The translations under genes and the position numbers were made by a program. From IMG/VR virus record IMGVR_UViG_3300043410_001007, positions 1 through 64,000 of that record: a stretch of 64,000 nt of DNA, one strand, 5' to 3'. Of the stretch, positions 1-64,000 are shown in pieces. Within the stretch, counting starts at the first letter, position 1, and each line of letters opens with the position of its first letter. The stretch is from a virus. The notes beneath the pieces were generated by a model, which saw only the letters and a program-made list of their open reading frames with translations, had not been told where the DNA came from and ran no database searches.

Positions 1-1333
1 TGCCGTTGCCCAAGAGTGCTGTTTGAGCGTTACCGTTGAGATTGACCGATGCGATGTTACCGGCACCACTAACGTTTGCTAGTGCTACTGAGTTCGCTGT
101 ACCTGCTGTTGTAGCATATGTTGCGTTTGCGACCGTACCAGTTACATTAGCACCAGCAACAGCGTTAGCAGTACCTGCTGTTGTAGCATATGTTGCGTTT
201 GCTACGGTGCCAGTAACGTTGGCACCGGCGACAGAGAACGCTACGTTTGCGTTAGTTGATGCTGTTGCGAATGCGACTGTACCGGTGATATTTGCCGCGG
301 CTATCGAGTTAGCGGTATTAGCAGTGCCCGCGCTGACGGCATAAGTTGCGTTTGCTACGGTACCAGTTACGTTAGCGCCTGCCACTGCGTTTGCTGTATT
401 TGCTGTTGTTGAGTTCGTTGCGAATGAGACTGTACCAGTGATATTTGCTGCCGCTACACTATTCGCAGTGCCTGCTGTTGTCGCATATGTCGCATTAGCA
501 ACAGTACCAGTTACATTAGCACCTGCTACACTATTAGCACTGTTAGCAACTGTTGCGCTACTTGCTGTGCCTGTGAGGTTACCCACTAACTGCTTGTTGA
601 AGTTCCAAGTATCATCACTGCTCTTGTATGTCATGGTGGCATTAGCGCCGTTGATAGTGAGGCCGCCGCCGTTTGCTTGTGCCGCGTTAGTTGCTGAGTT
701 TGCTAGTGTTAGATTTTTATCATCTAGCGCTACTTCTGTTGAATGAACGGTAGTTAGTGTGCCGTTGACGGTAAGATTACCGCCTACAAGTATGTCGCCT
801 GTTGTAGATAAGGATGTGAGAGTGCCGACACTTGTGATGTTTGGCTGTGCTGATGCGGTTACTGTTGCGGCTGTGTTTGCGGTGGCCACTGTGCCGGAAA
901 CATTGGCACCAGCAACACTATTCGCTGTGTCTGCTGTTGTTGCGTAAGTTGCGTTTGCTACAGTACCGGTTACGTTAGCACCCTCAACAGAGAATGCTAC
1001 GTTTGCGTTAGTTGAGTTCGTTGCGAATGAGATGGTGCCAGTGATATTGGCGGCCGCTACTGAGTTAGCACTGGCAGCGACAGTTGCCGATGCGACCGTA
1101 CCGGTTACGTTTGCGCCGGCTACTGCGTTTGCTATTGTTGCTGTTGTCGCTAGGGTAGCAGTGTTAGCGTGTGCGGCGTTTGCTACTACGCCAGATACGT
1201 TTGCTCCCGCTATGTGAAGATTTGCTTGATCGATACCGACTAAGCTACCGTCTTCTGCTGATATCATTACTTGATCTGGTATCGCGGCTAGTGCTACGTC
1301 CATTACTGCTGGTGTTACTCTTGTTAGTGCCAT
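1..1333 (-). CDS. Tail-fibre-like repeat protein, N-terminal part (cut by window edge)
   Basis: Reading the minus strand from an ATG at 1333 gives 444 open codons that run off the left edge, so the stop is not seen. The protein starts MALTRVTPAVMDVALAAIPD and soon becomes a chain of Ala/Asn/Thr/Val-rich repeats. The unit resembles SVAGANVTGTVANATYATTA and has a 24-residue (72-bp) period in its most regular part. In the middle is a non-repeat module (STEVALDDKNLTLANSATNA, then a GGGLTING strand) that resembles modules in the other fibre proteins here. A GNIASVNLNGN motif is shared with the next gene upstream. I infer a trimeric beta-rich fibre shaft. It may be the last gene of the minus-strand fibre cluster, which cannot be judged here. 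No GATAAATA box lies just upstream, so it may be co-transcribed with its neighbour. Confidence 0.8.
   Translation of the reverse strand, partial: MALTRVTPAVMDVALAAIPDQVMISAEDGSLVGIDQANLHIAGANVSGVVANAAHANTATLATTATIANAVAGANVTGTVASATVAASANSVAAANITGTISFATNSTNANVAFSVEGANVTGTVANATYATTADTANSVAGANVSGTVATANTAATVTASAQPNITSVGTLTSLSTTGDILVGGNLTVNGTLTTVHSTEVALDDKNLTLANSATNAAQANGGGLTINGANATMTYKSSDDTWNFNKQLVGNLTGTASSATVANSANSVAGANVTGTVANATYATTAGTANSVAAANITGTVSFATNSTTANTANAVAGANVTGTVANATYAVSAGTANTANSIAAANITGTVAFATASTNANVAFSVAGANVTGTVANATYATTAGTANAVAGANVTGTVANATYATTAGTANSVALANVSGAGNIASVNLNGNAQTALLGNG
99..242 (-). repeat. 72-bp tandem coding repeats in fibre gene
   Basis: The 20-base string starting at 99 recurs at 171, a spacing of exactly 72 bases or 24 codons. 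Degenerate copies of the same unit continue to about 560 and reappear at about 890-1180 within the same reading frame. Because the period is a whole number of codons and the frame stays open, this is a protein repeat of a fibre shaft. Confidence 0.8.
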
Positions 1334-1350
1334 GATGTTTCCTTATTCTT

Positions 1351-3195
1351 TTATCCTATGTATGCTACGGCCCAGTTGTCGTTGCCGTCGAATGTTACTG
1401 TTCCTAGTAATACTTTGATTGCTAGTGTGTCGCCAACTGCTAGTTTTGATATCGAACTTACGCCGTAGTGATTGACTGTTGCGTTTGCTCCACACTCCCA
1501 CATTGCTTGAACTACGCCCGTAGTAGCGTGATTTTTTATCACCGCGATTTGTGCTGTTGATGCGTTGTTTATTCTAGCGACTAGATGAACTGAATACAGA
1601 CCAGCTACTGGTGCTGTGAATACACCCGTTGAACTGTTGAAACCAGTACCCTGTGTGTAATCTACTGTCCAGTTGTTTGAGTTTAGTATGCCGTTAGTGT
1701 TTGTTGTTGTCGTTATTACTGTCTGACCGCTGCCCGTGACCCGAAATGCTGGTCTAGTTGGTAGAGCGATACCGTATTGATCGATTTTTGCCCACTGAGT
1801 GAATGCGTTGCTACCTCTAAACTGAAACTGATGAGCAGTGACGTTTGCGCCGATACCAACATCGAAATACATAGTTGATGTTGTAGTCGAAAAATCACGG
1901 ATGGCCATGTTTGCGCCGACGTTTGCTGCCGGTTGAAAACCAATCGCTACGTTGTTGGTAGCACCGTTGCCCACTAAGAAGCCTGTTGCGTTTGTGTTAC
2001 CTGATGATGTTACGATGCCGTCGAGCGTAATGTTACCCGTCACTGCTAGTGAGGTGAGTGTGCCGACAGATGTGATGTTGGGTTGAGCATTTGTGGTTAC
2101 TGTGCCTGCAGTTGTTGCCGATGTTGCTGACGTAGCAGTACCAGCGCTTGTGGCGTATGTTGCGTTAGCGACAGTACCGCTTACATTGCTACCAGAGATA
2201 GAGTTTGCTGTGTTAGCAACGCTAGAGTTTGTTGCGAACGAGACGGTACCGGTGATATTAGCGGCTGCTACGCTTAGGGCTGTGTTTGCTGTGTTCGCTG
2301 TGTTTGCTGTGTTTGCTTCGCCCGCATAGTTAGCGTAGTTAGCATCGTCGTTAGCAGTGAGTGAGACCCACCCGCCGTTGCCTGCTAGCACCGTGTTCGA
2401 GTTGCCGTTGAGATTGACCGTTGCTATGTTGCCGATGCCCGAGACGTTTGCTACCGAAATAGAGTATGCTGTGAGCGCTATGTTTGCTTCGTTAGAGAAG
2501 TTAGCATAGTTGGGCTGTGTGTTTGCGCCGATAAGGGTCGTAATCTCCATCACTGAACTTACCGGCAGTGCCTCAGACAAGATGATGTTAGCATCCTCTA
2601 TCGTGTATGCGTTTCGCATCTGTGTGATACCGTCGATAACAACTGATGTGCTACCGATAGTGGGCGGGGTGACCGATAGTTGATAGGTGTCTGCGTTGCC
2701 GTTGCCGATGTAAGTATCTACTGTTGCTGAGAGTGCTGAGTTACCGTAGCCCACCAGGGTAGTAACTTCCATTCGTGTGTTTGCTGGTAGTGCGCCGCCG
2801 ATAGTCAGCACGTTGTTGTTGAGTGAGTATGTTGTTTTGAGTTGTGTTACACCGTCGATAACAACTGTTGTAAAGTTCTCTGATACGGGTGTAGTGCTGA
2901 GTGGGTACTGCGTGGTCTCACCGTCGCCCTGAAATACGTCGATAGTTGCTGATAGACCGCTGTCGGGATTGAACGAGTACCATGATAGGCCACCGTTGCC
3001 GTCTGTTTGTAAGAGTTGATTTCTGATACCGCCCTGAATGCGGACGTTAGCAACATTGCCCAGTGATACTAGTCCAGTAGCGTTGATGTTTGCTATGTTA
3101 GCAGTTGTTACACCCGTGAGTGTATCGGTGGCCGCATCGATAACGACATTGCCCACCGTGAGGCCGTTCTTGGCCACGAAATTCTTTTGAGACAC
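1351..3195 (-). CDS. Tail-fibre protein with C-terminal C1q-like domain
   Basis: This 614-residue protein starts at a GTG (3193-3195); the nearby upstream ATG is out of frame. Residues 1-110 hold a VGNVVIDAATDT-type start and a GGIRNQLLQTDGNGGLSW module that recurs in the other fibres. Two copies of a beta module (ATIDVFQGDGETTQYPLSTT and ATVDTYIGNGNADTYQLSVT) follow at about 85-230. Next comes an AANITGTVSFATNS-type repeat shaft. Residues from about 480 to the end look like a C1q/TNF-type jelly roll: FNSSTGVFTAPVAGLYSVHL, then a closing DNWAVAYIG. C1q-like heads form trimers and bind ligands, so a receptor-binding tip is the likely role. A late promoter box lies at 3221-3228, and a terminator separates the gene from the fibre gene upstream. 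Confidence 0.8.
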   Translation of the reverse strand: MSQKNFVAKNGLTVGNVVIDAATDTLTGVTTANIANINATGLVSLGNVANVRIQGGIRNQLLQTDGNGGLSWYSFNPDSGLSATIDVFQGDGETTQYPLSTTPVSENFTTVVIDGVTQLKTTYSLNNNVLTIGGALPANTRMEVTTLVGYGNSALSATVDTYIGNGNADTYQLSVTPPTIGSTSVVIDGITQMRNAYTIEDANIILSEALPVSSVMEITTLIGANTQPNYANFSNEANIALTAYSISVANVSGIGNIATVNLNGNSNTVLAGNGGWVSLTANDDANYANYAGEANTANTANTANTALSVAAANITGTVSFATNSSVANTANSISGSNVSGTVANATYATSAGTATSATSATTAGTVTTNAQPNITSVGTLTSLAVTGNITLDGIVTSSGNTNATGFLVGNGATNNVAIGFQPAANVGANMAIRDFSTTTSTMYFDVGIGANVTAHQFQFRGSNAFTQWAKIDQYGIALPTRPAFRVTGSGQTVITTTTNTNGILNSNNWTVDYTQGTGFNSSTGVFTAPVAGLYSVHLVARINNASTAQIAVIKNHATTGVVQAMWECGANATVNHYGVSSISKLAVGDTLAIKVLLGTVTFDGNDNWAVAYIG

Positions 3196-3220
3196 AGTTC
3201 ATTTTCCCTATGTTATGCTT

Positions 3221-3228
3221 TATTTATC
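3221..3228 (-). promoter_or_regulatory. Late promoter box GATAAATA
   Basis: On the minus strand the sequence is GATAAATA, one base from the T4 late consensus TATAAATA. It lies 25 bases upstream of the GTG start of the C1q-like fibre gene and just past the terminator of the previous fibre gene, a typical place for a fresh promoter. Confidence 0.6.
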
Positions 3229-3236
3229 AGCATAGC

Positions 3237-3260
3237 AAAAGAGGCCCGGAGGCCTCTTTT
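3237..3260 (-). terminator. Intrinsic terminator after the 592-aa fibre gene
   Basis: A perfect 10-bp stem (AAAAGAGGCC/GGCCTCTTTT) with a 4-base loop ends in a run of T. It sits 18 bases past the stop codon of the 592-aa fibre gene on the minus strand. The stem is symmetric, so it could work in both directions. Confidence 0.8.
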
Positions 3261-3278
3261 GTTTGTTGTATCGGCTGA

Positions 3279-5057
3279 TTATACAGCACGAACTTGTGTC
3301 GACCAAAATGTATTGTTACTGCTTGTTGCTGTTACAAATACTTCGACGTTTGCGCCGCCGTCTGCTGCCGCAAATGTGAATGTACCTGCGCCGCCACCCA
3401 TGTCTAGTGCGCCGTAAATAGCGTAATCTACGTTGCCTTGTGCGTCAGTTAGTACCATTGCTGATGCGGTTGAGTACTTAGGAGCATAGAGGTCACTACC
3501 GCGAATGAGGAAGTTGTATGCCTGACCTGCGCCCGCACCAAACTTGCCCAGTGACGTTTGAGAGGTTGATGTTGTGTAGCCGTCTGCTGCCAAGATTGTA
3601 GATGTTTTGATTTCTACATAACCAGATGTACTTAGAGCAGTACCAGCAGATACGTAGCCGTTAGCGTGAATATCACCACTAGCGTTGATACTCTCATCAA
3701 CTTGAACGTTACCGGTTAGGGTAGCATTTCTAGCGGCCATGTTTGCTAGGTTCGTGAAGTTGACCGTAGCAGTAGGAGCACTAGTTGTATCGAAGAACTT
3801 CCAGGCGCCGTCTGTGTGGTCACGAGCGATACCAGTGTAAGTATCACCGTCAAATTCACCCGCAATACCGATATCAATTAAGTCAGCACTGTTATTAGCG
3901 GCTAGCATTAGTAGCGAATCGCTGACTGTTGTGTTCTCTACGTTGAGATATACTAAGTTGCCGGTAATAGTTAGGTTGCCGTTGACGCCGACATCACCCG
4001 TGATGTTAGCGCCGCCGCTTGTGATTGTGATGCCGCCGTTGCCACTGATGTTGCCACTAACGTCTAGTGATATTAGTGTGCCAACACTAGTGATGTTTGC
4101 TTGTGCGCCTTGAACAACATAGTCAGCCGTATCAGCAGAGCCTGAACTATCGGCATATTGAGCATTAGCAACTGTACCGGAGACATTAGCACCATCTACG
4201 CTATACGCAGTACCTGCGAATGTCGCATAGTTTGCGTTAGCAATTTCACCGATGTTAGTTATGTTTGCCCAGTCAACACTGTACGCTGTACCAGCGAATG
4301 TAGCATAGTTTGCGTTAGCAACTTCGCCGCTTACGTTAGCACCGTCTACGCTATACGCCACATTAGCACTACCAACTGTACCGCTTACGTTAGCGCCATC
4401 AACTGAGTACGCAGTGCCAGCATAGTTTGCGTAGTTTGCGTTTGCTGCCTGACTAACATCAGACCATGTAACTGTACCGGCGCCGTCTGTTGTTAGGACG
4501 TAACCACTAGTACCACCAGTGATAGTAATAGTTGAGATATCTGTGTTTAAGGCATTAGCAGTTCCGGCAACGCCTGAGTAGTTAGCATAGTTAGCATATG
4601 CTACGTCACCGTCGATATTAGCACCATCAACTGAGTATGCTGTACCTGCGAATGTAGCATAGTTTGCGTTTGCTACTTCACTGACGTTAGCGCCGTTGAT
4701 GTTAGTTAGATTACTACCGTCGCCGTGTAAGTACATTGCGCTGATGTTTGCTAAGTTACCACTCGCTAATAAATTAGCAACGTCACTGTTACCGTATTGA
4801 GCGGCCGGTGTTGCGAACGAAATGTTACCGTTGCCGTCTGTTACAAGCGCTTGCCCGTTACTGCCACCTGTGATGTGTAAGTTAGCAATCCCACCCAGCG
4901 ATACATTAGTACCAGTGAGAGTAACGTTGCCCGTGAAAGATACGTTACCATTAGCGGAGAGGTCTGCCGCTGTAATATTAGCGTTCTGATCGATTACGTC
5001 GGTAGTGATACTCCCTACGCTCAATCCCTTTGCTACGTTAAATGATTTTAAAGCCAT
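3279..5057 (-). CDS. Tail-fibre protein, repeat shaft with knob-like middle module
   Basis: This 592-residue protein starts MALKSFNVAKGLSVGSITTD, like the C1q-type fibre next door. Residues about 60-80 carry GGSNGQALVTDGNGNISF and about 175-195 carry GGTSGYVLTTDGAGTVTW, the module shared by the fibres of this phage. Between and after these is a shaft of AYSVDGANVSGEVANANYAT repeats. A module with the sequence SLLMLAANNSADLIDIGIAG followed by a GIARDHTDGAWKFFD segment sits in the middle; similar segments are frequent in marine phage fibres. The C-terminal part (TFTFAAADGGANVEVFVTAT) ends in VRAV and is unassigned. It is followed by a terminator at 3237-3260. A structural role is well supported, but ligand and position on the virion are unknown. 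Confidence 0.8.
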   Translation of the reverse strand: MALKSFNVAKGLSVGSITTDVIDQNANITAADLSANGNVSFTGNVTLTGTNVSLGGIANLHITGGSNGQALVTDGNGNISFATPAAQYGNSDVANLLASGNLANISAMYLHGDGSNLTNINGANVSEVANANYATFAGTAYSVDGANIDGDVAYANYANYSGVAGTANALNTDISTITITGGTSGYVLTTDGAGTVTWSDVSQAANANYANYAGTAYSVDGANVSGTVGSANVAYSVDGANVSGEVANANYATFAGTAYSVDWANITNIGEIANANYATFAGTAYSVDGANVSGTVANAQYADSSGSADTADYVVQGAQANITSVGTLISLDVSGNISGNGGITITSGGANITGDVGVNGNLTITGNLVYLNVENTTVSDSLLMLAANNSADLIDIGIAGEFDGDTYTGIARDHTDGAWKFFDTTSAPTATVNFTNLANMAARNATLTGNVQVDESINASGDIHANGYVSAGTALSTSGYVEIKTSTILAADGYTTSTSQTSLGKFGAGAGQAYNFLIRGSDLYAPKYSTASAMVLTDAQGNVDYAIYGALDMGGGAGTFTFAAADGGANVEVFVTATSSNNTFWSTQVRAV

Positions 5058-5071
5058 GATTTTTATTTCCT

Positions 5072-6310
5072 TTAGTTGTAGAGAGTTATCACTAATCGGT
5101 AATCAACTCGATTAGAGGTAGTCGGACGAGCGATAACTCTTACGAGTCCGCTCGATTGGTCCATAGTGAATGCGGCCATTTCAGATCCGATCAATACGTT
5201 TCCGTACTGACTGTATGTTGTAGTTGTGCCTTTTGTTACACTCAACATTTTAGTGATTTGTCTTGATGCCCCGTCATCAGCAGTGATATGAATATCAATA
5301 CTACTAACAGTGTTAGGTGTAGTAAATAACACTGTTGGATTAACGGTTGTGGTAATCACATCTAACCATTTGCTAGTAGAGATGGTTGTTGTCGCATTAC
5401 CCAAAACAAAATTGTTACTTGTTTGTACATTAGCATATGTACCACGATTAGTAACTGATAACATAGTATTACCACCAACAGCAAGCGTGATATTACCATT
5501 CAGTGCGACCGAGGCATTACTAGTGCCGTTTGATATGAAACTTTCTGCGCCTGGTGTGTTTGAGCTTGGGCCGTTTGACCATCTCAGATTACCTGCCCCG
5601 TCAGTTACAATAGTTTGTCCTGGTAGTCCGCCTTGAATACTTACGTTATTTAAATCACCGAATACTGAACGATAGATGACGTTTAGATTGCCAGTTAATA
5701 ATTTACCGGTTAATGTTAATGTATCATTAGTAGTATTGTACTTGAAATCATTATCTGCCGCAAACTTACCATTATCAACAAACTGGACTTCACCGGTATT
5801 GCCGCCGCCTGGAGTGTTTATGATTGTAGACACTCGTTGATTTAGAGTTGCTTGTGAAGGTGTTGGTGATACTGTGTTATTAGTAGGGGCGACTGCTGTT
5901 ACTATTGGTTTTTGAACTGTTTTTATGCCGGTATCTTGTACTGATTGTTGTTCTACTGGAGTAATAGTTACAGATGTCACTGTTGTTTGATTAGTATTTT
6001 CACCTATTATTGTTGATATTGGTGTTTTTACATAACGAAGTGGCTGTGATTGAGATGATTGTTGTACAACAGTAGCTTGTTTCGCTACTGTTAATCGTTG
6101 AATAGTGCCTGATGATTGCTCAACTGTTGCTTGTTTCGCTACTGCTAATTGTTGTTTGCTACCAGATGATTGTTCGATAGTAGCTTGTTTCGCTACTGCT
6201 AATTGTTGATTGCTACCTGATGGTTGTTCAACGGTAGGCTGCGGCCTTGCTATCAAACGGCGAGGGCTCGATAGAGGAGAATCAATAACTGGTGCTTGTG
6301 TTCTTGCCAT
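5072..6310 (-). CDS. Tail-fibre-like protein with Gln/Val-rich N-terminal repeats
   Basis: This protein has 412 residues. Residues about 25-95 contain an 18-residue repeat of the type QATVEQSSGSKQQLAVAK, three times and a partial fourth, giving a Gln/Ser/Val-rich low-complexity arm. Then come a Thr/Val-rich linker and a module with NTPGGGNTGEVQFVDNGKFA. GGLPGQTIVTDGAGNLRW links it to the neighbouring fibres. The C-terminal 150 residues look like a compact beta domain ending VDYRLVITLYN. The gene has its own late promoter box at 6332-6339 and ends 14 bases before the next fibre gene, so the two are probably co-transcribed. I cannot name the terminal domain. A short fibre or head decoration is possible, since the gene follows the capsid gene. 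Confidence 0.7.
   Translation of the reverse strand: MARTQAPVIDSPLSSPRRLIARPQPTVEQPSGSNQQLAVAKQATIEQSSGSKQQLAVAKQATVEQSSGTIQRLTVAKQATVVQQSSQSQPLRYVKTPISTIIGENTNQTTVTSVTITPVEQQSVQDTGIKTVQKPIVTAVAPTNNTVSPTPSQATLNQRVSTIINTPGGGNTGEVQFVDNGKFAADNDFKYNTTNDTLTLTGKLLTGNLNVIYRSVFGDLNNVSIQGGLPGQTIVTDGAGNLRWSNGPSSNTPGAESFISNGTSNASVALNGNITLAVGGNTMLSVTNRGTYANVQTSNNFVLGNATTTISTSKWLDVITTTVNPTVLFTTPNTVSSIDIHITADDGASRQITKMLSVTKGTTTTYSQYGNVLIGSEMAAFTMDQSSGLVRVIARPTTSNRVDYRLVITLYN
6060..6240 (-). repeat. 54-bp tandem coding repeats
   Basis: The 14-base string GCTTGTTTCGCTAC occurs at 6075, 6129 and 6183, exactly 54 bases apart. This encodes an 18-residue repeat in the N-terminal arm of the 412-aa protein. Copies differ mainly at third positions and a few residues. 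Confidence 0.85.
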
Positions 6311-6331
6311 TTGTAGATTAGTGTTATCTAA

Positions 6332-6339
6332 TATTTATC
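6332..6339 (-). promoter_or_regulatory. Late promoter box GATAAATA
   Basis: GATAAATA on the minus strand lies 21 bases upstream of the ATG of the 412-aa fibre-like gene. It is downstream of the capsid gene terminator at 6372-6394, so it would restart late transcription for the fibre cluster. Confidence 0.6.
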
Positions 6340-6371
6340 TAAAATGGAGATATTGATTGTGCGTAGGCAAC

Positions 6372-6394
6372 AAAAAAGCACCCTGAGGTGCTTT
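6372..6394 (-). terminator. Intrinsic terminator after major capsid gene
   Basis: On the minus strand an 8-bp stem (AAAGCACC/GGTGCTTT) with a 4-base loop is followed directly by T residues, giving a run of six T including the stem end. It lies about 43 bases past the stop of the capsid protein gene. Confidence 0.8.
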
Positions 6395-6437
6395 AATGTA
6401 ACTTCCCATCCCTGAGAATAAAAAGTTTTTGTTACGA

Positions 6438-7634
6438 TTACTGGAATGTAACGTTTTGGATTGCGACTTCACCTAGGTAGTCAGCGGCGTTACCGAAACT
6501 ACTTGCTGTGTTTGTCAACTCAACATAACCATAACGTGTCATGAATGATACGACTGGTTCGAATGTTGATGGGTCTAGAACAACACCACTACTCATCAAT
6601 GGGATGTATGGGCAGTAGAATGCGGCTGCGTCAGTTTCGCTGGTGCCCTTGTAGCCAACTAGTACTGATGTACCTGTTGGAGCATAAGAGTCAACGAACA
6701 CACGCATTGCGTTGTTTAGTGTACCGACAAACTTAGTGTTTGTTGGGGCTTCGAATGTACCTTCTGTTGTACGAGCGAAAGCACTTGTTGTAGCACTTTG
6801 TAGTACTGTTAGGGCTTCACTAGAAACAACAGCCCAGTTACCTGCGCCACGACGAGTGCGTTGAGCGATTAGGTTAGCTGTACGGTTGATTAGAACTGCT
6901 AGAGCGGCGTGCTCGTCACCTACGAATGTAGCTGTACCAGAAACGGTAGCTTGGTTGTATGTGAACTCTGTAGCGGCCAATGAACGTAGAGATAAGAGAA
7001 TCTCTTGGTCGATTTCAGCAGTGATTTCTTGAGCTAGAGCAGCCATGATTTCTGCTTCAACGTCGATACCATGCTGACTTTGTGCGTCTTGAGCGGCTTC
7101 GAATGTCCAACGAGCTTGGAGCTTACGGCTCTTAGCTTCTACGGCTTGACGTAGAATCTGGACAGAGATTGCCTTACCGCCATTGCCTTCTAGCTTAGCA
7201 GTATTAGCACCTGTGTAGCTACTAGTAGTAGTGTCACCACTTGCAGCTGTAGAGTATGCTTGAGCAATCTTGAATGGTGATAGTGCTTCTTCACCAGCTG
7301 TAACTGGAGTAGCAGCGGCAGAAGTGTCACCTAGTGTGTTAGCATAACGCACACGTAGAGTGTGGATTTGGCCAACTGGACCAGTCATTGGCTGAACGCC
7401 TACCAATTCGTTAGCGATAACGGTTGGCATGACACGGCGGATAACTGGTAGAATTACGCGGTTTAGCGTAGCGATGTTACCAGCAGTAGTAGTACCGGCT
7501 GAACTTTCAGCTAGTAGTTGCTTCTTGGTGTTTTCTAAAATAACACCCATTGATGAGCGCTTGGTGCCCTTGAGACCTTCTAGGAGGGCTTCTTTGGTTT
7601 CACCCCAACGGCTCTCTAATAGTACTTTTGACAT
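6438..7634 (-). CDS. 23: Major capsid protein (gp23-like)
   Basis: This is the shell protein of the head. A segment near residues 70-100 (PVIRRVMPTVIANELVGVQP followed by MTGPVGQIHTLRVRY) matches the T4 gp23 signature (VRRAIPNLIAFDICGVQPM). At 398 residues it is much shorter than T4 gp23 (521), so the extra inserted domain of the T-evens is probably missing or reduced. The N-terminal 43 residues are helical and charged, ending LLAE-SSAG. T4 gp21 cuts after (L/I)-x-E, so I infer that LAE (41-43) is the maturation site. The gene follows the scaffold and protease genes with a clear AGGAGA ribosome site, and a terminator ends the unit, suited to very high expression. No GATAAATA box lies right upstream, so transcription probably comes from the head operon. 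Confidence 0.93.
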   Translation of the reverse strand: MSKVLLESRWGETKEALLEGLKGTKRSSMGVILENTKKQLLAESSAGTTTAGNIATLNRVILPVIRRVMPTVIANELVGVQPMTGPVGQIHTLRVRYANTLGDTSAAATPVTAGEEALSPFKIAQAYSTAASGDTTTSSYTGANTAKLEGNGGKAISVQILRQAVEAKSRKLQARWTFEAAQDAQSQHGIDVEAEIMAALAQEITAEIDQEILLSLRSLAATEFTYNQATVSGTATFVGDEHAALAVLINRTANLIAQRTRRGAGNWAVVSSEALTVLQSATTSAFARTTEGTFEAPTNTKFVGTLNNAMRVFVDSYAPTGTSVLVGYKGTSETDAAAFYCPYIPLMSSGVVLDPSTFEPVVSFMTRYGYVELTNTASSFGNAADYLGEVAIQNVTFQ

Positions 7635-7661
7635 GTGTTTCTCCTATAGTAGTATGTCGAT

Positions 7662-8759
7662 TTAAAGCCCTGCCAGACGTTTGAAGTCAACTAAGTTATC
7701 ACTCATGTCTTCTTCTGTCTTCACGGCAGATTTATCACCAGTTACTGCAACGCTCTCGCTGATCATGGCTTTTTTAGGAGCGGCTGATTGTTGAGTTTGA
7801 TTCAATACTGCTGGTAGATACTTGTCGAAAGCGGCCTTTAGCTTTGGTGTCTGGACGCTTTCTAGTAAGTTCTTCATTACGGTTGCTTTCTCTTCGTTTA
7901 GAGTACCTAACAATTCTGTCATGGTCTTCTCACGTAGATTAGATTCCTTAATGATGCGAACTTCACGTTCTTTTGATTCAACCAAGGTCTTAGCTTGATT
8001 GATTTGTTTCTTTGATTCTGCTAGTTGAGACTGAGCTTTTTGTAGTTGAGTCATTAGCTTGCGTGTTTCAGCTTTCTCATTTAGGTGAGTAGCACTGAAT
8101 TCGGCAGCAAATGCTTCAAACAAGCGTTGACCAAATGCGCTCTCACGAGCACTCTTGATGTCTTCTTTCAACTGGCTGATTTCGCCTTTGAGTTGCTTAG
8201 TTACAACAGCGCCTAATTTCTTAGCGCTTTCAGCGATGAATTGTTGTTTTAGTGTTTCAAGTTGTTGCTTGCCTTCAGCTACTAATTTCACTTTAGCTTC
8301 CACAACAGCACGTTTGTCTTGTTCAAATTCTTTGATTTCACGAGCAAGGGCTTGAACAACGAATTGTTCTAGCTTATCACGTGATTCTAATTGAATTTGG
8401 CGATCAGAACGTAGTTCTTTGATTTCATCAGCTAGTTTAGTAACCATGAAGTCATTGAACTTTGTAGCACTTTCACGTAATTGGACTTGTGCCTTTACGC
8501 GGTCTTCGTTCATTGCTTGGCGTTCTTGCTGAAATTCTGAGATTTCAGCAGATAGGCCTTCAGTAACCATCTTATCTAGGGCCTCGACCATAACATTCTT
8601 GTCATGTTCGTACTTTCTTGCGTACTCTTCACGGAGTTCGCTACGTACTTGTTCACGTGCTTCGCCTAACTTTGCTTCCCAAGCTTCATTGATAGCTTGA
8701 GCAGTTTCAGTATTAACGATGCCGCTCTCAAGTAACGTCTTAATGAATTTATCACTCAT
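7662..8759 (-). CDS. 22: Prohead core scaffold protein (gp22-like)
   Basis: This 365-residue, highly charged and almost entirely helical protein has long Glu/Lys/Gln heptad stretches from about residue 30 to 300, as expected for the internal scaffold on which the capsid assembles. In T4, gp22 is cut to small peptides by gp21 during maturation; many L-x-E/I-x-E sites are visible here too. Its place between the protease and capsid genes is the T4 order 21-22-23. The start codon overlaps the stop of the protease gene by one base, suggesting coupled translation. It is longer than T4 gp22 (269). The C-terminal tail (NLVDFKRLAGL) may be the part that contacts the shell, by analogy. Confidence 0.88.
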   Translation of the reverse strand: MSDKFIKTLLESGIVNTETAQAINEAWEAKLGEAREQVRSELREEYARKYEHDKNVMVEALDKMVTEGLSAEISEFQQERQAMNEDRVKAQVQLRESATKFNDFMVTKLADEIKELRSDRQIQLESRDKLEQFVVQALAREIKEFEQDKRAVVEAKVKLVAEGKQQLETLKQQFIAESAKKLGAVVTKQLKGEISQLKEDIKSARESAFGQRLFEAFAAEFSATHLNEKAETRKLMTQLQKAQSQLAESKKQINQAKTLVESKEREVRIIKESNLREKTMTELLGTLNEEKATVMKNLLESVQTPKLKAAFDKYLPAVLNQTQQSAAPKKAMISESVAVTGDKSAVKTEEDMSDNLVDFKRLAGL

Positions 8760-16376: not shown

Positions 16377-16895
16377 TTATTTTACGGGGTTAGAAATGGT
16401 TTTTAATAGAGTTGAGTTTAGTTTAAAGAAATTATCAAAGTCATAGATCATCCACTGGCCTAGCTTAGTACTGTTGTAGCGAACATAGTTGCTACTGCTA
16501 ACCCATGGTTCAGTGGCTTGAACGGCGATGTATTGACCTCTGCGAGTAATCTTAAAGAATAAGATATTCACATCTGTCGCATCGCTTGCGTCCATCAACT
16601 GCTGTAGCCAAGCTTCTAACTGCCGGCATTCGTTCAGAAGTTGATGAAACTCTAAACTACCATACGACTTACATTCGATGTTAAGTAAGTTGAAACTCTC
16701 TGGTGGCACAACATCGCCCTTTGCGTGACGAATCATAGCCTCTGTCAAGTTTGCTTTACGAAAGCTATTAGTACCGCCAATGTAAGCGCCACTGCCGCTG
16801 ATGTTTCTGATAAATGTCTCACCGTAGTGAGCAGTTAGAAACTTAGCAACATCACGCTCGTAGGAGCTACCTTTTACTTTCGATTTACTTGTCAT
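16377..16895 (-). CDS. Hjc-like PD-(D/E)XK nuclease (possible Holliday junction resolvase)
   Basis: This 172-residue protein has the active-site pattern of archaeal-type Holliday junction resolvases and related nucleases: KGSSYERDVAKFL with Glu13, KGDVV with Asp61, and NIECKSYGS with Glu74 and Lys76 (E-x-K). The basic start (TSKSKVKG) before the first Glu is typical of the family. T4 resolves branched DNA with gp49, an unrelated fold. A nuclease of this type next to gp46/gp47 could be a functional replacement; this is an inference from motif and neighbours. A restriction-like or repair nuclease is the alternative. It lies 41 bases downstream of gp46 in the same direction and probably shares its mRNA. 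The 3' side faces the hairpin-rich stretch. Confidence 0.7.
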   Translation of the reverse strand: MTSKSKVKGSSYERDVAKFLTAHYGETFIRNISGSGAYIGGTNSFRKANLTEAMIRHAKGDVVPPESFNLLNIECKSYGSLEFHQLLNECRQLEAWLQQLMDASDATDVNILFFKITRRGQYIAVQATEPWVSSSNYVRYNSTKLGQWMIYDFDNFFKLNSTLLKTISNPVK

Positions 16896-16936
16896 ATAGT
16901 CTTTTAGTTATCTCTGTCTGTGTGTTGTTAGAAATT

Positions 16937-19021
16937 TTATTCTGTATCTGCCATAGCAAACGATGTAAACCCGTTCTCTTTGACTACCTTCAAGATGCTT
17001 GAAACTCGATTTATGAGTTCATCTCGGTGGGAGACAACGAAAATTGATTTATTACGCTTACGGTTCATATCTTTGAGAATAGCAAGACTATTCTCTAAGC
17101 CAGCCTGGTCTAGACCATTGTCTAAGAGTTCATCAATAAACACCAAGTTGATTGGCGAGTACAAACTCTCATACACATCACGGAACGCAAGACTTAGGGC
17201 TAAGATAACACGAGTACGCTCACCGCGTGATAGGTTATCAAAGTCTAAATCACGACCTAGTTCAGTGATTTCTACGCTCAAGTCGTCTTGAAAGACAACC
17301 TGGTGCGGTAGACCCACAGCAGTTAGATAGTGTGTTAGTCGTGCGTTTAGATAGGTCAAGTTCTGGCTGATAATGCGTTTACGAACAAAACTCTTCTTGT
17401 TCGTCAGCAGGTCTAGTAAGTAATCCTGATGAGCGAACTGCTTATTTAGACGGTTAATCTCATCAAAGTCTACTACTTGAATAGCGGATTGTTCCATTTC
17501 CTGGATTTGTTCGCTGTATGGGTCAGTTTCCTCATGCTTAGCGACTAGTTGTTGCTCTAGGTTAGCTACTTGCGTCTTGTGAGCAATAGCTTCCTGCTCT
17601 GTGGGGTACAGGGTAGTCGGTTTAGGGCCTAGTTCCTCGTCGGTATGCTCAGCTACTTGCTCAGCGTACGGGTCAGTTTCCGCCTTTTTAGCTTCAATCT
17701 GACGCACAATGTTCTCAATATCGCTACTGTGTCGCACTGCTTCTGCTTCGGTTTTGTAATGAGTCACTGGCCGATCGCCTAGAGGCTCCAGTGCCTTGAG
17801 CGCATCAGTATGCTCCATCCACTGAGTATTAGTAGCTAGTGCTTGTAGGGCAGCCTCTTGTAGCGCCTTCTCTTTTGTAGCTAGGACAGCCGCATGGCCA
17901 TCATCATGGAAGTCTTGACCACACGCATAGCACTTGTGATTCTTTAGTTCTTCGACTTCTGTCTTGAGTTTGTCTAGGAGCTTTTGTTCCTTCTTCTCAT
18001 CAGCCTCACAACGATCAATATACTTCTGTAATTGAGTCATATTGGCAGATTTTACTATCCAAGCAGCCAAGTCCTTATGTGCTTGTAGTTCTGCCGTGAT
18101 ATCGATGTGTGACCGCTCGTCTAGGTTCCGTTCCAATTCTGCTAACTCTGAAATAATTTTATTTTTCCACTGAGTTTGACGGGTTAGAATGGATTGGTAC
18201 GCATCCTGTTGCTTTTTCTTTTCATTCCAGATAGCCAGGTCTTTGTGCGCCAATAGTTCAGCATCGATATCAACCTTAGTCAATCGCTCATAGTTACCTA
18301 CCAAGAAAGCAACATCGCTGTCGTATTTTTTCTGCCATAGAACCTGTCGGCGCTTGAGACTATCAATCTGTGTAGTGATTTGCTTGTTAGCTTCCTCTAC
18401 ACCCTTGATTCTAAATTCCTCTCGCTGAATGTCCTCTTTGATTTTTTTGTTGAGTTCTTTGAGTGCTTCTGCTTTCTCACTTAGTAAGGTAATACCTAAC
18501 AACTGCTCGATAACTTCACGCTGTTCGCCCACTTTGAGCGATAGAAATGGGGTAGTATATGTGTTCAAGCCGGCAATCTGGTTGAACATAGTGCCGCTCA
18601 TACACAGAATACGTTCGATAGCATCTTGAGTTTCACGACTATCGCCCTGTGAATCATCTTCACTACTTTGCTCTTTGTTGTTGATGTAGAACTTGAGTGA
18701 GTTAGGCTTACGAGTGCGAACAACTTTGTATTCTACACCACGAACCGAGAACTCGACCGTAACACTCATGTTCTTTTCATTAGTGCGGTTAATCAAGTTA
18801 TCTTTTTTGATTGAGTTGATAGCAGTACCAAACAGGGCGTATGATAAGCCCTGTAAGATAGCAGTCTTACCGACACCGTTTCTGCTACCGCTGTCGTTAC
18901 CGCCTAAGTCTAAGTTCTCGCCTAAGATTAGCGTAAGTTCTTGATTGTTAAAGTCGATTGTTTGCTCAACTGCCCCTACTGATAAGAAGTTTTTAAGTTT
19001 AAGTGTCTTGATTAAAATCAT
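16937..19021 (-). CDS. 46: Recombination endonuclease subunit gp46 (Rad50/SbcC-like ATPase)
   Basis: With gp47 this forms the Mre11-Rad50-type complex that resects DNA ends and feeds recombination-dependent replication. It has 694 residues (T4 gp46 560). Walker A is GSRNGVGKT (45-53), preceded by KNFLSVG. Two long coiled-coil arms flank the zinc hook CYAC (364-367). The ABC signature is LSRGERTRVILALSLAFRDV, followed by Walker B INLVFIDELLD and the H-loop FVVSHRDEL. The arms contain repeated blocks (DIDAELLAHKDLAIW and DITAELQAHKDLAAW; ETDPYAEQ and ETDPYSEQ), so they seem to have grown by internal duplication. The start overlaps the gp47 stop by four bases (ATGA), giving coupled translation in equal amounts. 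Confidence 0.95.
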   Translation of the reverse strand: MILIKTLKLKNFLSVGAVEQTIDFNNQELTLILGENLDLGGNDSGSRNGVGKTAILQGLSYALFGTAINSIKKDNLINRTNEKNMSVTVEFSVRGVEYKVVRTRKPNSLKFYINNKEQSSEDDSQGDSRETQDAIERILCMSGTMFNQIAGLNTYTTPFLSLKVGEQREVIEQLLGITLLSEKAEALKELNKKIKEDIQREEFRIKGVEEANKQITTQIDSLKRRQVLWQKKYDSDVAFLVGNYERLTKVDIDAELLAHKDLAIWNEKKKQQDAYQSILTRQTQWKNKIISELAELERNLDERSHIDITAELQAHKDLAAWIVKSANMTQLQKYIDRCEADEKKEQKLLDKLKTEVEELKNHKCYACGQDFHDDGHAAVLATKEKALQEAALQALATNTQWMEHTDALKALEPLGDRPVTHYKTEAEAVRHSSDIENIVRQIEAKKAETDPYAEQVAEHTDEELGPKPTTLYPTEQEAIAHKTQVANLEQQLVAKHEETDPYSEQIQEMEQSAIQVVDFDEINRLNKQFAHQDYLLDLLTNKKSFVRKRIISQNLTYLNARLTHYLTAVGLPHQVVFQDDLSVEITELGRDLDFDNLSRGERTRVILALSLAFRDVYESLYSPINLVFIDELLDNGLDQAGLENSLAILKDMNRKRNKSIFVVSHRDELINRVSSILKVVKENGFTSFAMADTE

Positions 19022-20034
19022 AGTGTTCGGTAAATATCCAGTAGTAGTTTTTTATCGTATTGACCTTCGATTAAGGAATCGATTTGAGTTTGAATAATAG
19101 TATCAACGCTCTCAAACTCTAGATTAGTGTAGTCAGTAGCGTCACTCTCTAAGTCGGCCTTCATAGGAATAAGCGTCATTTCGCGGAGACCATACTGAGG
19201 CACTAGACTTTCACGAATGAATGCCGCCTCCTCGAACGAAATTTCAATATCAAGATTGACTTTAACATAACTGTCGGGCAAAAGCAAGGTTTCTGGATCT
19301 TCTAACACCTCGCTCAATTTATACACACGGAATCTAGGCTGACCTGGCCAAGCACGAAATTGGTGTGGTTTGTCCCATTCAAGGATCATCATACCACGCT
19401 CATCATCGCCAACATCCGAAAAGTTGTGTGGGAAAGCATTACCGATGTAGGTGATATTGCCCTTAGTCTGACGCTTATGAAAGTGTCCGCTATAAACATG
19501 GGTGAAGTTTCGTACATGGTTGTCTTTGAGTTCACCGTGATCGGGCATCTCGACCATAGCGTTCATATAGTAGCCTGGTAACTCAAAGTGTCCCATAAGA
19601 TATTTGCCACGCTTGTGCTCTAACTGCTTCCAATCATCACCGCATAGCCACGGAGCGATAACAACATCGCCCTCTTCAAACCAATCGTCAATGATTTTTA
19701 CATTTGGTAAGTGTTTAGCCCACTCAACACTATGAACATCACGCTTGTCTCTGTAATATAGGTCATGGTTGCCGGCAATAAAGAATACTTGTTCAAAAGA
19801 CGCATTCAACTTTTCTAATGCCCGCAATCCAAAGTTTAGAGTTTGAATATTGATAGCGGCACGATTGTGATTGTAATCACCCAAGAAGAAACAGGTCTCA
19901 CAACCCTCCTTCTTTGCTTCTTCGATGAACCAATCCACGAAGTTCATACAATCTTGATTGTGTTGTAGCGAGTTTGACTTCAAACCGAAATGAATATCGG
20001 TAAAGCAAGCTGCCTTTTTGAATAGTTGTTTCAT
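19018..20034 (-). CDS. 47: Recombination endonuclease subunit gp47 (Mre11/SbcD-like)
   Basis: This is the nuclease partner of gp46. It has 338 residues, the T4 length (339). All metal-binding motifs of the calcineurin-like phosphoesterase fold are present: D13-x-H15, G52-D53-x2-H56, G88-N-H-D91, LMGHFELPG and YSGHFHKR. The C-terminal part is the capping and gp46-binding region. It is followed by gp46 with a four-base overlap. Upstream lie the gp55 terminator (20074-20100) and a weak TTGCGT/TATATT pair that might act as a host-type promoter. An AGG ribosome site lies a few bases before the ATG. Confidence 0.95.
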   Translation of the reverse strand: MKQLFKKAACFTDIHFGLKSNSLQHNQDCMNFVDWFIEEAKKEGCETCFFLGDYNHNRAAINIQTLNFGLRALEKLNASFEQVFFIAGNHDLYYRDKRDVHSVEWAKHLPNVKIIDDWFEEGDVVIAPWLCGDDWKQLEHKRGKYLMGHFELPGYYMNAMVEMPDHGELKDNHVRNFTHVYSGHFHKRQTKGNITYIGNAFPHNFSDVGDDERGMMILEWDKPHQFRAWPGQPRFRVYKLSEVLEDPETLLLPDSYVKVNLDIEISFEEAAFIRESLVPQYGLREMTLIPMKADLESDATDYTNLEFESVDTIIQTQIDSLIEGQYDKKLLLDIYRTL

Positions 20035-20073
20035 TTATACCTAGTAAAAATATACGAAATAGTAGTATAACGC

Positions 20074-20100
20074 AAAAAGGTTGCCGAAAGCAACCTTTTT
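20074..20100 (-). terminator. Intrinsic terminator after gp55-like gene
   Basis: A perfect 11-bp stem (AAAAAGGTTGC/GCAACCTTTTT) with a 5-base loop ends in T5 on either strand. It lies 22 bases past the gp55-like stop codon on the minus strand and upstream of gp47, separating the two transcription units. Confidence 0.85.
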
Positions 20101-20122
20101 GGACAACACAGCACCAAACCAT

Positions 20123-21034
20123 CTATTCAGGTGCGTGTGCCTTGTATTCGTTAGCAAACTGGCGGGTGAAAGATGGAGCTAGGCCGTTCTGTTCCATGAT
20201 ATCATCACGAACACTTTGATTACGCTTTTCAGTGTTGAGAACACGACAGAATGAGTTATTGAGAACTGCTGTGAAGTATGCGAATGGATTATTAGACTTG
20301 GCTTCATTGAATCGCAAGCCAACATAGGTTAGTTGTAAGATAGCGGCACCGCGCATTTCATCGTTGTATGAATAACCACGCCAGTTCCACTTTGTGCCAT
20401 ATTTCTCACATAACTTTAGATACATACGAGCAAGAGTATTGGTAATCTGTCCCTTATCTCTGGCAAACTCACCCGTCTTAACATCACCCTCCCAGTGTGA
20501 CTTACCTACACAGATAAGGCTACCCATAGCATTTAGTTTAAAGTGTTGGAATGGTGGAAAGTTTACACGAATGTGAGCCATATCACCTAGTTCAGCGGCC
20601 GGTGGAAGAGCTTCGTCTAGGTCAGCGAATAAATCTTCACCGTCGTCGTCAAACTGAATAATGTCTTTAGCAGACTTCTTCTTGGCAACTTTTTTAGGTG
20701 CTCTTGGAGCAACAGGAATGTGATCCCAGGTCATCACTCGAAATACTAAATCAGTAACTGGAATAGATAGTGGATCAGTGGTACCCTTGGGTAATCCCGC
20801 CTCAATATCAAGACGCAATGCTCTTGCTTCTCTGGCCTGCTGGATAGTTTCTGGACGACTAGTATATTCTAAATTGACCTCTAGATTGCTATTATCCATG
20901 TAATCAACAATGAAGTCGTATTGATGGTCAGTGGGACTAGCGTAGGAGCAATAAGTATTTTTGCTCTTATGTATTTCAGCTAGAATGTCTTTGTTGTTTA
21001 GATAGTTTTTAGGTTTTGTTGTAGTAATAGTCAT
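20123..21034 (-). CDS. 55: Late-promoter sigma factor (gp55-like), enlarged
   Basis: This factor directs RNA polymerase to phage late promoters. The N terminus KPKNYLNNKDILAEI matches T4 gp55 (KPKYNYVNNKELLQAI). Residues about 195-265 match its sigma-2-like region: WRGYSYNDEMRGAAI against FSGYTQSWKQEMIAD, and KSNNPFAYFTAVLNNSF against KYKNPHAYITQACFNAF. At 303 residues it is much longer than T4 gp55 (185). The extra 120 or so lie between the two blocks and include a basic run (APKKVAKKKSAKD) followed by acidic FDDDGEDLFADLDEALP. The T4 C-terminal sliding-clamp motif (SLDFLYE) is not visible. It is the only complete gene here that ends in TAG. A sigma-70-type promoter precedes it, fitting expression before late genes. 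Confidence 0.85.
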   Translation of the reverse strand: MTITTTKPKNYLNNKDILAEIHKSKNTYCSYASPTDHQYDFIVDYMDNSNLEVNLEYTSRPETIQQAREARALRLDIEAGLPKGTTDPLSIPVTDLVFRVMTWDHIPVAPRAPKKVAKKKSAKDIIQFDDDGEDLFADLDEALPPAAELGDMAHIRVNFPPFQHFKLNAMGSLICVGKSHWEGDVKTGEFARDKGQITNTLARMYLKLCEKYGTKWNWRGYSYNDEMRGAAILQLTYVGLRFNEAKSNNPFAYFTAVLNNSFCRVLNTEKRNQSVRDDIMEQNGLAPSFTRQFANEYKAHAPE

Positions 21035-21055
21035 AGAATAGTTATAGATTAGTAC

Positions 21056-21083
21056 ATTCTATCACAGTTTTGTGGCCTGTCAA
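21056..21083 (-). promoter_or_regulatory. Sigma-70-type promoter for the gp55-like gene
   Basis: On the minus strand TTGACA (21078-21083) is followed after 16 bases by TAGAAT (21056-21061), about 21 bases upstream of the ATG. The -35 is a perfect match to the host consensus and the -10 differs at one base. It is the best host-type promoter I found, and its place before the late sigma gene is biologically sensible. Confidence 0.75.
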
Positions 21084-21108
21084 GTACTTTTTATCTAAAA
21101 AGAGCACT

Positions 21109-21127
21109 TATTTATCTCGATAAATAC
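21109..21127. promoter_or_regulatory. Back-to-back late promoter boxes
   Basis: GATAAATA occurs on the minus strand at 21109-21116 and on the plus strand at 21119-21126 (followed by C), separated by two bases as an inverted repeat. The plus box serves the baseplate cluster starting at 21148. The minus box points at the gp55-like gene and could let it be read late as well, in addition to its sigma-70 promoter. Confidence 0.65.
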
Positions 21128-21147
21128 TAAAAAGGACAATCATATTC

Positions 21148-22386
21148 ATGGCAACTAACATCACATGGCAAGACCTCTACGGTCTCAACCCACAACTTCG
21201 TAGTGGCAACCCCGATCTAATCTATCCAGGTGAAGTGCTGACCATGCCCGACGGATCGTCCTACACCATCGTCAAGGGCGACACACTGAGTGGTATTGCG
21301 GCAAGATGGAACAACGAGCATGTAACTACGGTACAAGAGGCAGAAGATCCAGGGATCCAGCCTAACCACGGTCTACCATACGATGACGATGGTAATCTTA
21401 TGCCCGGCTGGACTCTAGACGAAGAGAATAACCCCGTATGGGTTGGTGGCGATTTTAGAGAGTCCGCAATCGTAGCACAAGATAAAAAAGATAAGCAAGA
21501 TGAGGCCGCTAATCCAGCGCCAGCGACACCGATCAACAAAGTAAATCCTCAATCAACCTTTGCTACACCACCAGACTGGCGATTTCGCATCACGCTTGCT
21601 CCTAACGCAAAATACTTCTACAATCTATCATCAGCAGAAGCGGGTATCTTAGCGCCACTGAAATCTACTAACGGTGTAATTTTCCCATACACCCCAACAG
21701 TGTCAGTCAATTACTCAGCTAACTATGATGCTACTACTCTAACACACAGTAACTTCAAAATCTACAACTATCAAAGTAGTGCTGTAGAAAGTATTTCTGT
21801 TACTGGTGAGTTCACAGCACAAGATGCGGCAGAAGCAAACTACATGCTAGCAGTTATTCATTTCTTTCGTAGCGCAACTAAAATGTTCTACGGTAAGGAC
21901 GCTAATCCCAGTCGCGGCGTGCCGCCACCACTACTCTTTATGAGTGGTTTTGGTCAGTATCAGTTCGATAATCACCCCGTAGCTCTACAATCATTTACAT
22001 ACACACTACCAACTGATGTAGATTACATCAACGCTTACCCTAATGCTCCTAGCGGCTCAGGCGTAAACGGCGCTCAACTTCGTTCGTTTGATCTTTTAGG
22101 TGGCTTGAAGGCTGGACCTATTAGAAGTTTCATCGAGGGCGCCGCTAATAGATTATTAGGCTCAGGACTAAAATCAGGCGGCGCACAAGTAGGACCACCT
22201 AACAATCGCCTGCCAACAGCATCAACTGAACTAACTCGTGTCCCTACTAAAATTTCGCTATCGCTGACATTTATCCCAATGGTCAATCGTTACGCAATCA
22301 GTAATGAGTTCAGTCTAAAAGATTACGCTAGTGGTAAACTATTACGCGGTAGTCAAAATCCTAAAGCAGGCGGAGGTATCTGGTAA
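21148..22386 (+). CDS. LysM-bearing baseplate / tail-tube junction protein (gp48/gp54-type)
   Basis: This protein has 412 residues. Residues 5-55 are a LysM-like module in permuted order: WQDLYGLNPQLRSGNPDLIY then PGEVLTMP, and after that SSYTIVKGDTLSGIAARWN. An acidic linker follows. Residues from about 145 form a beta-rich domain with HSNFKIYNYQSSAVESISV, GEFTAQDAAEANYMLAVIHF and FTYTLPTDVDYINAYP. This pattern is common in myovirus baseplate proteins that cap the hub and start the tail tube, such as T4 gp48/gp54; the match is by motif memory and gene position. It opens the baseplate run behind a late promoter, with AAAGGA before the ATG, and its stop overlaps the next ATG by one base. LysM suggests contact with the peptidoglycan or within the baseplate. 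Confidence 0.65.
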   Translation: MATNITWQDLYGLNPQLRSGNPDLIYPGEVLTMPDGSSYTIVKGDTLSGIAARWNNEHVTTVQEAEDPGIQPNHGLPYDDDGNLMPGWTLDEENNPVWVGGDFRESAIVAQDKKDKQDEAANPAPATPINKVNPQSTFATPPDWRFRITLAPNAKYFYNLSSAEAGILAPLKSTNGVIFPYTPTVSVNYSANYDATTLTHSNFKIYNYQSSAVESISVTGEFTAQDAAEANYMLAVIHFFRSATKMFYGKDANPSRGVPPPLLFMSGFGQYQFDNHPVALQSFTYTLPTDVDYINAYPNAPSGSGVNGAQLRSFDLLGGLKAGPIRSFIEGAANRLLGSGLKSGGAQVGPPNNRLPTASTELTRVPTKISLSLTFIPMVNRYAISNEFSLKDYASGKLLRGSQNPKAGGGIW

Positions 22387-22685
22387 TGAGTTATCCAAAA
22401 ACAAGTCCATATTATGAAACAACATCAGTCAACTCACAGTACTTAGATGTAATGAACCCGCGAGATATTCCGCCTGATACTAAAGATACATTCTGGGCAG
22501 TGACGCCAGTGTATGAAATGCGTCCTGATTTATTAGCCAGTGACTTGTATGGTGATAGTAGATTATGGTGGGTATTCGCAATGAGAAATCCAAACACTCT
22601 CAAAGATCCGCTGTTCGACTTCGTAACTGGTACTAAGATTTACATACCAAAGCAAGAAACAATAAGTAAAGCTCTAGGACTCTAA
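22386..22685 (+). CDS. 53: Baseplate wedge protein (gp53-like)
   Basis: This protein has 99 residues. The block VYEMRPDLLASDLYGDSRLW followed by WVFAMRNPNTLKDPLFDF is the core of the gp53 wedge family (T4: PRPEELANAIYGNPQLYWVL). It ends with a strand, TGTKIYIPK, similar to the ends of LysM-like folds. T4 gp53 has 196 residues, so this is a minimal version lacking the long C-terminal arm. In T4 it joins neighbouring wedges around the hub. The start overlaps the stop of the preceding gene by one base, and the stop is one base before the next ATG, so translation is probably coupled across all three genes. Confidence 0.8.
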   Translation: MSYPKTSPYYETTSVNSQYLDVMNPRDIPPDTKDTFWAVTPVYEMRPDLLASDLYGDSRLWWVFAMRNPNTLKDPLFDFVTGTKIYIPKQETISKALGL

Positions 22686-22686
22686 G

Positions 22687-25245
22687 ATGACAACATGGCA
22701 CGACCTCTGGAATAAAAACAAGTCAACACTAAAGAGTGGCAATCCCGATCTAATCTACCCCGGTGAAGTTATTATTCTACCGGACGGATCATCTTACACG
22801 ATTGTATCGGGTGACACACTCAGTGGCATTGCCGCCCGTCAACCAACAGCCCCAAAGATTCCTGAAGTTGGTAATCAAAACAGCGAAAATCAAGCATCAG
22901 ATGATAGCGGCGCAGAAAAAGAAAAAACTGATGCCGAGAAGCCACCAGAAAAGTTAGATTACCGGGCCATGGCTAAGCCTAATCCTCTGTCTAAGTTCAC
23001 TAGTTACACATACGGTCTATCTCTCTACATGGTAACAGCAGAAGCACTAAACAACTTTACTAAAAAAGGCGGCACACTAACAGGTATCAAGGGCAAGAAC
23101 AGCGGTGTGTATGTAGTAGCACAGAGCGGTGGTATCAACAGCGATGTAGAAGACCGTGCTATCACTATTGATAGAAAACTAGGCGGCGGCTCACCTGGTT
23201 ATGACTACTACTTAGACGATTTCGAAGTATCATCTTATCTACCCGGCGGCAGTAATAAAGGCACTGCTAGTACGGAAGTAAAGTTCAAAATTACTGAACC
23301 GTATGGTTTCTCGTTTCTCCGAGACCTAAGTATTGCCGCTACTAATATCAACAAAGCAAGTGAATTTACTAAGAAACTAGATCCCTCTAAACAACCTAAC
23401 GCAATCTCTCAATACTTTATCATGGGTGTAAAGTTCTATGGTTACGATGTAAACGGTGATGTAGTTACCGGCGGTAACCCACTAGCGCAGGGTTACGATA
23501 ACGGTGACGATACAGATCCTAACGCAGTTATTCAACGCTTCTACCCACTAAAACTATCTAACATGAAATTCTCGTTAGACGGTAAAGCAGTGACCTATGC
23601 GTTCGACGGATACATATTTGCTGAGTTCGATGGATACAATGAACTCAATTCTACTATTCAAAGTGCTATGAAGATTAGCGGCGCTACTGTACAAGACGCT
23701 CTAACCGGCGAAGATGGCATAATCACTAAAATGAATGCTGCCAATAAAGGTCAACAAGACAGACAAAAGATTGGTATACCAAATGAACTTGAAATTGAGT
23801 TCTTAGATGAGAATGGCAAAGTAGTAACTGATAGTCCGATAGCTAAAGGTAGATTAGTAGATGATGAAACATTTGCGGCATCAACTGCTCCAATGACACC
23901 AGTAAAATCAAAAGATGAAGTAACTGTGGCAGATAGCTTTAGAGCAGTGTCTATCAATAAGGGAGTTCGTGCTATCAATATCTCAGCTGGCACGAACATT
24001 ATCTCTGTTATTGAGAACTTGATAATCAAGAGTAGTTACATAGGTGATGCTCTGGGCGCTACAAAATCACCAGAAGCCGGCGAGAACCGTGTAATCAAAA
24101 AAGAGCCTACTAAAAAACTAGTATGGTTCTCTATTGCGCCGGTTGTAGAAATAAAAGGTCGTGATGAAAAGACAAATCAATGGGCGTTCAAAATCAAACT
24201 ACAGATCCGTCCATTTGATGTTCCGTATCTAAAAACAACAGTCGGTAGTACAGTATCAAAATACCCAGGCCCACGCAAATTCTATGAATACTTATTGACG
24301 GGTGGAAACAGCGAGATCATATCGTATGTACAAGAATACAATAACATGCTGTTCATACCGCAATTACAATCAGGCAACACTGATGCGCCTGATAAAGAAA
24401 TCAAAGACGGTACACCGGTAGGCACACAAAACACAACAGGTAATAAAGGCTCAGTGGGCGCAGGCCCCAACCGCTCAAGTGAAATCAATGACTTAGTAGC
24501 GGCGCAACTTTACAGCCCTGCTGATAACGCACAAGCAAAAATCAAAATCATGGGTGACCCTGATTACCTAATGTCGTCACTAGCACTACCAACTATTACT
24601 GCTAACAAAGTTTATTCTCGGGATGGTAGTATCAACGGCTTGAACGGACAAGTATTCATTCAAATTACATTCAATACTGGCTTCGATTACAATGGCGAGA
24701 CCGGATTATTCAATGTAGATGATAGAGTTCAGTTCTATCAAAGTGATAAACCTAAGAGTCTTGGTATTGATGGTGTGGTCTACAGAGTAAATCAAATCAG
24801 TAGTTCATTCTCTAAGGGAAAGTTCGAGCAAACATTAGAGCTAATAATTGTTAGTGAGACTATGCTAGTGGGAGAAGAGACACCTACTAAAGGCGGCGAG
24901 CGTAGTGAGAGTAGTAGCGCTAGTGCTAACGGCGGTGGCAAACAGAGCGCGGCAGGCGGAACAAAATCTGTTCCACAATCAGTTAGAAGTCAAGCACATG
25001 ATAAACGAAGTGCTAATGCGCCCACTAACAAAACGCAAGTTACTAATACTGAGATGCGTGTCGAGCCTAACTCATCTAGTACACCGCCTGACCCTAATAA
25101 CGATCCTGGTATGCACGAGCCTACTGAACCAGATAGCAACTATAACAACACTGCTACTCAGCTACCTAACGGCAGAGTAACGGTGTTAGACGATACTAAC
25201 CCTGGCGGCGGCTACGACGGCTACGATAACACTTACGAGACATAA
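22687..25245 (+). CDS. LysM-bearing baseplate hub protein (gp27-like by position)
   Basis: This protein has 852 residues. Residues about 12-60 repeat the permuted LysM of the 412-aa neighbour: SGNPDLIYPGEVIILPDGSS, then YTIVSGDTLSGIAAR. Residues about 95-620 are beta-rich and carry segments such as KLVWFSIAPVVEIKGRD and PRKFYEYLLTGGNSEIISYV. Residues about 640-740 (VFIQITFNTGFDYNGETGLF, later VYRVNQISSSFSKGKFEQTL) resemble the C-terminal domains of gp27/gpD-type hub proteins that seat the spike. The last 110 residues are Gly/Ser/Asn/Pro-rich and probably disordered. It precedes the gp5-like spike gene by two bases, the arrangement expected of hub and spike. The hub assignment rests on context and weak motif likeness. 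Confidence 0.65.
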   Translation: MTTWHDLWNKNKSTLKSGNPDLIYPGEVIILPDGSSYTIVSGDTLSGIAARQPTAPKIPEVGNQNSENQASDDSGAEKEKTDAEKPPEKLDYRAMAKPNPLSKFTSYTYGLSLYMVTAEALNNFTKKGGTLTGIKGKNSGVYVVAQSGGINSDVEDRAITIDRKLGGGSPGYDYYLDDFEVSSYLPGGSNKGTASTEVKFKITEPYGFSFLRDLSIAATNINKASEFTKKLDPSKQPNAISQYFIMGVKFYGYDVNGDVVTGGNPLAQGYDNGDDTDPNAVIQRFYPLKLSNMKFSLDGKAVTYAFDGYIFAEFDGYNELNSTIQSAMKISGATVQDALTGEDGIITKMNAANKGQQDRQKIGIPNELEIEFLDENGKVVTDSPIAKGRLVDDETFAASTAPMTPVKSKDEVTVADSFRAVSINKGVRAINISAGTNIISVIENLIIKSSYIGDALGATKSPEAGENRVIKKEPTKKLVWFSIAPVVEIKGRDEKTNQWAFKIKLQIRPFDVPYLKTTVGSTVSKYPGPRKFYEYLLTGGNSEIISYVQEYNNMLFIPQLQSGNTDAPDKEIKDGTPVGTQNTTGNKGSVGAGPNRSSEINDLVAAQLYSPADNAQAKIKIMGDPDYLMSSLALPTITANKVYSRDGSINGLNGQVFIQITFNTGFDYNGETGLFNVDDRVQFYQSDKPKSLGIDGVVYRVNQISSSFSKGKFEQTLELIIVSETMLVGEETPTKGGERSESSSASANGGGKQSAAGGTKSVPQSVRSQAHDKRSANAPTNKTQVTNTEMRVEPNSSSTPPDPNNDPGMHEPTEPDSNYNNTATQLPNGRVTVLDDTNPGGGYDGYDNTYET

Positions 25246-25247
25246 AC

Positions 25248-28200
25248 ATGGCAAATAATAAGATACGAACATCAGGCACAGCTAGTAGCTACTCTGAAAG
25301 TGCTGGTAGTAAAGATAGTACCCCCGCACTCAAGGGACTGATGATCGGCACGGTCAAGAATAATATTGACCCTACACACTCAGGTAAGTTACAGGTCTAC
25401 ATAGCGGCCAGTGGCGGCGCTGATCCAGATGACCAAAATAGTTGGGTTGATGTGGAATACATGAGCCCTTTCCTAGGAACAACTTCACCTGGCGGCGATC
25501 CAAAGAATGGTCCAGACAAAACAGGTGATGGTAAGTTCGTGGGTAACCCACAGAGTTACGGATTCTGGGCATCTGCTCCAGACATTGGCACTGAAGTGCT
25601 ATGCTTATTCACTGACGATGATAAACATCGCGGCTTCTACATCGGTTGTATTCCTAAATCAGGGATGATGGCAATGGTTCCTGCCATTGGTAGTACCAGT
25701 AAAGTAGTACCTAATAGTGGCGAAGCTACAACCTACGGCGGCGCTGATAGACTACCAACTACAGAAGTCAACATGGGTAACCCTTCCGTAAAGAAAAGCG
25801 CAACGGTGTATGACGAGCCTAAACCTGTTCACTCATATCAAGCTGGTATTTTATCACAGCAGGGCTTGATTAGAGACAACATCAGAGGTGTAATCTCATC
25901 TAGTGCTCAGCGTGAATCACCAAGTAGAGTATTTGGTATCTCTACGCCAGGCTCAGCAATCTTTGAGGGTGGTTACGATGCGTCAACAATCGCGGCAGCC
26001 GCGGCCAAAGGCGATAAGAAAAAACTACAAGTTCAGGGCAGAACTGGCGGTCACTCATTTGTAATGGACGATGGCACACTAGAGGGTGCAGATCAACTAG
26101 TTCGTTTACGCAGTAGTGCTGGACATCAAATACTAATGAGTGATAGTGGACAAACTTTATTCATCATTCATAGCAATGGCTTATCATGGATCGAACTCGG
26201 CAAAGAAGGCACAGTTGATATCTACGCAACTAACTCATTCAATGTTCGAACTAAAGGCGATCTAAACCTACACGCAGATAACGATGTGAACATTCATGCT
26301 AATAAGAAACTAAACATGTATGGTCAATCAATCTCAATAGAAAGTGAAAAAGATTCGACATGGCGTAGCGGCGGCAACTTCTCTGGCTACACTGTAGGCA
26401 ACTACACATTCAAAATAGACGGTAGTATGGGCTTACAAAGTGCGGGTGAAGGCGGCATCAATAGCGCAGGTACCCTACACTTGAATGGCTCTAAAATCAA
26501 CATGAATAGTGGCACAAAAGGACCAGTTCCTGCCACAATCAATAAGATTACTAAAACTAGTCATATCGAAACTACATTCAGTAAAAATGTTGGTTGGATG
26601 AATCCAGCTCCAGAACCTAATATGAGTATTACTAGTAGAGCACCGACTCACCAACCATGGATAGGTTCAGGTAAAGGCGTCAATGTAAAAATCAATGATG
26701 TGGCACCGGACGCTAGCGCACCAACAGCAACACCGGCAACAACAGCGGCGAATAATGCGGCAAAACAAGCACCTACTGCGCCAACATCGGCAGCAGAAGT
26801 AGCAGCCGCTCCCGCCGCAAAATCAGCGGCAGGACCGCTACCAGCTACAGGCGTAAAAGCACTCACTGCGCAAGTAGCAACTACGGCTCAATCACTAACA
26901 ACAGAAGCACAAAAGGCAGCCGGCGTAGTAAGTGCCGCTAGTGGACTCACAGTCAATCAAATGGAGGCAGCCGGTGCTGTTCCGCCAGGCGCCGCCGCGC
27001 AAGTAACAGCACTTGTAGCTAAGGGCATGCCGGTAGAAAAAGCATTAGATGGTAAGCTAACGGGGGTCGGTGGAGTAACTGATGCGAAGGTACTAGTGGG
27101 CGATGTTGTAAAACAAGCCGGTGTACTACAAGACGCAATCGTAAACAGCGCTACAAAACTAAAAGAGGCCGGAGTTCTAACAGGCAAAGAAAGTGCACTA
27201 CAAGCGGCAGGACCGATATTAGCTGGTGTAACACACGGTGTAAAAGATGTAGCAGATGCTCTAAAGGGCACTGCGGGTAGCGTCGGTGCTTTGATTGATG
27301 GTGCCGCAACAAGCGTCGGTAGTTCTCTTGGTAGTCTAAAAGACAGTTTGGCTAGTGGTAAGCTGGCGGCCGGTTTGGGTGAAAGTGTAAGCAGTGGTCT
27401 TGGCGGACTAAAGGCAAGTCTAGAAGGTCTGGGCGATAAACTCAAATCAGAAGCAGACAGCATGAAGTCAGGATTACAGAACGCATTCGCAAGTGTAGAA
27501 AAATCATTCACTGCTCTAAAAGGCGGCACAGTCAATACTCTTGGTAACGGTGACGGCAGTACTCCTCCACCTAAGGGTAAAACTGAACTTGCCGCTAACG
27601 ATTATGATAGTGCTAAAGCAGAATACGAAAGCGCAGAGACTGAATGGTTCAATGCTAAGCGTGATTACTCATACTCTAAGAGTGATGAAGATTATGAAAG
27701 AATAGCGGCCGCTGAAAAGAAAATGTCTTCAGCAAAACAAACAATGGCCAAAGCTAGTATGGCATTCTTGGGCAGTATGCCGGGTGGCAGTGCCGTGGCT
27801 GATGCGGCCGGTAGCATCAAGGACAAGTTAGGCGGCATCACTGATTCATTAAGTGCTAAAGCTGGCGGACTTCTAGACTCACTAAAGTCATCTACTGCTA
27901 CGAGTGGACTAAACGCACTGCCTGGTGGAGCTGGTGCTCTAATGGCATCAGTAAGCAATAGTGGCGCTGGCGGCACTAGTCCGCTTGATGCTATGAAGAG
28001 TGTGTCTGCTGGTGCTAATAGTCTAATAGCTAAGGTAGCACCATATTCAGGCGCTCTAGGATTATCTTCATCGGTTGCTCAACTACAATCAGCGGCTGGT
28101 AAGTTTACTGCTCTAACAGCAAAAGCAGACAGCTTATCTAATAAAATAACATCAGCGTCTGCTAAAATAGATAGTTTATCTGGTAAAGCTAGTGAACTAT

Positions 28201-28757
28201 CAGCATCACTGAATGACCCTACTAAGCTAGGTGGCAAACTAACAGAGGTAGGAGATAAACTCAAAGGAGCTATGGAAGGTGGTATGTCCAAACTAAATGG
28301 CGCGGCTGACTTGGCGAAGTCTGGCGCTAGTGGTATCATGGCCCAACTACAAACACAGCTAGATGCTATTGGCGGCGCGGGAGCTGAGGTAAAGAGTGCC
28401 GTAGCCGCTACAGGAACATTCGATACTACTGCGCTCAAAGCTAAGATGGGTAAACTACTTGGTGACGCTAAGATTCCTATGCCGTCGTTCAATGATAGCG
28501 TCAAACCATCATCGGATGTAGTAGCAGTAACAGAAGCACAAACAGCCGCACTAGAAGCAGTCAAAGATGCTCAATACAAGGTCAATGCGGCTAAGCTAAA
28601 CGCATCACTGACTAAGACTACAGCCTCATTTATGCCAGCCGCCCAGAAAGAAAAAATGTTAGCTGATGTACAAGAGAAGGTACAGGCCGCGCTAGATAAG
28701 TTAGATGAAGCTGAGAAAGCATATCAAGCTACTCTAAATGGCGGCACTACAGCGTAA
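25248..28757 (+). CDS. 5: Baseplate hub spike protein (gp5-like) with long Ala-rich tail
   Basis: This 1169-residue protein is much longer than T4 gp5 (575). Residues about 30-145 are the OB-fold of gp5/VgrG spikes: GLMIGTVKNNIDPTHSGKLQ, NSWVDVEYMSPF and GFWASAPDIGTEVLCLFTDD. Residues about 260-440 form the beta-helix part, including GTVDIYATNSFNVRTKGDLN and LHADNDVNIHANKKLNMYGQ. No lysozyme domain is visible between them. From about 490 to the end the protein is Ala/Ser/Gly/Lys-rich, with amphipathic helices such as GSSLGSLKDSLASGKLAAGL and a coiled coil with EKAYQATL near the end. This tail is unusual for a spike and could be internal to the tube or membrane-active. It shares the late baseplate operon. 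Confidence 0.85.
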   Translation: MANNKIRTSGTASSYSESAGSKDSTPALKGLMIGTVKNNIDPTHSGKLQVYIAASGGADPDDQNSWVDVEYMSPFLGTTSPGGDPKNGPDKTGDGKFVGNPQSYGFWASAPDIGTEVLCLFTDDDKHRGFYIGCIPKSGMMAMVPAIGSTSKVVPNSGEATTYGGADRLPTTEVNMGNPSVKKSATVYDEPKPVHSYQAGILSQQGLIRDNIRGVISSSAQRESPSRVFGISTPGSAIFEGGYDASTIAAAAAKGDKKKLQVQGRTGGHSFVMDDGTLEGADQLVRLRSSAGHQILMSDSGQTLFIIHSNGLSWIELGKEGTVDIYATNSFNVRTKGDLNLHADNDVNIHANKKLNMYGQSISIESEKDSTWRSGGNFSGYTVGNYTFKIDGSMGLQSAGEGGINSAGTLHLNGSKINMNSGTKGPVPATINKITKTSHIETTFSKNVGWMNPAPEPNMSITSRAPTHQPWIGSGKGVNVKINDVAPDASAPTATPATTAANNAAKQAPTAPTSAAEVAAAPAAKSAAGPLPATGVKALTAQVATTAQSLTTEAQKAAGVVSAASGLTVNQMEAAGAVPPGAAAQVTALVAKGMPVEKALDGKLTGVGGVTDAKVLVGDVVKQAGVLQDAIVNSATKLKEAGVLTGKESALQAAGPILAGVTHGVKDVADALKGTAGSVGALIDGAATSVGSSLGSLKDSLASGKLAAGLGESVSSGLGGLKASLEGLGDKLKSEADSMKSGLQNAFASVEKSFTALKGGTVNTLGNGDGSTPPPKGKTELAANDYDSAKAEYESAETEWFNAKRDYSYSKSDEDYERIAAAEKKMSSAKQTMAKASMAFLGSMPGGSAVADAAGSIKDKLGGITDSLSAKAGGLLDSLKSSTATSGLNALPGGAGALMASVSNSGAGGTSPLDAMKSVSAGANSLIAKVAPYSGALGLSSSVAQLQSAAGKFTALTAKADSLSNKITSASAKIDSLSGKASELSASLNDPTKLGGKLTEVGDKLKGAMEGGMSKLNGAADLAKSGASGIMAQLQTQLDAIGGAGAEVKSAVAATGTFDTTALKAKMGKLLGDAKIPMPSFNDSVKPSSDVVAVTEAQTAALEAVKDAQYKVNAAKLNASLTKTTASFMPAAQKEKMLADVQEKVQAALDKLDEAEKAYQATLNGGTTA

Positions 28758-28763
28758 TAAATA
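28756..28763 (+). promoter_or_regulatory. Late promoter box AATAAATA at a stop codon
   Basis: The box overlaps the TAA stop of the spike gene (TAATAAATA) and ends five bases before the ATG of the gp25-like gene. mRNA started here would have almost no leader. Confidence 0.5.
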
Positions 28764-28768
28764 CAACT

Positions 28769-29209
28769 ATGGCAACAAACATCTACAACGGCTTTTCGAC
28801 TATCGGCGTAAAGGAACGAAACTCAATCTACGACAACGGTGGATTGATTCCGGTCTCGACGGTGCCGTCTACTACATGTAAACTCAATGACGAGTATCTA
28901 GTTACTAGAGATTTACTAAATGCTTTCAATATTAGGCAAGGCGAGAAGCCAGGCAACCCAAAATATGGTACTATTATTCAAGGATTTATGTTCGAGCCTA
29001 ACATCGAAAACATTCGCAGTGAGATGGAGATGGAGATCCGCCGAGTGGTATCACTTGATCCTAGAATAATACTAAACTCACTAAACATCTATTCCCAAGA
29101 TAATCAAGTGACTTTTCAGATGGAAGTCATGTATGCGCCGTTCAATAACCCTACTACCCTTACTATGGGCATCGATAGACTAAGCGGTCGAGTATCTCAG
29201 GTAGCATAA
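28769..29209 (+). CDS. 25: Baseplate wedge protein (gp25-like)
   Basis: This protein has 146 residues (T4 gp25 132). The block LLNAFNIRQGEKPGNPKYGT (about 50-69) carries the gp25 signature, in T4-type and contractile injection systems written roughly as GER/K-P-x-x-P-x-x-G. It continues with MEMEIRRVVSLDPRIILNSL. gp25 joins wedge to sheath and nucleates sheath assembly. It is preceded by a late box ending five bases upstream and followed by gp6 after a short gap, the same pairing as in many phages and type VI-like systems. Confidence 0.92.
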   Translation: MATNIYNGFSTIGVKERNSIYDNGGLIPVSTVPSTTCKLNDEYLVTRDLLNAFNIRQGEKPGNPKYGTIIQGFMFEPNIENIRSEMEMEIRRVVSLDPRIILNSLNIYSQDNQVTFQMEVMYAPFNNPTTLTMGIDRLSGRVSQVA

Positions 29210-29228
29210 AATAGCAGATTTACGGGGT

Positions 29229-29255
29229 GATAAATACATCACTACGGGATAAATC
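29229..29255 (+). promoter_or_regulatory. Double late promoter box before gp6-like gene
   Basis: GATAAATA at 29229-29236 (followed by CATCAC) and GATAAATC at 29248-29255 are 19 bases apart. The second ends four bases before the gp6-like ATG at 29260. The first gives a workable leader of about 18 bases; the second would be nearly leaderless. This placement also argues for the ATG at 29260 rather than the upstream in-frame ATG at 29227, which precedes the boxes. Confidence 0.55.
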
Positions 29256-29259
29256 AACT

Positions 29260-32200
29260 ATGGCATCATCAAAAAAATCTTCATTGTTCGGCCTCCAGGA
29301 CTGGAAAAAGTTCTACGAGCCATACAGCAGTGCTGACCTTCAAAGTTATGACTATGAAAGTCTACGCAAGAACTTTATTGACTATCTAAAGCGTAACTAT
29401 CCCGAAACATTCAACGATTATGTAGAAAGTAGTGAGTTCGTAGCACTCTTAGATGTGATGGCATACATGGGCCAATCAATGGCCTTCCGTAGTGACCTAA
29501 ACGCCCGTGAAAACTTTATCGACACCGCCCAGCGCCGTGATTCCGTAATCAAACTAGCAAACTTAGTCGGCTACACGCCTAAGCGTAACACTAGTGGCCA
29601 AGGCCTAGTAAAAATCTCAGCAGTATCTACTACAGAAGCAGTCACTGACTTTAACGGCATCAATCTTAGCGGTCAATCTATCTTATGGAATGACGCGGCC
29701 AACCGTAACTGGCAAGAACAGTTCAACGCGGTTATCAATGCGGCACTCATCAACTCACAGCGCATCGGTAAACCAGGCAACAGCAACAATATTCTTGATG
29801 TAAAGACAGATGAATACACAATAAACCTAACATCAAATACTATTCCTACTATCAAGTTTCAGGCTAATGTAAGCGGTAGTTCAATGAACTTCGAACTAGT
29901 AAGTGTGACTAGTCTAAATCAAGAATACTTGTATGAACTACCACCAGCCCCAAGCAGCCAGTTCAACATCTTGTACAGAAACGACAAACTAGGATATGGT
30001 AGCCAAAACACCGGTTTCTTCGCATACTTCAAACAAGGTAGTTTAGAAACATTTGACTTCTCATTTACTGAAAAAATCGAAAACAATCAACAAGCAGTCA
30101 ATATTCAAGGCATCAATGATGATGATACTTGGTTGTACAAGCTGGATTCGTCTAATACACCTACAGAACTATGGACACAAGTACAAAACGTGTACATTGC
30201 TAGCGACAACAAACAAAGTACATCAGTAAAAACAATCTACAGTGTGCTAAGTAGAGCTAATGATGAGATTACAATATCATTCAGTGACGGTATCTTCGGT
30301 ACAATCCCAGTTGGTAGCTTCAGAACATACGTTCGTACAAGTAATGCTCGTCAATACACTATCAATCCTAGTGATATGTCTGGTAAAACTGCTCAACTAC
30401 AGTATGTAAGTAGAAGTGGTAAAACAGAAACCCTAACATTCACCTTCTCTCTACAATCACCATGTAGCACCGCATTGAACCGCGAAACTCTAGCAAACAT
30501 CAAAGAACGTGCGCCTAGTAGATACTACACACAGAACAGAATGGTCAACGGCGAAGACTACACAAACTTTCCATTCACACTTTACAACTCGATTATCAAA
30601 TCAAAAGCAGTCAATCGTAGTTCAATTGGCGTGTCTCGTAACTTAGACTTACTAGACCCAACAGGCAAGTACTCATCAACTAACGTGTTCGCTGACGATG
30701 GCGCCCTAACATTCGACAACTCGCCGCTAATCACATCTTTCTCTACCGCTAGTAGCAGTTATGCGACAGAGTTTCTAAGTAGTACTCTACCGTCCATACT
30801 AGGCGACAGTCCAGCAATACAATATTATCAAACATATTACAGTAAGAAGAAAGCACCAACTGGTTCAGATAGCTGGCGCTGGAATCTAACTAGTATCAGC
30901 GGTAGACAAGTAACTGGTTATTTCTACACCGATATCGCAGGTGGTCAATCACCGTTTCCACTTGGTCCATACAGTACAACAAACGCAAAATACATTACTA
31001 AGGGCGCACTCATCAAGTTTGAACCCGTAGATAGTACAATGTACTTTGATACTAACAACAGATTGACTTCGCAAGATACAGGTATTCGAAGTATCTGGGT
31101 CGGTGTAGACAATGTTGTTGGCGACGGCTTCAACTATGGCGCTGGCAACCTATCAACTGGTACCGGACCAGTAACACTCAACATGTATGTGCCTGGTAAT
31201 CCACTTGGCGCAACAACAGCGCAAGTACAAATCAGTGAAGTTGGCATTATTGCTCAGTTTGATAATACGCTAAGCAGTACAATCATTGCCTCAGCACTAG
31301 CAAAAATCAAAGTTCAGCAAGACTTTGCTCTACAGTTCGATGATACTAAACTAGCAAGTAGTGAACGTTGGAGTGTAATCGATATCCCAGTCACTGACCC
31401 AAGTGCTAGTACCTATTACACAGATCATTTAGTAAAATTTGAGCACTTGTCAGCCAAGGGAGTGTATCAAGTAACAATTAGAAACGTAAACTACAAGTTC
31501 TCATCGGTAAAAGCGGTCCGCTTCCTATTCGATGGCGTAGAGAAAGTCTATGATCCTAAGACAGGTCAAGTTCTTACCGACAAAGTATCAATATTGTCCA
31601 AGTATGATAAATCAATGCCGATCACGCATCAGTACGGATTGAACATTATTGGCCAACCCGTACAGAACGACGGTTTCAGCGACGACTTCCAAGTCACAGT
31701 ATCGCCGATCAACTCTAATACCGGTTACAGCAGTAACCCAATATTCTTTGATGAGATTGTCGGCGGCTCTACAATCGATCCTAGTAGAGCAGTATTCTTC
31801 AATGTATTGACTGATAGCGACAATTTAGACACAATCGAACTACTACCAACTGATACTGACATTGTGTACAATAAATCATTGATAAGTTTAGCTAGTATCA
31901 ACGATATTATCTATGAGCAACCGGTTGGTACAATCTTCTATTGTACACGAGCGCTAACTATTGAACTATCAGCGGTACCACAACTACGTAGTTCTACTGC
32001 GTACAAAGTAACTGCTATCAGTCCTATTGAGCATAAACTTACCAATGGTGATTCGGTAACCATCGTCGATGCTGGTCTTATTACTGAGACTAACAAGTAT
32101 CCATACAACGGTACATACACCGTTACTGTCGTAGATGACTTTACATTCACATACGAAGTTACAAGTACTGTTCAGTTGATTGCTGTCAAGGACGCACACG

Positions 32201-32922
32201 TAGCTAACAGATTTTATCAATCATATCAGGAACCAGGTAGTGTTCCTGCCGTCTATCTATTCGAAGATGTAACTAAACAATACAAGGTTGAACCAGGTCG
32301 CAACGGCATCAATTTTCAATACCGTCACAACACTGGCCAATCTAACCGAATTGACCCAGCAACTACCAACATTGTAGACCTGTTCCTGGTAACCCAAGAC
32401 TATTACACCAACTACACAAACTGGTTGAGTGATACTACAGGACGTGTTGCTAAGCCGGCTAAGCCAACGGTCAATGACCTACAGCAATCTTATGGTGAGT
32501 TGAGTGGTTACAAGATGATTAGTGATAATATTGTACTAAACTCAGTAGACTTCAAGCCACTATTCGGCACAAAAGCCGCAACTAACCTACAGGCCACTAT
32601 CAAAGTAGTAAAAAACAGCACCACCACCGCTAGTGACAGTCAAATCCGTAGTAGCGTACTAAGCGCCATGAATACATATTTTTCACTAGATAACTGGAGC
32701 TTTGGCGATACGTTCTACTTCTCGGAACTAACGTCATATCTACACGTTCAGCTTGGTGGCCTAATCAGCAGTGTAATCTTGGTACCTAATGACCCTACCA
32801 AAAAGTTCGGAGATATGTACGAAGTTCGTAGTGGTCCTAATGAGATTTTTGTAAACGGCGCCTCCGCAAGCGACATTAGTATCATTGCTAGCTTGACAGA
32901 TAACTCAATGGGTAAGTGTTAA
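29260..32922 (+). CDS. 6: Baseplate wedge protein (gp6-like)
   Basis: I chose the ATG at 29260 because late promoter boxes lie just upstream and the product then starts MASSKKSSLFGLQDWKKFYE. It has 1220 residues, nearly twice T4 gp6 (660). Residues about 30-125 carry the family pattern YESLRKNFIDYLKRNYPETF, FVALLDVMAYMGQSMAFRSD and VIKLANLVGYTPKRNTSGQG. This is shared with gpJ-like wedge proteins. About 405-450 has LNRETLANIKERAPSRYYTQ and MVNGEDYTNFPF, a typical gp6/gpJ motif. A C-terminal domain near 1040-1220 (DNIVLNSVDFKPLFGTKAAT) resembles the domain that dimerises. gp6 links the wedges into the inner iris ring. It follows gp25, its known partner. Confidence 0.9.
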   Translation: MASSKKSSLFGLQDWKKFYEPYSSADLQSYDYESLRKNFIDYLKRNYPETFNDYVESSEFVALLDVMAYMGQSMAFRSDLNARENFIDTAQRRDSVIKLANLVGYTPKRNTSGQGLVKISAVSTTEAVTDFNGINLSGQSILWNDAANRNWQEQFNAVINAALINSQRIGKPGNSNNILDVKTDEYTINLTSNTIPTIKFQANVSGSSMNFELVSVTSLNQEYLYELPPAPSSQFNILYRNDKLGYGSQNTGFFAYFKQGSLETFDFSFTEKIENNQQAVNIQGINDDDTWLYKLDSSNTPTELWTQVQNVYIASDNKQSTSVKTIYSVLSRANDEITISFSDGIFGTIPVGSFRTYVRTSNARQYTINPSDMSGKTAQLQYVSRSGKTETLTFTFSLQSPCSTALNRETLANIKERAPSRYYTQNRMVNGEDYTNFPFTLYNSIIKSKAVNRSSIGVSRNLDLLDPTGKYSSTNVFADDGALTFDNSPLITSFSTASSSYATEFLSSTLPSILGDSPAIQYYQTYYSKKKAPTGSDSWRWNLTSISGRQVTGYFYTDIAGGQSPFPLGPYSTTNAKYITKGALIKFEPVDSTMYFDTNNRLTSQDTGIRSIWVGVDNVVGDGFNYGAGNLSTGTGPVTLNMYVPGNPLGATTAQVQISEVGIIAQFDNTLSSTIIASALAKIKVQQDFALQFDDTKLASSERWSVIDIPVTDPSASTYYTDHLVKFEHLSAKGVYQVTIRNVNYKFSSVKAVRFLFDGVEKVYDPKTGQVLTDKVSILSKYDKSMPITHQYGLNIIGQPVQNDGFSDDFQVTVSPINSNTGYSSNPIFFDEIVGGSTIDPSRAVFFNVLTDSDNLDTIELLPTDTDIVYNKSLISLASINDIIYEQPVGTIFYCTRALTIELSAVPQLRSSTAYKVTAISPIEHKLTNGDSVTIVDAGLITETNKYPYNGTYTVTVVDDFTFTYEVTSTVQLIAVKDAHVANRFYQSYQEPGSVPAVYLFEDVTKQYKVEPGRNGINFQYRHNTGQSNRIDPATTNIVDLFLVTQDYYTNYTNWLSDTTGRVAKPAKPTVNDLQQSYGELSGYKMISDNIVLNSVDFKPLFGTKAATNLQATIKVVKNSTTTASDSQIRSSVLSAMNTYFSLDNWSFGDTFYFSELTSYLHVQLGGLISSVILVPNDPTKKFGDMYEVRSGPNEIFVNGASASDISIIASLTDNSMGKC

Positions 32923-32945
32923 GTAAAACCACTGATTTTCGGTAA

Positions 32946-32953
32946 GATAAATA
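32946..32953 (+). promoter_or_regulatory. Late promoter box for the giant structural gene
   Basis: GATAAATA followed by CTAG lies 32 bases upstream of the ATG at 32986, in a 63-base gap after the gp6-like gene. The leader contains an 8-bp inverted repeat (see the entry at 32954). Confidence 0.6.
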
Positions 32954-32984
32954 CTAGTTAGAACAACTAACACGGACTAACTAG
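32954..32984 (+). repeat. Inverted repeat in the leader of the giant gene
   Basis: CTAGTTAG (32954-32961) is repeated inverted as CTAACTAG (32977-32984), ending one base before the ATG. A competing 5-bp hairpin GTTAG/CTAAC lies at 32957-32971. The transcript from the box at 32946 may begin inside the first arm, so function at RNA level is uncertain. The leader has no strong ribosome site. Confidence 0.6.
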
Positions 32985-32985
32985 C

Positions 32986-35900
32986 ATGGCCAAACAAGTA
33001 AGAACACTTACATTTTTACCGGAAATCTTCCAAACTGAAACGAACAGTCACTTCCTAGAGTCTACTCTGGACGTACTGACGAACAAACCTAATCTCTCTC
33101 GTGTCCAGGGCTATGTGGGCGAGAAGCACGGTTACGGCGTCACTGCCAGCGACAAGTATGTGGCTGAGCCTACAGCAGAACGTACAAACTATCAGTTAGA
33201 ACCTAGTGTAGTGTTCCTAAAGAAAGACACCAAAGTCGCACAAGACTTTATTGACTACCCAGGTATCATCAATGCGCTAGAAAAACAGGGCGCTAATGTA
33301 TCTAATCACAACAAGTTGTTCTCAAACGAGTTTTACACATGGGACAGCTTTACTGACCTAGATAAGACAGTCAACTACACAATGTACTACTGGTTGCCAC
33401 TGGGCCCAGATGCTATTCTCATCACAGAAGCACTAGACATAGACACTATCATCGGTCAACAACAGTACACAACGCCTAGTGGTCTAAAGTTCATCAACGG
33501 TCTAAAAGTAAACTTTGTAAATCCAGTACAGACTGGTATGTCAAAGATAGATTACTATGTCGAGGGTGTTGGCACCTCTATTACCCTACTTCCTGCTGAC
33601 GAGATGATTAGTACAGAAGTCACTGCTGGCGGCATGTATGTTCCATATGACAAAGACAACTTCGATACTACTGTATGGAGTATCAAACTGTATGTTCCTA
33701 TTCAACCAGATTACATTACTATCAATAGAAATAGTGAGGATCGTAACGCATGGTCTCGTGGCAATCGCTGGTTTCATCAGCGTGTTCTAGACACTACTGA
33801 GGAGTGGAACGGCCAGATCACACGTAACCCTAGTAACACAATCACTCGTGCTCAGCGTCCTATCATTGAGTTCGAGGGCAATATTCGCCTGTTCAACAGC
33901 GGCACAAAGAGCGCCGGCGCAGTTGATTACATCGACACATACACAACAAACGCACAAGTATCAGTAAGTGGTGCAGCTAAAGGTACCGCTGAAATCGTAG
34001 TTACGCTAACTGATACTACTACTATTACTAACGGTTACTTCACTGTTGCTAGTACAGATAAACTAACACTAGATCAAGCTATTGTATTCAAAGCAACACC
34101 TGGCGTTGGATCAACTTACGTAGATAACTACGGTAAAACAATCGCATACGAAACATTAGGTGGCGTAAAACTATCTACAAAAACATACTACATCTCTAAA
34201 ATCGATAGAGATAACAACGGCATTCAGCTAACAGACATTACTGGTAATACATACCCTAAAGCGGTCACCCACGTCAAAGAAGTCATCCCTTCGATGACAC
34301 TAACAAACGTAGCAACTGTACAGAGTGGCGCCCGTGTTGTGTTTGCGGCAGATGATAACCCAGCAGTACGTTCAAAAATCTACAACATCAGTTACACTAG
34401 TACATCTGGTGATTCGGTCGCTGTTATGGCAGACACTGGTGCCACAGTCACTGATGGCACACAAGTTCACGTTAGTGACGGACCTGGTGATCTAAACGGC
34501 ACTTCATGGCGCTACAGTAGCACTACTGGTGGCTGGATCGAATCACAAAAGAAAGTAGCAATCAATCAAGCGCCTCGCTTCGATATCTTTGATACTAATG
34601 AGATCAGCTTGGGCGACAGTGACTTCTATCCTGCTACAACATTCAAGGGCACAAAAATCTTTAGTTACGCTCCTGGTGTAGGTACTAGTGATAGCGTACT
34701 AGGCTTCCCTGTTGCGTACAGTAGTGGCGAGACCGGTGCCGACTTCGAATTCCGTGTTGATTTCAACTACGATACATTTACATACACTAAGAGTGGTACA
34801 AAAACTACTGCTCTAGTAAGTATTGGATACGTACACACCGGCACAACAAACGTAAAGAAGCGAATTGGTTGGACTAAAGCAATCGCTCCTAGTAAACAGT
34901 ATCAACTATTTTCATTTGATACTACAACTGCCAATCAAACAGATGGTTACGTGTGTGACATCTTAGCTAACACACGCCAAGAAGTAACATGGTCGCCAGC
35001 AGTTGTATTCAATGACGGTGAGTTCGTTGACCCAACAAAATTCACAGTGGTGCGTGATGCTGTGAAAAATACTACAACAATCAAACTATCATCTACTGCT
35101 GATATTGGTTCTAAAGTGACCGTATCTTTACTAAGTGATCAAGTAAGCTCTACTGCGTACTACCAAATCCCTGCTAACCTACAGAACAACGCATTCAACG
35201 TAAACATGACTGCTATTGCTCTAGGTGAAGTCAAACAACATTACGTTGGCGTATTCAATAACGCGCCAGGCTCAAGTGGCCCGCAATTAGGTAGTAACAA
35301 CTACAGCGACTTAGGCGATCTAACAAAGTACGGTAATCGTATTATTCAAAACAGTGCTAGTCTCTTGTTACCTGGTGTATTCTTGCGTAAAGCAGAATAC
35401 AACTTACACGATGCTCTACGCTTCAATGCTGAGAAATATCAAGAATACAAGAACCGTCTAGTAGACCTAGCAGAAGCTAGTGACTACTCAGTGTATCAAA
35501 CACCTGAGCAAATCTTAGACGACATTATCAGTCGAATAACTGCTAACAAACTACAAACAGACAGCTTCTTCTGGAGCGACATGGTCATGAGTGGTAGCCC
35601 GTATGTAACTAACACATACGAATATCGCACAGATATTTTTGCTGGTGTCATTCCTCTATCACACACTTATGATACTAAAAACGCAAACTATGAAGGTTTC
35701 TGTGTTTATTATCAGTCAACAGTTGATGGTAGATTAGTAAACGAGCTATTGATTCGCGGTATCGATTACAACATCACTGATGGTGAACCAAGTATTGTTA
35801 TGACTAGAACTATTCTAGCCGGCGACAAACTAGTTGTAAAAGAATACAACCAAACATACGGCAGTTACTGCCCTAATACACCTACTAAGCTGGGTATGTA

Positions 35901-38900
35901 TCCAGCAACTACACCAAAGATTGTTACTGACTACACATTCATAGAGCCAACTCAATTCATTGTTGGTCATGATGGTAGCATGACTAAGATGTATGGTCAG
36001 ATAGTCAATGGTCGTATGAATGACTTCCGTGACGTAGTGTTATTCGAATTCGAAAAGCGTGTATTCAACAACTTGAAAGTAAGTGGCGAACTACCACTCA
36101 CACAGGACGACCTCATGCCTGGTCAGTGGCGCACTACTAAGTTTACATGGGAAGACATATTAGGTACTTACAGTGAGAACTTCTTAGATTGGGCGGGTAA
36201 GAACCGTGTAAACTACCGCCGTCAGTTCTACAACAAACTAGACAATCGCACATTCAATTACAATAAGGCAACTAACCGCATCGATGGTACACTATTGAAG
36301 CAGGGTGGCTGGCGCGGCATTTATCGTTGGTTCTACGACACTACTAATCCTTCACAAGCACCGTGGGAAATGTTGGGTATTACCGATAAACCCCTATGGT
36401 GGGATGAACGTTATGGTCTAGCGCCATACACTAGTGGTAATACACTAATGTGGGAAGAAATCTCTCGCGGTATTGTATGGAATCACGGCAACCCATTCGT
36501 AGTCAGTACAAAAATCAGACCAGATTTACTAAAGGTATTACCTGTTGATAGTGAAGGCAAGCAACTATTCCCGCAAGATACAGTTGTTGGTAACTATGAT
36601 ATCAATACGTTCAAGCGTGATTGGTTCGCAGGTGACGGTTCGCCAGCAGAAGAAGCATACCGTCGTAGTAGTACATGGGCATTCGACTTGATGAAGCTAC
36701 TATCTACATTCGAGCCAGTACGCTTCTACAACTACTTTGCCGACCGCGACAATTACAAATACAACAGTGATAACAGTCAGTTCTTATTCAAAGAACGCTA
36801 TCACCTAAGCCCATCTTTACTAGATATTTACGGTACAGATGGTACAACTGCTAAACATTCATACATGAACTGGGTTGTTGATTACAATAATCAATCAGGT
36901 AAAGATGGCGCGGCAGCCCTACATCAAACATTACAGAACTTAGATGTTCGTCTAACATATCGCTTAGCCGGCTTCAGTGATAAAGAATACCTAAAGTTCT
37001 TTACTGAGAACTCAACACCTAGTGCTACTAGTGCTAACTTATTGATTCCTGACGATAGCTTTGACCTTATTCTTTATGATAACGTAGCTGATGTTCGCAT
37101 TGAATACAGTTCAGTAATCATTCAAAAGAACTCACTAGGTTACACAGTGTGGGGCAACTCAATGAATGCGCCACACTTCAAAACAGTTACTCCGTTACCT
37201 GGTCCAACTCAAACAATCTCAGTAGATGCGTCTAGTGTAGAAGTAACTACTGAATTTGATAGCACACGTACTGTTGCTGTAGCATACGGCACTCAGTACT
37301 ACACTGAAACTGGCGTAAGTGAGTTCCTAATGAACTACGGACGCTACTTAGAAACTACCGGTGTAACATTCGAGCAAGTAAAGAGCGGCAAGAAGTTAGA
37401 CTGGAAATACAGCATCGAGCAGTTCTTGTACTGGGCTCAACAAAGTTGGGAAGACGGTAGTACCATCAACCTAAACCCAGCGGCTACAAAATTCACTGCT
37501 TACAAAGAAGGCTTAGTTGTTCAACCACTAACCCTACGTCAAAGTAACTTTGTTCTAAATCAAAACTTGTTACCAGTAGATGCGGCCGATCTAGCAGTAT
37601 CTCGTTACAATCAATCATTCGGCGTAACTGTATTGAGTGAGGGTGATACTATCGCCTACACTAATCTAAACATGAGTGCCGTTGAACACGCCATTATCTT
37701 CAATAATGAAACCTTATTCGGTGACGTTATCTACAATAACGAAACAGGCAACAGACAGTCACGTGTTATTCTACAAGGCAGAATAACAGCAAACTGGACC
37801 GGCGGTGTAACTGCTGAGGGCTTTATTCTAAACGAAGGTGACATCGAAGAGTGGAACACCAACTCTAAGTATCCTAAGGGACAAATTGTTACCTACAAAA
37901 ACTTGTACTGGGTAGCACAGTCACTAATCGAAGCAAGCAATGAATTCGACTACACCCTATGGAAACAAAGTTCATACGATCAAATCAAAGTAGGATTGTT
38001 ACCTAACCCAACTACGTTAGCATACGATAGTGTAACACTCTACGACATCAACATGGCTAATTTAGACAGTGAAGCTGACTTACTAGCATTCGGTCTAATC
38101 GGCTATCGTCCACGCACATACATGAGTGAAACACAACTAAGTGATATCACACAAGTAAACATCTATCGTGGCATGATCCCAATGAAGGGAACTAACAAAG
38201 TTGCTGACGCACTAATCGGCGCAACGACTGCGCAGGGAACACTTGACTACTCTATTAGAGAAAACTGGGCTATCAAGCGAGGTGAGTTTGGTAGCGTACT
38301 AAACACTAACTACGCAGAAGTGTTGTTAGACGGCGGTCTACTAACTGCTAACCCATCAATCATTGGATTCAGTGACGGTACAGTAGCTGTTGATGGCGCA
38401 CATCAAACTATTACTGTAAACCCATACAACCTAAAGGGCACAACAAACTACGTCAACGATCTAATCAACTACGGTCGTGCTCCTAAAGATAACGAATTCC
38501 TACCACTATCAGGTGTAACTACTAGTCAACAACGTGGTTTACCAACTGCTGGTTACGTAAACATCGATGACGTAAAGTATGTTGCTTACACACTTGATGA
38601 TCTAAACTTGAATTCTGACGCAATCGATAACTTGTATCGTGATGATGTAGTATGGATAGCAAATCATCGCGGCGAGTGGGATGTATTTACTCCAGTAAGT
38701 CAGGAAATAAACTTACTAACAGTAACTAACAACTTCGATGGCACTGCTACTCTCAAATTTAGCAAGCCACATACCTTAGTTGAGTATGACGCATTCTATG
38801 TTATCGAGTTTGATAGTACTATCAACGGCTACTACATGGTCGACAGTATTCCAGCGGCCGATCAAGTAACAGTTAGTAAATCACTAGCTAAATCAATCAT

Positions 38901-41900
38901 TACTCTAACAGGTACCGGTGTTGTATTCAAACTAGTAAGTAAGCGTGTTACTCACAGTAGTGAACTATCAAGTTACAAAGAAATTGTAAAATACGGTCAA
39001 TATTCAACTCATCGCAATTGGGTTGATACTAGTACAAGTGGTGAATGGCAAGTGCTTGCTAACGGCCCAGTGTACTTGGAATCTAATTTAGATGATAAGT
39101 CTACTGGTATCACTAACTATGGTCTGACAGTAGCTTACTCAAGTAAGATCGGTCAGTTAGTAGCAGACGGTGCTGGCAACCTGTACCTAAATAATGTACT
39201 ACTCGCTAATAGAAAAGCTGGTATTGGCGCAGACACAAAACTAATTGTTGACGGTTATCATGCTTACTGTAGTAGCCCAACAGAGGGTCTTATCTACGTC
39301 TATGACTTCTCTGGTAGTACGCTATCTGCCAAATCAATTGTTGCTGGTAACAAGTACACAATCAGTACACTAGGTACTACCAACTATGTTGCTCTAGGCG
39401 CAACACCACGTTGGACTAATGTACAAGCATACTTCACACCTGAACAAACTGCTACCGCTCCACTAATGATTGTTACTAATGCTAACGGTCATACAATCGA
39501 GGCTGGTACATACTTGAGTGGTAATAACATCACTCCTGGTACGTACATTACCGTACAGACGCACCGCCTAATCACAACTACTCCTACATCAATCGAAGTG
39601 AGTGGTAAAGGCAAGCAAAATCAACAGAGTGTTGGTTTGACTAACGTAACTGGTATTCGTGTTGGTGACTGGGTCGTAAACGATGACCTACCACTAGGCA
39701 CCTACGTACAGAGTATCAACACATACGATAAAGTTATTGTTGTTACCTCTCGTTTCACAAAGAATGTAGCGGTCGGTACACCATTCACATTCTATCGTCC
39801 AATCAGTGCTAATGTCGAAACTAGCACATTCATAGAGCCGCTACACGCTCGTGGTATCTATCGTGTAAGTGAAGCTACACCGGTAGCAGGACTGACTAAC
39901 GTAAACGGCGATCAAACATCAATTCAGGTTGTTGGTCAGCCAGCAGAGAAGACATCATTCTTAGCTACTGTTTCTGGCGGCACAAACACCGGTACAGGTA
40001 CAGTTACACAAGAGTACACTACAATCGATACTAAAGTGGATCTCACTGACCCACGTTTACAAGATGATCTCAGCGCAGTCACGCTATTCGACGGCTTCCT
40101 ACCTAACGACTTTGCTATTAGTCAAGACAATCAGTGGTTGTACGTAAGTAATAAAAATACTAACGAAGTAAAAGTATTCATCAATGAAGTGGGCAAGTTC
40201 AAGCCAGTAAGCAAATACAAAGCAGAGAATTCATTCACTAACGGCGCAATCACCGCGGGATGGGGCACTACTATCGACACCCCTCGTGATGGTAGTAAAC
40301 TAATTGTCGGCGCACCAGAAGAAACAGTAGACGGTTCAGATAACGCAGGCGCAACATACATCTATGCTCGACTAACTGAGAACTTCTTACAAAGCGACCG
40401 CGCCCTAAAAATTGTACCATATCAAACATACTCAATCGAAGATATGGGTGATGTAGACGCTACTAGTCTAGAGGGCTGGTTCGATCTAGGTGCCGGTGTA
40501 CAGTTCAGAGCACGTATTACTAAAGACGATGGCTACATTGATAACACAGCTTGGAAATCAGGCACTATCATGACTGTCGGTGATGCTACATATGGCATCA
40601 AAGATACAACTGGTGCTAGTAGCATCATACGCATCGGTTCATACTTGAGTGGTTACGATCCCGCACATAGCGTTGGCGATACACAAGATCGTATCGTTGC
40701 TGGTACTACCGTTGTTGGCCAGTTCGACTCATATGAAACAGATACACTAACAGCGTTCTGCGACGGAGCTAATGGTTCAAGTGAAATAACATTCGCTGCC
40801 AGAAGCACACCGGCCGCGGTCAGTGTAGGGCAAATAGTTTGCGTAACAACACGTAATAGTACAACACCATTCGCAATCAACCATGTTAGTAAGGCTGACT
40901 ATGAAGATAGTACTAAGAACAGTGAAGTTTCTAAAATTCAACCAGATACATATGTTGCTTACATCAAAAACAACGTAGACTATCACACAGTGTCACTATT
41001 CGATGGTACTAGTCACTCTACAGGAAGTCTAACAAAAGGCAGTGACGGTAAGATTTACAAGGCTAAGAATACCACCACTATGGACCCTGTTACTGATACT
41101 ACGTTTGTAAACTGGTCACAAGTAAAAGTTACTGTTGGTTTGACAAGAAAACTAACAGGTCAACTAGCATCAGCAAACAATGAAGTATCATTCCGTGCGG
41201 CTGGTCGTACTGGTCGCTACATAGTCAGTGAGGCGCATAACTTTAGTGGTGCTCAGGTGAATCACATAGCAGGTTCAGTAGTCACTGCTATCTCTAAAGA
41301 CGTACCGTTTGTTGCTCGTGGCTATGGCTCAATCGTAAAACGCATTAACGGTGTACTATCATCAGTAGACAAAACAGGAACAGTATCACTACGCAAAGAC
41401 TTTATCATCAATGATGTAGTTCCTAACAATAAAGTTATTGTCTACATCGATAACAAGCTAGTACCACTGTACACAATCGGTTATCGTAACGGTCGTAATT
41501 ATCGCAGTTACAACTACAAGATAACAGTCAATACCCTACTCAATCAAACTAAAGTTAGTTTTACTAAAACACCACCTATCGGTAGTGTAGTTGTTATTGA
41601 CTTTGGTAAACTAATCTTACAGCAACGAACTCAAAGTGCGGCGCCACGTGTTGGCGCACAATACGGTCACAGCGTTGCTACTAACAATTGGGGCGCAGAA
41701 GTATTCACAGGCGCACCATATGAAATCTCAGACATCAACAGCAAACATAACATCGAGGGTGCTGTCTATCGCTGGACTAACGTAGGTCAACGATACAACA
41801 ATATTGTTGGTGATCTAAAGAATTTAGTACCAAACAACGCTGGTACATACGATGTTGATGCTAACATTTACATCGACGGCTTCTTAGTGAACATCAAGTT

Positions 41901-44900
41901 TACTGGTGAAGCATCTAAAGCATCAGTAGCCGAACGTATTGCTAAAATCATTGATACTACTGAACCTACTAACGTAATTGCTAGTTCTAATGGCACAACA
42001 TTTACTATCTACAACGGTATCCCAGGCACAACTAATGACCAGGTAGACATCACCGGTGACTTAGACAAGATTGGTATTACCCCTTACATCAAGACGCAGA
42101 CTATCGTTGATACAATCAACTACAGTACTACGGCCGCATTCGGCTACACCATCGCAGTCAACAAAGAACTCAATAGTACACGTGATGCGCTAATCGTATC
42201 TGCTCCCTACACTAACGTATTAGCAGAAACAACATTCGACTTCATTGACGACCTGCGTGATGACGATACAATTTATGATAACGGTGGCACTACATTCGTT
42301 GATAGATTTACTTCTATCGGTGGCGTTTATGAGTATGACTACTTAGCAAGCGACACTGAGACGCCTACTAATCCAGGTATCTACACATTCGGTCAATACG
42401 TCAATCACGTACCGTCCGAAACTGCCGCACTAAGAGCTAATACACCTCGTTACGGTCAATCACTCAATTTCAATGATGGTACTATCACTGTTGGTAGCCC
42501 ACTATGGTATCGTGACGGTACTGGCCGTGTATCTCAGTTCACTACTACAACATATGAGAGTTGCTGGTATGTAGACAAAGCACCTCTACCTAAAGTAGAT
42601 GTAAATAAACTAGTAACAGTTGCTATCTATGATACCAACGATGGCACTGCCCTATCTAGCCTGGACTACATTGATCCAGCACAAGGTAAACATCTAGCGG
42701 CAGTCAACACAAACTTAGACTTTATCGGCGCTACTGACCCTGCTAGTTACACCACTGGTATTATCTGGAACAAAAAGCAAGTTGGTAAGACTTGGATGGA
42801 CACTACCAACTTCCGCTTGATGAACTACAATCAGCCTGATCTACAGTACAACGCACGTTACTTCGGTCAAACATTCCCAGGCAGTACAGCAGATATCTAC
42901 ACATGGATAGAGAGTGATGTTGAGCCTATGGATTACCAAGGCAGTGGTTATGTAGTCAGTATGGACGCTTACACTGCTGGTGTAGTATTCGACCGTCAAA
43001 GCAACACAACACAGACCAAGTACTACTACTGGGTCAAGAACTATGGCGATATTCCACACGGTAAGACCTTAGCACCGACTACTATCGCTAGTTATGTATT
43101 AGACCCACTAAACAGCGGCATTCAATTCCTAGGCGCACTAAGCACAAACTCAATCGCACTATTCAATGCTAGAGAAAGTATCACTGAGAACACTAGTGCT
43201 CTACACGTAGGCTACAGTGAAAGTGATAATGATGACGTTGGTCACCAAGACTGGTTACTCATACAAACTAATAACAAAGACAGCTTCTTGCCTGGCGTAC
43301 CACTATCAATCGCTGATGCTCCAAGTGGGTTGTATCTAAAGTATCTAACCAGCTTCATGGGTCACGAAATTGATACAGAAACTCAACTAGTCAGAAAAGC
43401 CCTAACTGTGCCTGATGAAAACTTGAGTATTCTAACAAGATATGGTGTATCATTCCGCCCACGTCAAACAATGTTCTTGGATCGTGAACTTGCTCTAAAG
43501 AATTACATTGATTATGCTAATCAAGTATTAGCTAGTGAACCTATCACAGAAACACGCGGCACATTCTTACTAAACAAGAGTGGCAGTGATTATGATACTG
43601 CTGACTTCTGGACAGTAACTGACTGGTGGGCTACCGGTTATTCTAGTAGCACAAAGCCATCACTAGAAGTTGATACTTACAATACTCTGTTGACTATCGG
43701 CAGTGTTGATCCTGTAAACGCTGATAGTACCGGTATTGTCACAACACTAAGCGACGGTTTAGTAGCACGTGTAAAGAAGAACGGTCAAGGCCTGTATGAA
43801 ACTTATCGATACACCTCTAGCGCTGGTTGGTCACGTATCAACTTAGAGAACGGTACTATCGCAATCAAAGATACAATCTACACACAAACGTCACCGATTC
43901 CATCGCAAGAAATCTATTGGATTATTCGTTGGCTAACTGAGCAGGTGTTCGTAGATGACTTATCAATCGAGAACAACAACTCATTGATTATGATGTTCAA
44001 CTTTATTCAAAGTGATAGTCCACAGGGACAAAACTATCTACCTTGGTTGAACAAGACAAGTCTAGTAGATATTCAACATACCATTCGACAACTACTACCG
44101 TACAAGAAGTTCCAGATTCAATCTAGTACTCTAATCAACGGCTACATCAATGAAGTCAAACCATTCCACGTTTATGTAAAAGAGTTCTCATACAAGTACA
44201 CTGCTACAGAGACATTCGAAGGCGACATCACTGATTTCGACTTGCCAGCTAAATTCCGCTCTAGTAGTGCGACTTATGTTACGCCACGCCTAATACAGAA
44301 ACAGTCAGAATCTCTTGGCGAATACACATCTACTGATGGTATCTGGAGTGAGAGTGAATACGCAAACTGGTTCAAGTATCATGGTCTATCATACACTAAC
44401 GATGGCGTTGGTGTAGAGGAATCAACTGTTGTTCCGGTTACACAAGTAATAGTAGATATTACAAGTAGCGCGGCTAGTATCTACGTAGAATCTGTTGCGG
44501 GTCTACCAGTAAGCGGTACAGTAAAAATCAATGGTGAAGAAATCTGGTACGAATCAGTAAATAGATCAACCAACTCAATCACTGGTCTAGTAAGAACAAC
44601 TGGTAGTACTCACGCAAGTGGTTCAATAGTATCTCTCATTACTAAACCGGTAATGGTAATGGAAACAGGACGAGGCTATCTAGCTGCACCAATAGTTACT
44701 GCTTGGTATGATACAACTGACTTCCCGTACGGTCCAACAGTTACTGCTACGTTTATGACTACAATGAAGAACGGCGGTCTAACTGTAGTTGATGTAGTAG
44801 AAGAAGGTCGTGGATATCCAACTACACCAGAACTACGTGTTAGTATGAGTAGCATCGTTAGTACATTTACTAGCGGTCAAGTAGATACACAAGTCAATCA

Positions 44901-47900
44901 GTTCAGCGTCGGTGGCCACCAGTTTGTAAACGGTGACAGTGTTGTGTTCGTAACTGACTCGACAGACAGCAATCTAGCACTACGCAACTATGGCAACTAC
45001 TATGTAGGCGCACTAGACGGCGAATCATTTGCGCTGTATGAAACTTATCGTGAGGCTATGGCTAGCTTTACAACTACTGAACCCATCGTTCGTGGCCGTG
45101 CCGCCGGTGATAACTATCACTTCTATCTATCTAGTCCATATGATTATTCTACGCCAATGTTTGTAACAGGCGACTTAGTAAAATTACGCACAAACGTAGC
45201 GGGCGGAACTATTACTGACCCTTCATACAATGATGCGTTCGAATATTACTATGCTCACGTAGATGAAAGCATCGATACAACCGGCGCTACACCTCACTAT
45301 GCTCTGTATGATTATGTAACATTCCATACATCTCACAGTGATGCTATGAGTGGCGCTCACCCTGTCGAATTTGCGCCAGTGGGCGACCCTAATGCTGTAA
45401 GAAGTAATGAGTTCTGTATCGCAAGTCGTACACAACGTGTTGATGATGGCAGAGTCACTATCGGTGCTAAGATTGATGGTACAGTTGGTATCGCGGCGAG
45501 ATTACAAGCGTATCACGGTAATCGTCAAACTCGTGGCATCAGAACCGCCATGAAGTTCGATAGAATTACATACAAGACATCAGTATTCAACTGGGAAAGT
45601 GGCGTCAATAGATTCCAAGAAATGGGCTGGGATGTAACAACCTGGAGCAAGGGCACTGCATACTCTAAGGGCGACCTAGTAGTGTACAACGGCCAACTTT
45701 ATCGTGCTTCACGTGATACAATCAAACGTTGGGAAGTATCTAGTGCTAGTCCTAATGAAACTATCTCTCTATGGACACCTGGTACTAAGTACGCTGTTGA
45801 TAAAAAAGTTCTGTACTCTACTATTATCTACAAGTGTACAGAAGCAACTACAGATAAACCTACCGACGGTGACTTAGAAGTCTTTAGTCTAGCAAACTTC
45901 ACTGAAGTCGCTAGTGATGATCCGCTCATTACTGCGGCCGATCGTATTGTTGGTTTCTACAGACCTACTAGCGACATGCCAGGTAGTACCTATGCTGACC
46001 TAAGTCAACTAATGACTGGCACAACTTATCCGTATCAAACGATTATTGATCCTGAGTTCACCTGGGGCGAGACATACGCATTCTTACCTCGTAACGTAGA
46101 TACAGAAGAGAACACAGTAACTCTAAACAATATCAAGCCACTACTAGCGAGTTACCAAGAAGTTGTCTATGGTACGTACACAACAACAGCAAACTCTATC
46201 ACTCAGTATCACATGGCATCTCAGTTCACGCCAGCAGTTACAGAAACTAACTTAGTTGGCAATTCACTGAGCGTAAGTGGCACACAGAACTTACACAAGG
46301 GCATGCCTATCCGATTTATCGGTGACATGATCCAAGTTTACACTAACACAATCGTAAACGGCACAATCGTTGAGAGTGTTGCTAACGCATTCTACAAAGA
46401 TACAACATACTTTATCGCCAATGTCGATGCTAGTAATAGTAGTATTCAAATTAGTTACAATCAGCAACTATCACAACTATCATCAATATCGACTACTGCG
46501 TCACGTGTTTACGCTAACGGCATGATTACCCTAGATACAGCAATTGGTAACTACACAGACGCTACCATCAAGTTCTCTGGTAGTTCATTCGGTAACGTAT
46601 CTGCTAACTTCTATTACATTGATAGTATCGATGGTACTGGTAAGAACGTAACTCTACGTACTGATGTATTCAGTAGTGGCGGGCAATTCGTTCCTCCTGT
46701 TAGTGCTAATATCGGTGCTAACGGTATCAGTGGTAATATGAAGGTCACTATTGACCCATACTTACCGCAGAAGAATGCAAGTGGTTACACCACTTTAGTT
46801 CTTGGACATCATGTTGGTATGATTGGTGTTGCTAATGCTAACGCTAATATTACTGTTACTGTTGATTCCACTGATGGACTGTATCTAAATGCTCCAGTAA
46901 AGTTCGGCGGCAATAGTATTGGTAACATCAGTAATAGCAGTGTTTACTTCATTAGTAATGTTGACGTTGCTAATAGCGCTATCAACATCGTTACTATTAT
47001 GGGTGATACGACAGCGGTACCTAACGTAGCAAACGCTACTGGTACAATGACCGTTCGTACTGGCTTCCCGATTACAACAGTTACTGGTATCTCTAGTGGT
47101 AACTACTATGTTGCTAATACTACAACACATATTGTAGGTTCAACTGGCAACATCACAGTAGGCACACTTGGTGCCAATGCTAAAGTTCAGTTTGCTAGTG
47201 GTAGTGTTTCTGGTGCTAATGTAAACAAGACTACATCATACTACATTACTAGCGCTAATACAACTACTAATCATATTACTATTACTGATAAGTTAGTGGG
47301 CGGCACTACCATCACACCATCAACTAGTACTCTTAGTAACAGTACTGGTCCACTCTATCTAGTATCAGACTACTACACCCAACCAGTTGAATCCAGTTAC
47401 ATCACTGGTGACTTGTTGAAGATGTACTACAAAGACCCAGCAGATGAAACTATCGGTTTCTACTTTACAAACAGAGAAGCGAATAACGTAATCTCCTTGT
47501 ATGCTTCGTCTGATGACGCGGAAGCAAAGACTAATAGTATTGCTATCCACGACGGAGCATATGGCTACCTGGTCAAGCCACAAACAGTTGTATCGGCCGT
47601 TGGTCCACTAAAGTACATGATAGGCGACATCGTGCCAATGACCTTCGAATTGTCTAGTCCAACTCTAGGCTTTGGTCTAACACCTAACAAGACATATTGG
47701 GCTCGCTTCATCTCTGTAACAACAGTTCGTCTGTATCGCACACGTACTGACGCACAGAACGAGTACAATCACCTACCACTACTAAAACAAATCGGTGGAC
47801 AGATGGTCATCGGCTCACCAATTATCGTTGATGTAGTACAAGCAGATGGTAGTACTAAGATAGAAACAGTAGGTTACAATGAGTACGACAGTATCATCGT

Positions 47901-50900
47901 TAGCGACAATAACGTAACTCCTGACTACAATGTAGCAGGCAAAGAGTTCACATGGGGCTTCGGTCCAGAAGAACTAATGGCGGGTGTAGTTAGTGATGGT
48001 GTGAACATCACTGTAACTACTCGTGCTGGTAGTACCTGGGACCCACTAGCAACAATCAACGGCACAGTAAACGCACGTGCCATCAGCGACAAGTTCGGTC
48101 ATACTGGCTTCAACATGGTCCGCTTTGATGCTTCTGCTAACGGCACTAAAGTAGACTGGTACTTAGATGCCGGCGACTTAGATAGTAATGGTCACGCAAA
48201 AATCAAATCTAGTGGTTTTGTTGGCGCAACTACATTCGTTGAGAGTACATTCACTAACCCAGTAACAACACCATCTGGTGTGAAATTCGCATCAGCAGTG
48301 TACTTTGGTGATCGTGTGAAGAACCCCGTTACAGTTGAAGTTTATGCTAAAACAACTACTTATGGTCAAGTAAAACTAGTTGAGGGTACAGATTACATCC
48401 TAGACATGGCTAATAAAGTCATTCATAGTGTATCAAATACATACGTATCGATATCACTAGAGTTAGTGGTGTATGAGTTCGGTAACAGTAGTCACTTACT
48501 ACGTAGCACAAGTGACATTTATGGCTTACAAACTGTCGGCGATCATAGTGAGATGATGCTAGATGTTCCGTTTGCGCTAGTTGATCTTCCTACTATTGAA
48601 AACTACTGGCTGGGCGCATCAGTATTCGTCAATGGCGTAAAGTTAGAGTACTATGATGGTGTTCGTCCGCTATTCAATTACAATGCTCCAATGTTTAGTG
48701 TGATTCCACAGCGCCCATTCGATCCAAAGAATGACCCATACAACCCAGCCAAGATTGTATTCAATACGCTGTACACTTCCTCAGATTTTGCGTCATTCGT
48801 GTTAACCACTAACGTAATCGGCTACTATCGTGTAGAGAATGCTAGTGATACATACAAGGCCCCAATCACTGATGAAACTGCTTACTCCCGTGGCAAGATT
48901 GGTGTTTATGTAAACGGCGTACTCACCACACAAGATAGTGATTACAAGGTATCCATGATTACAAAAGGCAGTAAATCGGCGCTAGTAACAATCACATTTA
49001 CTAGTGGTGTAGTAGCGGTGGGCGACAACGTAAAGATTACTTACGAGAACGGTGGCGCTAGTGCTCCTATGATGGAAATGTTAGGCACACCAACGCCAAC
49101 TACCGGTGCTGTACAGTATGATCTAACTGGCTTCCTGGGCGATAATAACTATGCGCCGTTCAGTGACTTACGTGTCCTATTCGATAACGCGGCATCTACT
49201 CAACCCAACACATTTGTTACACGTTGTGGTGTTGATTTAGCAGACGGTATGTCTGTGGTAGTTGTCGGTGACGATACTAACAAAATCATTCCTGGTTTCC
49301 CATCATCACATGCCGCAGACATTGTGACTAAGACATATTATCTACGTGATGTAGTCTATCACAGCGACAACTTATGGCAAGATACATTCGGTACTTACAC
49401 ATTCAGATTAGCAACTATCCCAGATGGTCAGCCAATCGTATTGAGTAGTGGTACAGATGGTACGGGTCAACCGCGCCACCTAACATTTGTAGTCAACAAC
49501 GATAACTTGATTGTTGAGATTGACGGCACACGTATCAATGGTATCGCTCCTAATACTCTCAAGTACGGCGGTATTGCTACCCCAATCAACAACACAGTAA
49601 CACTAAGTTACCCAGCACCAGTCTACAGTCGTGCTACATTCTCATCAAGTTATTTGATTGTGAACATCAACGGCGTGCCTTACTCTGCCGCAAATAATTT
49701 CGATAATATCGATCCTGTCTCTGGTGCTAGTAGACACATTCAGTGGTACACTAACTACGATGCTAATAATAACCTGATGGCTGGCTCTGATGCGACATTC
49801 AATGTTGATGATACACTAGCAGACACTGGAGCATTCTTCGACGCTGGTGACCCATTCGATAATCAAAGCATTATTGACATTGTATTTGCTTACGACCTCA
49901 CAGGTAGTTCTGGTCTAATATCTACTGATATTATTACTGTTGAATACAACATAGTTGGTAACGCATGGGTATCAGGACAAACATACGAAGTGGGCGATAT
50001 CGTTACTTACAATGGTGTAATCTTCCGTTGCTACAGTGATGTTACTAGTGCTACTAATCCAGTAACAGATTACTCTCACTGGTCGACTATTTCTATGTCA
50101 CCACCTCCGGTGTATGTAGTAGAAGTAAATCAAGATACTGCTGGAACTACCGGCGTGAACGAAACTTCTATCGGTGGCACTCTAACGGTTTATGCGCCAT
50201 GGTTAGATAACACTCACAAAGTATCAGTGACATCATTTGGTAGAACTACTCAACAGTATCTCAAGACACAAATCTTGAGTGACATCACTGTCACGCAGGT
50301 AACTAACGTTATTGAAATCACAGGTCAACCAACAGTTGTCTACACTGGACCAACACTATCACTACCTGGCGCGGCCCATGGCATAAACATCGGCGACTTA
50401 GTAATGATCAATGGTACAGCAGTCAAAGATTTAGATGGCGGCAACTATTACGCTAAACCAATCGATCTATCAGGAACGCTAGGCTCAACCTACACAGAAG
50501 AATACACATTCCAGTTGTTCTCTGATAGTGGTCTTGTTACACCGATTGATTTAGCAAACCCAGGCGCATTCCAGCCGATAACTACTGGTAAAGAAAGTTA
50601 TGTACAGTTGTTACAAACTGCGACCAATACTGCTTCCATAGCAGTCAACCCAGCGGTCATCAATCAGTCTCAATTCAATTTAGTTGATAAGCAACGCTTA
50701 TTCGTTTCGTTCACTAAGGACAGTACAGTCAAAGGTTCAACAGGCCGCTATTACGTACAAACTAGTAAGTTCGATATTGCTACATTAGACTATGTAGATG
50801 AAGAGGGAACATCACAAACAGTGTACACTCTCATCTTGTTACAACCAGTAGTGCCTGGCAATCTGATTACTATCACGAGTATGGTACCAACAGCGTCTCC

Positions 50901-52608
50901 AGGCGAGAACAGATTACGTATGAATGCTCAATGGGATACTATCTCTAGTTCAGCAGTAGTGCCGTTCTTGTTCCAGCAAGACCCAGCAAATCAATTGTAT
51001 TACACTAGTGTGTATCGTGAGCCTGAGGTTAGTAGAACGCATATTACTGCGGTTAATAGCAGTGATAGTATCACAGTTGCTAACCCATACGCTCTTGTAC
51101 GTATCTACAACTACACTCGCAATATTAATGAAATCGGTGTTCTAAAAACTGGTGAGCACTACGTACTAATCGAAGGCATTACTACTGACGAAATTGCTCA
51201 AATCAATATCACTGATAGTACTGGTGTGAAGATTGAAGAATTCTACTGGGTAAACTCTGGTAACTCATCGAGTGCTCGTATTGTATTCACATTCAACCCT
51301 AACTCAAAACTATCGATTGTAGTAGCAGTAGGCAATAACTTACTAATCAAGGGTGAACAATTACAATATCGTGCTGTAGAACTAGATGTAAACAAGACTA
51401 ACTATGGTCAAATAACTGGTATTCGTCATGCTAGAAATACAACGATTGCCGCTGACCTACAACCATATGATATCGTACAGAGTATCAAAGAAGAAGACCT
51501 GATGGCTTCTAGTTTGTACAATAAAACTTGGTACAGTAATACAGTTACCGCTTTAGTTGATACTAGTGGCGGCGATGTATCTGGTACGTACACACTACAG
51601 GACAGTACACTAGAAACATCACTAGTAAAAGTAGGTGACACGCTCAAGTTCAGCAGTACAAGTAATGATTTCTCTGGTATTGCTTATGTCTACACTGGTC
51701 TACAAGCAATCAAGTCGATTGTTAGTGATAATGGTACCTATGTAAACTTTGCGATTACTGCGTATGGTGACACCGGATGTGTTATTACAGACCGCTATTA
51801 CTATGATACTGGTACCAGTACATGGCTGTATGATCGCCCATCTACTGGATCTCAGCCAGCTAAGTTTGGTGAGACTATGGTGGTGAGTGGCAATGCTACT
51901 GATGGTTACTACATGTCAGTTCGTGTAGATCAGCCAGGAATGGCAGTTGGCCAGACAGTTGTGTGTAGCGCAATCGCTTACGCTATTCGTGAGGGTACTA
52001 CCATATCCAATATTGAAGAGGCAACACCTAGTAAACCATCCAATGCTAAGATTATTACCATGTACAACAAGACTGGCTGGCCTCTACTCAAGGATATCCC
52101 TCGAGGAACAGCAATCCAATACGGTACTACAATGCCAGTACTAGCGCCTAATGCTAAGTTCGCTAAGCCTGGGGAGAAGATCCAGTTCAGAAGATACAAC
52201 AAAGCGAATGATGACTGGTCTACTAAAATCAAATATTACGTAGCATCGGTTGGATCGTATTTGGACGTCTTTACAGTGGTAGAAAGCAAGGTCAACCCCG
52301 ATAATCCACAACAATGGACCATCAAGATTGCTGAGCCAGTTACTATTCCTAGTGACGCCCGCGCAGAAATCGCAATCAGCGAATTCACAGTCACAGACAT
52401 CGTAGATAACGGCGATACTACATACGCAGTGACAGTAGAAACTTACACTGATTGTGTTGATGGCTCAGGAGCAACCGCGGCAGCAACGCCGCTAATTACC
52501 GGAGGCTCAGTAACATACGCAACTGCTACATACAAGGTGATGGACAAGCCGCTACAACTTGATAATAGTAGCATTGCTGGTGGATTCTTGAATTACACGG
52601 CAAAATAA
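32986..52608 (+). CDS. Giant virion structural protein, 6540 residues
   Basis: A single uninterrupted frame of 19.6 kb follows gp6, where T4 has genes 7-10. The N-terminal 140 residues (LTFLPEIFQTETNSHFLEST, then ERTNYQLEPSVVFLKKD) look like the start of large tail proteins in marine T4-like phages, as I remember them. WEMLGITDKPLWWDERYG lies near 1126. A propeller-like segment starts near 2376 (FAISQDNQWLYVSNKNTNEV). FG-GAP-like repeats lie near 2442 (GAPEETVDGSDNAGATYIY), 2909, 3072 and 3170. Four carbohydrate-binding-like modules of the W-x-x-G-x-x-Y-x-x-G-D-x-V-x-Y-N-G type start near 1623, 4220, 4263 and 5661. Beta repeats fill about 4400-4800. I infer a baseplate or tail-surface protein that touches host glycans. 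It has its own late promoter. Correspondence to gp7 or another T4 gene is not shown. Confidence 0.85.
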   Translation: MAKQVRTLTFLPEIFQTETNSHFLESTLDVLTNKPNLSRVQGYVGEKHGYGVTASDKYVAEPTAERTNYQLEPSVVFLKKDTKVAQDFIDYPGIINALEKQGANVSNHNKLFSNEFYTWDSFTDLDKTVNYTMYYWLPLGPDAILITEALDIDTIIGQQQYTTPSGLKFINGLKVNFVNPVQTGMSKIDYYVEGVGTSITLLPADEMISTEVTAGGMYVPYDKDNFDTTVWSIKLYVPIQPDYITINRNSEDRNAWSRGNRWFHQRVLDTTEEWNGQITRNPSNTITRAQRPIIEFEGNIRLFNSGTKSAGAVDYIDTYTTNAQVSVSGAAKGTAEIVVTLTDTTTITNGYFTVASTDKLTLDQAIVFKATPGVGSTYVDNYGKTIAYETLGGVKLSTKTYYISKIDRDNNGIQLTDITGNTYPKAVTHVKEVIPSMTLTNVATVQSGARVVFAADDNPAVRSKIYNISYTSTSGDSVAVMADTGATVTDGTQVHVSDGPGDLNGTSWRYSSTTGGWIESQKKVAINQAPRFDIFDTNEISLGDSDFYPATTFKGTKIFSYAPGVGTSDSVLGFPVAYSSGETGADFEFRVDFNYDTFTYTKSGTKTTALVSIGYVHTGTTNVKKRIGWTKAIAPSKQYQLFSFDTTTANQTDGYVCDILANTRQEVTWSPAVVFNDGEFVDPTKFTVVRDAVKNTTTIKLSSTADIGSKVTVSLLSDQVSSTAYYQIPANLQNNAFNVNMTAIALGEVKQHYVGVFNNAPGSSGPQLGSNNYSDLGDLTKYGNRIIQNSASLLLPGVFLRKAEYNLHDALRFNAEKYQEYKNRLVDLAEASDYSVYQTPEQILDDIISRITANKLQTDSFFWSDMVMSGSPYVTNTYEYRTDIFAGVIPLSHTYDTKNANYEGFCVYYQSTVDGRLVNELLIRGIDYNITDGEPSIVMTRTILAGDKLVVKEYNQTYGSYCPNTPTKLGMYPATTPKIVTDYTFIEPTQFIVGHDGSMTKMYGQIVNGRMNDFRDVVLFEFEKRVFNNLKVSGELPLTQDDLMPGQWRTTKFTWEDILGTYSENFLDWAGKNRVNYRRQFYNKLDNRTFNYNKATNRIDGTLLKQGGWRGIYRWFYDTTNPSQAPWEMLGITDKPLWWDERYGLAPYTSGNTLMWEEISRGIVWNHGNPFVVSTKIRPDLLKVLPVDSEGKQLFPQDTVVGNYDINTFKRDWFAGDGSPAEEAYRRSSTWAFDLMKLLSTFEPVRFYNYFADRDNYKYNSDNSQFLFKERYHLSPSLLDIYGTDGTTAKHSYMNWVVDYNNQSGKDGAAALHQTLQNLDVRLTYRLAGFSDKEYLKFFTENSTPSATSANLLIPDDSFDLILYDNVADVRIEYSSVIIQKNSLGYTVWGNSMNAPHFKTVTPLPGPTQTISVDASSVEVTTEFDSTRTVAVAYGTQYYTETGVSEFLMNYGRYLETTGVTFEQVKSGKKLDWKYSIEQFLYWAQQSWEDGSTINLNPAATKFTAYKEGLVVQPLTLRQSNFVLNQNLLPVDAADLAVSRYNQSFGVTVLSEGDTIAYTNLNMSAVEHAIIFNNETLFGDVIYNNETGNRQSRVILQGRITANWTGGVTAEGFILNEGDIEEWNTNSKYPKGQIVTYKNLYWVAQSLIEASNEFDYTLWKQSSYDQIKVGLLPNPTTLAYDSVTLYDINMANLDSEADLLAFGLIGYRPRTYMSETQLSDITQVNIYRGMIPMKGTNKVADALIGATTAQGTLDYSIRENWAIKRGEFGSVLNTNYAEVLLDGGLLTANPSIIGFSDGTVAVDGAHQTITVNPYNLKGTTNYVNDLINYGRAPKDNEFLPLSGVTTSQQRGLPTAGYVNIDDVKYVAYTLDDLNLNSDAIDNLYRDDVVWIANHRGEWDVFTPVSQEINLLTVTNNFDGTATLKFSKPHTLVEYDAFYVIEFDSTINGYYMVDSIPAADQVTVSKSLAKSIITLTGTGVVFKLVSKRVTHSSELSSYKEIVKYGQYSTHRNWVDTSTSGEWQVLANGPVYLESNLDDKSTGITNYGLTVAYSSKIGQLVADGAGNLYLNNVLLANRKAGIGADTKLIVDGYHAYCSSPTEGLIYVYDFSGSTLSAKSIVAGNKYTISTLGTTNYVALGATPRWTNVQAYFTPEQTATAPLMIVTNANGHTIEAGTYLSGNNITPGTYITVQTHRLITTTPTSIEVSGKGKQNQQSVGLTNVTGIRVGDWVVNDDLPLGTYVQSINTYDKVIVVTSRFTKNVAVGTPFTFYRPISANVETSTFIEPLHARGIYRVSEATPVAGLTNVNGDQTSIQVVGQPAEKTSFLATVSGGTNTGTGTVTQEYTTIDTKVDLTDPRLQDDLSAVTLFDGFLPNDFAISQDNQWLYVSNKNTNEVKVFINEVGKFKPVSKYKAENSFTNGAITAGWGTTIDTPRDGSKLIVGAPEETVDGSDNAGATYIYARLTENFLQSDRALKIVPYQTYSIEDMGDVDATSLEGWFDLGAGVQFRARITKDDGYIDNTAWKSGTIMTVGDATYGIKDTTGASSIIRIGSYLSGYDPAHSVGDTQDRIVAGTTVVGQFDSYETDTLTAFCDGANGSSEITFAARSTPAAVSVGQIVCVTTRNSTTPFAINHVSKADYEDSTKNSEVSKIQPDTYVAYIKNNVDYHTVSLFDGTSHSTGSLTKGSDGKIYKAKNTTTMDPVTDTTFVNWSQVKVTVGLTRKLTGQLASANNEVSFRAAGRTGRYIVSEAHNFSGAQVNHIAGSVVTAISKDVPFVARGYGSIVKRINGVLSSVDKTGTVSLRKDFIINDVVPNNKVIVYIDNKLVPLYTIGYRNGRNYRSYNYKITVNTLLNQTKVSFTKTPPIGSVVVIDFGKLILQQRTQSAAPRVGAQYGHSVATNNWGAEVFTGAPYEISDINSKHNIEGAVYRWTNVGQRYNNIVGDLKNLVPNNAGTYDVDANIYIDGFLVNIKFTGEASKASVAERIAKIIDTTEPTNVIASSNGTTFTIYNGIPGTTNDQVDITGDLDKIGITPYIKTQTIVDTINYSTTAAFGYTIAVNKELNSTRDALIVSAPYTNVLAETTFDFIDDLRDDDTIYDNGGTTFVDRFTSIGGVYEYDYLASDTETPTNPGIYTFGQYVNHVPSETAALRANTPRYGQSLNFNDGTITVGSPLWYRDGTGRVSQFTTTTYESCWYVDKAPLPKVDVNKLVTVAIYDTNDGTALSSLDYIDPAQGKHLAAVNTNLDFIGATDPASYTTGIIWNKKQVGKTWMDTTNFRLMNYNQPDLQYNARYFGQTFPGSTADIYTWIESDVEPMDYQGSGYVVSMDAYTAGVVFDRQSNTTQTKYYYWVKNYGDIPHGKTLAPTTIASYVLDPLNSGIQFLGALSTNSIALFNARESITENTSALHVGYSESDNDDVGHQDWLLIQTNNKDSFLPGVPLSIADAPSGLYLKYLTSFMGHEIDTETQLVRKALTVPDENLSILTRYGVSFRPRQTMFLDRELALKNYIDYANQVLASEPITETRGTFLLNKSGSDYDTADFWTVTDWWATGYSSSTKPSLEVDTYNTLLTIGSVDPVNADSTGIVTTLSDGLVARVKKNGQGLYETYRYTSSAGWSRINLENGTIAIKDTIYTQTSPIPSQEIYWIIRWLTEQVFVDDLSIENNNSLIMMFNFIQSDSPQGQNYLPWLNKTSLVDIQHTIRQLLPYKKFQIQSSTLINGYINEVKPFHVYVKEFSYKYTATETFEGDITDFDLPAKFRSSSATYVTPRLIQKQSESLGEYTSTDGIWSESEYANWFKYHGLSYTNDGVGVEESTVVPVTQVIVDITSSAASIYVESVAGLPVSGTVKINGEEIWYESVNRSTNSITGLVRTTGSTHASGSIVSLITKPVMVMETGRGYLAAPIVTAWYDTTDFPYGPTVTATFMTTMKNGGLTVVDVVEEGRGYPTTPELRVSMSSIVSTFTSGQVDTQVNQFSVGGHQFVNGDSVVFVTDSTDSNLALRNYGNYYVGALDGESFALYETYREAMASFTTTEPIVRGRAAGDNYHFYLSSPYDYSTPMFVTGDLVKLRTNVAGGTITDPSYNDAFEYYYAHVDESIDTTGATPHYALYDYVTFHTSHSDAMSGAHPVEFAPVGDPNAVRSNEFCIASRTQRVDDGRVTIGAKIDGTVGIAARLQAYHGNRQTRGIRTAMKFDRITYKTSVFNWESGVNRFQEMGWDVTTWSKGTAYSKGDLVVYNGQLYRASRDTIKRWEVSSASPNETISLWTPGTKYAVDKKVLYSTIIYKCTEATTDKPTDGDLEVFSLANFTEVASDDPLITAADRIVGFYRPTSDMPGSTYADLSQLMTGTTYPYQTIIDPEFTWGETYAFLPRNVDTEENTVTLNNIKPLLASYQEVVYGTYTTTANSITQYHMASQFTPAVTETNLVGNSLSVSGTQNLHKGMPIRFIGDMIQVYTNTIVNGTIVESVANAFYKDTTYFIANVDASNSSIQISYNQQLSQLSSISTTASRVYANGMITLDTAIGNYTDATIKFSGSSFGNVSANFYYIDSIDGTGKNVTLRTDVFSSGGQFVPPVSANIGANGISGNMKVTIDPYLPQKNASGYTTLVLGHHVGMIGVANANANITVTVDSTDGLYLNAPVKFGGNSIGNISNSSVYFISNVDVANSAINIVTIMGDTTAVPNVANATGTMTVRTGFPITTVTGISSGNYYVANTTTHIVGSTGNITVGTLGANAKVQFASGSVSGANVNKTTSYYITSANTTTNHITITDKLVGGTTITPSTSTLSNSTGPLYLVSDYYTQPVESSYITGDLLKMYYKDPADETIGFYFTNREANNVISLYASSDDAEAKTNSIAIHDGAYGYLVKPQTVVSAVGPLKYMIGDIVPMTFELSSPTLGFGLTPNKTYWARFISVTTVRLYRTRTDAQNEYNHLPLLKQIGGQMVIGSPIIVDVVQADGSTKIETVGYNEYDSIIVSDNNVTPDYNVAGKEFTWGFGPEELMAGVVSDGVNITVTTRAGSTWDPLATINGTVNARAISDKFGHTGFNMVRFDASANGTKVDWYLDAGDLDSNGHAKIKSSGFVGATTFVESTFTNPVTTPSGVKFASAVYFGDRVKNPVTVEVYAKTTTYGQVKLVEGTDYILDMANKVIHSVSNTYVSISLELVVYEFGNSSHLLRSTSDIYGLQTVGDHSEMMLDVPFALVDLPTIENYWLGASVFVNGVKLEYYDGVRPLFNYNAPMFSVIPQRPFDPKNDPYNPAKIVFNTLYTSSDFASFVLTTNVIGYYRVENASDTYKAPITDETAYSRGKIGVYVNGVLTTQDSDYKVSMITKGSKSALVTITFTSGVVAVGDNVKITYENGGASAPMMEMLGTPTPTTGAVQYDLTGFLGDNNYAPFSDLRVLFDNAASTQPNTFVTRCGVDLADGMSVVVVGDDTNKIIPGFPSSHAADIVTKTYYLRDVVYHSDNLWQDTFGTYTFRLATIPDGQPIVLSSGTDGTGQPRHLTFVVNNDNLIVEIDGTRINGIAPNTLKYGGIATPINNTVTLSYPAPVYSRATFSSSYLIVNINGVPYSAANNFDNIDPVSGASRHIQWYTNYDANNNLMAGSDATFNVDDTLADTGAFFDAGDPFDNQSIIDIVFAYDLTGSSGLISTDIITVEYNIVGNAWVSGQTYEVGDIVTYNGVIFRCYSDVTSATNPVTDYSHWSTISMSPPPVYVVEVNQDTAGTTGVNETSIGGTLTVYAPWLDNTHKVSVTSFGRTTQQYLKTQILSDITVTQVTNVIEITGQPTVVYTGPTLSLPGAAHGINIGDLVMINGTAVKDLDGGNYYAKPIDLSGTLGSTYTEEYTFQLFSDSGLVTPIDLANPGAFQPITTGKESYVQLLQTATNTASIAVNPAVINQSQFNLVDKQRLFVSFTKDSTVKGSTGRYYVQTSKFDIATLDYVDEEGTSQTVYTLILLQPVVPGNLITITSMVPTASPGENRLRMNAQWDTISSSAVVPFLFQQDPANQLYYTSVYREPEVSRTHITAVNSSDSITVANPYALVRIYNYTRNINEIGVLKTGEHYVLIEGITTDEIAQINITDSTGVKIEEFYWVNSGNSSSARIVFTFNPNSKLSIVVAVGNNLLIKGEQLQYRAVELDVNKTNYGQITGIRHARNTTIAADLQPYDIVQSIKEEDLMASSLYNKTWYSNTVTALVDTSGGDVSGTYTLQDSTLETSLVKVGDTLKFSSTSNDFSGIAYVYTGLQAIKSIVSDNGTYVNFAITAYGDTGCVITDRYYYDTGTSTWLYDRPSTGSQPAKFGETMVVSGNATDGYYMSVRVDQPGMAVGQTVVCSAIAYAIREGTTISNIEEATPSKPSNAKIITMYNKTGWPLLKDIPRGTAIQYGTTMPVLAPNAKFAKPGEKIQFRRYNKANDDWSTKIKYYVASVGSYLDVFTVVESKVNPDNPQQWTIKIAEPVTIPSDARAEIAISEFTVTDIVDNGDTTYAVTVETYTDCVDGSGATAAATPLITGGSVTYATATYKVMDKPLQLDNSSIAGGFLNYTAK

Positions 52609-52610
52609 GA

Positions 52611-52618
52611 GATAAATA
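52611..52618 (+). promoter_or_regulatory. Late promoter box before the 48-aa gene
   Basis: GATAAATA followed by CT lies two bases after the stop of the giant gene and four bases before the ATG of the 48-aa gene. The main beneficiary may be the structural genes from 52783 onward, which have no box of their own until 57666. Confidence 0.55.
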
Positions 52619-52622
52619 CTCA

Positions 52623-52769
52623 ATGAACGCTAATACTAAATCAGAAACTCAGCAGGTAGAACAGAATTCTCGTGAAAATTTCGAGGATTCTGGCTTCCAC
52701 TATTCAAGTTTTCTAAAAATTACTGACCCGGAAACAGGCCAAGTACTAGTACAGCAAAGAGCAGACTAA
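52623..52769 (+). CDS. 48-residue protein related to the start of the next gene
   Basis: A short frame (MNANTKSETQQVEQNSRENF to VLVQQRAD) fills the gap between the giant gene and the 205-aa gene. Its second half (GFHYSSFLKITDPETGQVLV) resembles the start of the next protein (GFSVHGHIKIHDPQTGEVFV): both have K-I-x-D-P-x-T-G-x-V-x-V. This shared pattern argues that it is a real coding sequence, perhaps a duplicated N-terminal piece. A late box precedes it by four bases. Function is unknown. Confidence 0.6.
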   Translation: MNANTKSETQQVEQNSRENFEDSGFHYSSFLKITDPETGQVLVQQRAD

Positions 52770-52782
52770 AAGGAATAATAAC

Positions 52783-53400
52783 GTGAAAAGCAACTTCGGA
52801 TTCTCAGTACACGGACACATAAAAATACATGACCCACAGACAGGGGAAGTATTCGTTGATAAAGATAACGCCATCAACTACGAGGCGATGAGTATTGCTG
52901 TTGCTAACGCCTTATCTAATAGAGGGACTGGTATGATTTACAAAATGGCACTCGGCAACGGCGCCTCAAGTATCGACAGTACTGGTCTAATTACCTATCT
53001 ACCACCAAACGTAACAGGTACTAATGCTAGTCTGTACAATCAAACATACTCTAAGATTGTAGACGATACATTACTATCTAATACTGACCCAACACGTAAC
53101 AAAATGAGTGTAAGTCATACTGCTGGTAAGACATATTCAGACATTCAAATTCAGTGCCTACTGGACTACGGTGAGCCTAGTGGTCAGTACGCTTTCGACA
53201 ATGCGACTGATACTACTAGTGACTATGTATTCGATGAACTAGGGCTACTATGCGACTACGGCGCAGACGGCGAAGGTAGTATTACTACTAAGTTGATTAC
53301 TCACGTTGTGTTTCACCCCGTACAAAAAGCTCTAAACAGACAAATTCAAGTTGACTACACTATTCGTATTCAGTCAATTACTAACTTAGTCACGCTGTAA
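52783..53400 (+). CDS. Putative virion structural protein (205 aa)
   Basis: The frame starts at GTG (52783) with AGGAATAATAAC upstream; no in-frame ATG lies close by. It has 205 residues. After KIHDPQTGEVFVDKDNAINY come a helical block (EAMSIAVANALSNRGTGMIY), KMALGNGASSIDSTGLITYL and a beta-rich C-terminal half ending VDYTIRIQSITNLVTL. The layout recalls small tail or baseplate accessory proteins in marine T4-like phages. I cannot name the family with certainty. It sits between the giant protein and the S74 fibre, and only nine bases separate it from the latter, so a tail-surface or fibre-connector role is likely. Confidence 0.65.
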   Translation: MKSNFGFSVHGHIKIHDPQTGEVFVDKDNAINYEAMSIAVANALSNRGTGMIYKMALGNGASSIDSTGLITYLPPNVTGTNASLYNQTYSKIVDDTLLSNTDPTRNKMSVSHTAGKTYSDIQIQCLLDYGEPSGQYAFDNATDTTSDYVFDELGLLCDYGADGEGSITTKLITHVVFHPVQKALNRQIQVDYTIRIQSITNLVTL

Positions 53401-53409
53401 GGATAGAAC

Positions 53410-56400
53410 ATGGCGAATTCTCAATACACAATCTCATACAGCGGCGGTAATATTGCGGTACCAGTGGGTCAGGTAGACGGTAAATTACCATCTACATCAA
53501 ATCTAGCATCTGCTACCTATGTATCTAACACTAGCACAACACTAACACTAGTAGGTCGTAACTTCAATGATCCAACATCGGTCAATGGTGTCCTTCACGG
53601 ATATGGTTACTACTTCAATCAAAACTTTGTTACCTTATTAGAGAATAGTGCTAATACTACGGGTAATCTAGCAAATGCTAATATCTTACATGGTCAACTA
53701 GTGTTTGTTACACAAGATACTAACTATGTAGGTAACGTAAACAACAGACTATTTGTTAGTGGCGCTAACGGTATCAACAAATTTAGTAATCTGTACGCAA
53801 ACGGCAACAGTGGGTCATACACTACTGGACTAATCGAAGTATTCACTGAGGCTAACCCTGCTTCTAACTTACACGCAACTGTTGGCACTAACCCTGTCAA
53901 CTTCTCAGACATCACAATCAGTCGTGCCAATGGTAACACTACAATCAACTCTACAACTGCTAGTAATACAACTACTATCGCTAAGTTCTGGAATGATAGT
54001 TCAGTAACTGGCGCGGCAAAGTTCGGTCTAAACTTAGGTAATGGTGTGACACCGGTAGACATGTCTATGTTGAACGGCAACATCTCTGCTAACGGCAACA
54101 TCTCTGCTACACAGGGCGGCTATCTACGAACCAACTATCTTGGCGCAGAAACTGCTACAACTGCTAACATCAACATAGAAAGTAACGTAGTATCTTCTAA
54201 TCTAAACATTACTGGCGCATGGAACATCAATGCTACAAACTTTACAGGCACACTAAGCGCTAATAGCAACGCTCAACCCAACGTCACAACATTAGGCGAT
54301 CTACTCTATGCAAACATCAACGGCGACTTACGTGTATTTGATGCCGCAAATGCTAATAGTTATGTAAATGCTTATGCCAACGGTCAACTAGTAGTATCAA
54401 ATACTGTTACTGCTACCAAGTTTATTGGTGATGGTAGTTTACTAACTAACATTAGTGCTAACGCTCTAACAGGAGCAACAGTAGATAACGCTAACTATGC
54501 CGCCTATGCTGGTAATGTAACCTTAGCGGCACAATCAAATATTACTTCACTAGGTACATTAACTAGTTTAACAGTTAGTGGCGACACAATACTTGGCAAC
54601 ATTGCTAACACGAGTGGTGACTTAACAGTTGGTAATAAACTAACAGTTGGTGGTAACTTAGTAATCAGTGGTAGTTTTGCCGCAACTAACTTGATTGCGG
54701 ATATTATTACTGCTAACACGAGAGTTATTACACCAACAGTATCTACTGGCGCAACAGTAGGTTCAGTTGGTAACATTAGCGGTCAATGGCGTCTAGCACA
54801 AGGCTCATCACTAAACTTATCTAGATTTTCTGATGACGCCAATAGTACTTCTGGTGATATTCAATTATTTGCGGCAAACATTTCTACTGGTCAGACCAGC
54901 GCCGGTAACGTTTTAGAAGGCTCTATTACTGGTAGATGGACCGCGGCGAACGCCTGGACCTTCGAATCTAAACCAACATTCGTGTCTGGTGTTCTGTTTG
55001 ATAATGCTACTAGTCTGTTACAGACAACTGGTTCAAACGTAAACATGTTTACTGCTAATGCTGATGCTATCAAAATTGGCCTGGCCGCAACATCTATTCA
55101 ACTTGGTTCCGTAACTGGTAACTCTAATGTAGAACTTAGAAATGATGCCCTGGTGGGCAGAAACTTGTATGTAGCAAATGGCATTTTATTCAACGGTACA
55201 GATGCCAACGGCAACTCTACGGGCATCGCTAGAATAGCAAACACTGGTTCTAATACCGTGTACTTTGGCGGTGAAGCAGACACAATCAGCATCGGTAATA
55301 CCGCTGGCAATACTACAATCAATCATAATCTAATTGTGACTGGTGATGCCCAGATTAACGGTGGTGATTTAACGACAACTGCTACTACGTTCAACGCATT
55401 GAATGCTAATGCTACGACAATCAACTTTGCTGGCGATACAACTACCCTATCAGTTGGAGCATCTACAGGTAATACTACAATCAATCACAATCTAATTGTG
55501 ACTGGTGACACACAGGTAAACGGTGGTGATTTAACAACAACTGCTACTACATTTAATTTACTAAACGCAAATACTACTACTCTAAACATCGGCGCAGCCG
55601 CTACTCAGATAAATCTAGGTGTTTCTACGGGCAGAGCAAATGTAAACTCAAATACACTATCTGTGTACAATAATAACGACGGACAGGTATTAATTGGAGG
55701 AGATACTAATGGTGGTATCGAAATAGGATTATCTGGCCGCTCAGCAACAGGAACACCGTTCATTGATTTTCATTCAAGTACAAATAGTTCGGACTATGAT
55801 GTTCGATTAATTGCCAGCGGAGGTAATTCAACTGCTGGTAGCGGTAACCTATCGATCAATGCTGCAATCTTAACAATCACCGGCGGTCAAATCAATAATC
55901 TAACCGCGATTAACCCTGACGGTGACGGCGTAGCTATTCGTTACAGTGATAACAATCCTACAATCAACTCATACACTCATGGCGGTGGCTGGAGTATTGG
56001 CGCAGATGGTGACACACTTCAAGGATGGACTCAGAGTAAATCAATCAATGCTGACGGCGGCATGATTAACTCATCTGGTGGTTACTATGTTGGAACATTA
56101 GATTTTGGAGCAGATAGCGGCGCACACACGACAACTCAAGTAATCACAGGCTCAGGAGCAGTGCTAGCTACATCAGTAAGTATTGGTGGACCAACATCTA
56201 CGCCAGCAACTGGCGAACTGTATGCCACCGGCAACATCATTGCCTTCTCCGCATCTGATGAAAGTCTAAAGACAAATATTGTTGACATCAGTGGCGCTCT
56301 ACCTATGGTAAGAGCAATCGGTGGACAAACATTCGAATGGACAGACGAAGCCCTATCAGGTAAAGAAATTGACGGATATCTAGTTCGCAAAGAAGACTTC

Positions 56401-56589
56401 GGACACATTGCTCAGCGTGTATTAAAACAATTCCCACTGGCAGTTCGTAAGAGACCAGATGGCATATTGACTATCGATTACGAAAAATTATCAGCATTAT
56501 CTTTTGCGGCAATCGATGAGTTAGCAGAACAAGTGGACGAGTTAAAAGTAATTGTACAAACTCTAATTGATAAATTGGAAAATAAATGA
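53410..56589 (+). CDS. Tail fibre with self-cleaving S74 chaperone domain
   Basis: This protein has 1059 residues. The N-terminal 95 residues (QYTISYSGGNIAVPVGQVDG, then LTLVGRNFNDP and YYFNQNFVTLLENSA) match the start of the 763-aa fibre downstream and probably attach it to the virion. The middle is a beta-rich shaft with N-I-S-A-N-G-type repeats. It includes a 54-residue tandem repeat at about 633-740 (GNTTINHNLIVTGDAQINGG). From about 940 an S74 intramolecular chaperone domain is clear: SASDESLKTNI with probable nucleophile Ser949, then FGHIAQRVLKQFP, LTIDYEKLSALSFAAI and a C-terminal coiled coil. S74 domains trimerise the fibre and then cut themselves off just before the serine. The stop overlaps the next ATG (ATGA). 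Confidence 0.9.
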   Translation: MANSQYTISYSGGNIAVPVGQVDGKLPSTSNLASATYVSNTSTTLTLVGRNFNDPTSVNGVLHGYGYYFNQNFVTLLENSANTTGNLANANILHGQLVFVTQDTNYVGNVNNRLFVSGANGINKFSNLYANGNSGSYTTGLIEVFTEANPASNLHATVGTNPVNFSDITISRANGNTTINSTTASNTTTIAKFWNDSSVTGAAKFGLNLGNGVTPVDMSMLNGNISANGNISATQGGYLRTNYLGAETATTANINIESNVVSSNLNITGAWNINATNFTGTLSANSNAQPNVTTLGDLLYANINGDLRVFDAANANSYVNAYANGQLVVSNTVTATKFIGDGSLLTNISANALTGATVDNANYAAYAGNVTLAAQSNITSLGTLTSLTVSGDTILGNIANTSGDLTVGNKLTVGGNLVISGSFAATNLIADIITANTRVITPTVSTGATVGSVGNISGQWRLAQGSSLNLSRFSDDANSTSGDIQLFAANISTGQTSAGNVLEGSITGRWTAANAWTFESKPTFVSGVLFDNATSLLQTTGSNVNMFTANADAIKIGLAATSIQLGSVTGNSNVELRNDALVGRNLYVANGILFNGTDANGNSTGIARIANTGSNTVYFGGEADTISIGNTAGNTTINHNLIVTGDAQINGGDLTTTATTFNALNANATTINFAGDTTTLSVGASTGNTTINHNLIVTGDTQVNGGDLTTTATTFNLLNANTTTLNIGAAATQINLGVSTGRANVNSNTLSVYNNNDGQVLIGGDTNGGIEIGLSGRSATGTPFIDFHSSTNSSDYDVRLIASGGNSTAGSGNLSINAAILTITGGQINNLTAINPDGDGVAIRYSDNNPTINSYTHGGGWSIGADGDTLQGWTQSKSINADGGMINSSGGYYVGTLDFGADSGAHTTTQVITGSGAVLATSVSIGGPTSTPATGELYATGNIIAFSASDESLKTNIVDISGALPMVRAIGGQTFEWTDEALSGKEIDGYLVRKEDFGHIAQRVLKQFPLAVRKRPDGILTIDYEKLSALSFAAIDELAEQVDELKVIVQTLIDKLENK
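55306..55629 (+). repeat. 162-bp tandem coding repeat in the S74 fibre
   Basis: Units start at 55306 and 55468, 162 bases (54 codons) apart. They are nearly identical over the first 100 bases (GNTTINHNLIVTGD, then NGGDLTTTATTFN). The second unit diverges toward its end. The frame stays open, so this is fibre shaft duplication. Confidence 0.8.
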
Positions 56590-57248
56590 CATTACAAGCA
56601 AATGGACCAATAAGTGCCAGAGATATTAATATTGAATTAGGCTTATCAGGAACAACTACGTTTGCCTTGGGTAGCTCTGCTAGTAGAACACTAGCTGGAG
56701 TATCAACTGGGCCAATTGCTATGGGTCATTTTTATGGCAAAAGTAGTGTTATTACCGGTACATTAACTTACACTGGCAGAACAATAACAACAAAAGGCTA
56801 CAACGGCGCATGGGGCACTAATCCAATTGATGGCGGCGGCGGTTGGCCATACTGCGCATGGGGTGTGGGTCAGGGAGCAGGTTCTAATGGTACTACTTAT
56901 TACCCATACATAACCCCTTCTGGAACAGGTCAAAAATTTTGGTACACCTACGGATGTGATAATAGCGGCTCTGTTGGCGTTGCTACAACTACAGACAAAT
57001 CAGCAGATCCAACAACACTTACATACACGGATTTGGGTACTTCTGGAGGATTCCCAGGCACTAATAACTGGACAGATACTGGACTGACTATTAATCAGAG
57101 TACTATCTTGTGGTTCAAAGTCTATTACAACGATGCCGGTGGCGATTGGGGATTTACTTTTGCTGTATCAAATACAAACAGTTCTGCTGGCATCGTGATT
57201 ACTAGTCTTAGTTTCAACTCAAGCGGATATCCAACATACACTAGATAA
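56586..57248 (+). CDS. Putative tail-tip or receptor-binding accessory protein (220 aa)
   Basis: The start MTLQANGPISARDINIELGL, followed by GPIAMGHFYGKSS, is of the type MTLQ-x-x-GPIS-x-x-x-I found at the N terminus of many phage tail proteins that end in a Gly/Tyr-rich adhesin. The rest is Gly/Thr/Asn/Tyr-rich (GTNPIDGGGGWPYCAWGVGQ, YYPYITPSGTGQKFWYTYGC) with predicted beta strands and no transmembrane part. I infer a small adhesin or fibre tip protein. Translation is coupled to the S74 fibre by a four-base overlap, so the two may work together. Confidence 0.65.
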   Translation: MTLQANGPISARDINIELGLSGTTTFALGSSASRTLAGVSTGPIAMGHFYGKSSVITGTLTYTGRTITTKGYNGAWGTNPIDGGGGWPYCAWGVGQGAGSNGTTYYPYITPSGTGQKFWYTYGCDNSGSVGVATTTDKSADPTTLTYTDLGTSGGFPGTNNWTDTGLTINQSTILWFKVYYNDAGGDWGFTFAVSNTNSSAGIVITSLSFNSSGYPTYTR

Positions 57249-57259
57249 GGATTACAATA

Positions 57260-57667
57260 ATGACACAACAATATTACACAGCCTCTGGCGCAGACCTAGC
57301 AGAATACTACTCAAGTGAACTAGATGTACTACCAGGTACAGTAGTAGAATTTGGCGGCGCCCAGGAAATACAGTTGTGCGACACTCGTAACAGCACACGA
57401 ATTGCTGGCGTTGTTTCTACTGATCCAGCTTATGTAATGAATGAAAAGACGGGACAGACCTATCCACGAATTCTAGTGGCGTTGATCGGTCGTGTGCCAT
57501 GTAAAGTTTATGGAACCTGCTCTAAGGGAGACATGATGGTCAGTGCTGGCGGCGGTTACGCTATGACAAACAACTCGCCATCTATTGGTACAGTTATCGG
57601 TAAAGCGCTAGAGGACAAGACTACACCTGGTATCGGCACAATTGAAATTGTGGTCGGTAAACAGTGA
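57260..57667 (+). CDS. Stand-alone fibre C-terminal-type domain (ADLAE domain)
   Basis: This 135-residue protein is similar along its length to the last 120 residues of the next gene: GADLAEYYSSELDVLPGTVV against YADLAERHHSDKEYATGTVM, IAGVVSTDPAYVMN against VLGVVSDQYAYLMN, and ALIGRVPCKVYG against AYLGRVPVRVVG. In other phages this domain sits at the end of fibres and resembles self-processing chaperone domains of the peptidase G2 type; that link is tentative. Here it is a separate gene with its own AAGGA ribosome site, so it may cap or assist folding of a partner fibre. Its TGA stop overlaps a late promoter box. Confidence 0.7.
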   Translation: MTQQYYTASGADLAEYYSSELDVLPGTVVEFGGAQEIQLCDTRNSTRIAGVVSTDPAYVMNEKTGQTYPRILVALIGRVPCKVYGTCSKGDMMVSAGGGYAMTNNSPSIGTVIGKALEDKTTPGIGTIEIVVGKQ

Positions 57668-57673
57668 TAAATA
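57666..57673 (+). promoter_or_regulatory. Late promoter box overlapping a TGA stop
   Basis: GATAAATA followed by CAAC begins with the last two bases of the TGA stop of the 135-aa gene. It lies 20 bases upstream of the 763-aa fibre ATG, giving a normal short leader with AAGGA. Confidence 0.6.
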
Positions 57674-57693
57674 CAACAAATAAGGACAAATAA

Positions 57694-59985
57694 ATGGCTT
57701 CAGGTTACACACTCATTTACTACGGAAATTCAACAGTCAACAAGAGCATTACTGTTCCTGACGGCGAAGCAAATACACTTGCTAATTTGAGCTTCCCGGG
57801 CAGAAACTTTAGTGGTTACGGTAGCCCGGTTGACCAGAACTTTATGTCTCTTGCTGAGAACTTCGCAAGTTCTGCTAACGGTCCAGCCAACCCAGTTGTG
57901 GGTCAATTCTGGTTCGACGCCGCTAACAGTGAAATGACATACAATGGTGCCCTAGACAATGATAGTGCTAGTGGTAATGATGTATGGCGCGGCCTATTGT
58001 ATCGCACAATCAATCGCGGTGACCCAACTAAGTCAGTAGTAACCTTAGCAAAAATTGGTAATGTAGTAGTCGGTAACATCTCTAACACTGACCCTAACAA
58101 CAGAGTTATTCGTTTCGATGCTGGTGGTAGTGGTAACATCTCTACTACTGGCAACCTAATCATCGGTGACAACGGTGACGGTAGTGATCCAGTACATGGT
58201 AACTTAGTTCTAAGTGATAATGGTAACATCGATTCGATGGGTAACTTTACATTACACAATACAACAAGTTACTATCAAAACGGCGTGTCATACAACAATA
58301 TCGAAATAGGAGCTAATGGTGTAGTAAAATCTCGTGCGACAATTTCCGCAATATCAGAGGACGCTAATGGTAATGTACTAGGTACTGCGACGATTGGCCC
58401 TAACGGCGCTATTTACAATAGTGGCACTGCTATGTTTGCTCAGGACGGTAATTCACTAGTAACTATTGGTAATCAGTCAAAGTACGCAAATAATCAACAA
58501 ACTAATCCATCATTGGTAGTTTATGGTGATTTCATGCACTACGGCAACTTTATCGTTAGTGGTGCTACTACATCATTGAATGCCACGACAACCACAATCA
58601 AAGACTCTATCATCGATATTGGCGCCCTAGATAACAATGCTCCTCTGGTGTCACACGATGGTATTGATAGAGGTTTAGCACTACACACTTATGGTATTGG
58701 TTATTCTAAATCACTCGCATCAAACATGGCCAGTGGCGCAAATACGATTGTATTGTCAAATGCTTCGGGCATCACGGTTGGTATGCGAGTCGGCGATACT
58801 GCGTTTCAGTCATTCTCCATGGATACTTTCGTTACTGCGGTGAACGGCAATACTGTTACTATCAGTGCTAATGCCAACGCCGCAATTTCCAGTGGATCAA
58901 ACATTAATTTTGGTACAGATAACATTCACTTTATCGGTTGGGATGCTACTAGTAACACGGCAGGCCAAGGCGAGTTCGTGTTTACGAGTATGACAGAGCA
59001 ACCTAGTGTTATTAATAACTACTTGGGTAATTTGGGAATAGGTTCGCCAATCAATGGACCAAAAGCGGCCATTCACGCCAACGCTGGTACATTCGACGGT
59101 ATCGTGTACAGTAATGGTGGCATTATGCCAGTTACTGGCGATACTCTAACTATCGGTACTACCGGAACTCGTTGGGCTAATGTAATCTCTGCTAACATTG
59201 GTGCTATCAACGGCACGACAACTGCCTGGACACCTAACACTACTGTTACCTCTGCTACTACAACTGAATTCTTCGGTCGTGGTGGCAACATTGCTAACTT
59301 ACAGATTGAGAACACGAACTTAATGACGTGGGTAGAAGTATCAACTAACAGAGTCGGCAACTTTAAGGTAGGCACACTAAACTCAACCGGTAATATCACT
59401 ACTGGTACATATGTAACTTCACCACTGTACAGAGGTTACTTCGATGTAGCATCTAACAATCAAGCTAACATTACTGCTCTCGGTACACTAACATCTCTAA
59501 ACGTAGATGGTAATATTACAATCACTGGTACCGGAACAGTGAGAACAGACAAAATAAGCGCATACAGTGGCAGTGGCAGCATAAGCGGCCAATGGACCCT
59601 AGCAAGTGGCGCTACTCTAGAAGCTACTTACGCCGACTTAGCAGAACGTCATCACAGTGATAAAGAATACGCAACTGGTACAGTAATGACAGTTGGCGGA
59701 ATTAATGAAGTAACTGCGGCCAGTAGCTCTAGTAGAGTGCTAGGAGTGGTCAGTGACCAATACGCTTATTTGATGAACGGCGAAGCTGGACCACAAGAAA
59801 CACACCCTGCTATTGCTTATCTAGGTAGAGTGCCAGTTCGTGTAGTTGGGCCAGTAAACAAACATGACAGAATTGCGCCACTCAATGATGGAGTAGCTGT
59901 TGTTAGTGAGCACAATAGTTTCGCATGGGCAATCGAGGCAAACGAAGACGCGGGTGAAAAACTCGTATTGTGTATTGTAAAGTAA
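57694..59985 (+). CDS. Tail fibre with ADLAE-type C-terminal domain
   Basis: This protein has 763 residues. The N-terminal 95 residues (YTLIYYGNSTVNKSITVPDG, then GRNFSGYGSPVDQNFMSLAE) match the start of the S74 fibre and probably form the shared virion anchor. The middle is a beta shaft with GNISTTGNLIIGDNGDGSD-like repeats. A module near 295-460 (TTTTIKDSIIDIGALDNNAP, later NIHFIGWDATSN) resembles modules in the minus-strand fibres. The C-terminal 125 residues, from ATYADLAERHHSDKEYATGT, are the ADLAE domain found alone in the preceding gene. A late promoter lies just upstream. Which receptor it binds cannot be told. Confidence 0.82.
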   Translation: MASGYTLIYYGNSTVNKSITVPDGEANTLANLSFPGRNFSGYGSPVDQNFMSLAENFASSANGPANPVVGQFWFDAANSEMTYNGALDNDSASGNDVWRGLLYRTINRGDPTKSVVTLAKIGNVVVGNISNTDPNNRVIRFDAGGSGNISTTGNLIIGDNGDGSDPVHGNLVLSDNGNIDSMGNFTLHNTTSYYQNGVSYNNIEIGANGVVKSRATISAISEDANGNVLGTATIGPNGAIYNSGTAMFAQDGNSLVTIGNQSKYANNQQTNPSLVVYGDFMHYGNFIVSGATTSLNATTTTIKDSIIDIGALDNNAPLVSHDGIDRGLALHTYGIGYSKSLASNMASGANTIVLSNASGITVGMRVGDTAFQSFSMDTFVTAVNGNTVTISANANAAISSGSNINFGTDNIHFIGWDATSNTAGQGEFVFTSMTEQPSVINNYLGNLGIGSPINGPKAAIHANAGTFDGIVYSNGGIMPVTGDTLTIGTTGTRWANVISANIGAINGTTTAWTPNTTVTSATTTEFFGRGGNIANLQIENTNLMTWVEVSTNRVGNFKVGTLNSTGNITTGTYVTSPLYRGYFDVASNNQANITALGTLTSLNVDGNITITGTGTVRTDKISAYSGSGSISGQWTLASGATLEATYADLAERHHSDKEYATGTVMTVGGINEVTAASSSSRVLGVVSDQYAYLMNGEAGPQETHPAIAYLGRVPVRVVGPVNKHDRIAPLNDGVAVVSEHNSFAWAIEANEDAGEKLVLCIVK

Positions 59986-59997
59986 AAGGCTAACGAC

Positions 59998-60945
59998 ATG
60001 ACCTATCAAGTCGGCGGCCGCATAGATGCTTCGGACCTAAACAGCTTTATTTCTACTGCTACGAACAATGTAAATAGATTATGGAGTACGGGTAGTGGTG
60101 ACTATGGCTATGGCCAAAGTGCTATCAGTACAGTCAACGTTGGAGAAACAGTCGCGGCGGCCCCATGGTCAACACTAGTTGATACTGTTACAAAAATTGC
60201 CTCTCATCAAGGTACTGGTATTACCTCTAGAACTAATCCCTCTCAGGGAGATATCATTTCGTTCTTTACTAATCTATCGACTGATATCGACTCGATTACT
60301 AGTAGAAGATTGAGTTTTGCTGAGAGAGGTAGTAGCGGTTCTAAAACTGCTACTATCTATGCTGGTGGCTACGCTCATAGTGACAACAACTGGCACGATC
60401 AATCAGTGTCACTAACATATTCATTTGCTTCTGCTAATCACGCCCGATGGTTCTTCAACGCCGGCGGAGTAATACAACTGGCCTTTAAGGGCGCCCCCAA
60501 TGGCTCACCACTCGACGGAGCAGTGCGATCACTGTCAAACATCATGGGTAATCTTCGCTGGGGCAGTAACTACACCGAGCAATTTGGTACCACAGACTCT
60601 TCTGCTACAAGTTCAATATCTCTAACTCCCTTTCATACAGGTACTAGTGGCGGCCAGCAATTTTACAGTGACAGTACAAATCAGTGGTACAGCGGCGCAG
60701 ACGATCATTACGAAGCACGAGCGGGGGTTTATGGTTACTGGTCAAACTCAAGTAACACATTTACTGTATCTGTGACTATCGGTATCAGAGACGGTAGTGC
60801 TGAAAAACGAGATAGACGCGGTAATTTACTTAAATCAGCCGCCAGAGAAGTAGTCAATAATAACATAACAGTCACTCTTACATACATACAACCATACTCG
60901 TCCGGTACAACTATTACTAGCGCAAACTGGGGGACTCCTTCATAA
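59998..60945 (+). CDS. Putative tail protein, paralogue A (315 aa)
   Basis: This 315-residue protein is related to the next gene: MTYQVGGRIDASDLNSFI against MTYQVQKSAQAIDFNSII, NRLWSTGSGDYGYGQSAI against NGLWATGSGDSGYGQDAI, KIASHQGTGIT against MAVHQGTSIT, and NHARWFFNAGGVIQL against DRARWFFNAGGQFKV. Both are beta-rich, Gly/Ser/Thr-rich and lack membrane segments. The ending (LTYIQPYSSGTTITSANWGT) is typical of tail adhesin domains. I do not know the fold. The position at the end of the fibre cluster suggests a tail-tip or whisker role. AAAAGG precedes the ATG. Confidence 0.65.
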   Translation: MTYQVGGRIDASDLNSFISTATNNVNRLWSTGSGDYGYGQSAISTVNVGETVAAAPWSTLVDTVTKIASHQGTGITSRTNPSQGDIISFFTNLSTDIDSITSRRLSFAERGSSGSKTATIYAGGYAHSDNNWHDQSVSLTYSFASANHARWFFNAGGVIQLAFKGAPNGSPLDGAVRSLSNIMGNLRWGSNYTEQFGTTDSSATSSISLTPFHTGTSGGQQFYSDSTNQWYSGADDHYEARAGVYGYWSNSSNTFTVSVTIGIRDGSAEKRDRRGNLLKSAAREVVNNNITVTLTYIQPYSSGTTITSANWGTPS

Positions 60946-60965
60946 CTATTGAGGTATTGAAAGAC

Positions 60966-60973
60966 AATAAATA
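60966..60973 (+). promoter_or_regulatory. Candidate late promoter box AATAAATA
   Basis: CAATAAATAG lies 17 bases upstream of the ATG of the 342-aa paralogue, in a 45-base gap. It differs from GATAAATA by the first base, as does the box before the gp25-like gene. Confidence 0.45.
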
Positions 60974-60990
60974 GAATAGAGTAGAACGAA

Positions 60991-62019
60991 ATGACATACC
61001 AAGTACAAAAAAGTGCCCAAGCTATTGACTTTAATAGCATCATCAATACCAATACGCCATCGGTCAATGGACTATGGGCGACGGGTAGTGGCGATAGTGG
61101 CTATGGACAGGATGCCATTCATGGAGTAGTGACCGGTAAAAAAATAACAGCATTATCATCAACCGATGGCTCAAACACATATGGTGGCTGGAGCGATATT
61201 GCTAGGGCAATCGCTACCATGGCTGTTCACCAAGGTACCTCAATTACTACTATCCCACTCTCACAAGCTAAAGAAAAGATTGATGTGAAGCGATCAGGCT
61301 CAGTAGTAGATTCAATCGCCACTGACCTAGCCCTACTAAACACTAATAGATTGAATGCTATTCAACAAGCCAGTAGTACATTATACAAAGAAACATCATC
61401 TAGTTCGTGGAGTGATTATATTAAATTCAAATACACTATCGATTTCGGTAGTGATGATAGAGCTAGATGGTTCTTCAACGCCGGTGGCCAATTCAAGGTT
61501 AGCTTAGATCACCCACTCAGTAGAGGCATGAATCAACTAGTCAACTATCTTGGTAATGCTATGGGTGAAGTGTGGATCAGTAGTCCAGATAGTACCCAAC
61601 AAGCAGTTATTGTTGGTACAACATGGAACGGCGTAACGAAAGTCGGCGGCTCACAGGATGCTTACATGACATTGAACACTGGTTATGGCTTCAACTACTT
61701 ACGTACTGTTCCAAATACTGACGTAGAACTCATACGTCAAAAGTATGATAATAGTGCTGGCGGCTATTCATATCGTGGCTTCGCGGACAACTCTTATGCC
61801 GGAATCGTCGCTAACTATGATAATACCACTGGCAAACTGTACATCACTGCTCTATTCGACGAAATCCCAGGTAGCGGCCCATCATCTTCTCCAGTAACGG
61901 CGGGTACAATCGCAATGTTGATCGTCAGACCACCCAGTGGCGCAAATTTATCCAATACAAATTGGGTAGGTAGCTGGGGTGTATGGCCAGCTGTTTCCTG
62001 TCAGCAAATTCCTGTCTAA
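60991..62019 (+). CDS. Putative tail protein, paralogue B (342 aa)
   Basis: This is the second member of the tandem pair. It has 342 residues, with the same N-terminal block and the DRARWFFNAGGQFKVSLDHP motif at about 155-175. It diverges in the last 150 residues (FNYLRTVPNTDVELIRQKYD, then FADNSYAGIVANYDNTTGKL), where receptor contacts would be expected. It has its own candidate late box. The pair looks like a duplication followed by divergence of the outer part. Function is unknown. Confidence 0.65.
   Translation: MTYQVQKSAQAIDFNSIINTNTPSVNGLWATGSGDSGYGQDAIHGVVTGKKITALSSTDGSNTYGGWSDIARAIATMAVHQGTSITTIPLSQAKEKIDVKRSGSVVDSIATDLALLNTNRLNAIQQASSTLYKETSSSSWSDYIKFKYTIDFGSDDRARWFFNAGGQFKVSLDHPLSRGMNQLVNYLGNAMGEVWISSPDSTQQAVIVGTTWNGVTKVGGSQDAYMTLNTGYGFNYLRTVPNTDVELIRQKYDNSAGGYSYRGFADNSYAGIVANYDNTTGKLYITALFDEIPGSGPSSSPVTAGTIAMLIVRPPSGANLSNTNWVGSWGVWPAVSCQQIPV

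Positions 62020-64000: not shown

Follow-up and report, generated by a model that had tools for sequence, protein, structure and literature searches.

Which part of a phage particle is built by a 19.6-kb reading frame that lies directly behind a baseplate wedge gene? We analysed this locus in a window of 64 kb, a stretch of DNA without N letters that belongs to a viral record of 103,929 bases, itself probably a fragment. On balance we favour the reading that the product is a baseplate wedge protein in the gene-7 position, belonging to a jumbo phage related to T4, and that it has grown by accretion and displays adhesion modules; the frame probably encodes the largest part of a jumbo phage tail tip.

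Reading frame and protein family

Two features of the window are needed at the outset:

32986..52608, + strand: giant virion protein, 6540 aa (phrog_10938, E 6.9e-154 on aa 1-1500); ATG at 32986, stop at 52606-52608
8759-9406: head maturation protease

The initial annotation had reported an uninterrupted frame of 19.6 kb and 6540 residues; the product has a computed mass of about 717 kDa. A missed stop was looked for and the description held: the frame contains no in-frame stop, against 358 to 680 in the other five frames of the same stretch. Mononucleotide shuffles of the frame gave a mean of 385 stops and a longest stop-free run of 135 aa, and when the frame was cut into 1.5-kb bins, 13 of the 14 had their highest GC content at codon position 1. 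A search of IMG/VR with the central part (aa 960-1960) found at least 592 relatives, and the best 80 were kept. The 50 records read from these loci have open frames of 3988 to 7757 aa, twelve of which (6001-7757 aa) lie entirely within their contigs, completeness being calculated from match and start positions relative to contig ends. Because independent contigs repeat it, the length of the giant frame is no artefact, and a sequencing error as its source was ruled out. One of the 50 records, G042, carries a single in-frame TAA. The remark that proteins of this length are rare in phages may hold generally but does not apply within this lineage.

Some deposited records of Asteriusvirus and Klebsiella phages (L011:15224-25171; SD-2_S15, SD-6_S16, K64-1) have the giant gene broken into 2 to 9 frames, possibly by sequencing errors, whereas it is whole in PBECO4 and RaK2. 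The contig of the window also holds a 1694-aa frame without PHROG match (L100:1261-6345). Relatives of the core were also found in metagenome-assembled genomes labelled Neomarinimicrobiota, Endomicrobia, Gammaproteobacteria and Puniceicoccaceae (L108, L109, L110, L111, L112, L113), and these may be phage contigs binned together with a bacterium.

PHROG 10938, annotated 'virion structural protein', matched three consecutive slices of the giant protein (E 6.9e-154, 3.4e-39 and 1.3e-49). This family is already known, with no function assigned to it. A tblastn search with aa 960-1959 matched 57 of 50,697 phage records, including RaK2, 121Q, PBECO4, GAP32, CBB, PA5oct, Atu_ph07, Phosso and SCTP-2; a scan for close relatives with the N-terminal 1000 aa confirmed none. 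Members such as PA5oct gp355, Atu_ph07 gp180, CBB_236, GAP32_230 and RaK2 ORF070w share gene place and scaffold with the protein of the window. The cultured members are shorter, however (3326-4555 aa in the 11 measured), with a smaller C-terminal part, and a propeller was detectable at the insertion site in 0 of 11, whereas the clade of the window carries one.

The claim that the product is a structural protein was supported at the level of the family, homologues being present in virions. In CBB the family member is CBB_236, for which the study of purified particles lists 21 unique peptides and a coverage of 7.72% (PMC5259590), and the record of PA5oct gp355 carries the note 'ESI-MS/MS'. The accessible parts of the Atu_ph07 (PMC6102473) and RaK2 (PMC3622015) reports yielded no member-specific peptide counts. 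The low coverage in CBB, which gives no demonstration of the whole chain, would suit a polyprotein cut into several structural proteins at assembly, as would the length and domain mosaic of the giant protein and the head maturation protease encoded in the window. We consider such processing very improbable, since both scaffold halves (see below) lie in one frame in the complete members read, some split deposited records aside, and the T4 protease acts on head proteins. A single-chain wedge protein is the reading with which we continue.

Gene position and comparison with T4

The giant gene is embedded in a series of baseplate genes:

22386..22685, + strand: gp53-type wedge subunit (phrog_7145 'baseplate wedge subunit', E 4e-27; gp53 from gene order, as in CBB)
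25248..28757, + strand: gp5-type hub (phrog_13211 'baseplate hub subunit and tail lysozyme', E 3e-39)
28769..29209, + strand: gp25-type wedge subunit (phrog_261/975/43; gp25 from gene order)
29227..32922, + strand: gp6-type wedge subunit, directly upstream (phrog_10646 'baseplate wedge subunit', E 8e-261; profile against T4 gp6, E 1.5e-4)
52783..53400, + strand: 205-aa conserved protein of unknown function, directly downstream (phrog_11259, E 4e-65)
53410..56589, + strand: tail fibre-like protein with an S74 intramolecular chaperone at its end (PHROG tail fibre matches; PF13884, E 9e-7)

Both proteins beside the gp53-type gene (21148-22386 and 22687-25245) contain a LysM domain (PF01476), as if the baseplate had extra peptidoglycan-binding parts.

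In T4 the gene directly after gp6 in the wedge cluster is gene 7. That the giant gene occupies this place had been noted for the window, and it held across the loci compared: a gp6 homologue ends between -4 and 58 nt from the start of the giant gene in 76 of 76 loci (the 80 loci minus 4 dropped, a readable start and upstream sequence being required). In 11 cultured records the gene before it carries a baseplate wedge annotation nine times and is called hypothetical twice (SCTP-2 and Munch). On the 3' side, a homologue of the 205-aa protein lies within 1.5 kb of the giant gene in 26 of the 27 loci with a complete 3' end, and a homologue of the fibre-like gene was found in 8 of these 27 within the available sequence.

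This gene order bears on another possibility, namely that the giant protein is a surface appendage, either a whisker or a tail decoration, and no part of the baseplate. According to the accessible part of the CBB study, some cultured relatives, CBB among them, have tail hairs whose genes are not pinpointed (PMC5259590). Yet GAP32, described there as possibly hairless (PMC5259590), has the same gene in the same place and with the same scaffold, and the fixed position behind gp6 also argues against an appendage, which we hold to be scarcely probable.

Position behind gp6 is the likeness to the T4 wedge initiator gp7, but that protein has 1032 aa and no detectable sequence similarity to the giant protein. 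Nine segments compared by hhalign with a profile of 7 gp7 sequences gave probabilities of 0.1-0.2%. The initial annotation had proposed profile searches of slices against T4 gene families; run with seven segments against T4 gp5-gp12 profiles, they returned noise throughout, with at most 0.7% probability. As a control, the gp6 family of the window found T4 gp6 (E 1.5e-4 over 306 columns). T4 gp7, gp8, gp9, gp10, gp11 and gp12 were thus rejected by profile as identities of the giant protein. When whole records were searched, the gp7 profile found T4 and none of 13 others, a profile absence that is no proof, and the Phage-Gp8 profile matched 0 of 13. The gp9/10 N-terminal family was found in 0 of 8 cultured relatives and not in the record of the window, and was present in 2 of 4 other large uncultured contigs.

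The statement that none of the T4 genes 7-10 is recognisable here therefore stands for the gp7, gp8 and gp9/10 profiles, but it has to be qualified by the fibre gene 0.8 kb downstream of the giant gene (53410-56589), which matches tail-fibre, 'baseplate wedge initiator' and short-tail-fibre profiles. Since T4 gp7-gp10 are undetectable in the giant protein and in its cultured relatives, one chain may do the work of several, and the label 'gp7' fits by place, not by shown descent. The earlier suggestion that a single chain replaced several T4 proteins finds some room in this absence, but descent or replacement is not supported by the segment profiles.

Domain plan of the giant protein

When the window was aligned with 9 members from cultured phages and 75 from environmental records, a two-part scaffold appeared (aa 1 to about 2030 and 3207-3880), with growth at fixed sites:

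32986..39075, + strand: first half of the conserved scaffold, aa 1-2030 (alignments; model of the close relative L028, aa 1-1190)
32986..33435, + strand: first 150 aa, where conservation within the family is among the strongest (alignment A6, 34 environmental and cultured members)
37849..37914, + strand: CBM_5_12-like motif inside the scaffold, aa 1622-1643 (E 0.33, below the Pfam cut-off; pattern match)
42604..44625, + strand: second half of the conserved scaffold, aa 3207-3880 (scaffold HMM, 9 of 9 cultured references, E 4e-95 to 6e-48)

About 2700 residues of scaffold are common to the cultured relatives compared. The stretch from anchor 2005 to anchor 3215 measures 81 residues in Munch, Kaldavass, GAP32, XbC2 and CBB, 257 in PA5oct and 1210 in the window; beyond residue 3880 the first five phages have about 815 residues and the window 2660. 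Smaller insertion sites lie near aa 150-240 and 330-450.

Structure prediction by segments, also proposed earlier, was carried out with AlphaFold2 on L028 (the N-terminal 1190 aa and the propeller stretch). For L028 aa 1-1190 the mean pLDDT was 82 and the pTM 0.74. The best match of this model was small and weak, a P1 baseplate chain with Z 8.3 over 74 residues, followed by the CBA120 tailspike TSP4 (Z 8.0 over 64 residues); the T4 baseplate chain 5iv5_B, which from its length we take to be gp6, gave Z 5.9 over 72 residues. The values of 8.3 and 5.9 are near or below the caution line of the alignment tool. Phage proteins of tail, neck or baseplate are frequent among the fold matches, in agreement with a role in the baseplate, though no proof of one. 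Matches in BFVD over the full N-terminal model include an Atu_ph07 structural protein and none identifiable as gp7; the absence of gp7 among the N-terminal fold matches says nothing on whether the folds differ. PDB sequence searches with the N-terminus gave no match, and no Pfam family was matched by more than 1 of the 34 members within the first 150 aa. An N-terminus like gpI/TIGR02242, another candidate, was rejected (Pfam 0 of 34 members, NCBIfam none for slices of the window).

The insert between the two scaffold halves contains repeated FG-GAP motifs in the alignments:

39079..42603, + strand: inserted FG-GAP/integrin-type seven-bladed propeller (predicted), aa 2032-3206, with long inter-blade inserts (family HMM; L028 model)
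39112..39315, + strand: propeller repeat 1, aa 2043-2110 (by eye, alignments A3/A4)
40093..40209, + strand: propeller repeat 3, aa 2370-2408 (by eye, A4)
40231..40374, + strand: propeller repeat 4, aa 2416-2463 (by eye, A4)
41641..41784, + strand: propeller repeat 5, aa 2886-2933 (by eye, A4)
42130..42345, + strand: propeller repeat 6, aa 3049-3120 (by eye, A4)
42436..42549, + strand: propeller repeat 7, aa 3151-3188 (by eye, A4)

Six repeats are readable by eye in the window, repeat 2 not being clear, and seven in L028. A propeller HMM built without the window hit it with E 8.3e-90 (aa 2409-3206) and a domain E of 2.1e-7 (aa 2310-2410). With a limit of E <= 0.1, Pfam FG-GAP_2 matched 15 of the 18 relatives scanned, the best of them at 5.6e-17; the propeller of the window itself had no Pfam FG-GAP match. 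The AlphaFold2 model of L028 aa 1940-3136, computed from 58 alignment rows, reached a pLDDT of 79 and a pTM of 0.51 over this two-part stretch and has a seven-bladed propeller fold; the model is of L028, not of the window. Its best PDB matches by Foldseek were mostly beta-propeller proteins. After VIA-align 2 had re-aligned 968 Foldseek chains, integrin alpha heads made up all 50 of the matches listed (Z 29.7-31.1, rmsd 2.9-3.3 A, 308-325 residues, 14-16% identity, model residues 1 to about 550), and the integrin-only result applies among those 50. Integrin alpha-M was also weakly matched in a PDB-sequence profile search (E 0.33).

From sequence and model together, we predict that the insert of the window folds as a propeller with seven blades, of the type seen in integrin alpha heads. 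The likeness consists of seven FG-GAP-type repeats and the fold match of L028 at Z of about 31, but identity is about 16%, and the phage propeller has not kept the DxDxDG-type calcium loop pattern; a crude search of whole chains found this pattern a single time in each of 4 sequences out of 81. Unlike the integrin head, the phage propeller has long inter-blade inserts and lies inside a phage structural protein. The lengths of these inserts differ greatly between relatives. DUF2460-like stretches were seen in the propeller region of 4 of 18 relatives, in inter-blade inserts (for example L058:13142-15950).

Behind the second scaffold half lies the variable part:

44626..52605, + strand: hypervariable C-terminal 2660 aa (tblastn; alignment)
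45640..45705, + strand: CBM_5_12 (chitin-binding type 3), aa 4219-4240 (PF02839, slice E 5.1e-10, above cut-off)
49963..50055, + strand: CBM_5_12, aa 5660-5690 (PF02839, E 2.9e-6, above cut-off)

The family alignment thins beyond about aa 4025, and the last 2750 aa had no tblastn match among the 50,697 phage records. In pairs whose cores are 76-79% identical (L016/L027, L021/L027), the C-terminal part aligned in broken pieces of about 25-49% identity. CBM_5_12 exceeded the Pfam cut-off in two of four slices, and a crude pattern found a motif of this type in 40 of 81 sequences.

Proposed role and origin of the propeller

By analogy, the N-terminal region would join the gp6 dimer in the core of each wedge. 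This placement is drawn from other baseplates, for example that of P1, in which, according to the accessible part of its description, the N-terminal regions of the wedge proteins make a core helical bundle (PMC12810830); a search of the open-licence PMC literature found no baseplate cryo-EM of relatives. The scaffold would extend outward as an arm, and six copies per particle would turn the propeller and the variable C-terminal part toward the cell, where they could contact host surface glycans or proteins. The propeller may thereby help the phage to hold on to its host, and the giant protein would act with the downstream fibre ahead of sheath contraction. Adhesion, which we infer from the hypervariable C-terminus, the modules of sugar-binding type and the type of propeller, is the least certain step of the proposal.

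Propellers are common protein-docking folds, and the propeller and the C-terminal part could instead be assembly platforms that hold neighbouring wedge subunits or tail fibres and replace the T4 gp8-gp11 joints. T4 gp8-gp10 are undetectable in cultured relatives, and the 205-aa conserved protein and the fibre gene directly follow the giant gene, as would suit such a platform. RaK2-like and PA5oct-like members do without a propeller, however, and the greatly varying lengths of the inter-blade inserts fit exposed loops better than a fixed joint, so that we regard a platform as unlikely and retain the adhesion reading of the wedge protein.

To follow the propeller through the family, 172 sequences (160 environmental, 11 cultured and the window) were scored at E < 1e-10. 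Both scaffold halves were present in 136 of them, 105 propeller-positive and 31 negative; one positive sequence has a gap of less than 250 aa between the halves. Of 167 usable rows, 115 went into a FastTree core tree, the first set having been thinned to one in three; the tree comprised 66 carriers, 31 sequences without a propeller and 18 unlabelled ones. One branch, with support 100, sets all 66 labelled carriers apart; shuffled labels gave 26.5 changes and in 0 of 500 cases as few as observed. The 11 cultured members all fall on the non-carrier side, and SCTP-2 and L128 are long branches of unsure placement. The propeller HMM, built from members of the clade, is more sensitive inside it; a Pfam search of the corresponding inserts, made in 8 uncultured members scored negative and in 4 cultured members, gave no FG-GAP match. 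These comparisons point to an apparent single origin of the propeller at this site, in a clade of uncultured phages. More tentatively, we can imagine that one large clade of uncultured jumbo phages acquired an integrin-alpha-type head once, fixed it at a single site of the wedge protein in the gene-7 position and carries one per wedge as an adhesion and possibly trigger module. If true, one type of seven-bladed head would serve in adhesion both in animal cells and in a phage baseplate.

As far as our searches reach, the domain plan of the giant protein has not been described before, and it now covers a previously uncharacterised virion protein of very great size and very wide occurrence, with at least 592 relatives in a single viral collection. 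The plan also illustrates growth of a phage structural protein, from about 3300 to more than 7700 residues, through insertion at a few fixed sites, and it places an integrin-type propeller of apparently single origin in a protein encoded beside gp6. We found no description of an FG-GAP/integrin-type propeller in a phage tail or a jumbo phage in the open-licence PMC literature, and within the same reach the new element is this fixation inside a protein encoded next to gp6.

When whole records were searched, nine of ten uncultured relatives (all but G014) had FG-GAP_2 in the giant frame; it was found neither in the giant frame of the window nor in those of 8 cultured relatives. Sinorhizobium phage Phosso has 42 FG-GAP_2 matches outside its family member, most of them in two giant proteins annotated as hypothetical, and a 409-aa frame of Atu_ph07 contains 2, from which we conclude that FG-GAP repeats are used more broadly as a module in these phages. 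The Phosso proteins (XYS97266, XYS97267) resemble the giant protein in being large, in belonging to a related jumbo phage and in their FG-GAP_2 repeats, but they are products of other genes, about 130 kb from the Phosso family member, with many tandem repeats and annotated as hypothetical only. Their genes are adjacent (L114:2339-11827 and 11901-22979; Phosso 48338-68978).
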